From NCBI GenBank assembly GCA_949152475.1, contig OX424562.1:23312209-23376208 (forward strand): a stretch of 64,000 nucleotides of DNA. The letters run 5' to 3'. The notes beneath the pieces were generated by a model that saw only the letters and a program-made list of their open reading frames with translations, had not been told where the DNA came from and searched no databases. This DNA is from Terebella lapidaria (lineage: Eukaryota; Annelida; Polychaeta; Terebellida; Terebellidae). This document shows, in pieces, positions 1 through 64,000 of this stretch (position 1 is its first letter; each line of letters starts with the position of its first letter). A program made the position numbers and the translations under genes.

Positions 1-945
1 TATATACTTTTGTGATGTGTATTAGTTTGGTTGCCCTTGAATCGCCGGTCTGCGTATGGCGGCCATTTTGAATTTTCGACGGGTCGATGAAAAAAAAAAT
101 TTTCGGCCCAAATTGCAATACTATCCATTTTGGGCCATTTCTAGACAAAAAAAAAATTTTCCCCTTTGAAAAAAATTTTGTCCTTCATAATAGGAGCTGT
201 TGGGACTGTACTCATAGAACGCTTGAAGATAGAGCTTAGATATTGGCACTTTCAAATAGGAAGTCATATATGGCGATTTGTGTAGTGACCTTGAATTTGA
301 CCTTGGATGATCTTGAAAGGTCAAAACAGCCATTTTTGGGTCGAAAAATGCTCAAATTTGCACCTGGTCTGTCTTTTCTCGAAAACTGTCTGATCAGTTT
401 TGAGATTATTGTTTCAAAAGATTCTGCTTATGTACCTTTATGATGTTTGTAAGTTTTGTTGCCTTTGAATCGCCGGTCTCCGTGTGGCGGCCATTTTGAA
501 TTTTTGGCGGGTCGGCGAAAAAAATTTTTTTTGACCCAAATCGAATTACTATCCATTTTGGGTCATTTCTAGGCGAAAAAAATTTTCACCCTTTGAAAAA
601 ATTTTTGGCTCCCATAATGGGAGCTGCCGGGACTGTACTCATAAAATGCTTGAAGATAGAGCTTAGATATTGGCACTTTCAAATTGGTAGTCATATATGG
701 CGATTTGGGAGGTGAACTTGAATTTGACCTTTGATGACCTTGAAAGGTCAAAACAGCCATTTTTGGGTGAAAAAAATGCTCAAATTTGCCTGTACAGATG
801 AAATGCATGTAGATAGAGCTTCAGTTTGCATTATGAACATATAGGAAGTCATGTATGGAACAACTGATGATGACCTTGACCTCAGATGACCTTGAGTGCT
901 AAATGTCCGATGTGAAATGTGTAAATTAGCCACAGAGGCTTAAAC
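1..945 (+). repeat. Tandem ~430-bp satellite-like monomers, forward orientation
   Basis: Two successive monomers share the same order of landmarks: a motif containing ATCGCCGGTCT, a GCGGCCATTTTGAATTTT box, poly-A/T runs, CATAATGGGAGCTG, and a GACCTTGAAAGGTCAAAACAG box. The CGCCGGTCT landmark recurs near positions 42 and 470, giving a period near 430 bp. Reverse-oriented relatives lie at 1985-2900 and 53880-54870. Short ORFs here exist only because of the AT-rich repeat and are not genes. Confidence 0.75.
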
Positions 946-1281
946 ACTTGCACATACGATTAGGATTGTGTATAAGCTTACAAGAAGTCATGTCTTTATA
1001 GCACATCTCTTGGAGACCTTGAATTTGACCTTATATATAACCTTGAAATCCAAATCTCACAACCTTGCCTGACCTGACATTTGTAAATTGGCCTCTACAG
1101 ACTAAATGCTTGTTGATATAGCTTATATGTTTGTATTATGAACATATATGAAGTCATATGCAGCATACCTAATGGTGATATTGCAGTTCACAAAGATGAC
1201 CTTGATTGGTAAATCTCAAAGTCATATGTCACTTGCAATGCCAAAATTGTCCGGTAACCTATCTTAGCCCTTGGGCTAATT
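946..1281. repeat. Diverged repeat ending in a palindromic terminal motif
   Basis: This stretch carries GACCTTGA-type boxes like the neighbouring satellites and no gene. It ends at 1251-1281 with GTCCGGTAACCTA followed by the palindrome TTAGCCC-AA-GGGCTAA. The same terminal block recurs reversed at 54144-54175 and, diverged, at 56411-56435, so it looks like the end of a mobile repeat. Its edge coincides with the point where the SAP-gene exon loses its coding sequence. Confidence 0.55.
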
Positions 1282-3625
1282 TTCATTTCGGCCGCACACG
1301 ACGCGAGGGCGTAAAACTTCTCGTCCATCACAGCCGAGCGAGCGTACAAAAGGAAGTTCTCCTCATATAGGTGTTTTATTTTGTCATCCAATTTTTTCTC
1401 GAATGACTGCAGGTAGCTGTCGATAGCCTGCATCGTCACAACAGGGAACTGAAGTGAAAAAAAAAATCACACTTTTATTATCTTTCACTCTAGTGGGTCA
1501 TGTCTAAGTATACATGTACTTAATTCAACCTTGTGGAAAATCAAGTGTTCTAAAACCATACAGTATTGATACATGCAGCTTCTCAAGTCATTCATTATGA
1601 TAGGTTCTTTTTAAGCACTAGCTTCAACTGATTTGCTATTCAATACATAACCAATATTAGATACATAGTACTAGTATATTCACAATATTTGCAATGGAGG
1701 CACTCAAAACTTACTTTCATGTTGATCACCTACTAATCAGGTATTAGGTATTAGTGGGTATCCAGCTTTCAGATAGAAATCATAGCACCAAGGGTGCTGT
1801 AGCTTACCGGCAATCATGAGAAACGCAGAGTATTGATTTTCCAACATATAAATTGTTACACTGATCTTGAACTCTAATTGTCAAAACATGTTCGTAAATG
1901 TTGCTGGAAACACATTTTCTGTATGGACTATAGTACGAAATCAAATTACACATCACAAAGGTACATAAAGAGAATCTTATACAGGATTTTGAGAAAAACT
2001 GTCTGACTAGATTTAGACAAAATGGCCACCAAAGAGAAAATTCATCGTTTTTGACCTTCCAAGGTCATTGAAGGTCAAATTCAAGGTCATCACTCAAACC
2101 GCAATATATGATTTCCCATTTGAATGTGCCAATACTTAGGCTCTATTTTGAAGTCTTCTATGAGTTTACTCCACACAGCTCCCATTATGATGGTAAAGTT
2201 GGGTGAAATTTTCCAAGTCCAAAAAATTTTTCAATGGCCAAAAAAATTTTTTATTTTATTTTTGGCTGGAAATGGCTCGAAACGAATAGTGACTTGATTT
2301 TGGACAAAAAAAAAATTTTTTTGCCGAACCGTCAAAAATTCAAAATGGCCGCCACACGCAGACAGGCGATTCAAGGGCAACGAAACTTATACACATCATA
2401 GAGGTATATGAGAGGAATGTTATAAAACAAAAATCTCAAAACTGATCAGACAGTTTTTGAGAAAATGGCAATCAAAGTCCAAAATTGGTCATTTTTCGAC
2501 AAAAAAGGTCGTTTTGACCTTCCAAGGTCATTGAAGGTCAAATTCAAGGTAATCACTCAAACCGCAATATATGGTTTCCCATTTGAATGTGCCATTTCTT
2601 AGACTCGATCTTCAAGTGTTCTATGAGTTTACTCCGCACAGCTCCCATTATGGAGGAAAATTGTCCAAAAAATTTTTCAATGGCCAAAAAATTTTTTTTT
2701 TTTTGCTGGAAATGGCTCAAAATGAATAAGTGACTTGTTTTGAGACAAAATTTTTTTTTTCGCAGAACCATCAAAAAATCAAAATGGCCGCCACACACAG
2801 ACCGGCGATTCAAGGGCAACGAAACTTATACACATTATAAAGGTACATGAGAGGAATGTTTTGAAACCAAAATCTCAAAACTGATCAGACAGTTTTTGAG
2901 AAAATGGCCTCCAAAGTCCAAAATTGGCAATTTTTCGTCAAAAATGGCCGCCAAATCGGCAAAAACGATTCAATCAAAAAAATTAAAAAAACGTCTTTAG
3001 ATACTGGCCCAAGGTATGTTCTGACAAATTTATGGGGAAATTCATCACGTCAAAAAAAAGTTACAGACCCGGACGGACGACAGACGACGGACGAAATACC
3101 ACGACAATAGCTTATCGGCCCAAAGGGCCGGTAACCTAATAAAACAAACAGGTTCATGAAAACATCAATCAAACACAAACTTATATTAACTAGAACTAAC
3201 TCAAATATCATATTCATGGCTGGTACTGAAACAAAAATTTAGTCGGCTACACATGCTTTATTCGCCAGTATCAAGGCATGCACTGGATTTTTGTCACCTA
3301 CCTTGGTGTCTGCATTTATGTCCTTGTATTGTGTCCTTGCTGGGGTGCTAATGCTGTAAGCGTGTTCATCCTCTTGAACAACACGGCGACCAACACGGTT
3401 ATTCTGGTCATAGAATTCAAGTCTGAGAAAATATCAGTCCAATTGATTGAACTTACTACTTACTATAACTTTCTTTGTTTGATCAGTTAAAATAGCTCTA
3501 GTGTTATACTGAATACTAGTATACCTTTTGACCAGGTCTGCCTTCTTGCCAGTTTTCTTGGCACCCCTCTTTCCGAGCTCCTCCTTCAACTTCATGAGGG
3601 TCCAAGATCCGTACCCATCCTCCAT
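1280..3625 (-). CDS. SAP-domain gene, three exons, 3' part cut by a repeat
   Basis: Three exons splice in phase on the minus strand: 3625-3525 (starts at ATG), 3422-3302 and 1448 to about 1280. Exon 1 encodes a SAP DNA-binding helix-extension-helix (SWTLMKLKEELGKRG, then KKADLVKR) with donor AAAAG|GTATAC. Exon 2 begins after TTTTCTCAG and gives RLEFYDQNNRVG and later YKDINADTK. Exon 3 follows CACTTCAG and encodes DSYLQSFEKKLDDKIKHLY through ASCAAEMK. This order resembles invertebrate SAP proteins that continue into a SWIM zinc finger and a YqaJ-like nuclease (from memory of the family). Neither is seen here, because exon 3 runs directly into the terminal palindrome of a repeat at 1281 with no donor. 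The gene is therefore disrupted, or the rest lies left of the window. Exon calls are strong; the family identity is moderate. Confidence 0.7.
1985..3140 (-). repeat. Reverse-oriented ~430-bp repeat inside SAP-gene intron 2
   Basis: Two reverse-complement monomers of the family at 1-945 lie in the intron. They share AAAATGGCCGCCACAC, CAGACCGGCGATTCAAGG and ACTGATCAGACAGTTTTTGAG boxes, repeated about 420 bp apart (2340 and 2780). The block ends at about 3113-3139 with GCTTATCGGCCCAAAGGGCC followed by GGTAACC, an imperfect hairpin that also ends relatives elsewhere. No coding capacity is supported. Confidence 0.7.
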
Positions 3626-3696
3626 TTCTCTCAGCGGTGAGCGTATGTGATGAGTAGATGTACCAGTTGCCCTGGACTACCGGTAATAGTAACTGT

Positions 3697-3727
3697 AACT
3701 GTGTAAGCCGAGTAGGATTACACAGTT
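3697..3727. promoter_or_regulatory. Inverted repeat upstream of the SAP gene
   Basis: AACTGTGTAA at 3697-3706 and TTACACAGTT at 3718-3727 are perfect complements with an 11-nt spacer. It lies 72 bp upstream of the SAP-gene ATG. It could be a factor-binding palindrome or just a small repeat end; no function is shown. Confidence 0.35.
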
Positions 3728-3764
3728 TTCTGCAAAATTATATTTAAAAAAACAATCATACCCC

Positions 3765-4258
3765 AATAAACGAAATGTCCACGCGTGATCAACTGGTCAT
3801 GTCACGGGCTCGTATAGGGCATACATATCTTACTCACGGTTACCTGCTCCGTGGGGAGGAGGCCCCTGTGTGTGTGCCCTGTCGAGAGTGGCTGACCGCT
3901 GAACATGTCCTGGCACATTGTCAAGATTTGGCTGACACTCGTCGTTTGTTTTAGGAGTGTCAGTCAATATATGATGTTTTCAGTGATATTAATATTATAA
4001 AATCCTCAATTTCCTTCGCAAAATTTGGGTATATTTATATTTTTAGACATACAAATCTAGTCAGTTCCTTTAAATCTAGATCTAGTCATCAATTCTTCAC
4101 CACTAACCTTGTAAGCTTTTACTGTTCACTACAAATTTTTAATTGTAGAACTTGCGGTTTTATCATTCTTGATACTACTTTTATATCTTTGTTTGGCACT
4201 GAAATGGCGTTCTTGAGCCCAAAGTGCCGTTAAGCTTTATTTCTTCTTCTTCTTCCGT
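3765..4258 (+). mobile_element. LINE 3' fragment (C-terminal zinc knuckle plus 3'UTR and TTC tail)
   Basis: Translation in one frame gives RDQLVMSRARIGHTYLTHGY, then LLRGEEAPVCVPC and LTAEHVLAHC. This is the arginine-rich and C-x2-C...H...C end common in LINEs of the I/Jockey-type groups that carry RNase H. A 3'UTR follows and ends in GCCCAAAGTGCCGTTAAGC, TTTATTTC and (TTC)n at 4250-4258. A longer relative with RNase H is at 46750-47460. A stop codon interrupts the frame near 3951, so it is dead. Its tail abuts the last visible HECT exon of the antisense gene. Confidence 0.8.
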
Positions 4259-4767
4259 GACTTGTACTTCCTTGGCTCCTCTGGCTATTGCTTCGTACAA
4301 AAGTGGGGGCAGGAAAGACGGACTAGAGCCTTGGTGTACAATATTGTACGCCATGAGTTTGCCACACGCGAAGTACATCCGTTTGTCCAATGCTGAAATA
4401 AATGAATAAATTTATGAGATATCATGGACAAACTTGTCGTAATGTTGACGTCTATTACTCAATTTGCGACAAACCTTTGTAGTCTCGGGAAAGGAACATG
4501 GCACCGGCCTGGCCTTCAAATATAGGCAATGCCTGAATAGCTGTGTTCGCCAAGCGCATGAACTCCTTCATGGGCCCCCCGGTATCAATTCCATCCTCTC
4601 CGCTGAATCTGACGAACAGCTTTGCCCTCGGGTCGAACCGAGCATGCATGAACGCACGGAGGCCGCCTTGCAAAACGTCGTCTCTGTCGACGTTGACGAG
4701 ATTCTTTTTGGCGTCATTGCTAACTTGGGAGTTCAGTTTGAAGACCAACTCTTCCAACACAACAGGC
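4255..4767 (-). CDS. HECT-like ubiquitin-ligase exons (N-lobe), C-lobe missing
   Basis: Two exons, 4767-4475 and 4392 to about 4258, join in phase (DYK|ALDKRMYF) across donor AAAG|GTTTGT and acceptor TTTATTTCAG. The first encodes HARFDPRAKLFVRFSGEDG and DTGGPMKEFMRLAN; the second FACGKLMAYNIVHQG and FLPPLLYEAIA. These are the HECT N-lobe hallmarks of G2E3-like ligases common in aquatic animals. The ubiquitin-accepting cysteine lies in the C-lobe, which is not found. The second exon runs into the (TTC)n tail of an opposite-strand LINE at 4258, and left of that LINE no HECT sequence resumes. The gene is probably a truncated ligase or pseudogene; a C-lobe exon beyond the insertions cannot be excluded. 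It belongs with the exons at 5199-6307 and 8563-8891. Confidence 0.75.
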
Positions 4768-5198
4768 CTGTACATTTGAAAATTACTGAGGTGTCAAATA
4801 TGAACCCAAGTAACTTCTTAATGACTGAATGTATATTTGGTAAAACAACCCTTCATGTAATCATCTGAACAGTAAACTATCCCTTTGTCGGGATGTAGGG
4901 GGCTCATTGTCGTTAGTCCCACTTCCCCGTCTCCTTCTCAGTGACAAGCGTGACCTATCGCCCTAAAAGTAACCAACATGACACTGAAATACTTATACAT
5001 GTAGTTTGAACATTTAAATGCATATTATATTCAAGTATCGCTTCTGTTTCTTTCTTGTTCTGCGTATTCATGTGCAAATGTTCGCATATTATATGCAATT
5101 TTATTTGCTTATTTATTCACAAGGTTATATGTCGATTCATAAATTGAGATCGCTTTTAGCGGAATTATCGCTTCTTGATAGCTAGATTATTCTCTTAC

Positions 5199-6307
5199 CG
5201 GTAAACCGTCACTGCTATTTGTTGGAGGCAAAGGTGGTAGTGACTCTTCAGATCTGTTTGATCCTGGGGAGCAGTCAATTGTGTCGGTATGTGTCCTGAT
5301 GGGGGGATTCTCGATCCTGTTATCCGGTCTGTCGCCTTGATCGTTTCTCGAGTCGTTCACTTCCAGAGGAGTCACATCGTTCTGTTCACGAGCAGTCGTT
5401 GATTGGACGTTGCTGGCAGCGTTGGCGCTACATGCACCCATAGCACCCTCACAGGAGAAGGATGTACTTCCAAGCTGGAAGACGAGGGGCAGTTCAGTAT
5501 CTGGTTCGTTGTTGGCGCCAAGGAAGAAGTGACTACTCGTTGATGCGACGTTTCCACTCGATTCTGGAGCATGATGCAACAGTTGGCGAGCGTTGTTCGC
5601 TGACGTCCTTCTGTCGGAGTCCTCCGTTTGGAGCGTATCAGCAGAATTGGCACCGCCGATAACACAAAGAAACTCATTTTCCACAGAAACACATTGTGCT
5701 GGTCCTTCAATCTCGATTTCACCTGTGACAATGGGTAAGACACACGCTGAGAGACTGCCTGGCTGCGTAGGCTCCGCCAACTGTGTGGATGATGTCCCTA
5801 CATTCCGTTCTGAACGAGTTTGCAGATAAACCCTCATGGGAGTACATTTTACTTCGTCGATGTACCCACCAACAGTGAAGGTTTTTCCCGATTTCAACAT
5901 GCTTGGTATTTCATTTCCATTGAATCTCCCCAGGTAACAGGTCAGGTCATCCCGTCTCAAATCCTGTGGTTTGGAGTAGCCATCTGGGAAAAAATGGTTG
6001 ATAACTTCTTCTCTCAACTCTGGAAGGTTCATCCCTCTGATGACGTCTACGTAATTGGGACCTCCACCGCTCTTTGATGGAACAAGTGTATACGAATTCT
6101 TCTTCATGTGTTTCCATCCCACTACTATTCGTCTGGTATTTGTGTCTTCCTTCTTGGAATTATTCGCTTTCTGGGTGCAATTCTCTTCATCGCTGGAGTT
6201 CTCCACAATATTTCCTTTCATGACATTTTTCCGCAGATTTTTTTGTGGACGTGATTTTCGTCGCATTTTGCGTATTTCAAGAAAATTCTGCAGCACGTCC
6301 GATTCTT
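5199..6307 (-). CDS. Central exon of the SAM/HECT-like gene
   Basis: A 1109-nt exon runs from acceptor TTGTGGTCAATTGCAG (ends at 6308) to donor TTACCG|GTAAGAG (5198). It is open throughout, about 370 codons. It starts with a basic stretch (RKMRRKSRPQKNLRK), then an acidic/serine-rich linker, then VVGWKHMKKN, KSGGGPNYVDV and LREEVINHFFPDGYSKPQDL. The GW-K/H...GGG...FFP.G.S pattern typically precedes G2E3-like HECT domains in invertebrate and fish proteins. The rest is Ser/Thr/Asn-rich and probably disordered. Its entry phase (two nucleotides completing a codon) matches the upstream SAM exon. A small exon near 4957-4880 (starts GDRSRLSLRRRRG after TTACTTTTAG) may bridge it to the HECT exons, but the downstream phase was not resolved. 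Confidence 0.75.
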
Positions 6308-6429
6308 CTGCAATTGACCACAACAAGAAGCATTTGTGCAGTAAGTACATGATCTCTGTAGAAACGCAAGGAATATGGTTATGGTTCGAACTCGACTCCA
6401 GAATACATGGTTTGGACCTGCGCTACAGA

Positions 6430-8560
6430 CGAGCTACACGTATATGATTGCGGGTTTTTATCTCTGCCAGAGTAAGAAAAATATAATATCACGGTATTGT
6501 AGCTTACATGCAATTTGTTCAGATTTTCAATAAATGCTTAGTAACTTAGTGGTCCATCTACACATGTCATGTTGTGGTAAATATAATGTTCACTCATCAT
6601 AGTCATCTCAGTTACCTTCAATGTTGCTAAAAAAATGTAAAATGCATGATTCCTACATAACGACAATATAAACTCAAGCTCTTATTCAAGCTTTTGCCTC
6701 TCAGTAACGTCACCTTAGGTTACGTTATACTCTTCAAACTTCAAGAGTTTTATCTTCAATTTCTGAAATTCAATTGTTCTACCTCCAATTTACTCATGCT
6801 ATGTAGACAAAATACAGACGTGAGCACTTTAGGTCATCTCAGGTCAAGTTCGTGGTCACCTCAACTCGAAACAAATAAGCCGGTACTATCATTGTGCATC
6901 GCGTTTCACGAAAAGCTTATTGGGTACTGTTTATTGCCGCCCAGACTCAACCAACTTGATGTCCTCAATTTCAGGTAGTCCCCTAGGCTAATTGCGAGTC
7001 GTGTTGTGCTTATTGCAATTTTCAATTTCAAAGGTCCGGTACCCTCAAAATACTGTACTCTATGAAATTCCCATTACGACATCGACATACAACTTGTGAC
7101 ATTCAAGTTGTATGCTTACAGTAGATCTAGCTATGGTCTACAGCCTGCAAGTGAAACAAGAAAATGCAGCAAACTGCGGAAGACGACATTAGAGCTTGAG
7201 CACATCATCAACACCACGACAGCTGAATGTATCTTACACAACGTTACCCTCTCCCCCCCCCCCCCCGAAAAAAAAAGAGAAGCCATAATTTTATCCCCTA
7301 CATTATTCGAATTCATTTCCGTATACTAGGATGAAAAACATGGCCTACTTTATTCATATTACTAATAAGTAAACATTTATTTTAAAATCGATCAATGGAA
7401 CAGATACGCCTGCTAAAATGATATGGAACCTCATTAAAATATCCTCAAAACACTGGAAATTATGAGGAATATCTGCATCTGATATCATCAGATATAGCCT
7501 AACACATGCCTTTACTGGGCAAATTAAAATACCAGGAATGAAAAGACTTCGCAATCCAGCACAGAACACCAGCTTAATTGTAAATACGTCAAATTACGGT
7601 AAATGTAGCCGTGGCATCGCAGACGAATCGTTGTGTTTACTTCATACTGCCAAAAATGTCACATCACATGCATGTATGCATGCACGAATTGCTGAACAGA
7701 AATTGTGTTCCAAAATACGCGTGATTGTGCTAAAATTTGCTTTGCATTCTGGGAACGTCAATTTCCATCGGATCCGCCATTTTGGGAAGTTTTTAGATAA
7801 ATGAACATTTTACGTAATTTTCTCAAACCTAGCACATCGATTTATGCCTGATATATCTGTGGAATTGTCAAAGTTTCCCATCAATTCGAGAGATTTTATG
7901 TCAAGGACGAAGAAAATCCTCATTTGAAGTAGGTATCTAAACGCTTACATGCCAAAACGTGCGTCGATAGGTTGGCATGAAACCTCCATAAAAAAGTCAG
8001 CACATAGACATGTAGAGGGTTGGGGGCTTTGCCCCCAACGCTCTAATGTCAAAAAAATGTATACATATCTAAAGATCTGTATGCATGCGAATGGCGAAGA
8101 TCCCACAATAAACAGAATTACCGGTATATGCCTAGAGGCTCCAGTGGGCTAACTGATATAATTTTCAAATTTCAATATAATTTCGAAATACGTAGGCCTA
8201 GAAGCAATTCGATACTTGCGTACAATAGGCAATGTACGCAACTCACAATGCTATTACCAGCTTGCCAGATATTACCAATATCATACATCTACGATATAGG
8301 CCTATGAGGCGCTATATATTCACGTGCCACAAACATGAATATTCAAACATGTAGTGCTCAAATGACTATATAAATTTTCGGGTAGATATAACTTTCAATT
8401 TGGAAGCTCTACGTAATCTCAAATCGAGTTCAAAGCACCATTATTATGTGACGTTTGATATATGCTCATAATACAAACCAAAGCTCTATCTTGAAGCAGG
8501 ATATGTCAAACTTAGCGAGTTGGGCGACTCTCTGTTTTCACACTCGTATTATAGGTATAT
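6430..8560. other. Long intron, no gene recognised
   Basis: This is the intron between the SAM exon and the central exon. It holds AT-rich unique-looking sequence, a 13-C run at 7253-7265 followed by an A-rich stretch, and no recognisable transposon or RNA gene. Short ORFs in it lack domain features. Confidence 0.5.
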
Positions 8561-8562
8561 AC

Positions 8563-8891
8563 CCGGAGTGGCGGCCAGCCGGCACCTTTCCCTCAATCGA
8601 CTGCGATCGCCGATGGTTTTCACACCGATTGCTATCAATTCCTCGTCTTTCAGGAATTTGACGTCCTCGACGCCAACCTGGGATGACGAAATATGTAACG
8701 CTATTTTATCGAGACTATTAGAAAGCAGATAGTCCTATCTAGAAAGAAGCATATCAATCATCATTGACAAAACAGCAGGAAAGTTTAAGGATTTCAAAGA
8801 ATACGATTGGCATAATAAAAACCTTATTAGCTCTGAACGAATCCAGCAGTTCGCTCAGCCCGATATCTTCTAATATGGATTCCAGGTTCAT
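8563..8891 (-). CDS. SAM-domain exons, N-terminus of the SAM/HECT-like gene
   Basis: ATG at 8891-8889 opens MNLESILEDIGLSELLDSFR and the exon ends at 8823 (AATAAG|GTTTTT). The next exon, 8677-8563, follows acceptor CATCCCAG and reads VGVEDVKFLKDEELIAIG, then VKTIGDRSRLRERCR. Together they form a complete SAM domain of about 60 residues, a protein-interaction fold. Exon 2 ends CCGG|GTATAT with one spare nucleotide, which fits the start of the 6307-5199 exon. This supports one gene with order SAM, basic linker, GW/GGG module, HECT. A splice acceptor lies just before the ATG, so a 5'UTR exon further right is likely. Confidence 0.75.
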
Positions 8892-8896
8892 TTTCC

Positions 8897-10297
8897 TGTA
8901 GTCAATAGAACGGAAAAAATACGTTAAAGGCGATTTCAGTCGCACTCTCCGAGTTTTAAGGTTAGAGACATACCATAATCGTGGTGTCAATGCTTGGCCC
9001 TGAAGTGTTAATGTAGGTTTCGCACGTGTATGAGGTGCGTTGCAATGCAGGTACATGTAGGAGAATACATGCATACTAGTTCAGTTACAAGCCACTGTTA
9101 TTCAGAAGTGTAAGCATACGTGTATTGCGTGCTTGGAACGTTTTCATTGTTGTACAATAATACATGGGTAAAAATATACTAAAGGGGGCCAGAAGTGTTA
9201 CATATGGACTGATTTTAAAAAATGACACTTCCCGTTAGTTTCACGCTTTATTAGGTCCACTGTTATGTCTTGTTTTATTACCAAGTATGCATTCATGGGT
9301 TATTATACAGGACTACCGAGAAATTTGAGATATATGCGACTACCGAAAATGTGACGTACATCACTCTGCAAGGTTTGACATGTTTTTTTAAAAAAATACT
9401 CTCAACTTTATTCACGGAAATGAATTATCATCATCAAAAGTGTACCACAATATTACAAAACAACAATAAAAATCGTCGTTTACTGGTAAACGACAGAAGA
9501 CCCAGGTATTTGACAGAAAGACCAAAAAGTCTGGATACAATTTTTTGTGTGAACTGTATCCTACTTCACGCAGACAACATTTGATCCACTTAGTTTGTCT
9601 TTTTATCAGGTGGGTGACCATGACTCCTACAGCAATATAGCCAAACTAGTGATGGAATGGGTTTAGTACATCACCTTTGACTCTAAGGTGATGTACGTGA
9701 CAAGTGATGTTTAGTCAATTTGTCAACGGTGATGTACATTGTATTCGAAAACAAAAGAGGTAAGAAACAATTAATAGCCACAATTTTCAACTACCCCATG
9801 TCAAATATAAACTACATTCCATAAACAACATTCGAAGACTGTTTTTGTGTTGTGTCACAAGTTTTTAAATAAAAACCACAGAATAACCATTTTAAAAATA
9901 ATGATATTTGGATTGATTTTCTGTTTTGAGACAATGCTTTGTGGTTAATTATAAAAACACTATCTTCAACGCATATGAGGAATGTATTGTTAAAAACGTT
10001 TACAGAATGTTTCTCCTTTATTTCCGAATTCCAAGCCTTCAAAAAGTCCCTTCTTTCCATCTGAAATGAATAAAACAATCACTAGTATTAACTACTTGGT
10101 ATTATTTTTAAACTTTTAAGGTGGGTTCTAAGAAAGTTCTAGGAAAAGCAAGTGAAGAATATTCCTAACACCTATTTGGTAAAAGTATTTTGTTTAAAAC
10201 TCTACGGTAATAGAATTAATTCAAAGTAATCAGCAAAAGTAGCAGTGCAGATATTCAAACCAGGCTTACAATCTGACAAAAACTTTTTATAGCTTAC
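8897..10297. other. Non-coding stretch with one hairpin
   Basis: No protein family is recognised. A possible minus exon begins at about 10061 after GTTTTATTCATTTCAG (MERRDFLKAWNSEIKEKHSV), but its phase does not fit the exon at 10298-10375, so it is left as uncertain. A strong hairpin lies at 9666-9696. Confidence 0.4.
9666..9696. repeat. 12-bp stem, 7-nt loop inverted repeat
   Basis: GTACATCACCTT (9666-9677) and AAGGTGATGTAC (9685-9696) are perfect complements around TGACTCT. Further copies of the half-site occur nearby: GTACATCAC near 9357, and GTGATGT near 9701 and 9730. It could be a binding palindrome or a small foldback. No function can be assigned. Confidence 0.45.
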
Positions 10298-10616
10298 CAA
10301 TAACTGGACCTGCTGCCACACTTAATGGTTTCAGGACAGGGTATTGGTCGGATGTCCTCCAATTCTGAGCCATACCTATCAATTAAAGTTTTTTATTAGA
10401 AAGACATGAAGCAGATAATACTAGTACTTATAATTTCCTTATCAACAAATGGAATGATCACAATTGGCACAATTACTAACTACATTCAATAATACCATGT
10501 GCCTACTTCTCAAACTATAATACTCACTTGAAGAAAAATCTGTGAGACATTAGCACCCACTTTCCCCGTGACTTCTTATAGAAAATGGCCCACAGCCCGT
10601 CAGCCTCAGTCTCCAC
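10298..10616 (-). CDS. Two in-phase exons of an unrecognised gene
   Basis: Exon 10616-10528 follows acceptor TATTTCACAG and encodes VETEADGLWAIFYKK, SRGKWVLMSHRFFF, ending at donor CAA|GTGAGT. Exon 10375-10298 follows AATTGATAG and continues in phase (F-K-Y) with KYGSELEDIRPIPCPETIK to SSYW, where a GTAAGC donor coincides with an in-frame TAA. The good splice signals and exact phase argue for a real gene, but no domain is recognised. It might be an upstream part of the SAM/HECT-like gene or a separate short gene. Confidence 0.45.
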
Positions 10617-11099
10617 CTGTGAAATACAAAAGTGTGTAAAAAGCAGGTCAGAAATTAAACATTCTATGGACATGAGGTATTTGCGGTCAGTCTGAGTTAT
10701 CACTAATTAAGTAAAGTCGTTATGTCATGGACAATATTTCAGTTGTAATATTGTTTCCATTGATTGAACATGATTTGAAGTGGCACTACATAAAAATTGT
10801 TTTGAACAATAACACAAGCTGTACTGTATTTGACTACTAGCATTTGATGGAGATGAAACACACAACGAAATCAACCTTAAATATGTTCACAGCAACAGAG
10901 CATGACCTAACTTATACAAACCACTTTCAAAGGCAGGAAATGGTTTCCATGAGGGATTGCCCAGTGGGAACCTATTTCTGGTATCCTAAATTCAACAAAT
11001 CTACATTTTCGATGTACAGTACTGATAGAAATTTTAAGATAGATAATAGCACTACAGAATGTACGACCCAGCTATAAATGTTGCTCAGATAGTTTGGGC

Positions 11100-12930
11100 T
11101 GCTGGGCATACCTCTGACTCCTTCCACACGCCTCTGTCACTGACACTCCAGACTCCTCTGTCACCGTCACTTCAGACTCCTCTGTCTCCTCTGTCACCGT
11201 CATTCCAGATTTCTCTGTCTTTTCTGTCACCGTCACTCCAGATTTCTCTGTCTTCTCTGTCACCGTCACTCCAGACTTCTCTGTCACCGACACTCCAGAC
11301 TCCTCTGTCTTCTCTGTCACCGTCACTCCAGACTCCTGTGTCTTCTCTGTCACCGTCACTCCAGACTCCTGTGTCTTCTCTGACACCGTCACTCCAGACT
11401 CATCTGTCTTCTCTGTCACTCCAGACTCCTCTGTCTCCTCTGTCACTGTCACTCCAGACTCCTCTGTCTTCTCTGTCACCGTCACTCCAGACTCCTCTGT
11501 CTGCTCTGTCACTGTCACTCCAGACTCCTCTATCTTCTGTCACCGTCACTTCAGACTCCTCTGTCTTCTCTGTCACTGTCACTCCAGACTCCTGTGTCTC
11601 CTCTGTCACCGTCACTGCAGACTCCTGTGTCTCCTCTGTCACCGTCACTCCAGATTCCTCTGTCTTCTCTGTCATCGTCACTCCAGACTCCTGTGTCTCC
11701 TCTGTCACCGTCACTCCAGACTCCTCTGTCTTCTCTGTCACTCCAGACTTCTCTGTCACCGTCACTCCAGACTCCTGTGTCTCCTCTGTCACCGTCACTC
11801 CAGACTCCTGTGTCTCCTCAATCACTGACACTCCAGACTCCTCTGTCTTCTCTGTCACTGTCACTCCAGACTCCTCTGTCTTCTCTGTCACTCCAGACTT
11901 CTCTGTCACCGTCACTCCAGACTCCTGTGTCTCCTCTGTCACTCCAGACTCCTCTGTCTTCTCTGTCTCCGTCACTCCAGACTCCTCTGTCTTCTCTGTC
12001 ACCGTCACTCCAGACTCCTGTGTCTCCTCTGTCACCGTCACTCCAGACTCCTCTGTCTCCTCAATCACTGACACTCCAGACTCCTCTGTCTTCTCTGTCA
12101 CCGTCACTCCAGACTCCTCTGTCTTCACTCCAGACTCCTCTGTCTGCTCTGTCACTGTCACTCCGGACTCCTCTGTCTCCTCTGCCACTGTCACTACATA
12201 CTCCTCTATCTTCTCTGTCACCGTCACTCCAGACTCCTCTGTCTCCTCAATCACTGACACTCCAGACTCCTCTGTCTTCTCTGTCACCGTCACTCCAGAC
12301 TCCTCTGTCTGCTCTGTCACTGTCACTCCGGACTCCTCTGTCTCCTCTTCCACTGTCACTACATACTCCTTTATCTCCTCTGAAACCGTCACTCCAGACT
12401 CCTATGTCTTCACTCCAGACTCCTCTGTCTGCTCTGTCACTGTCACTCCGGACTCCTCTGTCTCCTCTGCCACTGTCACTACATACTCCTCTATCTTCTC
12501 TGACACCGTCACTCCAGACTCCTCTGTCTTTTCTGTCACCATCACTCCAGACTCCTCTGTCTTCTCTGTCACCGTCACTCCAGACTCCTCTGTCTCCTCA
12601 ATCACTGACACTCCAGACTCCTCTGTCTTCTCTGTCACTGTCACGCCAGACTCCTCTGTCTTCTCTGACACCGTCACTCCAGACTCCTGTGTCTTCTCTG
12701 TCACCGTCACTCCAGACTCCTCTGTCTTCTCTGTCACCGTCACTCCAGACTCCTCTGTCTCCTCTGTCACCGTCACTCCAGACTCCTCTGTCTTCTCTGT
12801 CACCGTCACTTCAGACTCTTCTGTCTTCACTCCAGACTCCTATGTCTGCTCTGTCACTCCGGACTCCTCTGTCTCCTCTGCCACTGTCACTACAGACTCC
12901 TCTGCCACTGTTTCTCCACTCTGCTGTTTG
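11100..12930 (-). repeat. 33-bp minisatellite (about 50 copies), open reading on the minus strand
   Basis: The unit is 33 bp (plus strand GACTCCTCTGTCTTC, TCTGTCACCGTCACTCCA), with variants and some partial units. Because 33 is a multiple of three, several frames stay open. On the minus strand it reads as an 11-residue repeat, TVTEKTEESGV, rich in Glu and Thr. That frame is continuous with the C-terminus of the vertnin-like gene at 12950. Plus-strand readings (SSVFSVTVTPD or SLQTPLSSLSP) have no supporting gene context. Two in-register breaks interrupt the minus frame, near 11400-11520 and 12392-12402. Confidence 0.85.
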
Positions 12931-14252
12931 GAGCCAGACTCCAGAAGGGGGACAAAATGGTTTGGTATCCCTTTGGGATCACTCACTGTGCAGTAAGTCC
13001 ATAAAATGGACTTAGCAGGCTTTTGTGATTCTTCTATTGGATGCAATGTTCTGCTGAAGAAATCCTGTAGAGGCTTGCTGCACAATCGAGGGTAATGTGA
13101 CTGTATGGGACACTTGAACACATTGCTGCCATCGCAAATGCCCAAATTCCACAATATGTTCCATGTTTGGCTAGTGATAGAACTTCAGCCTGGTAGATTC
13201 GCTCGACTACAGCTTCAGTCAGAATGTCTCCAGGTGTGTACTCTTGGGAGTATTGGGCAAAGATCACTGGCAGACTTGCTTTTCTGACAGTATTTGCTCC
13301 ACATTGCAAATATTCATCCGTCAGGTATAGATCTTGATTGATAACACCTTCATATGTAAGTCGGGCTCGCATTTCTTCTCTATGGTATTCATTTCCATAA
13401 TGCAGAACTGACAAGGTTCTTGGGAAACAATTTCCATCCCCAACCACAGAAACTGGGAACAACTCGGTATCTGTAAGTCCCGAGGACACCTTATCCACTG
13501 AACATCGTGAACTCTCAACAGTAGGTTTGGGCACTTCAGGCAGAGGGTGACCTTGGTTGTTTCTGCAATACTCCTGCAGATCTTCAAACGTTTGAAGGTT
13601 CTGCATCTCTTGAAATATTTTCGTCCAATTCTTAACTCTCATGCAAATTTTTTTCTTGGGAGAATACCTAGTATTCTTAGGAGTAAGGTTTCCTGATAAG
13701 GGATCCAGTTTGCCTTTGGATGATCTACCTACTGGACTATTTGATGTTGTTGTCCTGGTTGCAGCATTGTTCTTTGGAATTCGCTTCAGTGCTTTTCCCA
13801 CTGGTTGGTGGGCTAGTGGACCTTGTTCTGGCTGCAGCGCTGCCTTTCGGAGTGTTGTTCTTTGGAGTTTCGCTCAAAGCTCTCTGAGCGTATGATAGGC
13901 TATTTGCTCTTGTCGTTCTGGCTGCACTGCTGCTCTTCGTATTTTGGTGCAGTGCTTTCCCACTGGATGATGGGCTATTTGCTCTTGTCGTTCTGGCTGC
14001 ACTGCTGCTCTTAGTATTTCGGTGCAGTGCTTTCCCACTGGATGATGGGCTAACTGATCTGGTTGTTCTGGCTGCACTGCTGCTCTTAGTATTTCGGTGC
14101 AGTGCTTTCCCACTGGATGATGGGCTAGCTGACCTGGTTGTTCTTAGTGCAGGATTGTTCTTTGTAGATCGGCTACTTGATCTTGTTCGTCTGGGTGAGG
14201 TATTGGTTGTCAGTGCTTGGGGAGAAACGCAACCTTTCTTTGATTGATCCAT
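12840..14252 (-). pseudogene. Vertnin-like OTU-domain gene with two frameshifts
   Basis: Starting at ATG 14252, a basic Ser/Thr-rich N-terminus contains a 23-residue repeat (ARTTRSVSPSSSGKALH...; 69-bp units, 13880-14150). After a frameshift near 13800 the frame continues with GKALKRIPKNNAATRT and a body ending in VSVVGDGNCFPRTLSVLHYG, NEYHREEMRARLTYE, an OTU-like cysteine-protease-fold motif (D-G-N-C) of the kind in vertnin. A second one-base shift near 13120 leads to KCPIQSHYPRLC, KSILWTYC and NHFVPLLE, the conserved end with the histidine. The 33-bp minisatellite then forms the tail. Asp, Cys and His of an OTU triad are all visible. The two shifts suggest a pseudogene, but assembly errors in repeat-rich DNA are possible. 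It starts 64 bp downstream of the transposase-like ORF on the same strand. Confidence 0.65.
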
Positions 14253-14315
14253 AACTTTTCGAAGCTGCTTCCTGGATTTGGATTGTTTTGGATTGTCTTC
14301 CTTGAAGACTGATCT

Positions 14316-16350
14316 TTACGTCATGTGAACAGATGCACTGTAAACATACTCAGCATTTTCACAATGCTCTGCCGCGCTGTTTGTTTCATTGAAGAGCTTC
14401 CCTCTGCAAAAGTTACAGAAGCATGCCAGATTCCAGAGATTTGCTTCAATGTCCTGTGTACCCTGAATCATATGCACTCTTCTTGTGCCGTTTACAGGCT
14501 TTGCAGTGTATTCTGTGGAACGGTCAATGGTTTTCACGTTAACAAACATGCATTTTGAATGACAGCAATCATCTGAAGGGTTTTTTGGTCTTGTCAAGTT
14601 GTCCTTGCAATATCTGTGCATGTCAGTTGCATTCTGTATTTTTTCACCGTTTTTTACTGCCCGTCTTGCTGCTTGCTTGACAACAGCTGTGACACCATCA
14701 CTGGGTCCTTTCCCATGCCTGGACCCGAAGAATACTCGAACAACTGTGGCACCTAATCTGCCCGACGACGCACTCACATCTTGAAATGCTAATGACGACT
14801 TGTACTGACTTGCTGCTCCGTCATCAAACTCGATAACAGTCTTGAAGTTCACTCCTGAACTTCTCAGCTCATCTATGGCCATTCCTTCAAATGTCGCCAC
14901 AGCATGTACATCATGCTTTAGGTCGTCGCTCAACATCACAATTTCCTGGCGAACTGTGCTGCCACACTCACAGGGATAGAAGCAGACCATCGGGTGGATA
15001 GTCACCTGTGAGTGACCGTCCCAGTGGAGTTGTTGCGGTTCGTCCTGGTGTAGACAGAGATAGTTTTGTCCGAAGTCCATCACCATAATGAGTGTGTCCT
15101 CAGGCTGAGATTCTCTGATGGATTTGTACATGTACTGCTGCCATCTGGCGACAAAGATGTGTCGAGCAAAGTCTTGCAATATCTCGTTCAGGAATGATGC
15201 AACTCTGGCCAAATTTCCCCTCATTGAGGCAAGTATCATCTTCTTCTTTCCTGCGCTGTTCAGAATAAGTTCCCACCTGTACCAAGACAGTACATCCACT
15301 CCATGGACAGCCAAGTGCTGCACCCTTTCTGTCAAGTTTGTTGCTCCACAATCATCGCATTCACGGGAAATGCACCTCTGTCGGTGAAAGATGGTATTTG
15401 TCACGCACATTGTTGCTGAAACAGTGGCCAGGTGGTCTGAGAAAACTTCTGTGAGCTCCTTGCATTCCCTACAGTCCTTCGAGAATCTCTTTGTCTGCTT
15501 CTGGATGGAATCAGCTATCTGTGATACATTCGCACACTGATCACAGACACAGTTTCTGAGGTTCTGTTTCTGTTGAAGTTTTACATCTCTTGGTCTCAGC
15601 TTTTGGAATTTACTGAGGCTGACATTAGGTGCATCATTTGTTTCCTTGTATTCTAAGTATGCCTTGGTGATAGACATCTGCAACACTTTAACAGATCCAG
15701 CTTTTGTGGCTCTTTTGGCATCAGGAAGTTCCACGGACACATCTGGTGTACGGTAGAAGTCTTGTATGAAGCCAACTGCTTGCTTTGGTAAGGCGTCAGT
15801 TCTGGTATCTAAGATCTCCCTGTTACTAATATTGATCTTCTGAAGGTATGACCATCGTAGGCCAAGTTGACGAGAATTTTCTCGAAGAATCAAGGATTTG
15901 TTTATGGCTGCCTTCACAATGAGCTGTCTCTGTTTATGGATCTTCTTACTTTTGCAGCTTTTGAGCGTTTCAAGCTTTTCTCTGATGGGGTTGACGACAG
16001 TTGACACAGCTGTTCTCATTTTCTTTCTTCTGAGCTGAAGATCGTCCAGTGCCTTCCTCTTTTTGGGCGTTACATTTTCAATCAGGTGCGACATTGTTTG
16101 TGCGAACTTAGAGGGTGATTTTGGCAACGCTCGTCTTGCACGACATGCAGCAGCTCGAATAGAAGTACTCTTGTATATATGAACAGTTAATGGGCGATTA
16201 TTTTTCTTTCGTGCTCTCGACTCCTGTTGTTTTTTACGCCAATACTCTCTTTGCTTGTCTCGTTGTTGCTTTGTCAATCTTTTATTTGTTTTTCCTGTAG
16301 TCTGAGTCTCATTCTTTTCCTTTTTCTTCTTGAGTCTGTACTTGCGAGAC
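14316..16350 (-). CDS. Transposase-like protein, main exon
   Basis: An open exon of about 677 codons follows acceptor GAGTATTATTTTAG (ends at 16351) and stops at 14316. It begins with a long Lys/Arg-rich coiled segment (SRKYRLKKKKEKNE, KQREYWRKKQQESRARKK), probably nuclear and nucleic-acid binding. The middle has paired cysteines: CVCDQC, CREC, and CISRECDDCGA, a zinc-binding pattern. The end has MVMDFGQNYLCLHQDE, TIHPMVCFYPCEC, SDDLKHDVHAVATFE, FDDGAASQYKSS and FFGSRHGKGPSDG. The spaced acidic positions (MDFGQNY, FDDGAASQYK, GKGPSDG) suggest an RNase H-fold DDE/D-type enzyme. Related uncharacterised proteins are, as I recall, abundant in cnidarians and molluscs. No terminal inverted repeats were found. 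It may be a domesticated or unclassified transposase. Confidence 0.6.
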
Positions 16351-16429
16351 CTAAAATAATACTCAAAACTAGAGCACCTGGCTGCAAACGACCATGTAGG
16401 TGTATTCCCCCGACACCCTGTCATCCCGG

Positions 16430-17160
16430 TGAACTGGCAATTAGGCTGCTATCATTCTATAATTCGGTAACAACATCAATTATTAATATTATTCGAACCA
16501 CATTATGTCTGCAGTTCAAAAAATGTAACTCATTGAGTCCAATAATAAATGTTTCTGGACATGACTATTTTTATTCACATCAGTAATAGACTTAACTAGT
16601 AACAAGTTATGGTTAAAAACCTAAAGTCTAAAGTTAGCTTATCAGGTACTTGTATTAAGATTTCCCTAGGAAACAATACTTTCAGGTTTGCACATGTATT
16701 AAAGGAGTAATTCCCAGCGATGTGTCTTGGCTTCAATCCACCTTTTATGGTTGATACTCTAATAACACAAATATATTTCAATATATTCATATGGAAGGGA
16801 CTTTGTGTACACATCAAAATACACATATATTTATTGAATACAAATACATAGTATGGGAGATGTATCATGAAGAAAACATGTAAATTTTCATTTTTTTTCC
16901 TCCATTCAGACACATGTTGAAAATGGTTGGAAAAATCTGATTTTCTGCATTTCACCTGACTAAAATGTCTTTATGTGGGCTAATTTCGGCACAGAAAGTA
17001 TTGCCCTTCAGGCAAATTGGACGCTGCGGTGGACGTGGCGGACCGTGACGATCACAGATCCATAGTATCTCCCGAACTTCCTTCAGGGGACAAAATATAC
17101 TCCCATCAATACAGTAAACAACATGTATCCTGAATATGATGACATTGAAGTGAGATCCTA
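16430..17160. other. Intron of the transposase-like gene, no other feature
   Basis: AT-rich intronic DNA between the exons at 17162 and 16350. No repeat family shared with the rest of the window and no other coding sequence were recognised. Confidence 0.45.
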
Positions 17161-17161
17161 C

Positions 17162-18294
17162 CTTTCACGCTGTAAGTGCTTGATCCTGTCCACAAGAACC
17201 AGAGCCTCCATGTCCCCTGAGGCGCTCCGTTCTTTTATTTGTTTTCTGTAGGCTCTCAGTCTTTCGCGTTCTTTTTTTCTGAATCTGGTAAATAAATAAA
17301 AAACGTAAATGCATGAAACTACAAAACAAAGCACAACTAAAAACAGTGTATCTTAATTACTGTTCCCCTGAGAAGTAGTCCCTGGTTACCATATTTAAAT
17401 TTTTCCTCGTACAAATTAGTTCAACTGATAGCAACAGATTTAACAGACACAAGGAGAGCACAAGTTGGAATGTGGCACACTCGGGGCCATAACTGAAGGA
17501 GTGTGTGTACATCTACATCATGTCTACTAGAACAGCAAACAGAATCAGGTATACTGTTCGCACTACTGACCGACGGACAGACCAACACAGGTACAGCAAC
17601 ATGTCATCCCAGTCTGACATAATAATTTCAATATATTCCACTGAATCCACTCTGTCTAGCACAGATTGTGGAGATATTTTACCGTACCGCTCAAGCTTTT
17701 CATCCAAAGAACCAACTTCGTCTTCTGTTTCTTCATCACTTTCTTGCATTTTGTGCCTTTTCACTTTCGGATTGGCACTGCTCCATGTGAGTTTCCGTTT
17801 TACACCCCTTCAAAAATGAAATTGAAAGATCGAAAGTATTGAAAAGGCGTTTGGAACAAGGCTCGACAACTGTGCGACATATTAAATGAATAAAGCAACC
17901 CGTATTATGTTAAGCATGGTCAGATACTATCAAGCAATGAGTTATTTCAAATAATTTCATTCAATACTATATTGAGCTGTTTGAGACTGAGATGAACATT
18001 TTAACTACATACCTGTTTCCTCGTTGCCTCACCCTCGTAAGTAATTCAGCTGTTTTCTCTGTCTTTTCCATTCATCCGCTCTGTACAATTATTGTAAATA
18101 AATTAATCATGGTGAATGCATGCATGCATATAAAAACTTTGTAAACTTGCCACGGAAGAAAATCAAAATAACCTGGAAATGGGTAACCTACCCTGAAGAG
18201 TGTTCATCTTGTGTCATGTCTTCCTCTGTCCAGGTGTCCGTACCATTTACTTGCATTTTCCGACGTTTTTGCTGCTTCTTAGTAGTTCTGAAAT
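17162..18294 (-). CDS. Upstream exons of the transposase-like gene
   Basis: Exon 17284-17162 (acceptor TTATTTACCAG, donor GAAAG|GTAGGA) reads FRKKERERLRAYRKQIKERS, later LVDRIKHLQRER, and joins in phase with 16350 (AG|G, R-S-R-K-Y-R). Further upstream are an acidic exon from about 17817 (LTWSSANPKVKRHKMQESDE, DEVGSLDEKLERYGKISPQS), an exon 18071-18013 starting MEKTEKTAELLTRVRQRG with donor ACAG|GTATGT, and an exon about 18294-18195 (TKKQQKRRKMQVNGTDTWTE). Only the 17284-17162 to 16350 junction was phase-checked. The donor of the acidic exon was not resolved, so the gene model is provisional. Confidence 0.45.
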
Positions 18295-18299
18295 TCAAA

Positions 18300-19077
18300 T
18301 TAATAAGAAACTGAACAGCTAACATGGATCTTTCGTCAAAGTTGATGTACTAAATACATCACCATAATTCAGCAATATGTGCAGTAAGTTAACAAAATCA
18401 TGCAGTTCAAAAGAGAATCCTGTTTCATCAGAGCTACACTGCACTTAGCTATGAAATGTTTGCATCAATTTGCATTAAGCACAATTTCAAATGAGTCTGT
18501 GACTTTTGACATTCAGATTATCATACGGCGTGTCCAGAGTGATGTACTGAGTGACTCACTGACTATAACATTGGCGAGTATTTGATAGTTCACCAAGGAA
18601 GTTCGTAGTTCTTAGGAAGCAATACTACATCACTGTACGAATATTGCCTTGTACATGCACTATTTTATACAGCTGCATAACGTTAACATTCCATTTGAAT
18701 AATACAATTGGATTAATGTTAAAGTTGAAGTTCATATACAGTGGGTACGATACGGCAGGTAGAGTAAATATGTATACCTCATGCACCATATTGGCCGCCA
18801 CTCGGATCATTAACTACAAGAAAATATCAAACAGTGTACAAATATTTCACTGTAATACCACATTATGCACATGCTTACTGGATTCACGATAGCTGGTGCT
18901 AAATTCTAGTCGACGGGCGCTCTATGTACATCAATATATTGTACCTTTAACATGTCGGGAATATGGCAAATTAATTTAACAATACATGATTGATTGATTG
19001 ATTGATTATTTTTATTTTTGTCTCACCCAGCATACATTCTTAATAATAAAAACATTTTATCATCTTAAAACTTCTTT
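18300..19077. other. Non-coding spacer with a (TGAT)n run
   Basis: No gene is recognised. A (TGAT)n run lies at 18988-19008, followed by an A/T-rich stretch that reaches the 5' edge of the first retroelement copy at 19078. The last bases before the edge repeat the CTTCTTTGG present just inside the element, so the join used microhomology or made a tiny duplication. Confidence 0.5.
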
Positions 19078-19971
19078 GGCTCTAACTTCTTTGGCCGCCT
19101 CCTAATGGACCTAAAACGTGCCAACTCTCCTACTAACAATCCTAAACCCTCTCGCTCTTCACCTCCATCTTCAAATAACACCCCTCCCTCTGTGTCCACT
19201 TCTAACCGCTTCCAACTCCTTGATACCCTCTCTAACCCTCCTTGCCTATCATCATCTGATGATTGGCCACCTCTCTCTCGCTCTTCTCCTGATAACCGCC
19301 TTAGTGCCACGCCCAAACGGCGTCCGCGCTCTCCTTCTTCTCCTGAACTCTCACCCTCCACTCTACCTAAAGGCAAATGCACTCGCTTTGTCTCTCCTAA
19401 AAACTCTCCTAACACCACTTTCCATGTCTCTCCTTCCACTATCAGAGGACCCAAAACTCTTTGGGCCCTTCCTAAACTAACCTCCTCCACTGTCATCCTC
19501 GGCTCTTCTAACCTTTCTCGCATCACCAAATCCCCTGTCAGTGATATCCAAGTTGTGTCTTATCCTGGAGCTTTGTTCAACCATCTAAGAATGATGTTCA
19601 CGGCCTGTAAAAAATCATTTGATGCCCCCCAAAACTTAATCTTAAGTGTAGGCCTGAACAATCGAAGCTCCAAACCAAGTGTTACTTCAATTCCAGAGCT
19701 GAGGAATATGCTCAGCAGTGCTTTCCGAATCTTCCCCCACTCCAAAATTCTCATTCCAAAAATTAACTACTCAGACAATCTTCCGTCTGTAGAGAAACGC
19801 AACTTGGATATGATTAACAGGGCTTTGGATGACATGAGTTCACGTTTCAGCAATCTCACAGTTGTTAAGCAGTTGGATCCAATCAAGTTTTCTACACAGA
19901 CAGATAACATTCATTGGACTGAACAAACGGCCAATGAAATGTTGAAATTCTGGCTCAGTCATTTAAACTAA
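19078..19971 (+). pseudogene. PLE copy A ORF1 remnant: linker and SGNH-like domain
   Basis: Only the last ~295 residues of ORF1 remain: the Pro/Ser-rich linker and the SGNH-like domain (STVILGSSNLSRI, LILSVGLNNRSS, DNIHWTEQTANEML). The frame is open but has no promoter and no NADAR domain. It differs from copy B by a few substitutions, for example KANALALS-side codon Cys versus Arg at 19379. Confidence 0.8.
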
Positions 19972-22250
19972 ATCATTCTGAGAGTCCACCGAACTCCAGT
20001 ACGACTAATAATGTTGTAAACCTTTCCAAATTTACACTTTCGGACACACAAATCGCTCTTCTAAATCGTGGTTTGACATTTGTTCCCACACCCAAAATAA
20101 CATTGGATCCAATTGAACAAGCTGTGCAAGATTTTGGTAGAAAACTCAAACTTCATAATTATTTTTCTCACCGTCCAAATTCATTTACAAATAGATCAAA
20201 ATTCACTCCAAAATCTACCTGGACTCCACCGAGTTCCATGATTGACAAGCCTGTTTTAGATTGCATTTCGGCAATATCAAAAGAAATTGAAAATTTGAAA
20301 ATTCAACCCGAAACCAAAAACCTAACAAAAATTGAATATAAAACTATAAAGGATTTACAAAATAACTTAGACTTGGTAATTAAAAAAGCAGATAAAGGTA
20401 GTGCAGTCGTAATTATGGATAAGCAAAAATATATTAATGAAGGCTTTCGTCAACTATACAATCCAGCTCATTACAGATAAATTGACACTCCTCTTTACCT
20501 AGAAAATTCAGAAAAAATAACAAAAATTTTAAAAGGATTACGCAATTCTGGATGCCTTTCTGAAAAAGTATTCCAATTTCTTCTACCACCAGAACGCCCT
20601 CGTCAAAGAAGATTTTATATGCTACCTAAAATTCATAAACCCAAAGACTCCTGGCCAATTCCAAATGTAATGCCTCCAGGGCGCCCAATTGTATCTGACT
20701 GCAGCAGTGAATCTGAAAAAGTAGCTATGTATATTGATTCATATATAAAAGATCAAGCAAATAAGCATCCGTCATATATAAAAAACACGTATGACTTTTT
20801 AGATAAAGTTAGAGGGCTTGAACTAGATCCAAATTCTTTACTAATCACTTTAGATGTTGAAAGTATGTATACTAATATAAATCATGAAGAAGGTATCCAA
20901 GCACTTAAAAATGCATTCCCGACTCTGAAAAACAATGAACTATTCAAAGGTATAATAGAATTATTGGAAATTTCACTTAAATGTAATGACTTTGAATTTG
21001 ACGGTAAGACATTCCTACAAGTTTCAGGTACAGCCATGGGTCAGAAATATGCACCTCATTATGCAGATATTTATATGGCTGAATTTGAAAAGCAAGCATT
21101 ACAAAAGTGTCCATTCCAACCAGATTGCTATTATAGGTATTTAGATGACATTTTCCTCATTTGGCCACACGGCATTTCCAAATTTAATCAGTTTCTCGAA
21201 ATATTCAATTCTCATAGGACATCAATCAAGTTCAAAGCTGAAATTAGTACTGATTCAGTTAATTTTTTGGATACTACTTTGTTCAGGAGCAAAGAAAACA
21301 CATTAGAAGCAAAAGTTTTCTTCAAGCCAACGGATACTCATCAGTTGTTGCATAAGCTCTCTTTTCATCCAAAACACACTTATAAAGGACTAATCAAGTC
21401 CCAAGTTTTTCGATTTTTCCAAATTTGCTCATATCCAGATGATGTTGAATCAGCTTGTCAAATATTATTCAAGGCACTTTCGAAACGTAACTATTCAAAA
21501 CGTTGGCTTCGCAAAATCAAGAATGAAACATTGAGAATTTTGAACAGTGAGGAAAGATTAGGTTCTGATTTTCAATTGCCCACTTCCAGCTCGTCTGGCT
21601 CAAAACCTTGTAATTCTAGACAATGTCAGACATGTCATTTAGTTCCAAATTGTCAAAATTTCTCGGGATCAGTTTTTGAACAAACCTACTCAATCAACTC
21701 AGCTTTGGATTGCAACTCAGAAAATATAATTTATCTATACACTTGTAAGCTTTGCGAAAAACAATATGTAGGTGAAACCGGTAAATCACTCAAATTCAGA
21801 AACAATCGTCACCGTGCTGCAATAACTAGCTGCAATGAGGAAAATGCATTATACAGTCATCTATCTAAATTTCACAGCAAAACTGAATTTTCCATCGAAT
21901 GTTTTTCTCTTTTACCAATTGAACAGGTTTCCGATCTTGGTGATGAACTTTTAAACAAACAATGGCGACTTGAAAGGGAATATTGTTGGATTGATACTCT
22001 AGGCACTTTCGAACCTCATGGCCTCAACGTTCAAAAATTTACAAAGTATGACCCTTTGAACAAAAGTAAAAATAAATTCGACCTGGTGTATATAGTACCC
22101 TTCTCAAAAACAGGTGCTCTTTCGGCCCAAATTGTTAAAAAGCATATGAAACAACTCAACAAAAATACTGATGGTGATATTAAAATAGCAACAGCTTACA
22201 AGAAGCATCAAAACCTTAAAGAACTTTTAGTCAGAAGCAGACTTAAATAA
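19947..22250 (+). pseudogene. PLE copy A ORF2 (RT plus GIY-YIG) with nonsense codon
   Basis: Homologous along its length to the intact ORF2 of copy C, but TAA at 20478-20480 replaces a Glu codon (AHYR*IDTPLY), and the position of the copy-C start ATG reads ATT. After the stop the frame runs open from LPKIHKPKDSW to the end. RT and GIY-YIG motifs are as in copy C. It shares the nonsense codon with copy B. Confidence 0.9.
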
Positions 22251-22847
22251 TCCAACAAAATTTGTTCAATGTCGCTCATTGAATTTTTATTGCTGTTTTA
22301 TGTTATGTGTTACTCTTACAATTATCTTGTGCCAGTGCATTTTTTATTCTCTCCAAAACATACTTAGCCCGTGCCTAGCATATTGTAAGGGTCAAAACAC
22401 ATTTTATAAATATTTTGTTTTTCAGTTCATTTTAGTACATTTTGTTTTTATTTCATCTCATTTTATTTGAAGTCTCCTGAAGCAATGCAAGTCAATTTGA
22501 CACATCTTCAGTTTCAAAAAACAATTTCATGCCTAATAAAATCTCTGCCTAAGAATCTATTGCTGGAAAGCACCGCAGTAATACCATTTTGAAAATTATT
22601 TATTTTAGCATACTTCAGAAAATATAACTTCAAACGTTAATTATGTTTGTCAATCAACTAACTGCTAATTGTTTTACTCAGTGTCAGATACGCATATCAA
22701 AAACAATTGAATTCATTAACTGTTAATTATCTATACTCAACATATGTCACTTTTCTTGGCAAACTGTTCTGAAAACTGCTAATTGATTTGCTCAACCATT
22801 GGTAAACTGTTAATTGATTTACTCAAACAAAATTGACATTGGCACAA

Positions 22848-22867
22848 GCCAATATTTCCTATAAATA
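22848..22867 (+). promoter_or_regulatory. PLE copy B promoter: CCAAT and TATA boxes
   Basis: A CCAAT element near 22848 and TATAAATA at 22860-22867 lie in the control region. A start site about 25-30 nt downstream would fall near 22890, immediately before the hammerhead-like fold. The same arrangement is present 4907 bp later (TATA at 27767-27774) in copy C. Recognised by pattern only. Confidence 0.5.
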
Positions 22868-22897
22868 CTGCAACCACAGTAGGTTCTTTAGACTTCA

Positions 22898-22935
22898 GCA
22901 CTTGACAAAGGATTCAACTCCGAAACCGGTCGTGC
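22898..22935 (+). ncRNA. Hammerhead-ribozyme-like motif, PLE copy B
   Basis: Layout matches a minimal type I hammerhead with tiny stem III, known from Penelope-like elements. Stem I is GCAC (22898-22901) with GTGC (22932-22935). The first core segment is TTGACAA. A short stem II GGA/TCC caps a 6-nt loop. Then comes GAAA, a one-to-two-pair stem III (A-U, C-G, loop CG) and GTC at the predicted cleavage position 22931. Departures: the consensus CTGANGA is TTGACAA, so the core C3-G8 pair becomes U3-A8, a compensatory change; and one extra A sits before stem II. Self-cleavage is untested. Confidence 0.55.
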
Positions 22936-22952
22936 AACAGGCAGAGTACATT

Positions 22953-23037
22953 GTGAGTAACCTCTTTTATATTGTTTTGTATTATTTTGTTGTGTTTTAG
23001 ATACTGGTCAGATTATTGACCATATCTTTGCATTCAG
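22953..23037 (+). other. Possible 5'UTR intron, PLE copy B
   Basis: Donor TTG|GTGAGT-like sequence (GTGAGT at 22953-22958) is followed by T-rich sequence and acceptors TGTGTTTTAG (ends 23000) and CTTTGCATTCAG (ends 23037). An intron of 48 or 85 nt would result, inside the leader before ORF1. Drosophila Penelope is known to carry a short intron in its leader, so this is plausible but unproven. Confidence 0.35.
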
Positions 23038-23168
23038 GTTTCTCCAAACGTTTTGTTCTCATTTTATACAATTGTTTTTATTTTTCATAATTTTATCTTT
23101 TGGTTTTATCATCCAAATCAATCACGTTCTGGTTTTAATACTTTCAAAATTAATTGCTGAAACGTATC

Positions 23169-24878
23169 ATGGCTCTTTCTAAACCTCCTCACTTCCGTTC
23201 TTTTTACACTCTTCTTCAATGCTTTCACCATCTGTCACTAATGCTCCAGCAGTCTCAAGGTCAAGTCACCAGGGCTTTCAGTAAAAAACAACAACACCTG
23301 GATGACTTCATTAAACCTGCTTGTTCTGGTCCTCTAATCAAACAAAAAATCTCCAAAATTAATCAAAATTGGGTACAAAACGTGACCAAACATTTGGTGG
23401 AACACTATGAGAGCTCAATTCAAAACCTTTTGGCCCACATTTCCTCTTTAGGTTTATCAGATTCGGACATTGCAAATTCGGTAGCTCTCGTCATTCAGCA
23501 GGCTAAATCTCATTTCGGCAAAAAACTTCAGGCTTCCACCATCCAGAAATTCAAAACCTCTACTCTTCCAAATTCCCCTATTCCAAATTCTAACTCTCAA
23601 TCAAAACCTCAGACTTGCGAGGTAAAAGGTCACAAACACCCACTTAGTAATTTCTTCCCATGTAATATATCCTATCGTGGTATGAGATTCCCTAGCCTTG
23701 AGCACATCTATCAGTATCACAAAGCCCGGTACCATGACTGTCAACACCTAGCCAATCGGATCCTCAGGGCTCCCCATGCAGGAGTGGCCAAACGTTTGGC
23801 TAGTGAAATTCCTAGCCTGTCCCCATTCTGGCATAAAAGTAAAAATGGAATCATGCGTCAACTTCTTCAAGTTAAGTTTAATTCTTGCAAATTGTTCCGT
23901 GACACTCTGATGGGTCTTCCTGAAGGGTGTCACATTGTCCATCCAGTTCCTGACAGCCACTGGGGTGTTAACCGTCATGGTCAAGGCTCTAACTTCTTTG
24001 GCCGCCTCCTAATGGACCTAAAACGTGCCAACTCTCCTACTAACAATCCTAAACCCTCTCGCTCTTCACCTCCATCTTCAAATAACACCCCTCCCTCTGT
24101 GTCCACTTCTAACCGCTTCCAACTCCTTGATACCCTCTCTAACCCTCCTTGCCAATCATCATCTGATGATTGGCCACCTCTCTCTCGCTCTTCTCCTGAT
24201 AACCGCCTTAGTGCCACGCCCAAACGGCGTCCGCGCTCTCCTTCTTCTCCTGAACTCTCACCCTCCACTCTACCTAAAGGCAAACGCACTCGCTTTGTCT
24301 CTCCTAAAAACTCTCCTAACACCACTTTCCATGTCTCTCCTTCCACTATCAGAGGACCCAAAACTCTTTGGGCCCTTCCTAAACTAACCTCCTCCACTGT
24401 CATCCTCGGCTCTTCTAACCTTTCTCGCATCACCAAATCCCCTGTCAGTGATATCCAAGTTGTGTCTTATCCTGGAGCTTTGTTCAACCATCTAAGAATG
24501 ATGTTCACGGCCTGTAAAAAATCATTTGATGCCCCCCAAAACTTAATCTTAAGTGTAGGCCTGAACAATCGAAGCTCCAAACCAAGTGTTACTTCAATTC
24601 CAGAGCTGAGGAATATGCTCAGCAGTGCTTTCCGAATCTTCCCCCACTCCAAAATTCTCATTCCAAAAATTAACTACTCAGACAATCTTCCGTCTGTAGA
24701 GAAACGCAACTTGGATATGATTAACAGGGCTTTGGATGACATGAGTTCACGTTTCAGCAATCTCACAGTTGTTAAGCAGTTGGATCCAATCAAGTTTTCT
24801 ACACAGACAGATAACATTCATTGGACTGAACAAACGGCCAATGAAATGTTGAAATTCTGGCTCAGTCATTTAAACTAA
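23169..24878 (+). CDS. PLE copy B ORF1: NADAR plus SGNH-hydrolase-like protein
   Basis: 569 aa from ATG 23169, which has A at -3 and G at +4. Residues 1-150 are helical and Gln/Lys-rich. Residues about 154-284 form a NADAR domain: HPLSNFFPCN, RFPSLEHIYQYHKARYHD, FWHKSKNGIMRQLLQVKF, then DSHWGVNRHGQGSNFFGRLL, keeping the conserved SNF, E-H..Q..KA, W, K-F, WG and G.G.N.G positions. A Pro/Ser/Arg-rich linker (about 285-405) follows. Residues about 408-569 form an SGNH-like fold: LGSSNLSR (block I, with D of GDS replaced by S), SVGLNN (block III) and DNIHW (block V, D-x2-H). NADAR proteins are ADP-ribosyl glycohydrolases; SGNH-like domains occur in ORF1 of some LINEs. Its role in retrotransposition is unknown. 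Confidence 0.85.
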   Translation: MALSKPPHFRSFYTLLQCFHHLSLMLQQSQGQVTRAFSKKQQHLDDFIKPACSGPLIKQKISKINQNWVQNVTKHLVEHYESSIQNLLAHISSLGLSDSDIANSVALVIQQAKSHFGKKLQASTIQKFKTSTLPNSPIPNSNSQSKPQTCEVKGHKHPLSNFFPCNISYRGMRFPSLEHIYQYHKARYHDCQHLANRILRAPHAGVAKRLASEIPSLSPFWHKSKNGIMRQLLQVKFNSCKLFRDTLMGLPEGCHIVHPVPDSHWGVNRHGQGSNFFGRLLMDLKRANSPTNNPKPSRSSPPSSNNTPPSVSTSNRFQLLDTLSNPPCQSSSDDWPPLSRSSPDNRLSATPKRRPRSPSSPELSPSTLPKGKRTRFVSPKNSPNTTFHVSPSTIRGPKTLWALPKLTSSTVILGSSNLSRITKSPVSDIQVVSYPGALFNHLRMMFTACKKSFDAPQNLILSVGLNNRSSKPSVTSIPELRNMLSSAFRIFPHSKILIPKINYSDNLPSVEKRNLDMINRALDDMSSRFSNLTVVKQLDPIKFSTQTDNIHWTEQTANEMLKFWLSHLN

Positions 24879-27157
24879 ATCATTCTGAGAGTCCACCGAA
24901 CTCCAGTACGACTAATAATGTTGTAAACCTTTCCAAATTTACACTTTCGGACACACAAATCGCTCTTCTAAATCGTGGTTTGACATTTGTTCCCACACCC
25001 AAAATAACATTGGATCCAATTGAACAAGCTGTGCAAGATTTTGATAGAAAACTCAAACTTCATAATTATTTTTCTCACCGTCCAAATTCATTTACAAATA
25101 GATCAAAATTCACTCCAAAATCTACCTGGACTCCACCGAGTTCCATGATTGACAAGCCTGTTTTAGATTGCATTTCGGCAATATCAAAAGAAATTGAAAA
25201 TTTGAAAATTCAACCCGAAACCAAAAACCTAACAAAAATTGAATATAAAACTATAAAGGATTTACAAAATAACTTAGACTTGGTAATTAAAAAAGCAGAT
25301 AAAGGTAGTGCAGTCGTAATTATGGATAAGCAAAAATATATTAATGAAGGCTTTCGTCAACTATACAATCCAGCTCATTACAGATAAATTGACACTCCTC
25401 TTTACCTAGAAAATTCAGAAAAAATAACAAAAATTTTAAAAGGATTACGCAATTCTGGATGCCTTTGTGAAAAAGTATTCCAATTTCTTCTACCACCAGA
25501 ACGCCCTCGTCAAAGAAGATTTTATATGCTACCTAAAATTCATAAACCCAAAGACTCCTGGCCAATTCCAAATGTAATGCCTCCAGGGCGCCCAATTGTA
25601 TCTGACTGCAGCAGTGAATCTGAAAAAGTAGCTATGTATATTGATTCATATATAAAAGATCAAGCAAATAAGCATCCGTCATATATAAAAAACACGTATG
25701 ACTTTTTAGATAAAGTTAGAGGGCTTGAACTAGATCCAAATTCTTTACTAATCACTTTAGATGTTGAAAGTATGTATACTAATATAAATCATGAAGAAGG
25801 TATCCAAGCACTTAAAAATGCATTCCCGACTCTGAAAAACAATGAACTATTCAAAGGTATAATAGAATTATTGGAAATTTCACTTAAATGTAATGACTTT
25901 GAATTTGACGGTAAGACATTCCTACAAGTTTCAGGTACAGCCATGGGTCAGAAATATGCACCTCATTATGCAGATATTTATATGGCTGAATTTGAAAAGC
26001 AAGCATTACAAAAGTGTCCATTCCAACCAGATTGCTATTATAGGTATTTAGATGACATTTTCCTCATTTGGCCACACGGCATTTCCAAATTTAATCAGTT
26101 TCTCGAAATATTCAATTCTCATAGGACATCAATCAAGTTCAAAGCTGAAATTAGTACTGATTCAGTTAATTTTCTGGATACTACTTTGTTCAGGAGCAAA
26201 GAAAACACATTAGAAGCAAAAGTTTTCTTCAAGCCAACGGATACTCATCAGTTGTTGCATAAGCTCTCTTTTCATCCAAAACACACTTATAAAGGACTAA
26301 TCAAGTCCCAAGTTTTTCGATTTTTCCAAATTTGCTCATATCCAGATGATGTTGAATCAGCTTGTCAAATATTATTCAAGGCACTTTCGAAACGTAACTA
26401 TTCAAAACGTTGGCTTCGCAAAATCAAGAATGAAACATTGAGAATTTTGAACAGTGAGGAAAGATTAGGTTCTGATTTTCAATTGCCCACTTCCAGCTCG
26501 TCTGGCTCAAAACCTTGTAATTCTAGACAATGTCAGACATGTCATTTAGTTCCAAATTGTCAAAATTTCTCGGGATCAGTTTTTGAACAAACCTACTCAA
26601 TCAACTCAGCTTTGGATTGCAACTCAGAAAATATAATTTATCTATACACTTGTAAGCTTTGCGAAAAACAATATGTAGGTGAAACCGGTAAATCACTCAA
26701 ATTCAGAAACAATCGTCACCGTGCTGCAATAACTAGCTGCAATGAGGAAAATGCATTATACAGTCATCTATCTAAATTTCACAGCAAAACTGAATTTTCC
26801 ATCGAATGTTTTTCTCTTTTACCAATTGAACAGGTTTCCGATCTTGGTGATGAACTTTTAAACAAACAATGGCGACTTGAAAGGGAATATTGTTGGATTG
26901 ATACTCTAGGCACTTTCGAACCTCATGGCCTCAACGTTCAAAAATTTACAAAGTATGACCCTTTGAACAAAAGTAAAAATAAATTCGACCTGGTGTATAT
27001 AGTACCCTTCTCAAAAACAGGTGCTCTTTCGGCCCAAATTGTTAAAAAGCATATGAAACAACTCAACAAAAATACTGATGGTGATATTAAAATAGCAACA
27101 GCTTACAAGAAGCATCAAAACCTTAAAGAACTTTTAGTCAGAAGCAGACTTAAATAA
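24854..27157 (+). pseudogene. PLE copy B ORF2 (RT plus GIY-YIG) with nonsense codon
   Basis: The same frame as copy C ORF2, but with TAA at 25385-25387 in the N-terminal region and no ATG at the copy-C start (ATTCTGG instead of ATGCTGG). Downstream the frame is open with LPKIHK, GRPIVS, LDVESMYTN, GTAMGQKYAP, YLDD and the GIY-YIG module. Copy B also has a private Ser to Cys change (TGT near 25467). Confidence 0.9.
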
Positions 27158-27766
27158 TCCAACAAAATTTGTTCAATGTCGCTCATTGAATTTTTATTGC
27201 TGTTTTATGTTATGTGTTACTCTTACAATTATCTTGTGCCAGTGCATTTTTTATTCTCTCCAAAACATACTTAGCCCGTGCCTAGCATATTGTAAGGGTC
27301 AAAACACATTTTATAAATATTTTGTTTTTCAGTTCATTTTAGTACATTTTGTTTTTATTTCATCTCATTTTATTTGAAGTCTCCTGAAGCAATGCAAGTC
27401 AATTTGACACATCTTCAGTTTCAAAAAACAATTTCATGCCTAATAAAATCTCTGCCTAAGAATCTATTGCTGGAAAGCACCGCAGTAATACCATTTTGAA
27501 AATTATTTATTTTAGCATACTTCAGAAAATATAACTTCAAACGTTAATTATGTTTGTCAATCAACTAACTGCTAATTGTTTTACTCAGTGTCAGATACGC
27601 ATATCAAAAACAATTGAATTCATTAACTGTTAATTATCTATACTCAACATATGTCACTTTTCTTGGCAAACTGTTCTGAAAACTGCTAATTGATTTGCTC
27701 AACCATTGGTAAACTGTTAATTGATTTACTCAAACAAAATTGACATTGGCACAAGCCAATATTTCC

Positions 27767-27842
27767 TATAAATACTGCAACCACAGTAGGTTCTTTAGAC
27801 TTCAGCACTTGACAAAGGATTCAACTCCGAAACCGGTCGTGC
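27767..27842 (+). promoter_or_regulatory. PLE copy C TATA box and hammerhead-like motif
   Basis: Exact repeat, at +4907 bp, of the copy B arrangement: TATAAATA at 27767-27774 and the hammerhead-like fold at 27805-27842, with stem I GCAC/GTGC, GAAA, and GTC ending at 27838. Cleavage at both copies would release a 4907-nt RNA from a tandem transcript. Confidence 0.55.
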
Positions 27843-28075
27843 AACAGGCAGAGTACATTGTGAGTAACCTCTTTTATATTGTTTTGTATTATTTTGTTGT
27901 GTTTTAGATACTGGTCAGATTATTGACCATATCTTTGCATTCAGGTTTCTCCAAACGTTTTGTTCTCATTTTATACAATTGTTTTTATTTTTCATAATTT
28001 TATCTTTTGGTTTTATCATCCAAATCAATCACGTTCTGGTTTTAATACTTTCAAAATTAATTGCTGAAACGTATC

Positions 28076-29785
28076 ATGGCTCTTTCTAAACCTCCTCACT
28101 TCCGTTCTTTTTACACTCTTCTTCAATGCTTTCACCATCTGTCACTAATGCTCCAGCAGTCTCAAGGTCAAGTCACCAGGGCTTTCAGTAAAAAACAACA
28201 ACACCTGGATGACTTCATTAAACCTGCTTGTTCTGGTCCTCTAATCAAACAAAAAATCTCCAAAATTAATCAAAATTGGGTACAAAACGTGACCAAACAT
28301 TTGGTGGAACACTATGAGAGCTCAATTCAAAACCTTTTGGCCCACATTTCCTCTTTAGGTTTATCAGATTCGGACATTGCAAATTCGGTAGCTCTCGTCA
28401 TTCAGCAGGCTAAATCTCATTTCGGCAAAAAACTTCAGGCTTCCACCATCCAGAAATTCAAAACCTCTACTCTTCCAAATTCCCCTATTCCAAATTCTAA
28501 CTCTCAATCAAAACCTCAGACTTGCGAGGTAAAAGGTCACAAACACCCACTTAGTAATTTCTTCCCATGTAATATATCCTATCGTGGTATGAGATTCCCT
28601 AGCCTTGAGCACATCTATCAGTATCACAAAGCCCGGTACCATGACTGTCAACACCTAGCCAATCGGATCCTCAGGGCTCCCCATGCAGGAGTGGCCAAAC
28701 GTTTGGCTAGTGAAATTCCTAGCCTGTCCCCATTCTGGCATAAAAGTAAAAATGGAATCATGCGTCAACTTCTTCAAGTTAAGTTTAATTCTTGCAAATT
28801 GTTCCGTGACACTCTGATGGGTCTTCCTGAAGGGTGTCACATTGTCCATCCAGTTCCTGACAGCCACTGGGGTGTTAACCGTCATGGTCAAGGCTCTAAC
28901 TTCTTTGGCCGCCTCCTAATGGACCTAAAACGTGCCAACTCTCCTACTAACAATCCTAAACCCTCTCGCTCTTCACCTCCATCTTCAAATAACACCCCTC
29001 CCTCTGTGTCCACTTCTAACCGCTTCCAACTCCTTGATACCCTCTCTAACCCTCCTTGCCTATCATCATCTGATGATTGGCCACCTCTCTCTCGCTCTTC
29101 TCCTGATAACCGCCTTAGTGCCACGCCCAAACGGCGTCCGCGCTCTCCTTCTTCTCCTGAACTCTCACCCTCCACTCTACCTAAAGGCAAACGCACTCGC
29201 TTTGTCTCTCCTAAAAACTCTCCTAACACCACTTTCCATGTCTCTCCTTCCACTATCAGAGGACCCAAAACTCTTTGGGCCCTTCCTAAACTAACCTCCT
29301 CCACTGTCATCCTCGGCTCTTCTAACCTTTCTCGCATCACCAAATCCCCTGTCAGTGATATCCAAGTTGTGTCTTATCCTGGAGCTTTGTTCAACCATCT
29401 AAGAATGATGTTCACGGCCTGTAAAAAATCATTTGATGCCCCCCAAAACTTAATCTTAAGTGTAGGCCTGAACAATCGAAGCTCCAAACCAAGTGTTACT
29501 TCAATTCCAGAGCTGAGGAATATGCTCAGCAGTGCTTTCCGAATCTTCCCCCACTCCAAAATTCTCATTCCAAAAATTAACTACTCAGACAATCTTCCGT
29601 CTGTAGAGAAACGCAACTTGGATATGATTAACAGGGCTTTAGATGACATGAGTTCACGTTTCAGCAATCTCACAGTTGTTAAGCAGTTGGATCCAATCAG
29701 GTTCTCTACACAGCCAGATAACATTCATTGGACTGAACAAACGGCCAATGAAATGTTGAAATGCTGGCTCAGTCATTTAAACTAA
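28076..29785 (+). CDS. PLE copy C ORF1: NADAR plus SGNH-hydrolase-like protein
   Basis: 569 aa from ATG 28076, intact. Domain layout is as in copy B: NADAR about residues 154-284, linker, SGNH-like about 408-569. The last 35 residues carry the copy-D variants R, P and C (PIRFSTQPDN, MLKCWLSHLN) instead of K, T and F. Its stop (TAA, 29783-29785) lies inside the start of ORF2. Confidence 0.87.
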   Translation: MALSKPPHFRSFYTLLQCFHHLSLMLQQSQGQVTRAFSKKQQHLDDFIKPACSGPLIKQKISKINQNWVQNVTKHLVEHYESSIQNLLAHISSLGLSDSDIANSVALVIQQAKSHFGKKLQASTIQKFKTSTLPNSPIPNSNSQSKPQTCEVKGHKHPLSNFFPCNISYRGMRFPSLEHIYQYHKARYHDCQHLANRILRAPHAGVAKRLASEIPSLSPFWHKSKNGIMRQLLQVKFNSCKLFRDTLMGLPEGCHIVHPVPDSHWGVNRHGQGSNFFGRLLMDLKRANSPTNNPKPSRSSPPSSNNTPPSVSTSNRFQLLDTLSNPPCLSSSDDWPPLSRSSPDNRLSATPKRRPRSPSSPELSPSTLPKGKRTRFVSPKNSPNTTFHVSPSTIRGPKTLWALPKLTSSTVILGSSNLSRITKSPVSDIQVVSYPGALFNHLRMMFTACKKSFDAPQNLILSVGLNNRSSKPSVTSIPELRNMLSSAFRIFPHSKILIPKINYSDNLPSVEKRNLDMINRALDDMSSRFSNLTVVKQLDPIRFSTQPDNIHWTEQTANEMLKCWLSHLN

Positions 29786-32064
29786 ATCATTCTGAGAGTC
29801 CACCGAACTCCAGTACGACTAATAATGTTGTAAACCTTTCCAAATTTACACTTTCGGACACACAAATCGCTCTTCTAAATCGTGGTTTGACTTTTGTTCC
29901 CACACCCAAAATAACATTGGATCCAATTGAACAGGCTGTGCAAGATTTTGGTAGAAAACTCAAACTTAAAAATTATTTTTCTCACCGTCCAAATTCATTT
30001 ACAAATAGATCCAAATTCACTCCAAAATCTACCTGGACTCCACCCAGTTCCATGATTGACAAGCCTGTTTTAGATTGCATTTCGGCAATATCTAAAGAAA
30101 TTGAAAATTTGAAAATTCAACCAGAAACCAAAAACCTAACAAAAATGGAATATAAAACTATAAAGGATTTACAAAATAACGTAGACTTGGTAATCAAAAA
30201 AGCAGATAAAGGTAGTGCAGTCGTAATTATGGATAGGCAAAATTATATTAATGAAGGCCTTCGTCAATTATACAATCCAGCTCATTACAGAGAAATTGAC
30301 ACTCCTCTTTACCCAGAAAATTCAGAAAAAATAACAAAAATTTTAAAAGGATTACGCAGTTCTGGATGCCTTTCTGAAAAAGTATTCCAATTTCTTTTAC
30401 CACCAGAACGCCCTCGTCAAAGAAGATTTTATATGCTACCTAAAATTCATAAACCCAAAGACTCCTGGCCAATTCCAAATGTAATGCCTCCAGGGCGCCC
30501 AATTGTATCTGACTGCAGCAGTGAATCTGAAAAAGTAGCTATGTATATTGATTCATATATAAAAGATCAAGCAAATAAACATCCGTCATATATAAAAAAC
30601 ACGTATGACTTTTTAGATAAAGTTAGAGGGCTTGAACTAGATCCAAATTCGTTACTAATCACTTTAGATGTTGAAAGTATGTATACTAATATAAATCATG
30701 AAGAAGGTATCCAAGCAATTAAAAATGCATTCCCGACTCTGAAAAACAATGAACTATTCAAAGGTATAATAGAATTATTGGAAATTTCACTTAAATGTAA
30801 TGACTTTGAATTTGACGGTAAGACATTCCTACAAGTTTCAGGTACAGCCATGGGTCAGAAATATGCACCTCATTATGCAGATATTTATATGGCTGAATTT
30901 GAAAAGCAAGCATTACAAAAGTGTCCATTCCAACCAGATTGCTATTATAGGTATTTAGATGACATTTTCCTCATTTGGCCACACGGCATTTCCAAATTTA
31001 ATCAGTTTCTCGAAATATTCAATTCTCATAGGGCATCAATCAAGTTCAAAGCTGAAATTAGTACTGATTCAGTTAATTTTTTGGATACTACTTTGTTCAG
31101 GAGCAAAGAAAACACATTAGAAGCAAAAGTTTTCTTCAAGCCAACGGATACTCATCAGTTGTTGCATAAGCTCTCTTTTCATCCAAAACACACTTATAAA
31201 GGACTAATCAAGTCCCAAGTTTTTCGATTTTTCCAAATTTGCTCATATCCAGATGATGTTGAATTAGCTTGCCAAACATTATTCAAGGCACTTTCGAAAC
31301 GTAACTATTCAAAACGTTGGCTTCGCAAAATCAAGAATGAAACATTGAGAATTCTAAACAGTGAGGAAAGGCTAGGTGCTGATTTTCAGTTGCCCACTTC
31401 CAGCTCATCTGGCTCAAAACCTTGTAATTCTAGACAATGTCAGACATGTCATTTAGTTCCAAATTGTCAAAATTTCTCGGGATCAGTTTTTGAACAAACC
31501 TACTCAATCAACTCAGCTTTGGATTGCAACTCAGAAAATATAATTTATCTATACACTTGTAAGCTTTGCGAAAAACAATATGTAGGTGAAACCGGTAAAT
31601 CACTCAAATTCAGAAACAATCGTCACCGTGCTGCAATAACTAGCTGCAATGAGGAAAATGCATTATACAGTCATCTATCTAAATTTCACAGCAAAACTGA
31701 ATTTTCCATCGAATGTTTTTCTCTTTTACCAATTGAACAGGTTTCCGATCTTGGTGATGAACTTTTAAACAAACAATGGCGACTTGAAAGGGAATATTGT
31801 TGGATTGATACTCTAGGCACTTTCGAACCTCATGGCCTCAACGTTCAAAAATTTACAAAGTATGACCCTTTGAACAAAAGTAAAAATAAATTCGACCTGG
31901 TGTATATAGTACCCTTCTCAAAAACAGGTGCTCTTTCGGCCCAAATTGTTAAAAAGCATATGAAACAACTCAACAAAAATACTGATGGTGATATTAAAAT
32001 AGCAACAGCTTACAAGAAGCATCAAAACCTTAAAGAACTTTTAGTCAGAAGCAGACTTAAATAA
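29761..32064 (+). CDS. PLE copy C ORF2: Penelope-type reverse transcriptase with GIY-YIG endonuclease
   Basis: 767 aa, overlapping ORF1 by 25 nt in another frame. N-terminus has KKADKGSAVVIMDRQNY (about 146-162), usual in Penelope proteins. RT core: LPKIHK (226-231), GRPIVS (245-250), motif A LDVESMYTN with Asp303, motif B SGTAMGQKYAP (360-370), motif C YLDD (398-401), then NFLDTTLF. A Cys-rich linker (CNSRQCQTCH, about 555-564) precedes the GIY-YIG nuclease: IYLYTCKLCEKQYVGETGK (about 595-613), then R and H in RNNRHR, and an end EREYCWIDTLGTFEPHGLN. It copies element RNA primed from a nicked target. All catalytic aspartates are present. Translation probably needs reinitiation or frameshift at the overlap. 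Confidence 0.93.
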   Translation: MLAQSFKLNHSESPPNSSTTNNVVNLSKFTLSDTQIALLNRGLTFVPTPKITLDPIEQAVQDFGRKLKLKNYFSHRPNSFTNRSKFTPKSTWTPPSSMIDKPVLDCISAISKEIENLKIQPETKNLTKMEYKTIKDLQNNVDLVIKKADKGSAVVIMDRQNYINEGLRQLYNPAHYREIDTPLYPENSEKITKILKGLRSSGCLSEKVFQFLLPPERPRQRRFYMLPKIHKPKDSWPIPNVMPPGRPIVSDCSSESEKVAMYIDSYIKDQANKHPSYIKNTYDFLDKVRGLELDPNSLLITLDVESMYTNINHEEGIQAIKNAFPTLKNNELFKGIIELLEISLKCNDFEFDGKTFLQVSGTAMGQKYAPHYADIYMAEFEKQALQKCPFQPDCYYRYLDDIFLIWPHGISKFNQFLEIFNSHRASIKFKAEISTDSVNFLDTTLFRSKENTLEAKVFFKPTDTHQLLHKLSFHPKHTYKGLIKSQVFRFFQICSYPDDVELACQTLFKALSKRNYSKRWLRKIKNETLRILNSEERLGADFQLPTSSSSGSKPCNSRQCQTCHLVPNCQNFSGSVFEQTYSINSALDCNSENIIYLYTCKLCEKQYVGETGKSLKFRNNRHRAAITSCNEENALYSHLSKFHSKTEFSIECFSLLPIEQVSDLGDELLNKQWRLEREYCWIDTLGTFEPHGLNVQKFTKYDPLNKSKNKFDLVYIVPFSKTGALSAQIVKKHMKQLNKNTDGDIKIATAYKKHQNLKELLVRSRLK

Positions 32065-32177
32065 TCCAACAAAATTTGTTCAATGTCGCTCATTGAATTT
32101 TTATTGCTGTTTTATGTTATGTGTTACTCTTACAATTATCTTGTGCCAGTGCATTTTTTATTCTCTCCAAAACATAC

Positions 32178-32320
32178 CTACATAATACATACACACATAC
32201 ATACACACACACATACATACATACATACGTACATACACATACGCATGTAGGCAACTTTCTCATACATATATACCCACCGATAAATATATATACATACACA
32301 CACAATAGTTATATCTATAG
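32178..32320. repeat. (CATA)n/(CACA)n microsatellite
   Basis: A degenerate CATA/CACA tract directly follows the 3' end of PLE copy C and directly precedes the antisense LINE. On the minus strand it is a (TATG)n tail, so it is best read as the 3' tail of that LINE. Short ORFs in it are artefacts. Confidence 0.85.
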
Positions 32321-33561
32321 ATTCATTGCCGATCATAAAGCGTACACTGCCTTCTCTGGTTTATCTGAAACAGCGTTCTAGCACTATCCTTAGCCACTGC
32401 TGGTGAACTCAATATAAAGCATAGTTTCTGATGATCAGATAGCTCCATGAAGCTAGGCTCACAGGCCACACATTTGTGGTACAAATGCTGTCGGAGGTCA
32501 CTATACAGTGGGCATGCAGTGACGACATGCAATTCGTCCTCTACTGACTCTAGACATCTGAAGCATCTTCTATCCTCCACTGGTAAGCCCTCATATCTGC
32601 CTGTTTCGATTCTCAAGGGTGCTGATCCGCATCTAAACATCGCAAGTGCACGTCGGTAGCTCCAAGGCATCGTCATTGATACATATGTCTCAAGTGCATA
32701 GGAGAATTTTAATTGCCGGTATAACCGGAGCTTGTTTCCACCCTGGCCTCTTACTGCTGTCATCCGTGCCATGTCGTCCTTCCAAACTTCCTCTGATCGA
32801 CGAGCCATGATACGACTCAGGTCTTGGCAAAGTGTTGCTGTGTGTAGTGGTCCTTCAGGGTCACACCAGCTTTCCCGTTCAATGTTGCAAAAGTGTTGTT
32901 TTGTCCGAAACACCCAGTTCTTGACAGGTCGGTGCCTTTCAGCTAGTGTCTCAGCCCACGAGAACACAAGTTTGGTAATTCGGTTCATACTCAGATTCCT
33001 CATGCGACACCATAGTCGCCCGATCGCTTTCCATTGATGTTCGTAAGGCATGGACCAGGTAAGTTCTCCGTGTACTGCGGTGTTTGGTGTATTCTTGCCA
33101 ATCCCCAGGTAGAAGCGTGATGCACGATTATGAACTGCGTTAATACACGAAAATTCACGGTGACCCCAAATCGCTGCGCCGTACGTGATAATCGGTACCA
33201 CTAAGCAGTGGTATAGTTTAGTATACACTGCGAATGGCATCCCAACATTGACTTTGGATTTTGCTATCAGTAATCCAAGAGCGCGGTGGGCTGAATTAGC
33301 TACTTCCTTAGCTGTAATGTTATAATCCAAATGTTCTGTTATCCAAAGGCCTAGGTACTTATATTTGTCAACTATATCCACATCAGAGTCGCCACAAGTA
33401 AATTTCCAGTTTGTTAGTGGTTGACAAGGGGTTCGAAAATGTACAACTTTACTCTTTGTCCCATTTATTCTAAAGTTCCAGTCCATACACCATCTATGCA
33501 GTATATCCAGTGTGTCCTGTAAATATTGTTCCGACTCCGACAATAAAATCACATCGTCAGC
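32321..33561 (-). mobile_element. LINE 3' fragment, antisense, between PLE copies C and D
   Basis: An open minus-strand frame encodes the end of a non-LTR reverse transcriptase: DDVILLSESEQYLQDTLDIL (after the YADD box), INGTKSKVVHF, KYKYLGLWITEHL, then a thumb-like region and a C-x2-C...H...C end (CFRCLESVEDELHVVTACPL). It is truncated at 33561, exactly where PLE copy D begins. No RNase H is present, so it is a different family from the LINE at 46750. The clade was not determined. Confidence 0.85.
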
Positions 33562-34764
33562 TTCCCTAGCCTTGAGCACATCTATCAGTATCACACAGCC
33601 CGGTACCATGACTGTCAACACCTAGCCAATCGGATCCTTAGGGCTCCCCATGCAGGAGTGGCCAAACGTTTGGCTAGTGAAATTCCTAGCCTGTCCCCGT
33701 TCTGGCATAAAAGTAAAAATGGAATTATGCGTCAACTTCTTCAAGTTAAGTTTAATTCTTGCAAATTGTTCCGTGACACTCTGATGGGTCTACCGGAAGG
33801 GTGTCACATTGTCCATCCAGTTCCTGACAGCCACTGGGGTGTTAATCATCATGGTCAAGGCTCTAACTTCTTTGGCCGCCTCCTAATGGACCTAAAACGT
33901 GCCAACTCTCCTACTAACAATCCTAAACCCTCTCGCTCTTCACCTCCATCTTCAAATAACACCCTCCCTAAAACCCTTCCCTCTGTGTCCACTTCTAACC
34001 GCTTCCAACTCCTTGACACCCTCTCTAATCCTCCTTGCCTCTCATCATCTGATGATTGGCCACCTCTCTCTCGTTCTTCTCCTGATAACCGCCTTAGTGC
34101 CACGCCCAGACGGCGTCCGCGCTCTCCTTCTTCTCCTGAACTCTCACCTTCCTCTCTACCTAAAGGCAAACGCTCTCGCTTTGCCTCTCCTAAAAACTCT
34201 CCTAACACCACTTTCCATGTCTCCCCTTCCACTATCAGAGGGCCCAAAACTCTTTGGACCCTTCCTAGACTAACCTCCTCCACTGTCGTCCTCGGCTCTT
34301 CTAACCTCTCTCGCATCACCAAATCCCCCGTTAGTGATATCCAAGTTGTGTCTTATCCTGGAGCTTTGTTCAACCATCTGAGAATGATGTTCACGGCCTG
34401 TAAAAAAACATTTGATGCCCCCAAAAACTTAATCTTAAGTGTTGGCCTGAACAATCGAAGCTCCAAACCAAGTGTTACTTCAATTCCAGAGCTGAGGAAT
34501 ATGCTCAGCAGTGCTTTCCGAATCTTCCCCCACTCCAAAATTCTTATTCCAAAAATTAACTACTCAGACAATCTTCCGTCTGTAGAGAAACGCAACTTGG
34601 ATATGATTAACAGGGCTTTAGATGACATGAGTTCACGTTTCAGCAATCTCACAGTTGTTAAACAATTGGATCCAATCAGGTTCTCTACACAGCCAGATAA
34701 CATTCATTGGACTGAACAAACGGCCAATGAAATGTTGAAATGCTGGCTCAGTCATTTAAACTAA
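33562..34764 (+). pseudogene. PLE copy D ORF1, N-terminally truncated
   Basis: Open from within the NADAR domain to the normal end. It keeps RQLLQVKFNSCKLFRDTL, SHWGV and the full SGNH-like domain but lacks residues 1 to about 170. A 12-bp insertion in the linker (NNTLPKTLPSVS) and several substitutions (SSLPKGKRSRFASP) mark it as a distinct lineage from A and B. Confidence 0.85.
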
Positions 34765-37044
34765 ATCATTCTGAGAGTCCACCGAACTCCAGTACGACTA
34801 ATAATGTTGTAAACCTTTCCAAATTTACACTTTCGGACACACAAATCGCTCTTCTAAATCGTGGTTTGACTTTTGTTCCCACACCCAAAATAACATTGGA
34901 TCCAATTGAACAGGCTGTGCAAGATTTTGGTAGAAAACTCAAACTTAAAAATTATTTTTCTCACCGTCCAAATTCATTTACAAATAGATCCAAATTCACT
35001 CCAAAATCTACCTGGACTCCACCCAGTTCCATGATTGACAAGCCTGTTTTAGATTGCATTTCGGCAATATCTAAAGAAATTGAAAATTTGAAAATTCAAC
35101 CAGAAACCAAAAACCTAACGAAAATGGAATATAAAACTATAAAGGATTTACAAAATAACGTAGACTTGGTAATCAAAAAAGCAGATAAAGGTAGTGCAGT
35201 CGTAATTATGGCTAGGCAAAATTATATTAATGAAGGCCTTCGTCAATTATACAATCCAGCTCATTACAGAGAAATTGACACTCCTCTTTACCCAGAAAAT
35301 TCAGAAAAAATAACAAAAATTTTAAAAGGATTACGCAGTTCTGGATGCCTTTCTGAAAAAGTATTCCAATTTCTTTTACCACCAGAACGCCCTCGTCAAA
35401 GAAGATTTTATATGCTACCTAAAATTCATAAACCCAAAGACTCCTGGCCAATTCCAAATGTAATGCCTCCAGGGCGCCCAATTGTATCTGACTGCAGCAG
35501 TGAATCTGAAAAAGTAGCTATGTATATTGATTCATATATAAAAGATCAAGCAAATAAACATCCGTCATATATAAAAAAACACGTATGACTTTTTAAATAA
35601 AGTTAGAGGGCTTGAACTAGATCCAAATTCGTTACTAATCACTTTAGATGTTGAAAGTATGTATACTAATATAAATCATGAAGAAGGTATCCAAGCAATT
35701 AAAAATGCATTCCCGACTCTGAAAAACAATGAACTATTCAAAGGTATAATAGAATTATTGGAAATTTCACTTAAATGTAATGACTTTGAATTTGACGGTA
35801 AGACATTCCTACAAGTTTCAGGTACAGCCATGGGTCAGAAATATGCACCTCATTATGCAGATATTTATATGGCTGAATTTGAAAAGCAAGCATTACAAAA
35901 GTGTCCATTCCAACCAGATTGCTATTATAGGTATTTAGATGACATTTTCCTCATTTGGCCACACGGCATTTCCAAATTTAATCAGTTTCTCGAAATATTC
36001 AATTCTCATAGGGCATCAATCAAGTTCAAAGCTGAAATTAGTACTGATTCAGTTAATTTTTTGGATACTACTTTGTTCAGGAGCAAAGAAAACACATTAG
36101 AAGCAAAAGTTTTCTTCAAGCCAACGGATACTCATCAGTTGTTGCATAAGCTCTCTTTTCATCCAAAACACACTTATAAAGGACTAATCAAGTCCCAAGT
36201 TTTTCGATTTTTCCAAATTTGCTCATATCCAGATGATGTTGAATCAGCTTGTCAAATATTATTCAAGGCACTTTCGAAACGTAACTATTCAAAACGTTGG
36301 CTTCGCAAAATCAAGGATGAAACATTGAGAATTTTGAACAGTGAGGAAAGATTAGGTTCTGATTTTCAATTGCCCACTTCCAGCTCGTCTGGCTCAAAAC
36401 CTTGTAATTCTAGACAATGTCAGACATGTCATTTAGTTCCAAATTGTCAAAATTTCTCGGGATCAGTTTTTGAACAAACCTACTCAATCAACTCAGCTTT
36501 GGATTGCAACTCAGAAAATATAATTTATCTATACACTTGTAAGCTTTGCGAAAAACAATATGTAGGTGAAACCGGTAAATCACTCAAAGTCAGAAACAAT
36601 CGTCACCGTGCTACAATAACTAGCTGCAATGAGGAAAATGCATTATACAGTCATCTATCTAAATTTCACAGCAAAACTGAATTTTCCATCGAATGTTTTT
36701 CTCTTTTACCAATTGAACAGGTTTCCGATCTTGGTGATGAACTTTTAAACAAACAATGGCGACTTGAAAGGGAATATTGTTGGATTGATACTCTAGGCAC
36801 TTTCGAACCTCATGGCCTCAACGTTCAAAAATTTACAAAGTATGACCCTTTGAACAAAAGTAAAAATAAATTCGACCTGGTGTATATAGTACCCTTCTCA
36901 AAAACAGGTGCTCTTTCGGCCCAAATTGTTAAAAAGCATATGAAACAACTCAACAAAAATACTGATGGTGATATTAAAATAGCAACAGCTTACAAGAAGC
37001 ATCAAAACCTTAAAGAACTTTTAGTCAGAAGCAGACTTAAATAA
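34740..37044 (+). pseudogene. PLE copy D ORF2, frameshifted
   Basis: Starts at the same ATG as copy C and is open to HPSYIKKHV, where one extra A in a seven-A run near 35573-35579 shifts the frame and stops it at 35588. The RT frame resumes at about 35600 and stays open to 37044 with YLDD and GIY-YIG intact. It also has Asp to Ala (VVIMARQNY) and Phe to Val near the nuclease (SLKVRNN). Confidence 0.92.
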
Positions 37045-37157
37045 TCCAACAAAATTTGTTCAATGTCGCTCATTGAATTTTTATTGCTGTTTTATGTTAT
37101 GTGTTACTCTTACAATTATCTTGTGCCAGTGCATTTTTTATTCTCTCCAAAACATAC

Positions 37158-37158
37158 A

Positions 37159-37192
<34 letters not shown>

Positions 37193-37340
37193 CATACATA
37201 CATACCTACATAATACATACACACATACATACACACACATATACATACATACATACGTACATACACATACACACGCATGTAGGCAACTTTCTCATACATA
37301 TATACCCACCGATAAATATATATACATACACACACAATAG
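37158..37340. repeat. (CATA)n microsatellite after PLE copy D
   Basis: Same tract as at 32178 but expanded by about 50 bp, with several uninterrupted CATA units. It is again the tail of the antisense LINE that follows. Its length difference from 32178-32320 is the main size difference between the two PLE-LINE blocks. Confidence 0.85.
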
Positions 37341-38850
37341 TTATATCTATAGATTCATTGCCGATCATAAAGCGTACACTGCCTTCTCTGGTTTATCTGA
37401 AACAGCGTTCTAGCACTATCCTTAGCCACTGCTGGTGAACTCAATATAAATCATAGTTTCTGATGATCAGATAGCTCCATGAAGCTAGGCTCACAGGCCA
37501 CACATTTGTGGTACAAATGCTGTCGGAGGTCACTATACAGTGGGCATGCAGTGACGACATGCAATTCGTCCTCTACTGACTCTAGACATCTGAAGCATCT
37601 TCGATCCTCCACTGGTAAGCCCTCATATCTGCCTGTTTCGATTCTCAAGGGTGCTGATCCGCATCTAAACATCGCAAGTGCACGTCGGTAGCTCCAAGGC
37701 ATCGTCATTGATACATATGTCTCAAGTGCATAAGAGAATTTTAATTGCCGGTATAACCGGAGCTTGTTTCCACCCTGGCCTCTTACTGCTGTCATCCGTG
37801 CCATGTCGTCCTTCCAAACTTCCTCTGATCGACGAGCCATGATACAACTCAGGCTTGGCAAAGTGTTGCTGTGTGTAGTGGTCCTTCAGGGTCACACCAG
37901 CTTTCCCGTTCAATGTTGCAAAAGTGTTGTTTTGTCCGAAACACCCAGTTCTTGACAGGTCGGTGCCTTTCAGCTAGTGTCTCAGCCCACGAGAACACAA
38001 GTTTGGTAATTCGGTTCATACTCAGATTCCTCATGCGACACCATAGTCGCCCGATCGCTTTCCATTGATGTTCGTAAGGCATGGACCAGGTAAGTTCTCC
38101 GTGTACTGCGGTGTTTGGTGTATTCTTGCCAATCCCCAGGTAGAAGCGTGATGCACGATTATGAACTGCGTTAATACACGAAAATTCACGGTGACCCCAA
38201 ATCGCTGCGCCGTACGTGATAATCGGTACCACTAAGCAGTGGTATAGTTTAGTATACACTGCGAATGGCATCCCAACATTGACTTTGGATTTTGCTATCA
38301 GTAATCCAAGAGCGCGGTGGGCTGAATTAGCTACTTCCTTAGCTGTAATGTTATAATCCAAATGTTCTGTTATCCAAAGGCCTAGGTACTTATATTTGTC
38401 AACTATATCCACATCAGAGTCGCCACAAGTAAATGTCCAGTTTGTTAGTGGTTGACAAGGGGTTCGAAAATGTACAACTTTACTCTTTGTCCCATTTATT
38501 CTAAAGTTCCAGTCCATACACCATCTATGCAGTATATCCAGTGTGTCCTGTAAATATTGTTCCGACTCCGACAATAAAATCACATCGTCAGCATATAGCA
38601 GCAAGGACAATTCAGTCCCCGCTCCATCATCCAGGTGGATGCCTTTATTCAGTGATTTAATTTCACGGGCACAGTCATTCATGAAAAGACTGAATAATAC
38701 AGGTGACAGCGAGCATCCTTGTTTTAATCCTGTTGTCACCTCAAAGAAGTCTGATTTTATCCCGTTCAGGTTGACACAACATTTGACATCATGATATAGT
38801 GACTGTAGGGCCGACAATACATACACAGTAAACTCAGCATACACGTTCTC
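37341..38850 (-). mobile_element. LINE 3' fragment, antisense, after PLE copy D
   Basis: Nearly identical to 32321-33561 and extends further 5': GLKQGCSLSPVLFSLFMND (RT motif B region) and LLYADDVILL (motif C, YADD). One base is lost near 37855 relative to the first copy, shifting the frame, so it is dead. The 5' end is truncated near 38850. Confidence 0.85.
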
Positions 38851-39560
38851 GTTTTCCGCATACTATTTCATACCATTCTTTTTTTAAACCAAAATATTAT
38901 TCGTTATTATTATCAAGTGTTATTTGTTTCATGCATAATAATTAGTGTTTCTATACCCACAGGGTCAGACTATAATTGCGGTGTTACCAACTATACGAGC
39001 CGATAAACTCGTATTCAAAATGCCCACGGGATTCGATATGTAGACCAGATTCATGTATTTTATCCAAGATGTTGAATGCGAAAGGAGTCTTGCATTTAAT
39101 TATGTGACACTACCAGCCAATAGGGACTTATATAGGAGTGTGTCTGCATGTCAATATTTGGGTACGCCTGTGAAAATACATCGCTTCTACTTTTCTTTCC
39201 AATGTCACTCAAAATATGCAAGTACACTTTAATGCGTGTATACCCCTAATGTACGTCTGGTACAGTGATAGGCCTACAATGGCGATCATAAACCATGGGC
39301 GATAATCAGTGATTAGAATGAACTTTTTCTAAATAAACGCATTTTCATTGTTGTCCAGCATTAAATTACAGCGGAATTATATCCCAGACATGACGATGTA
39401 CAGCTTGGTTTGCTATGTTTATAAAAAGATTGTCAATATACATTAGAACATCATAAAAATATAGCATATTGACTTACTATCAATCGGTATACCCGGTCGC
39501 CATCTTGAAAGTTGTAGACACAAATTCACGAAAACGTGAAATGGCGACAAGAAAGGTCGA
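38851..39560. other. Unique-looking AT-rich DNA, no gene seen
   Basis: No protein family, repeat family or RNA gene is recognised in this stretch between the LINE fragment and the 21-bp minisatellite. Confidence 0.5.
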
Positions 39561-39571
39561 AATGAAAACTT

Positions 39572-39832
39572 CGTTGTTTTGTGTCGCCCTTTCGTTGTTT
39601 CTTATCACACTTTCGTTGTTTTGTATCGTGCTGTCGTTATTTCATATCGCCGTTTCGTTGTTGTATATCGCAGTCTCGCTCTTTCGTATCGTACTGTCGT
39701 TGTTTCGTATCGCCGTTTCGTTGTTTCGCATCGCACTTTCGTTGTTTTGTATCGCCGTTTCGTTGTTTCGCATCGCACTTTCGTTGTTTTGTATCGCCAT
39801 TTCGTTATTTCGTATCGACTTTACTCCGCGAA
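39572..39832. repeat. 21-bp minisatellite (about 12 copies)
   Basis: Unit close to TTTCGTTGTTTCGTATCGCC plus G, with TTTTGTATCGC and CATCGCA variants. The period is a multiple of three, so all frames stay open (for example LFRIAVS on plus). No gene context supports translation. Confidence 0.8.
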
Positions 39833-40027
39833 ACAGCGAAAGGGCGAACGGACGCCATCGTACACCATACAAACTAGAGTGTTTGAAATCCAGTTCAGCT
39901 GGGTTTTCACATTTTATAACATCTTGGGCAGCCACTAAAGAATAGCACGAAAGCCGACTTCCATCTTCCTCATCCAAGGTGGGTAGCTCCCGAATTAGCA
40001 ACATGATCACTAGCTGATATCAACGTT

Positions 40028-40808
40028 GCTCCCAGGGGTGGCGTCACCATCGAAGACCCAGCAGACGGCGGTCCAGTTGTCATAGGTGATGTCACCATCG
40101 AAGACCCAGCAGACGGCAGTCCAGTTGTCAGAGGTGGTGTCACTATCGAAGACCCAGCAGGGTACGGTCCAAAGTGCCGTTAAGCTTTATTTCTTCTTCT
40201 TCGAAGACCCAGCAGAATGCGGTCCAGTTGTCAGAGGTGATGTCACAATCGAAGACCCAGCAACATCTTGGGCAGCCTCTAAAGAATAGCACGAAAGCCG
40301 ACTTCCATCCTCCTCATCCAAGGTGGGTAGCTCCCGAATTAGCAACATGATCACTAGCTGATATCAACGTTGCTCCCAGGGGTGGCGTCACCATCGAAGA
40401 CCCAGCAGACGGCGGTCCAGTTGTCAGAGGTGGTGTCACCATCAAAGACCCAGCAGACGGTGGTCCAGTTGGCAGAGGTGGTGTGACTATCGAAGACCCA
40501 GCAGGGTGCGGTCCAGTTGTCAGAGGTGGTGTCACCTTCGGAGACCCAGCAGACGGTGGTCCAGTTGTCAGAGGTGGTGTCACCATCGAAGACCCAGCAG
40601 ACGGTGGTCCAGTTGTCAGAGGTGGTGTCACCATCGAAGACCCAGCAGACGGTGGTCCAGTTGTCAGAGGTGGTGTCACTATCGAAGACCCAGCAGGGTG
40701 CGGTCCAGTTGTCAGAGGTGGTGTCACCTTCGGAGACCCAGCAGACGGTGGTTCAGTTCTCAGATGTGGTGTCACCATCAAAGACCCAGCAGAGTGTGAT
40801 CCAGTTGT
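40028..40808. repeat. 48-bp minisatellite, left part
   Basis: Unit GAAGACCCAGCAGACGGTGG-TCCAGTTGTC-AGAGGTGGTG-TCACCATC, repeated with variants. It is internally rearranged: the block AGCACGAAAGCCGACTTCCATC to GGGGTGGCGTCACCATCGAAG occurs twice (about 39948 and 40289), and a short LINE 3' tail (AAAGTGCCGTTAAGC with TTC tail) is inserted at 40170-40202. The right part resumes at 45333 beyond a Harbinger element. Six frames are open because 48 is a multiple of three; none has gene support. Confidence 0.85.
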
Positions 40809-41489
40809 CAAGCTGCCGTCAGACTATGCGAGTCAGTCGCAGCGACCGAGTCGCAGGTCCCCGGTCGCATGTCCGGTCGCATAGTGTGTGACATGGGCGT
40901 GCGACTCAGGCGCAGGTGAGGTGCGACTGAGTCGCATGTATCAAACGTGTTCGATTTCATGCGACTCAGTGAGTCGCATGTGATTAACCAATCGCGATGG
41001 TGAGTATTGTCACGTTAAAATTTCAAAATAGACCGACCACATGCGGACAGTTGAATCGACAAGATGGAGTGGACACAGGCTGCCGACGATACTCTTGTGG
41101 ACATCCGTTGACCTTTCTTCACAAATTATTACTTCATACCTATCCACAGTGTTGCATTCGTTGATATCTAACAACATTCAAATATCAGTAATATGCCTTA
41201 GTCAAAATGTGTTTAACAGTAATGTATGTGTATGTAGGTACCAGTTTTATCACTGTCATTATACTATAACAGGTTATCTAGATCTAAATTATCGTTTTTC
41301 ACTGTCATTAAACTATAGCAGGTGTATCTATCTAAATGACCGTTTTTCACTGGCATTATACTATAATAGGTGAATATATCTAAATGACCGTTTTAACTGG
41401 CATTATACTATAACAGGTGTAGGCCTATCTATCTAGATGACCGTTCTTCACTAGCATTATAGTATGACAATATCGGTCTTCTCTTTTTA

Positions 41490-42240
41490 GGTTACCGGAC
41501 CTTTGGTCCGATAACCTATTGCCGTGGCGTTCCATGTGTCGTCCGTCGTCGTCGTCCGTCGTCGTCGTCCACATTATTTTTATTTTTGTCTTTTTTGCTT
41601 ACGGGCGAACTTTTCTGAAATATTGCACAAAAATACTTAAAAATAAATCAAGAAGGAGGTATTTTTTAGTTTTTTGATTTTCAAATTTTTTTCAAAATGG
41701 CGTCCGTTTTCGACAAAAAATGCCTGATTTTGGACTTTGGCGGCCATTTTCTCAAAATCTGTTCAGTGACTTTTTAGCTTACCGGACCTATGGTCCGATA
41801 AGCTATTGTCGTCAGGTTGCGTCCGGCGTCCGTCCGTCGGTGTTGGCATCCGCGTCGGCATTGGTGTCGGTGTTGGTGTTGTCAAACGCTGGGAAAAATC
41901 TGTTCGATGAATATTACTGTAATTCACAAAATATGTTCTATGGGCCCATATCTCCGGACCAATTTTTTTTCGTCGATTGAATCGTTTTTTTCCAAAATGG
42001 CGGCCATTTTTGTCGAAAAATGGCCAATTTTGGACTTTGGCGGCCATTGTCTCAAAAACTGTCTGATCAGTTCTGAGATTTTTGTTTCAAAAGATTCCCC
42101 TGATATACCTTTGTTATGTGTATAATTTTCGTTCCCATTGAATCGTCGCTCTGCGTGTGGCAGCCATTTTGATTTTTTCGACGTGTCTCAGATAGGACTT
42201 TCCCATGTTAAATTAGCCTATGCTTTATAATGGGGACAAA
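41490..42240 (+). repeat. Hairpin-ended repeat heads (two nested copies)
   Basis: Two copies of the terminal hairpin AGGTTACCGGACCTTTGGTC/CGATAACC occur at about 41493 and 41778 (second as AGCTTACCGGACCTATGGTC). Each is followed by a CGTCCGTCGTCG-type tract and GGCGGCCATTTT boxes. The same head occurs at 54873. They belong to the ~430-bp repeat superfamily of the window. Confidence 0.6.
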
Positions 42241-44733
42241 TTTCTCCTAATATCTCACTTAATATTGGGATTAGACATTAGGAATCAATTGTGCACATAT
42301 AGGAAATTATATATGCCGAGTATTCTCGTGACCTTGAATTTGACCTTCGACCTAATTTTCAAGGTCACAGCACAAAATGGCTAATATCTCACTTATTATC
42401 GACTTTACAGTTTAGGAATCAATTGTCAGCATATAGGAAATGATTTATTCTGAATATTATCGTGACCTTGAATTTGACCTTTGACCTCATTTTCAAGGCC
42501 ACAGGACAAAATGGCTAATGTCTCGCTTATTATCGACTTTACAGCTTAGGAATCCAGGGAGAGGGCTAGAGCATTTGAACAGTGGGTCAGTTGGCTCCTT
42601 GACATTCAAAGCAATGGGACATTCTAAGTTTCAAGGTCAGAGCACAAAATCTCTAATATCTTGGTTTTTATCGACTTTACAGCTTAGGCATCAATTGTGG
42701 ACATATAGGAAATTATATATGCCAAATATTCTTGTGAGCTTAAATTTGACATTTGACCTCAATAAACTGAAACTGATACAAAAGCAAAGAATATCTTTGA
42801 CAGTATTAGTCAGTTCCATTCTAGTTTCATATCATTGTATATTAGGCTCTAACACGATCGACTTACGTAGAGCAAGTTTTAAGCGTGAATGATTTCCAAT
42901 TATTCTAATGACTTCATGACATTGCTTTCAGCTTACATAAAACTGAAACATATATCTTGGGTCCGGTAAACGCAGAGCCCTACGGTTCTATATTTTTCTT
43001 TTTGATACATAACACTCCTCATATGTACTCCTATGATGTCTATAAATTTCGTTGCGCTTGAATCGCTCGAAGTGGGCCATTTTGGCCTAAACTTGGCCCA
43101 AATGGGACTTTCCCATGTTAAATTCTCCTATGCTTTATAATCGGACACATTGTGCCTAATATCTCACTAAATATTGAGATTAGAGACTAGGAATCAATTG
43201 TAGACATATAGGAAATGATAGCTGCTTAATATTCTCGTGAGCTTGAATTTGACCTCTGACCTCATTTACAAGGTCAAGAGCACAAAATGGTTAATATCTC
43301 GCTTATCGACATATAGGAAATGACTTGCGCCGAATATTTTGATGACCTTGAATTTGACCTTTGACTTCATTTTCAAGGTCACAGGAAAAATGACTAAAAT
43401 TTTGCTTATTATCGACTTCACACCTTACAAATCAATTGGGGCCCTATAGGAAGCCTAGGAATCAATTATGAACATATAGGAAATGATATATGCAAATTAT
43501 TGTCATGACCTTGAATTTGACCTTTGACCTCATTTTCAAGGTCACAGGACAAAATGGCTAATATCTCGCTTATTATCGATTTTACAGCTTATGAATCAAT
43601 TGTGGACATATAGGGAATGATATATGCTGAATATATTGTTGTGACCTTGAACTTGACCTCTGACCTCATTTTCAAGGTCAAGAGCACAAAATGGTTAATA
43701 TCTCGCTTATCGACATATAGGAAATGATTTACGCCGAATATGCTGATGACCTTGAATTTGACCTTTGACTTCATTTTCAAGGTCACAGGAAAAAATGGCT
43801 AAAATCTCGTTTGTTATCGACTTCACACCTTACAAATCAATTGGGGGCGTTATAGGAAGTGATATATGCTGAATACTGTCATGACCTTGAACTTGACCTT
43901 TGACCTTATTTTCAAGGTCAGAGCATTAAATGGATAATACCTCGCCTATTATCAACTATACAACTCAGGAATCTATTGTGGACATATGGGAAATGATATA
44001 TTCCGAATATTCTGATGACCTTGAATTTGACGTTTGACATCATTTTCAAAGTAAAAGAACACAATGGCTAATATCTCACTTGTTATTGACTTTAAAGCTT
44101 AGGAATCAATTGTGGACATATGGGAAGTGATGTATGTTGAATATTTAGATGACCCTGAATTTGACATTTGACCTCATTTTCAAGGACAAAGAACAAAATG
44201 GTTAATATCTCGTTTATTATCGACCTTACAACTTTGCAATCAAGTGAGCATATATAGGAAATGAAATGATATATGTATACTGAATATTGTCAAGACCTTG
44301 AACTTGACCTTTGATTTAATTTTCAAGTCAGAGCATAGAATGCCTAATATCTTGCTTATTATCAACTTTACAGCTTAATAATCAACTGTGAACATATGGT
44401 AAATAATATATACTGAATATTGTCATGACTTTGAATTTGACCTTCGACCTCATTTTCAAGGTCAAAGCACAAAATGGCTAATATCTCGCTTCTTATTGAC
44501 ATTACAGCTTTACAATCAATTGAGCAGATATAGGAAATGATATATGCTGAATATTCTCATGACCTTGAATTTGATCTCATCTCCAAGGTCAGAGCACAAA
44601 ATGGTTAATATCTTGCCTATTGTCAATTTTGCAGCTTAGGAATCAATTGTGGACATGAAATGATATATATGCTGAATATTCTTGTGACCTTGAATTTGAC
44701 CTTTGACCTTGTTTTCAAGGTCACGGGACAAAA
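42241..44733. repeat. ~134-136-bp satellite array inside the Harbinger element
   Basis: About 18 diverged units. Order in a unit: GACCTTGAATTTGACCTTTG, ACCTCATTTTCAAGGTC, ACAAAATGGCTAATATCTCG, TTATCGACTTTACAGCTTAG, GAATCAATTGTGGACATATA, GGAAATGATATATGCTGAAT. Spacing measured at 43507 to 43643 is 136 bp. The same satellite forms 55290-56400. Short ORFs are artefacts. Confidence 0.8.
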
Positions 44734-45190
44734 TAGTGTGTGGGTTGGGTATGTTCGAGGTACTGTCAAGACCACCATCATGCAGACCAGTAGACAATGA
44801 CTCTGTAACATACCCGTTGCCAGAAACCTTAAAGTTAAGGCCAGCCTCTCTCCGACGGAGATCGCTTCCCTGAAGCTGGTGTCTTTTTTTCTGATCTCCT
44901 CGGAAACCAGTTTCTCCAATTCCTCAAATGAAGTGATATTCATTCGCAGGAAGTTGGTGAATGAGCTCGGATCATTCTCCTTAAGCTCCTGTAGCAGATT
45001 ACTGTAGGCTCCACTTTCGCTCCGGACGCCGTTTCAGCCATGGCTTCACCCACACGCTCCTTTTGTATTTCCTGCTTTGCTTTTGCCTTCTCTTTCGCCT
45101 TCTGCGCATAATTTGTTTTGCCAAAAATACAACAAGGCGCCGACGCGCATCTTCGTTCATGTTGGAACTACAGAAACACCCGTCTACCAA
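44734..45190 (-). pseudogene. Harbinger nuclease N-terminal remnant
   Basis: Minus-strand frames read SVWVKPWLKRRPE, then after a one-base shift near 44990 AYSNLLQELKENDPSSF, then FLRMNITSFEELEKLVSEE, TSFREAISVGERLALTLRFL and ATG. This is the region ahead of the DDE domain in Harbinger nucleases (HARBI1-like). A basic stretch (RRRRKRRQKQSRKYKR) precedes it. After LRFLATG similarity ends, and satellite DNA starts at about 44733. The DDE catalytic core is absent. Confidence 0.75.
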
Positions 45191-45332
45191 CCGATTCTTT
45201 CTAATTCGCGCTCAAATATATTGTCACGTGACATGCGACTCGATCGCACAGTGTGACCAGCGACCAGATCGCATGCGAGTGGGTTGCGACTCGGTCGCTG
45301 CGACTGACTCGCATAGTCTGATGGCAGCTTAA

Positions 45333-46015
45333 GAGGTGGTGTCACTATCGAAGACCCAGCAGACGGTGGTCCAGTTCTCAGAGGTGGTGTCACCATCAAA
45401 GACCCAAAAGGGTGTGATCCAGTTGTCAGAGGTGGTGTCCCCATCGGAGACCCAGCAGACGGTGGTCCAGTTCTCAGAGGTGGTGTCACCATGGAAGACC
45501 CAGCAGACAGTGGTCCAGTTGTCAGAGGTGGTCTCACCATCGGAGACCCAGGAGACGGTGATCCAGTTGTCAGAGGTTGTGTCACCATCAAAGACCCATC
45601 AGAGTGTGATCCATTTGTCAGAGGTGGTGTCACCATGGAAGACCCAGCAGACGGTGGTCCAGTTGTCAGAGGTGGTCTCACCATCAAAGACCCAGCAGAG
45701 TGTGGTCAAGTTGTCAGAATTGGTGTCACCATCGAAGACCCAACAGAGTGTGATCCAGTTGTCAGAGGTGGTGTCACCATCGAGGACCCAGCAGACGGTG
45801 GTCCAGTTGTCAGGGGTGGTGTCACCATCAAAGACCCAGCAGAGTGCAGTCCAGTTGTCAGAGGTGGTGTCACCATCGAAGACCCAGCAGACTGTGGTCC
45901 AGTTGTCAGAGGTGATGTCACCATCGGAGACCCAGCATAGTGTGATCCAGTTGGCAGAGGTGGTGTCACCATCAAAGACCCAGCAGACGATGGTCCAGTT
46001 GTCAGGGGTGGTTGC
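45333..46015. repeat. 48-bp minisatellite, right part
   Basis: Continuation of the array at 40028-40808 after the Harbinger insertion, about 14 units. Variants such as GAGTGTGATCCAG and CATGGAAGACC are frequent. Frames EDPADGGPVVRGGVTI (plus) and DNWTTVCWVFDGDTTS (minus) are open but unsupported as genes. Confidence 0.85.
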
Positions 46016-46139
46016 GCTTACGAAGAACTTGCTGGATCTCCTGCTTCCGTTTCGCGCCAATGAGCTTGTAAAGTTTCCTGCAATTTGATGTGTTGTTGTA
46101 TTATACTTACTGTCTTCTCTGTCTTTGCCTCTGTCTTCA

Positions 46140-46210
46140 CCTTGTTTGGCACTGAAATGGCCTTCTTGAGCCCAAAGTGCCGTTAAGCTTTATTTCTTCT
46201 TCTTCTTCTT
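46140..46210 (+). mobile_element. LINE 3'-end fragment
   Basis: TTGTTTGGCACTGAAATGGC, CTTCTTGAGCCCAAAGTGCC, GTTAAGCTTTATTTC, then (TTC)6. This is only the last ~70 bp of the LINE family seen at 3765 and 46750. Confidence 0.8.
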
Positions 46211-46299
46211 CTGTCTTCACCAGGTCGAAAGGTAAAAATGTAAATGTGGCAGCACTGTTCTTTCGAAAACTTTCTGAACTGTTGTTCATAGTTCGCTAG

Positions 46300-46728
46300 G
46301 GTAAATTTTCGTGCACCTGTAATCCATGAGCGAGCAAGTGACGACGTCCTTAAGTAGTCTTGATCGCATTGAACCTTTTTTTTTTGCCATTGAAGGAGGT
46401 CGTTTTGAACTCTCAGCTTCTGGTGCGCGGCGATTCAGTTCACTTCTCGGCCTCATGAGTAGGGTCTTTTGCTGGCTCTGCATAAAAATATAAGGTCAAT
46501 ATTTGCAGCTTACATGTCGTTATTACGATAATACTAGACGTCAAGGCCTATAGATTCTCATTTGAGATCCTCTATGGTGTATAATTATACGTTACCTCAT
46601 GTAAAATTAATGGATATCCGACCCATAGTGTTGGTAAGCTACTGGTAAAAATTCTTACATTGGTAGTACGTGGTGGGTCATCTTCTCCATTCTGTTGACT
46701 GGGCATGGTTAATCTGTGATCAATCTGA
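46300..46728 (-). CDS. Two possible exons of an unrecognised gene
   Basis: A candidate exon follows TGTTACATTTCAG (near 46729) and reads IDHRLTMPSQQNGEDDPPRT to donor ACCAAT|GTAAGAAT near 46655. A second follows TTTTATGCAG near 46476 and reads SQQKTLLMRPRSELNRRAPE, KKKGSMRSRLLK. The splice signals are good, but no domain is recognised and phases were not confirmed. They may be the N-terminal exons of a decayed transposon gene. Confidence 0.25.
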
Positions 46729-46749
46729 AATGTAACAAACTGAGAATTC

Positions 46750-47460
46750 AACCTCAGCATCCGGAGAAGTGGGTTTTGTCATTTGTTCAGATTCTCTATC
46801 AGCCCTTCAAGCCATAGAGAATCGTAATATTGACCATCACCTACGTTTGGATATTTTAACTGAACATCAACGTAGTTTTCAAATGCATAAAGTTGTGGTA
46901 TTTTGTTGGGTACCCAGTCATGTGGGCATTCCTGGGAATGAACGTGCCGACAAGGCTGCCAGGGCAGCTCTTGATCTGGACGTCACATTTTTCAGGGTGT
47001 AACATTCAAGCTGCTCATCCACACGTACTTGTACGCAGAATGGCAGTCATTCTGGGATGAGCAGGTTGATAACAAATTACACAAAGGCAAACCAATGATT
47101 TGATTGTTGTACCCCAATAAACGAAATGTCCAGGCGTGATCAACTGGTTATGTCACGGGCTCGTATAGGGCATACATACCTTACTCAAGGTTACCTGCTC
47201 CGTGGGGAGGAGGCCCCTGTATGTGTGCCCTGTCGAGATTTGGCTGACACTCGTCATTTGTTTTATGAGTGTCAGTCAATGTATGATGTTTTCAGTGATA
47301 TTATTATTATAAAATCCTCAATTTTACTGTTCACTGCAAATTTTTATTTGTAGAACTTGCGGTTTTATCATTCTTGATTCTACTTTTATATCCTTGTTTG
47401 GCACTGAAATGGCCTTCTTGAGCCCAAAGTGCCGTTAAACTTTATTTCTTCTTTTTCTTC
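46750..47460 (+). mobile_element. LINE fragment with RNase H domain, broken
   Basis: RNase H: GFVICSDSLSALQAIENR, VVVFCWVPSHVGIPGNERAD and KAARAALDL, which holds the D, H and D of the second half of the active site. Stops and shifts follow (WQSFWDEQVDNKLH in another frame), then RRDQLVMSRARIGHTYLTQG, LLRGEEAPVCVPC and HLFYECQ. The 3'UTR ends in GCCCAAAGTGCCGTTAAAC and a TTC-rich tail. It belongs to an I/Nimb-type LINE with RNase H. The RT and first half of RNase H are missing. Confidence 0.85.
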
Positions 47461-47768
47461 GCATGTTCTACGAGTGTCAGTCCATATACAGTGAAACCTC
47501 AACATTAAGGTCAGTGAGCAGACTGACCTCAGATGACCTGATTAGTGGGGTGACCTTATTAATGAATACAACCTCCGAAGAGATATTTTTAGGAACACAC
47601 TCAAGTGAAGATAATCATCAAATTTTATTGAAAGGAAATTGTTGCATTACATTGTTTGTCAACAAGAAAGCAATTACTTCAAAATTGGGCATCGATTGCT
47701 TGCACGAACATTCAGAACATTTACACTTCAAAACAAAACAAAATATTGTCAGATTGGCACTGTTAATG

Positions 47769-48329
47769 TCACTTGATTTTCAGGCAAGAGTCCATCTTTG
47801 ATTGCTTTCCCTGGCTTTTCACCTCAACACTTTGTTCCGCGAGCTGGTCCTCTGCATTGGCGAATATTTGCCACAAGTCGAGTCCCTTTGAAACACAAAA
47901 CAGTTTCAATCTGGCAGCCATGGCAGTGGCGTCTTCCAATGTCATGTCATCTCTTTCGGCTGGAACACTGACATCCTTTTCTCCTTCAGAGTCGGGATGC
48001 ACATTTGAGGTCGTGCTGCCTGCCACAAAATCCCTCACCAGGCGCTCCTCCCAGTTATCCTCGAGTGTATCACCGGTGGGTGTATCACTGTGAATGTTGA
48101 CATACTCCAGTGGGTCAGTGATGACGTCAGTGAGGTCAGATGAGCGAACGCGAGCCAAAAGTTCTGAGAGGGGAATGTGGTCTTCAGGGTCATCGTCAGG
48201 TGGTGGTGAGGGTGCCGAGGGCGAGGGGAAGCCAGCCTTCACAAAACACTTGGTGATGGTTGTGGTTTTGATGGCCTTCACGGAATCTGCTCTCCAATGG
48301 ACTGCATCGAGCACATTTATGTCCTTCAC
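47769..48329 (-). pseudogene. Tigger/pogo-like transposase C-terminal fragment
   Basis: The frame begins KDINVLDAVHWRADSVKAIK, TTTITKCFVKAGFPS, the end of the DDE_1 region in Tigger/jerky-type transposases, followed by an acidic variable tail (DDDPEDHIPLSELLARVRSS) and a C-terminal helix with KGLDLWQIFANAEDQL. The HTH and catalytic DDE parts are missing: sequence to the right of 48345 is a LINE 3' fragment. Dead transposon piece. Confidence 0.65.
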
Positions 48330-48359
48330 CAGTTGGGATGATTGAGATTTTTGTACAAA

Positions 48360-48652
48360 TGTACAAACTTTTCAGTGATTTTAATATTTGTAAAATCCTC
48401 AATTTCCTTCGGGAATTTAGGGTATATTTTTGTTTTCAGACATACAACTCTAGTCAACTCGTTTGAGTCTAGATCTAGTCATCAATATTTTCACAATTAA
48501 TCTTGTAAGCTTTTACTGTTCACTGCTAATTTTTAATTGTAGAACTTGCGGTTTTATCAATCTCGATACTACTTTTATACCCTGGTTTGGCACCGAAATG
48601 GCCTTCTTGAGCCCAAAGTGCCGTTAAACTTTATTTCTTCTTCTTCTTCGTT
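48360..48652 (+). mobile_element. LINE 3'UTR fragment with TTC tail
   Basis: Matches the 3'UTR of the LINE at 3765-4258, from TTTTCAGTGATTTTAATATT through GAACTTGCGGTTTTATCA to AAAGTGCCGTTAAAC and TTTATTTC(TTC)n. It lies at the broken edge of the Tigger fragment. Confidence 0.8.
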
Positions 48653-49400
48653 GTCGTTTCCTTGTCGCGGGGAAGGGAGTCAAATGTCCGTCTTCTAAAC
48701 ACTGTGTCAGATGCTGTCGTAGATCCTGCTGCGTCAGTCGGTAGTCCTCGGTAGTCCTCTGTCAAAGCAAAGAAACGTCGCGAAGGCCGCAGCGAAGAGT
48801 CCACAGTCAAATACTCCTTTCTGTTGGGAAAGTCAGTCGTGAGGTAGCTGTCGAGGTGTCCTTAGATAGTGTCGGAAGATTCGTCGCGTGCTGGTTGTAT
48901 CTTGTGAAGATAGCGTCGGCTGCAAACTGTCGCGGACGACTTCATGCACGAGTTGTACAGAGTCTTCAGTACCTACACGAGTTGCCAGGTCAGGGTTGGG
49001 GAGAACCAAGGTCGATTGTAGTCTGTGGACATCAGGGAACTGAGTGTTGAGAAGTCTAGAAGAGGCGTCCATTATCTTGTCGTTAAGGCACCTGCCCTCA
49101 CTGAGCAGAAGTCTGTCGTCCTTGTCGAGGTTGAGGTCGGGGATCCTGTCGTTGTCCGTCCGAGATCGCTCGAAGGGTGTGGGGGGTGGGGATGGCGTTC
49201 AGAGATGCCTGACACGCTGTCTGACGGGGGCTCTAGCTGGAGATGTCGGCTCGTTGGGCAGAGGCGAGTGGTCTGTGTCGGTCTTTTCACGGAAGAATTT
49301 GAAACGCCTTCCTGTGACAACGTGAAAAATTTGACTTTAATGGCATTCAATATTATTTTTACTATAAATTGGTCCGCTTTGCATATCTAGGCCCTACTTC
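48653..49400. other. Unassigned GC-richer stretch
   Basis: Several overlapping frames are open on both strands, but none shows a domain. Given the gypsy integrase remnant just to the right in minus orientation, this may be a decayed downstream (integrase C-terminal) part of the same element. Confidence 0.3.
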
Positions 49401-49407
49401 AAATCTG

Positions 49408-49520
49408 CTTGTATGTAATTCCAACCTGAGAGCCGTTTGAAGGGTTTGATTCCAACGCTCGTCAAGTCCGTTGGTCTGTGGATGGTAGGCTGTTGAGATG
49501 CGCTTGAGTGTCAATTGCCA
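49408..49520 (-). pseudogene. Gypsy-type integrase remnant
   Basis: On the minus strand 49510-49430 reads LKRISTAYHPQTNGLDERWN, QTLQTALR. AYHPQTNG-x2-ER-N is the conserved end of the integrase core in Ty3/gypsy retrotransposons. Only about 30 codons are recognisable; flanks are shifted or lost. Confidence 0.7.
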
Positions 49521-49529
49521 TTAGTTCTT

Positions 49530-50440
49530 GCAGTGTCGTCGGAAGCATTTAAAAGTGAAGGGGCCCAATATGTCTGGTCTGGAGGGTTGAGGGGGAGTTG
49601 GGGTGTGGGCGCCCTAACCCCCCCCCCTCCCCCACCCCCCAAAAAATTTTGGAATTTGGTGTACCTTGGATCCAGTTCAATGTTATGTTTGTGGGCTATT
49701 CAATTTTTCTTTAATTGGAAAATTATCATCTAAAATAGGCCCAAAAGAAATTCAAACCACTCCATCTTTTAAAATCTTGATGAAAAGTTACTGAGCAGAA
49801 CAGATGGGCAAGATTTGAAATAGATAGATTGTATGATTTCTATGTCGGTATTATGACTCAATTCAACTTCATCATCTCTTCAAGGGTGGCACCAGAACCC
49901 CCCTGACATGGTGTCTGAGCTCCCTGTTGGAGGGGGTCTGAAATCTATATGTACACAGATCGCAACCGAGCAGAGGGAGGGAGCCAGCGTACAGCGTGTG
50001 GGGCCCCTTGAGCGGGCCCCAGAAGCCAGAGCTTTTTGGTGTTCTGGGGTTGATTCTTAACTTCTACTGGCTCTTAACTGACCTGGTTTCCATTCCCGCG
50101 ATTTCATAACTTTTTAGAAATATTCTTCTGACTTTATTTTTTTATCATTCAAGCCCATATCGATCATGTTTGAAGTTGCGTGCTTTCTCCCACCCAAATT
50201 GTGTGTGAATTCTTACTTCTTTCATGTAAACGAAATATACTTCCATTTTTTTTTTTTTGAGAATTCAGACGAGGTTCACAATAGAATAATGAGAATACAT
50301 CATTTACATGTTTTACCGACAATTACACATTTTTCCCAGACGGAGGTGTGGGGGTATGTAGCTCCCCTGACCCCCCTTTGCTGCCGCCCCTGCCTCACCG
50401 GTGCAGTAACCCACTCACAGATCTACTTATTTTTTAGTTG
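49530..50440. other. Low-complexity spacer
   Basis: C-rich runs (49618-49640) and AT-rich sequence. No gene or repeat family is recognised. Confidence 0.4.
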
Positions 50441-50454
50441 TATATATCGTTGGT

Positions 50455-50780
50455 TTCCCAACGAGTGTCAGTCAATATATGATGTTTTCAATTATTTTAA
50501 TATTTATAAAATCTTCAACTTCCTTCGGGAAATTGGGGTACATTTTTATTTCTAGACATTTTGTCTAGAACTCTAGTCAACTCGTTTGGGCCTAGTTCTA
50601 GCCATTAATATTTTCACCATTAACTTTGTAGCTTTTACCGTTCACTTAAAAAATGTATCTATAGAACATGTTAGATATGATGATAAAATTCTTGAAACTG
50701 CTTTTATATTCTCGTTTGGCACTGAAATGGCCTTCTTGAACCCAAAGTCCCGGTAAACTTTATTCCTTCTTTCATTCCTT
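50455..50780 (+). mobile_element. LINE 3'UTR fragment, diverged
   Basis: From GAGTGTCAGTCAATATATGA through TAAAATCTTCAACTTCC and TCTCGTTTGGCACTGAAATG to CCGGTAAACTTTATTCC. Same family as 48360-48652 but more diverged, with a degenerate tail. Confidence 0.75.
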
Positions 50781-50972
50781 CTTGGGATTGAGATTCTGGG
50801 ATTCCTATATATGATTCTTAAAGCGTACACTCCCACAATTGTTACCCATATCCTTGAGACATGAGCGTGTGCGCCACTGAAATGACCCACTGTGAAATGT
50901 GTATTGTTGATTCATTCGTTCCAAAGAACAAATACATTATATTTCACAGGTGAAATCTGCTATCTACCAACA

Positions 50973-51118
50973 CCTAGTGACGTCTGGACACCACCTGGTG
51001 CCGTCTGGGCAATACCTAGTGCCGTCTGGACAACACCTGGTGCCGTCTCGACAATACCTGGTGACGTGTGGACAACACCTGGTGTGACGTCTGAACAACA
51101 CCTAGTGACGTCTGGATA
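50973..51118. repeat. 21-bp minisatellite (about 7 copies)
   Basis: Unit CGTCTGGACAACACCTGGTGC with ACCTAGTG and TCTCGACAATACC variants. No associated gene is recognised. Confidence 0.75.
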
Positions 51119-51249
51119 TGTATCTAATCCCCAAAGCTCTCCAACACTGGATAATTCTCTTCACACCCAGTGTTGGTCGCTACTCATCGTTGAAATGGTA
51201 AGTAAGACAGTTGGAAAGAAAATAACCGAACATTGCGACGAGTAATCGG

Positions 51250-52570
51250 GATTCATCTATACACGTATGCCATGATTATTGACGGACGACGCTATATGAT
51301 TAGCATGACCCCCGGTACGCCCGAACCCTATCTTAGACACGAGGACAGACAGTGAAACGTGAGTGAATCAAGCATGAACTGATGACGTGACATGCACCTC
51401 GACGAGCTATCGACGGACAAATTGACCTGGTCAGTCTGATCAATCAAAGCTCCCGGACGAACGATTGCGCATAGACCCAAAGCAGATAGATGCTCTTTTG
51501 ATACTCGGGACAGTTATCAAGAGAAATTGCCTCTCATTGTGCATTTATTCGGACAATCGTTGGACTCCTTTTAAATTTGAGAAAATACTGAGGACTGATC
51601 TATGTATTTGTGAATGAACATGGAACAGTTAAGGCATCGCCGTGTGAAATACAATTTACGAGAACTAGATCCACTTGTGAATCAGTGCCGTCGTGAACAG
51701 CTCTTGTGAACGTTCAACGAGCGACCACACACACTCCAACCGACACCATGAACTAAGACAGCACCAGCTGTCCAAGGCTTCTTGGAGGCTGAAAGTAGTC
51801 TACATATAGGCAGGATGTAGTCTGACTGAGTATGGAGAATATTCGGAATTAAATATTTCTTTTACAGGTGACAGCTTGTCGTGCCTTCCGCGAACACTCG
51901 GTGACCTCTCTACAAGATGGATGTCTAATACATGACGGATGTCTTCTTCTTTGAGAGCGTGTGTATGATTGAACTGCAGTGTTGAGCAACTGCTGACAAT
52001 TGTACAGGTAGGTCAACTCACTGGTCCTGGGAGATTCACCATAAAATGAAAGAATGTTACACGGAGCTGGGATTAGATCTTAGCCTCGAATAGCTGTGAT
52101 GGTTTGTTTGCAAAGAAAAAGTTTCAGAACTGTGGAAAGCTTCTAATTATACGAACTCAAATAAAATAAATTTATCCCTTTCAGGCAGACGTAAATGGTT
52201 TGGTTGTGTAGCCTGGTATGCCCAGTTGGTACCTACAACAAGCAACCGAAGTGACTAAATACTCTGCCCTGCCGGAAATGCTGCAAGCACAATGAGGAAT
52301 CGTGGGTTATGACACCAAAACCACGGAACATTAAAGAAATTAATTTCTGAATGTCCTACTATATGTATAAATATGCCTTGAATGCAGAAATAAATTTCTT
52401 ATGAACGGATGCACTCTTTATTCTACTAGTATGCCAGGTGCACTCATGAATATTTGCCACTAAGGGCTAATTTACACTCAATTCAAGATTTCAAGTAGAT
52501 GTCAGCTTGGGGTCGGGTTAAAAGTTAAAGGTCGAAAATATCCCCGGTGTTCAACCAGACCCCAAATATG
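51250..52570. other. Stretch without a recognised gene
   Basis: Mixed-composition DNA. No open frame above about 60 codons, no repeat family shared with other parts of the window and no RNA gene recognised. Confidence 0.45.
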
Positions 52571-52575
52571 TAGTT

Positions 52576-53382
52576 ATACCGTATTACCCCGCATATAGGC
52601 GCATGCGCCTATAAGTGAAACAGCGCCTTTTGAGAAGTTGTGAAAATATTAACTGGTTTCATTTATAGGCGCATGCGCCTATAACTGAAACTAGGCGCAT
52701 GCGCCTATAAGTGAATCATGCTTTATAAACATTTATATAGGCCGTAGGCTAGGTACAGGCCTACACATCTCCTGATTTTGACGCGGACTTGAAATATATA
52801 GCCTAATATAAACTTCACATACGTAACGTAAGCTTCGAAACACATTCTGTTATCCCACGTAGATATAATTCGGTATTACATATACAGACATGGGGTAACA
52901 AACTCATCACTGATTGAAAACGAGACTTGCAAGGGCTACGGAAATTCGTATCGAAGGTGGCGCGTGCCAAATTAGATATTCAGGATACAGGTTTATATCA
53001 CCGTTGTGGGTGGCCAATCACAGTCTCGGCTCTGTGTTCAGTCACTGATAATACTATATTTTCCCGTTCATACAATCCAACATATTTTGACGTCGGCATT
53101 GTATGGAGTTGAGGGTATCTGTGATATATGTGAACTCCCCTGATTGTGCTTTAATCAAAACGTGACCATGGAAAACTCAATCAACTTCGAAAAATCTCAG
53201 GGTTTTGCATATTTTTCGGTTGCACGCACACTGGTCAACAGTATGAAGCAAGTTTCACTTATAGGCGCACCAACTCGTGCAAAATTTAACCAACTTCATT
53301 TACAGGCACATGCGCCTATAAATGAAGCTAGGCGCACCTTCACTTATAGGCGCATGCGCCTATATGCGGGGTAATACGGTAT
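52576..53382. mobile_element. MITE with ~44-bp inverted termini and GCGCATGCGC palindromes
   Basis: Left end 52576 reads ATACCGTATTACCCCGCATA, TAGGCGCATGCGCCTATAAG, TGAA. The right end (53382) is its reverse complement over about 43 bp. GTAGTT flanks both ends (52570-52575 and 53383-53388), a 6-bp target duplication, possibly a little longer. The palindrome AGGCGCATGCGCCT recurs internally near 52674 and 52706, and a one-sided variant near 53307. No transposase is encoded. It is a non-autonomous DNA transposon; the superfamily was not determined. Confidence 0.85.
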
Positions 53383-53689
53383 GTAGTTCATCTTTAGATG
53401 ACCTTATACGTCACCTCAGATGAATCTGAGTGCACAAGTTACCTACCTTAGAATGCTTTTTATCATGGACAGGCAAGAACTCTAGATAATGAATGAGCAG
53501 TGGCTTTTTCATGGTAGGCAATGATTTAGAGTAATGTTTAAGTCAGTAGGCCGGATGTATATTACTGTGCCCTATCACGTGAAAACTGTGGGTGTAAATT
53601 ATTTATATCTCTCTCTCTATCTCACTCTCTCTCAATAACTCAAAATTTGATAGTTTGTTGCCATCGATTCTTGCGAGCAAAATTTGAGA

Positions 53690-54870
53690 TTTGAAGAAAA
53701 TTGACCGTTTGGTTCATGGAAATTAAATGGCTTGTAATGCTCATAATATCAAATCTAGGTCATCAAAGGTCAAATTCTTGGTCACCACAAAAAGTACCAT
53801 ATATGACTTCCCATCTGGAAGTATTGTTTTAGGAATTTACTCTTTAAAACATGTGGCTCATTATAAAGCATAGGAGAATTTAACATCGGAAAGTCCTATT
53901 TGGGCCCCGTAAAACATCAAAATGGCCGCCACACGCAGATCGGCGATTCAAGAGCATCCAAACTTATACACATTTTAAGGATACATGAGGGGAACATTTT
54001 GAAAGTAAAATTTTAAAACTGATCACACAGTTCTTGAGAAAATAATTTTTAAAGTTGAAAACATGCAAAAATGACCATTTCGGCATAAAAATGGCCGCCA
54101 AAACTGCAAAATCGATTCAATAAAAAAAAAATGAAAAAAATTAGCCCAAGGGCTAAGATAGGTTACCGGACAATTTTGGTTGAAGCACGACGGGTGAGAT
54201 ATGATATTCAGATTAACCATTTGAGGTTATCTTCGTGAACTTCAATGTCACCATCAAGTGTGCAGCATAAAAACTTGTATATGTTCAAAATACAAACACA
54301 AGGTCTATCTACAAGTATTTCGTCTTTAGACAAAATTTACATATTTTAGTCCCAAAATTTTCTTCAAAGGGTGAAAAAAATTTTTTGCCTAGAAATGGCC
54401 CAAATTGAATAGTAATGCGATTTGAGGCAAAAAAATGTTTTTTTCTGCCGACCCGTGAAAAATTCAAAATGACTGCCACACGTAGACCGGCGATTCAAGG
54501 GCAACAAAACTTATACACATCATAAAGGTATATTTGAAGGGGAATTTTTTTAAACGAAAATCTCAAAACTGATCAGACAGTTTTCGACAAAACACAGACG
54601 AGGTGCAAATTTAGGCATTTTTTTACCGCCAAATGGCTGTTTTGACTTTCAAAGTCATCCAAGGTCAAATTCAAGGTCACCACACAAGTCGCCATATATG
54701 ACTTCCCATTTGAAAGTGCCAATTTCTAAGCTCTATCTCCAAGCGTTCTATGAGTACAGTCCTGGCAGCTCCCATTATGAGGGAAAAAAGTCCAAAATTT
54801 TTTTCAGAGGGTGAAAACAATTTTTTGTCTAGAAATGGCCCAAAATGGATAGTAACGCGATTTGCGATTT
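53690..54870 (-). repeat. Reverse-oriented ~430-bp repeats and a terminal block
   Basis: Carries CAAAATGGCCGCCACACG, CAGATCGGCGATTCAAG and CTGATCACACAG boxes (53918-54040), a reversed terminal block TTAGCCCAAGGGCTAA then GATAGGTTACCGGAC (54144-54175), and another monomer at 54360-54870. The last monomer is interrupted at about 54872 by the element at 54873-56435 and resumes after it. Confidence 0.65.
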
Positions 54871-54872
54871 TT

Positions 54873-56435
54873 AGGTTACCGGACCTATGGTCCGATAACC
54901 TATTGGCATGGCGTTGCATCCGTCGGCGTCGTCCGTCCACATTTTTATCTTTAAAGTTTACGATCGGATCTATCTGAAATTTTGCACAAAAATACCTAAA
55001 AATATTTCAAGACGGGGTTATTTTTTTTGTTTTTTGATTTTCGCATTTTTTTTAAAATGGCGGCCATTTTCGCTGAAAAACGGCCAATTTCTGACTTTGG
55101 TGGCCATTTTCTCAAAAACTGTTCACAAAGTTTTGAGATTTTTATTTCAAAAGATTGCTCTCACATACCTCTGTGATGTGTATGGGTTTCGTTGCCCCTG
55201 AATCGCCGGTCGGCGTGTAGCGGCCATTTTCATTTTCTCGACGGGTCCCAAATGGGACTTTTCCATGTTAAATTCTCCTGTGCTTTATAATGGGACACAT
55301 TATGCTTAATATCTCACTTGGTATTGAGATTAGAGACTAGGAATCAACTATGGACACATAGGAAATGATATATGCTGATTATTGTCATGTGCTTGAATTT
55401 GACCTTTGACCTCATTTTCAAGGTCAGAGCACAAAATGGCTAATATCTTGCTTATTATCGACGTTACAGCTTATGAATCAATTGTGCACATATAGGAAAT
55501 GATATAATCCAAATATTCTGATGACCTTGAATTTGACCTTCGACCTCATTTTCAAGGTCAAAGAACAAAACAGCTAGTATCTCGCTTATTATCAACTTTA
55601 CAGCGTTGGAATGAATTGTGCACATATAGGAAATGATATAGTCCTAATATTTTGATGACTTTGAATTTGACCTTTGACCTCATCTTCAAAGTCAAAGCAC
55701 AAAATGGCTAATATCTCGCTCATTATCGACTTTACAGCTTAGGAATCAATTGTGCGCATATAGGAAATGATATAGTCTGAATATTTTGATGACCTTGAAT
55801 TTGACCTTTGACCTCATTTTCAAGGTCAAAGTACAAAATGGCTAATATCCCACTTCATATCGACTTTACAGCTTAGGAATCAATTGTGGTCATATAGGAA
55901 GTGATATATGCTGAATATTCTTGTGATCTTGAATTTGACATTTGCCCTCATTTTCAAGGTCAGATCACGAAATTGCTAATATCTCGCTTATTATCGACTT
56001 TACAGCTTTGGAATCAATTGTGAACATTTAGGAAATGATATACGCCGAATATTCTGACAATCTTGAATTTGACTTTTAACCTCATTTTCAAGGTGAGAGC
56101 ACAAAATGGCTAATATCTCACTTATTATCGACTTTACAACCTTGAATATACATTGTGTACATATACAAAATGATGTATGCTCAATGTTTTGATGAACTTC
56201 AAATTGACCTGTGACCTCATTTTTAAGGTCAGAGCACATAATGGCTAATCTCTCACTTATTAAGTTATTATTGACTTTACATCTTAGGAATCACTTGTGG
56301 ACATGAAGTGATATATATCCTGAATATCATCGTTACCTTTAATTTAACGTTTGACCTCATTTCCAAGGTCAGGGGACAAAATGACCAATATCTAAAATAT
56401 AAAAACATTGTCCGGTAACCTTTCCTAGCCCGTGG
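54873..56435 (+). mobile_element. Non-autonomous element with palindromic ends nested in the ~430-bp repeat
   Basis: Head: AGGTTACCGGACCTATGGTC-CGATAACC (hairpin), then GGCGTCGTCCGTCC. Tail: TGTCCGGTAACCTTTCCTAG, then CCCGTGGGCTAA. Head and tail share inverted AGGTTACCGGAC / GTCCGGTAACCT. It interrupts a reverse ~430-bp monomer: the left flank ends ...GATTTGCGATTTTT and the right flank continues with TTTTTTCGTCGAAAATTC then AAAATAGCCGCCATATG. The interior, 55290-56400, is the same ~134-bp satellite as at 42241-44733 (measured spacing 134 bp). Confidence 0.65.
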
Positions 56436-59329
56436 GCTAATTTTTTTTTTCGTCGAAAATTCAAAATAGCCGCCATATGCAGACCGGCGATTTAAGGGCA
56501 ACCAAACTTATACACATCACAGAGGTACATTAGGAGAATCTTTTGAAACAAAAATCTCAAATCTGATCGGACAGTATTTGAGAAAATGGCCGCCAAAGTT
56601 CAAAACTGACCGTTTTTTTAACGAAAACGGCCGCCATTTTGAAAACAATTTAAAAATCAAATAGCTAAAAAATACCCCCTTCTTCAAATTTTCAGAAAGA
56701 TTGTACCGTAAACTTTAAAGATAAAATTGTGGATGGACGACGACGACGACGACGGACGGACGCCGAACGCAACGCCATATTATGATTGACCTTGAACTTG
56801 ATCAGGAAAATAAGGTCATATGAGAAAAACTTCAAGGTCAACTTTTAAAACTAACTGAAACCTATCAAGTAGTATATAAAATGAAAGGTCTTGATTCCCT
56901 GGTACATACTTTCTCATCAGTTTTGAGATGTGACGTTTATTGACGTCACAGTGACGTCATAAACGTTAATTTTTCGAAATTTCAAACGGTCATAGTGTCC
57001 ACAAATCTTTTTAGATTCTGATGAAATTACACAGGTATAATATATGTCTTCATGCACAGGCAATGCACAATTTTCGTGACTCAAGGTCAAAGGTCAAGAT
57101 CAATGAAAAGGTCAAAATCACATAAATGGCCATAATTTAGGAACTAATCGCCATAAAGAGTTCAAACTAGGACCATGTTGTAGCATATCAAAAGGTCTTT
57201 CTTATGTGTCTTTGAAGGTGACCTTTGACCTTGACCTTCAGAAGTTCGCCATAGGTCAATGCCATGTACGAAGGTCAGTGCACCATATCAAGTAGCATAC
57301 TATTAGAAAGGTCCGGTAACCTAAAAACGTCTGGGGGTATTGACCCAATACATATTCACACAAATTTATGGACAAATTCATCAGCCCGAAAAAAGAAAGA
57401 AATATGTGTAACAGATGATGTGGCGAACGACGACTATGACGACGGACGAAAAACCACGACAATAGCTTATCGGCCTTTAATGAAAGGCAAAGTTATTGAA
57501 AATGTTGAAAAAAAAACTGTTGTTTGTTATTGATGTGTTTTGTTATTGGAAATGGAAACTCTTTTGTACGGAAACTCTTGTATGGAAATGGAAACTCTTT
57601 TGCATGTAGCGGCTAGTACATATTTAGTGCCAGGTGTGACCTTGAGCTTTAGCCATCAATGTCATCTGAAGGTCAAGTTCAAGTTCCCCACATGATGTGC
57701 GATACAAAACTTCCTATATGCTTATAGTACGAACTTGAGTTTTTTCGGCAAGAGTTGTAACCTCAGAGGCCAATTTATATAAATCACGTCAGACGTGAGA
57801 TTGAGCACTCAAGGTCATCGGATGTCAAGCTCAAACGACACCGTTCAGTATGCCATATATGACTCCCTATGTGCTCATAATACAAATATTAGATATGTCT
57901 ACAAGTAAGCACTTTGTCTGTACAAGCCAACTACATATTTCCGGTCAGGGTGTCAGTTATGAATGACAATGTCATTCAGCTTTCACAGGCCCGGAGGCCA
58001 TCTGAGGTCAAGTTCAAGGTCAGCAAAAGATGCACCAGATATGACTTCCTATACGCTTATACTACAGACATAAGATCTATGTAAAAATGTTTTGTCTCCA
58101 GAAGCCAATTTGGGCATACAAAGCCTTCATGGGCGTTTCATTCCTACATATCAGGCCTTCCGAGCTATTTAGAGCTCTCCATCATTACATGCAAAACCAA
58201 GGACCTTTATTAGCATGTTCTGTCCAAAATATCTTTCAAAGAGTGAACTTTTTTTTTTTGCCTAAAAATGGCCAAAAATGGATAGTAGTGCGATTTGGGG
58301 CAAAAAATCAAAATAGCAGCCACACACAGACCGGCAGTTCAAGGCCAACCAAACATATAAACTTTCCAGAGGTACATAACGGGAATCTTTTGAAACAAAA
58401 ACAAAAATCTCAAAACTGTTTGGACGCCATTTTGAAAAAGTATCCAAAAACGAAAAAAAGACCTTTCCTGGGAATATTTTTAGGTATTTTTTCAGCAAAA
58501 TTTCAGAAAGATTCGACCGAAAACTTTAAAGATAAAAATGTGGATAGACGGTGGATGACGGACGAACGGATGTACGCCAGACGCAACACCATGCCAATAG
58601 GTTATGGGGCCAAAGACCAAGTAACCTTTGAAATGCGAAATAAAAAAAATTAAAACGACTTTACTCTTGAAATATTTTTAGGCATTTTTAGGCAAAATTT
58701 CAGAAAGATTCGACCGTAAACTTCAAAGTTTATCCTATGTATGTTTATCCTACAATACCAACTTCTATCCACAATTGACCTTACGACATGTATGCTTTGA
58801 GTTGTTTGTCCGATGGGATTACTATTGTTCGGCAATATTTGTCCGAGCTGTACGCTTGACAGAAAAGGTGTTCAACCATGACAGTCGTAAAGTCAATTGT
58901 TTGCACACATAATCTAAGTCAACCTTGACCTGTAGGCTTACCAGTCAATACCATTCGATGTTAGATTCTTCCTACATCTTCGTAATATAACGCTGAGCTA
59001 TATCTACAAAGATATTGTCTGTAAGAGCCAATTCGCACATTTTCTCGAACTCGGATCAAACGTGATATTGAGATTTAATACTGAAGGTAGTCTGTGGTCA
59101 TTTCCAAAGTCACCAACATACTAGTAACCACCATATGATTCCCTCGATTCCCGTGAAAGATCCCCAAAATATATCATTTTCTCTGCAAAGGCCGATTTAC
59201 AAAGTTCACGTTTAGTGCGACCTTGATATTTACCACTCAGGGTCGTCTGAGGTAAAATCCGAGGTCACCAAAAGATCAAATTTATATGATTTCCTATATA
59301 CTCTTAATCATCCATCATAAGCTTTTTGC

Positions 59330-59935
59330 CATTCACCGTGGGTCGCGGCGGACGCACGCCCGCTATCCCGGATCCTCGCTGATAGTCCGCTCACCGAGGG
59401 TCACTGCAGGCGCAGTATCTACTTCAGAAACGTTAACCAGGTAGCAGCCCGCCTAGCAAGCCCAGACGTACGGACACCACTTACATACTGGATCATCACC
59501 GTGGTGTTAACTATGGCCGGCTCGCCGACGGCACTGCTGCAGGGATAGAAACTTGGACAGCCCGACGGTCTGTCAGAGCCTGTGATGCACCATCCCAGGG
59601 CGAGAGACCGGTATCACAGGGACGAGCCCCGAATCATCACGGTCCCCCTCCTGGGCCCCCAATCAGAAGTCGTCCTCAGGGCCCTCGCGGGCTTTAGCCA
59701 GTAAGCAGGGACGTAGAGCTCATGGCCGAGCCCTCCAGCGTCCTCTCGCCTTGCCAGCACTGAGACAACTCCACAGAACAAGACGGCTTCAGAATATTTA
59801 TAACCCCTGAAGCACGAGACACTAGGGATGACGTAAGACCATTGTTACATCACAATGGAGCGAGAGGATTTGAGGGCGTTGCTATGCAGCGCACGTAGTT
59901 CGAATACGAAGCAGCCAAAACAAGAGTAGTGTTTA
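59330..59935 (-). other. GC-rich block, possible LTR/leader remnant
   Basis: Sharply GC-rich against AT-rich flanks. On the minus strand it has CGTCA and TTATAAATA (plus 59796-59805), then about 165 nt later GGGGCTCGTCC (plus 59620-59630), which resembles a primer-binding site complementary to the 3' end of proline tRNA. No TG...CA ends or direct LTR pair were identified, so it could also be a SINE or unrelated promoter-like DNA. Confidence 0.3.
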
Positions 59936-60194
59936 CAAAGAATCTCCTGCCGTGATCTTTGGGCCAAATCGCCACACATATTTCAGGTCGAGATGTTTCA
60001 CTTAAGGTCAATTGAGGTCAACTTCAATCATCAAAGGATCCAACATTACCCCTATATGCTCATAATATACAAATCTAAGCACTATCTACAAGCGTTTTGT
60101 CTGCATTGACCAATTTACACAAAACGAGACGTCAAGGCCTAAAGATGCCTTGGAGGCATTTCGGTGTTAAGACTAATTAATAATGTTTATAATT

Positions 60195-60632
60195 TGTTTT
60201 CAATGGGATATCGACGAAAATGAAAAATGTCGACTTAGACATGTTTGTCTAGCGGGACCAATCTGAAAATAATGTCCGTTTCGTCCTAAGAAGCACTGTT
60301 TCCGAGATATCGCCAGAAACGAAAAATGCAGACTCGGCAAAATAAATTTCAGGTCAAGGTCAAAGTTCATCCCCAATACCCCATAGACATATTTGTCTAG
60401 GGCGACGGGTCCGAGAATAACGTCCGTTTCGTTCTACGATACACCGTTTCCGAGATATCGCTGAAAACGAAAAATGCCGACTCGGCAGAAAAATTCGAAG
60501 GTCAAGGTCAAAGTTCATACCTAATACCCCTTAGACATGTTTGTCTAGGGCTACGTGTCCGAAAATAACGTCCGTTTCGCTGTATGACACCATTTCCGAG
60601 ATATCGCCGAAAACGAAAAATGACAACTCACC
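60195..60632. repeat. ~147-bp tandem repeat, three units
   Basis: TTTGTCTAG recurs at 60243, 60391 and 60538, each followed by AACGTCCGTTTCG-like, CCGAGATATCGC, and GAAAACGAAAAATG boxes and then AAGGTCAAAGTTCAT. The array ends at the duplication junction. Confidence 0.75.
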
Positions 60633-63600
60633 AAAATAAGGTCATATGAGAAAAACTTCAAGGTCAACTTTTAAAACTAACTGAAACCTATCAAGTAGTA
60701 TATAAAATGAAAGGTCTTGATTCCCTGGTACATACTTTCTCATCAGTTTTGAGATGTGACGTTTATTGACGTCACAGTGACGTCATAAACGTTAATTTTT
60801 CGAAATTTCAAACGGTCATAGTGTCCACAAATCTTTTTAGATTCTGATGAAATTACACAGGTATAATATATGTCTTCATGCACAGGCAATGCACAATTTT
60901 CGTGACTCAAGGTCAAAGGTCAAGATCAATGAAAAGGTCAAAATCACATAAATGGCCATAATTTAGGAACTAATCGCCATAAAGAGTTCAAACTAGGACC
61001 ATGTTGTAGCATATCAAAAGGTCTTTCTTATGTGTCTTTGAAGGTGACCTTTGACCTTGACCTTCAGAAGTTCGCCATAGGTCAATGCCATGTACGAAGG
61101 TCAGTGCACCATATCAAGTAGCATACTATTAGAAAGGTCCGGTAACCTAAAAACGTCTGGGGGTATTGACCCAATACATATTCACACAAATTTATGGACA
61201 AATTCATCAGCCCGAAAAAAGAAAGAAAAATGTGTAACAGATGATGTGGCGAACGACGACTATGACGACGGACGAAAAACCACGACAATAGCTTATCGGC
61301 CTTTAATGAAAGGCAAAGTTATTGAAAATGTTGAAAAAAAAAACTGTTGTTTGTTATTGATGTGTTTTGTTATTGGAAATGGAAACTCTTTTGTACGGAA
61401 ACTCTTGTATGGAAATGGAAACTCTTTTGCATGTAGCGGCTAGTACATATTTAGTGCCAGGTGTGACCTTGAGCTTTAGCCATCAATGTCATCTGAAGGT
61501 CAAGTTCAAGTTCCCCACATGATGTGCGATACAAAACTTCCTATATGCTTATAGTACGAACTTGAGTTTTTTCGGCAAGAGTTGTAACCTCAGAGGCCAA
61601 TTTATATAAATCACGTCAGACGTGAGATTGAGCACTCAAGGTCATCGGATGTCAAGCTCAAACGACACCGTTCAGTATGCCATATATGACTCCCTGTGTG
61701 CTCAAAATACAAATATTAGATATGTCTACAAGTAAGCACTTTGTCTGTACAAGCCAACTACATATTTCCGGTCAGGGTGTCAGTTATGAATGACAATGTC
61801 ATTCAGCTTTCACAGGCCCGGAGGCCATCTGAGGTCAAGTTCAAGGTCAGCAAAAGATGCACCAGATATGACTTCCTATACGCTTATACTACAGACATAA
61901 GATCTATGTAAAAATGTTTTGTCTCCAGAAGCCAATTTGGGCATACAAAGCCTTCATGGGCGTTTCATTCCTACATATCAGGCCTTCCGAGCTATTTAGA
62001 GCTCTCCATCATTACATGCAAAACCAAGGACCTTTATTAGCATGTTCTGTCCAAAATATCTTTCAAAGAGTGAACTTTTTTTTTTTGCCTAAAAATGGCC
62101 AAAAATGGATAGTAGTGCGATTTGGGGCAAAAAATCAAAATAGCAGCCACGCACAGACCGGCAGTTCAAGGCCAACCAAACATATAAACTTTCCAGAGGT
62201 ACATAACGGGAATCTTTTGAAACAAAAACAAAAATCTCAAAACTGTTTGGACGCCATTTTGAAAAAGTATCCAAAAACGAAAAAAAGACCTTTCCTGGGA
62301 ATATTTTTAGGTATTTTTTCAGCAAAATTTCAGAAAGATTCGACCGAAAACTTTAAAGATAAAAATGTGGATAGACGGTGGATGACGGACGAACGGATGT
62401 ACGCCAGACGCAACACCATGCCAATAGGTTATCGGGCCAAAGACCAAGTAACCTTTGAAATGCGAAATAAAAAAAATTAAAACGACTTTACTCTTGAAAT
62501 ATTTTTAGGCATTTTTAGGCAAAATTTCAGAAAGATTCGACCGTAAACTTCATAATTTTTTCCTATGTATGTTTATCCTACAATACCAACTTCTATCCAC
62601 AATTGACCTTACGACATGTATGCTTTGAGTTGTTTGTCCGATGGGATTACTATTGTTCGGCAATATTTGTCCGAGCTGTACGCTTGACAGAAAAGGTGTT
62701 CAACCATGACAGTCGTAAAGTCAATTGTTTGCACACATAATCTAAGTCAACCTTGACCTGTAGGCTTACCAGTCAATACCATTCGATGTTAGATTCTTCC
62801 TACATCTTCGTAATATAACGCTGAGCTATATCTACAAAGATATTGTCTGTAAGAGCCAATTCGCACATTTTCTCGAACTCGGATCAAACGTGATATTGAG
62901 ATTTAATACTGAAGGTAGTCTGTGGTCATTTCCAAAGTCACCAACATACTAGTAACCACCATATGATTCCCTCGATTCCCGTGAAAGATCCCCAAAATAT
63001 ATCATTTTCTCTGCAAAGGCCGATTTACAAAGTTCACGTTTAGTGCGACCTTGATATTTACCACTCAGGGTCGTCTGAGGTAAAATCCGAGGTCACCAAA
63101 AGATCAAATTTATATGATTTCCTATATACTCTTAATCATCCATCATAAGCTTTTTGCCATTCACCGTGGGTCGCGGCGGACGCACGCCCGCTATCCCGGA
63201 TCCTCGCTGATAGTCCGCTCACCGAGGGTCACTGCAGGCGCAGTATCTACTTCAGAAACGTTAACCAGGTAGCAGCCCGCCTAGCAAGCCCAGACGTACG
63301 GACACCACTTACATACTGGATCATCACCGTGGTGTTAACTATGGCCGGCTCGCCGACGGCACTGCTGCAGGGATAGAAACTTGGACAGCCCGACGGTCTG
63401 TCAGAGCCTGTGACGCACCATCCCAGGGCGAGAGACCGGTATCACAGGGACGAGCCCCGAATCATCACGGTCCCCCTCCTGGGCCCCCAATCAGAAGTCG
63501 TCCTCAGGGCCCTCGCGGGCTTTAGCCAGTAAGCAGGGACGTAGAGCTCATGGCCGAGCCCTCCAGCGTCCTCTCGCCTTGCCAGCACTGAGACAACTCC

Positions 63601-64000
63601 ACAGAACAAGACGGCTTCAGAATATTTATAACCCCTGAAGCACGAGACACTAGGGATGACGTAAGACCATTGTTACATCACAATGGAGCGAGAGGATTTG
63701 AGGGCGTTGCTATGCAGCGCACGTAGTTCGAATACGCAGCGGCCAAAACAAGAGTAGTGTTTACAAAGAATCTCCTGCCGTGATCTTTGGGCCAAATCGC
63801 CACACATATTTCAGGTCGAGATGTTTCACTTAAGGTCAATTGAGGTCAACTTCAATCATCAAAGGATCCAACATTACCCCTATATGCTCATAATATACAA
63901 ATCTAAGCACTATCTACAAGCGTTTTGTCTGCATTGACCAATTTACACAAAACGAGACGTCAAGGCCTAAAGATGCCTTGGAGGCATTTCGGTGTTAAGA
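60633..64000. repeat. 3826-bp tandem duplication, unit 2 (runs off the window)
   Basis: Near-identical copy of 56807 onward, containing the second GC-rich block (63156-63761). The window ends 3368 bp into the unit, before the 147-bp repeats. Differences are scattered single bases and one-base A-run length changes, so the duplication is recent or homogenised. Confidence 0.92.

Follow-up and report, generated by a model that had tools for sequence, protein, structure and literature searches.

The stretch of Terebella lapidaria DNA analysed here (64,000 nucleotides; hereafter the window) contains, at positions 19078–37157, units of a single Penelope-like element, of which copies 1–3 lie head to tail and repeat every 4907 bp exactly. 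The units and their open reading frames are as follows, the limits of the copy 2 unit being defined from the 3′ end of copy 3:

19078..22363, plus strand: copy 1, with the alignment starting at 19078, 5′-truncated within the NADAR part of ORF1
22364..27270, plus strand: copy 2, a full 4907-bp tandem unit
23169..24878, plus strand: ORF1 of copy 2 (569 aa), an open frame for a helical bundle, a NADAR domain, a Ser/Pro-rich linker and an SGNH domain
24845..27157, plus strand: ORF2 of copy 2, with an in-frame stop ending at 25387
27271..32177, plus strand: copy 3, a full unit terminating at a CATA/CA repeat
28076..29785, plus strand: ORF1 of copy 3 (569 aa), with the architecture of copy 2
29761..32064, plus strand: ORF2 of copy 3 (767 aa), open, with Penelope RT and GIY-YIG endonuclease
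33559..37157, plus strand: copy 4, with ORF1 5′-truncated (345 aa left) and ORF2 interrupted

The ORF2 of copy 1 is also interrupted by a stop. Tandem units combined with 5′ truncation, as seen in copies 1–3 with copy 1 truncated, are a hallmark of the Penelope type. Copy 4 is 97.7–98.1% alike to the other copies and is preceded by a piece of a different element. Positions 32172–33561, after copy 3, contain a minus-strand RT fragment from another element, and the segment 28592–33561 (the 3′ portion of copy 3 together with this RT fragment) is repeated at 33559–38592 (copy 4 plus 37200–38592). A search of 16500–39000 for the hammerhead ribozyme of the pLTR gave no match at E ≤ 1, a CGAAAC half-core at 22921 being the only hammerhead-like trace. 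Elsewhere in the window, a 645-aa open frame at 11059–12996, consisting mostly of 33-nt repeats, has no Pfam family over cut-off, and no Pfam family was matched by a 702-aa open frame at 14316–16424 (minus strand) or by the 188-aa open frames at 58087–58653 and 61914–62480, which belong to repeats separated by 3827 bp. Arrays of 48-nt repeats occur at 40281–40916 and 45187–46110, and repeats spaced 134 nt at 42164–44694 and 55223–56192.

With ORF1 as the query, a search of the 761.6-Mb assembly gave 1376 first-look candidates. The 77 of these that were scored all cover residues 1–569 at 98–100% identity; ORF1 is free of stops in 75 of them. The sequences of 57 of these copies (2 in the window and 55 elsewhere, the 15 lowest-scoring among them) were read, and ORF1 is full length in 56, at 569 aa in 52, 568 aa in three and 573 aa in one, the remaining copy having a stop at codon 5. 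The element has probably been active recently. Another unit adjoins the 3′ end in 16 of the 57 copies read. The other 3′ ends fall at CATA/CA-type repeats by a loose test (25 copies), at other sequence (13) or lack an end motif (3), and in 10 of the 57 copies a clean CATACATAC starts the sequence after the 3′ end. These junction sequences suggest either insertion at microsatellites or ends templated by the repeat.

The three folded parts of ORF1 were located in copy 2 as follows:

23193..23564, plus strand: N-terminal five-helix bundle, aa 9–132, by predicted structure and alignment
23631..24026, plus strand: NADAR domain, aa 155–286, by Pfam profile and YbiA fold
24354..24875, plus strand: SGNH esterase domain, aa 396–569, with S416, G436, N466, D548 and H551

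The N-terminal bundle, modelled with a mean pLDDT of 93.7 (aa 1–136), gave no trustworthy match in the PDB, and the alignment shows it to be common also to ORF1 relatives without NADAR. Membership of the second part in the NADAR superfamily follows from the Pfam profile together with the YbiA fold, the predicted fold matching 8bau. The profile of the third part matches the ZfL2-1 structure 4c1b, and ORF1 has both the SGNH fold and the complete S/G/N/D/H set, the residues being assigned after the naming used for the ZfL2-1 esterase (PMC3905857). The initial annotation had described an ORF1 joining NADAR to an SGNH-like hydrolase, open in two full 4907-bp copies, and this description is borne out by the open frames, by the profile matches and by the fold.

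Its second structural claim, that this ORF1 is linked to a Penelope RT/GIY-YIG frame, is likewise upheld, both by the RVT_1 match of ORF2 (E 1.3e-11) and by ORF1/ORF2 pairs in other sequences, which are described below. A total of 3934 ORF2 relatives were obtained at E ≤ 0.001 among 7990 candidates scored, and all 120 of those listed carry PF00078, PF28514 and/or PF26215. The GIY-YIG match in copy 3 (E 0.002, 18.8 bits) is under the cut-off of 22.6 bits, and that in the relative P0002, which is 68% identical, is above it at 22.8 bits. We take the element to be a Penelope from its RT plus GIY-YIG layout and from motifs typical of the class.

ORF2 lies in the −1 frame relative to ORF1, and a slippery heptamer is found in the overlap of the two frames:

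24869..24875, plus strand: T TTA AAC in copy 2, directly before the ORF1 stop
29776..29782, plus strand: T TTA AAC in copy 3, directly before the ORF1 stop

The sequence U UUA AAC is a canonical slippery heptamer. It is present in the frame overlap of all 57 copies read, in which ORF1 ends T TTA AAC TAA. In 56 of the 57 copies, the ORF2 frame opens just eight codons ahead of the heptamer (13 codons in one); counted from the heptamer, it extends over 749–773 codons in 45 copies. An AUG start for ORF2 was considered and rejected, as 49 of the 57 copies have no AUG in the ORF2 frame before the heptamer and an AUG just upstream (five codons) occurs in only eight, copy 3 included; 42 of the 45 open copies have their first downstream AUG at codon 93. 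Among the relatives, 16 of 120 ORF2 sequences have FKL, which TTTAAACT gives when read in the −1 frame, in their first 12 aa (0.2 expected), and ORF1 ends in LN in 14 of the 21 relatives P0121–P0141, with LN within the last 14 residues in four more; the overlap and heptamer outside this genome are deduced from these protein ends. The frame overlap, the rarity of an AUG and the FKL and LN ends in relatives make −1 frameshifting at U UUA AAC the simplest reading, in which the RT is probably produced as a frameshift fusion; in the eight copies with an upstream AUG, reinitiation is therefore possible as well. The RNA structure 3′ of the heptamer, calculated with pseudoknots outside the calculation, is unremarkable at −12.7 kcal/mol, windows taken at random from the element giving −9.6 ± 4.9 kcal/mol.

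The search for ORF1 relatives gave 22 proteins (P0121–P0142), of which P0121 is 99% identical. P0122–P0133 carry NADAR at identities of 49–31%, P0134–P0141 lack NADAR and match ORF1 in its N-terminal and SGNH parts, the Penelope membership of these eight being presumed only, and P0142 is a protein of another kind, LINE-like and NADAR-bearing. When the 13 NADAR-bearing ORF1s (P0121–P0133) were compared with the 12 best ORF2 matches, four pairs were found on contigs of exactly equal size (P0122/P0007, P0123/P0005, P0126/P0009 and P0128/P0012), vs. 0.05 expected from jittered lengths. Two of these pairs, P0126/P0009 and P0128/P0012, can be encoded by a single DNA in overlapping −1 frames, in a test that 21 of 2520 pairs pass and that is thus selective but not unique, P0128 fitting four ORF2s; P0122/P0007 and P0123/P0005 fall outside this test, their predicted ORF2 starting downstream of the overlap. 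Chance or artefact as the source of the NADAR–Penelope association is ruled out by the E values, the 77 scored copies and the relatives on other contigs.

The residues corresponding to the catalytic positions of known NADARs are encoded in copy 2 as follows:

23700..23702, plus strand: codon of E178, equivalent to YbiA E48 by alignment and to E43 of the Phytophthora nicotianae NADAR
23721..23723, plus strand: codon of K185, equivalent to K50 of the P. nicotianae NADAR by spacing
23940..23942, plus strand: codon of H258, at the position where YbiA-type NADARs have their catalytic Glu

The catalytic residues of the E. coli C7 NADAR are E88, K95 and D171, which correspond to E43, K50 (placed by spacing) and E125 of the P. 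nicotianae NADAR (PMC11543638). In a profile alignment of 145 sequences, from which T4 gp30.3 was left out because the profile did not align it, E178 and K185 are invariant in the 13 Penelope NADARs compared, and the third catalytic position is His in all 13. At this position, the 120 other NADAR matches have Glu in 114, His in three, Gly in two and Asp in one; two of the three His cases (P0143 and P0144) fall within the Penelope NADAR group of the tree and may be fragments of such Penelope elements. The LINE-like P0142 has Glu. A first reading had placed Val257 opposite the Glu, which MAFFT and PDB alignments allow; the 145-sequence profile alignment instead places H258 there, and the distance from H258 to a conserved Trp is 7, as it is for the Glu of the gap-free relatives P0145, P0146 and P0147. 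Relative to YbiA itself, the placement of H258 retains a one-residue ambiguity. Model confidence is somewhat lower around H258, with a pLDDT of 89 for aa 251–260 and 78 for aa 261–270.

The third residue defines the NADAR subfamilies: the YbiA family has Glu, BC4488 has Asp and the phage gp30.3 NADARs have His (PMC11125620). The Penelope domains do not belong to the YbiA subfamily as defined by the last-strand Glu (E125), since all 13 have His, nor to the DarT1-linked BC4488 type, since the residue is His rather than Asp and the neighbour is a Penelope RT rather than a DarT. They have the His of the phage gp30.3 type; as the profile failed to align T4 gp30.3, this likeness is one of the residue only. 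Replacement of D171 in the E. coli C7 NADAR by Ala or Asn abolishes efficient activity (PMC11543638), so His at the third position may mean loss of the residue rather than its replacement. However, hydrolysis of guanosine-ADPr in vitro has been shown for a phage NADAR (PMC11125620), and the E-K-His site of the Penelope NADARs is therefore unusual yet has an active precedent. In the same report, YbiA and phage NADARs, although active in vitro, gave cells no rescue from DarT1 toxicity, and none of the four NADAR subtypes assayed acted on thymidine-ADPr. Guanine is modified by DarT1 and thymidine by DarT2 (PMC11125620), which corrects the initial annotation, where ADP-ribosyl-guanine was ascribed to DarT2-type toxins.

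In a NADAR tree of 145 sequences and 136 columns, from which T4 gp30.3 was left out and in which 50 of 141 forks are open and the bootstrap is not settled, the 13 Penelope domains form one group with P0143 and P0144 (100/93). The sister group consists of P0145, P0146 and P0194 (100/94), which retain Glu, and the LINE-like P0142 lies outside. This grouping and the Glu of the sister group fit an origin in which the Penelope line took up NADAR and then changed Glu to His. On an ORF1 backbone tree built from 12 NADAR-bearing rows and eight that lack the domain, with P0133 left out as too short, the presence of NADAR requires two changes, i.e., a gain and a loss, two gains or two losses.

Other NADAR carriers are numerous in the same genome. 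A Pfam NADAR search scored at least 150 frames of 973 candidates, with E values down to 9.8e-48; these frames are open, 136–812 aa long, and have Pfam scores much stronger than the element's own. The single frame read, L077 (1–1401), encodes a coiled-coil-like protein with NADAR, having the sequence VLVEASPYDTYWG with Glu present. Pfam searches of P0142 and L077 gave NADAR plus weak matches, several of them coiled-coil, and no LINE domain; we take both to be LINE-like after the description in PMC12477816, L077 resembling the Tx1 LINE ORF1s reported there.

The constraint on the protein was estimated from unique changes in the 53 copies without ORF1 indels, giving pN/pS values of 0.10 for NADAR, 0.20 for the N-terminus, 0.30 for the SGNH part and 0.38 for the linker, with 0.22 for ORF2 (39 copies), all biased low, as selection of the copies was by protein similarity. 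The idea that NADAR is under stronger constraint than the other domains was rejected, the difference from SGNH (Fisher p 0.097) and that from the rest of ORF1 (p 0.13) not being significant. K185 is changed to Gln in one of the 53 copies. Among the relatives, the SGNH nucleophile Ser is replaced by Glu in P0129, by Gly in P0130 and P0133 and by Gln in P0141; the SGNH His is gone in P0129, P0130 and P0141, and P0133 stops short of that position. The NADAR residues are intact in P0129, P0130 and P0133 despite the loss of the SGNH Ser.

The best single reading of these observations, in which we place about even confidence, is that of a frameshifted two-ORF element whose ORF1 NADAR removes ADP-ribose from element nucleic acid through an E-K-His site. 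ORF1 would be a gag-like accessory protein of three folded parts (the N-terminal helical bundle, NADAR and an SGNH esterase such as LINE ORF1s have). The RT and GIY-YIG ORF2 would be made mainly as an ORF1–ORF2 fusion through a −1 frameshift at the heptamer that adjoins the ORF1 stop. The NADAR domain would bind ADP-ribose and most likely strip it off bases, presumably guanine, of the element's RNA or cDNA, single-stranded DNA at the insertion site being an alternative target, and its chemistry would use E-K-His, as reported for the phage gp30.3 NADARs, in place of E-K-Glu. The particle would thereby be protected against ADP-ribosylation of foreign nucleic acid by the host. The sequences show the architecture, linkage, conserved site, protein constraint, frame overlap and heptamer; recent activity, catalysis, substrate, frameshifting and counter-defence are inferred. 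The eraser of nucleic-acid ADP-ribosylation proposed in the initial annotation is thus plausible, with E178 and K185 kept in all 13 domains on its side and the uniform exchange of the third Glu for His against it.

That same exchange, which followed the split from the Glu-bearing sister group, gives weight to the main rival, a less probable yet serious one, in which a catalytically dead NADAR is kept as a binder of ADP-ribose, NAD-like ends or ADP-ribosylated chromatin and serves RNP packing or targeting. The losses of the SGNH Ser in four relatives point the same way, indicating that enzymes of this ORF1 family can become scaffolds. However, a dead domain does not readily explain why E178 and K185 are constant in the 13 domains, with K185Q in a single copy of the element, or why the replacement is always one fixed His, a residue with which phage NADARs are active (PMC11125620). 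Rather improbable is a role on the element's own RNA, e.g., on ends that are NAD-capped or modified in another way, as a step of retrotransposition rather than counter-defence. RNA processing has been suggested for the Gypsy and Tx1 NADARs (PMC12477816), and NADAR is here part of a gag-like ORF1 and, via the likely frameshift, of some RT molecules; however, ORF1 relatives without NADAR exist (P0134–P0141, presumed Penelope), so NADAR seems dispensable for ORF1 function as such. A functionless captured passenger is very improbable: NADAR does sit between two conserved parts where relatives have just a variable linker, so that extra sequence is tolerated there, but it is open in 75 of the 77 scored copies, has the low pN/pS given above and keeps the same site down to 31–35% identity.

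Guanine ADP-ribosylation of nucleic acids has been described in bacterial toxin–antitoxin systems and in phage conflict. A multi-copy, probably recently active element with NADAR inside its gag-like protein, in a genome where NADAR also occurs in LINE-like repeats, offers a testable case for a host ADP-ribose mark against retroelements, and the switch from Glu to His offers a mutational test. A wider and speculative extension, which we regard as possible though unlikely, is that retroelements of no fewer than three classes, LINE, Gypsy and Penelope, took up NADAR against host marking of their RNA or cDNA with guanine ADP-ribose, Penelope doing so separately, with the site rebuilt to E-K-His as in phages and the eraser carried as ORF1 and, by −1 frameshifting, in covalent fusion with the RT. 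If true, nucleic-acid ADP-ribosylation would be a genome-defence pathway in eukaryotes. The likely ORF1–ORF2 frameshift would in turn alter the picture of protein production for part of a Penelope class in which the canonical elements are single-ORF.

Among known systems, the RT plus GIY-YIG ORF and the tandem or partial-tandem units are those of Penelope/Poseidon elements, in which the canonical Penelope has a single ORF (PMC11167929), unlike the present element with its second ORF overlapping in the −1 frame. Rotifer LTR and Penelope-like elements share GDSL and exonuclease ORFs; the Athena/Terminons resemble the present element in their GDSL ORFs, whereas Athena elements are endonuclease-deficient (PMC5408684). 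Esterases have been described in LINE ORF1 (ZfL2-1) and, since 2013, in Penelope-like elements (PMC3905857), and a term search of that paper gave 0 mentions of NADAR; the ORF1 studied here resembles the ZfL2-1 type in having an SGNH domain with the full S/G/N/D/H set in an accessory protein. NADAR itself is reported in Gypsy Pol (Ectocarpus) and in Tx1 LINE ORF1 (Crassostrea gigas), with a suggested role in RNA processing (PMC12477816), and the likeness, drawn from that description rather than from the Gypsy and oyster sequences, is the fusion of NADAR into a retroelement protein; the class of retroelement is different, and P0142 and L077 keep Glu. With the P. nicotianae NADAR (8bau), the domain shares the fold and the E and K of the site, and its third-residue His is the one reported for the phage gp30.3 NADARs; none of these proteins is fused to a retroelement protein. 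The initial annotation named no earlier case of NADAR as a Penelope ORF1 module, and our literature search found no earlier description in a Penelope element, so the novelty holds for Penelope and not for retroelements at large: NADAR in other retroelements and esterases in Penelope-like ones were already known, and what is new is that such domain sharing extends to a NADAR in the ORF1 of a Penelope element, where its active site is altered.
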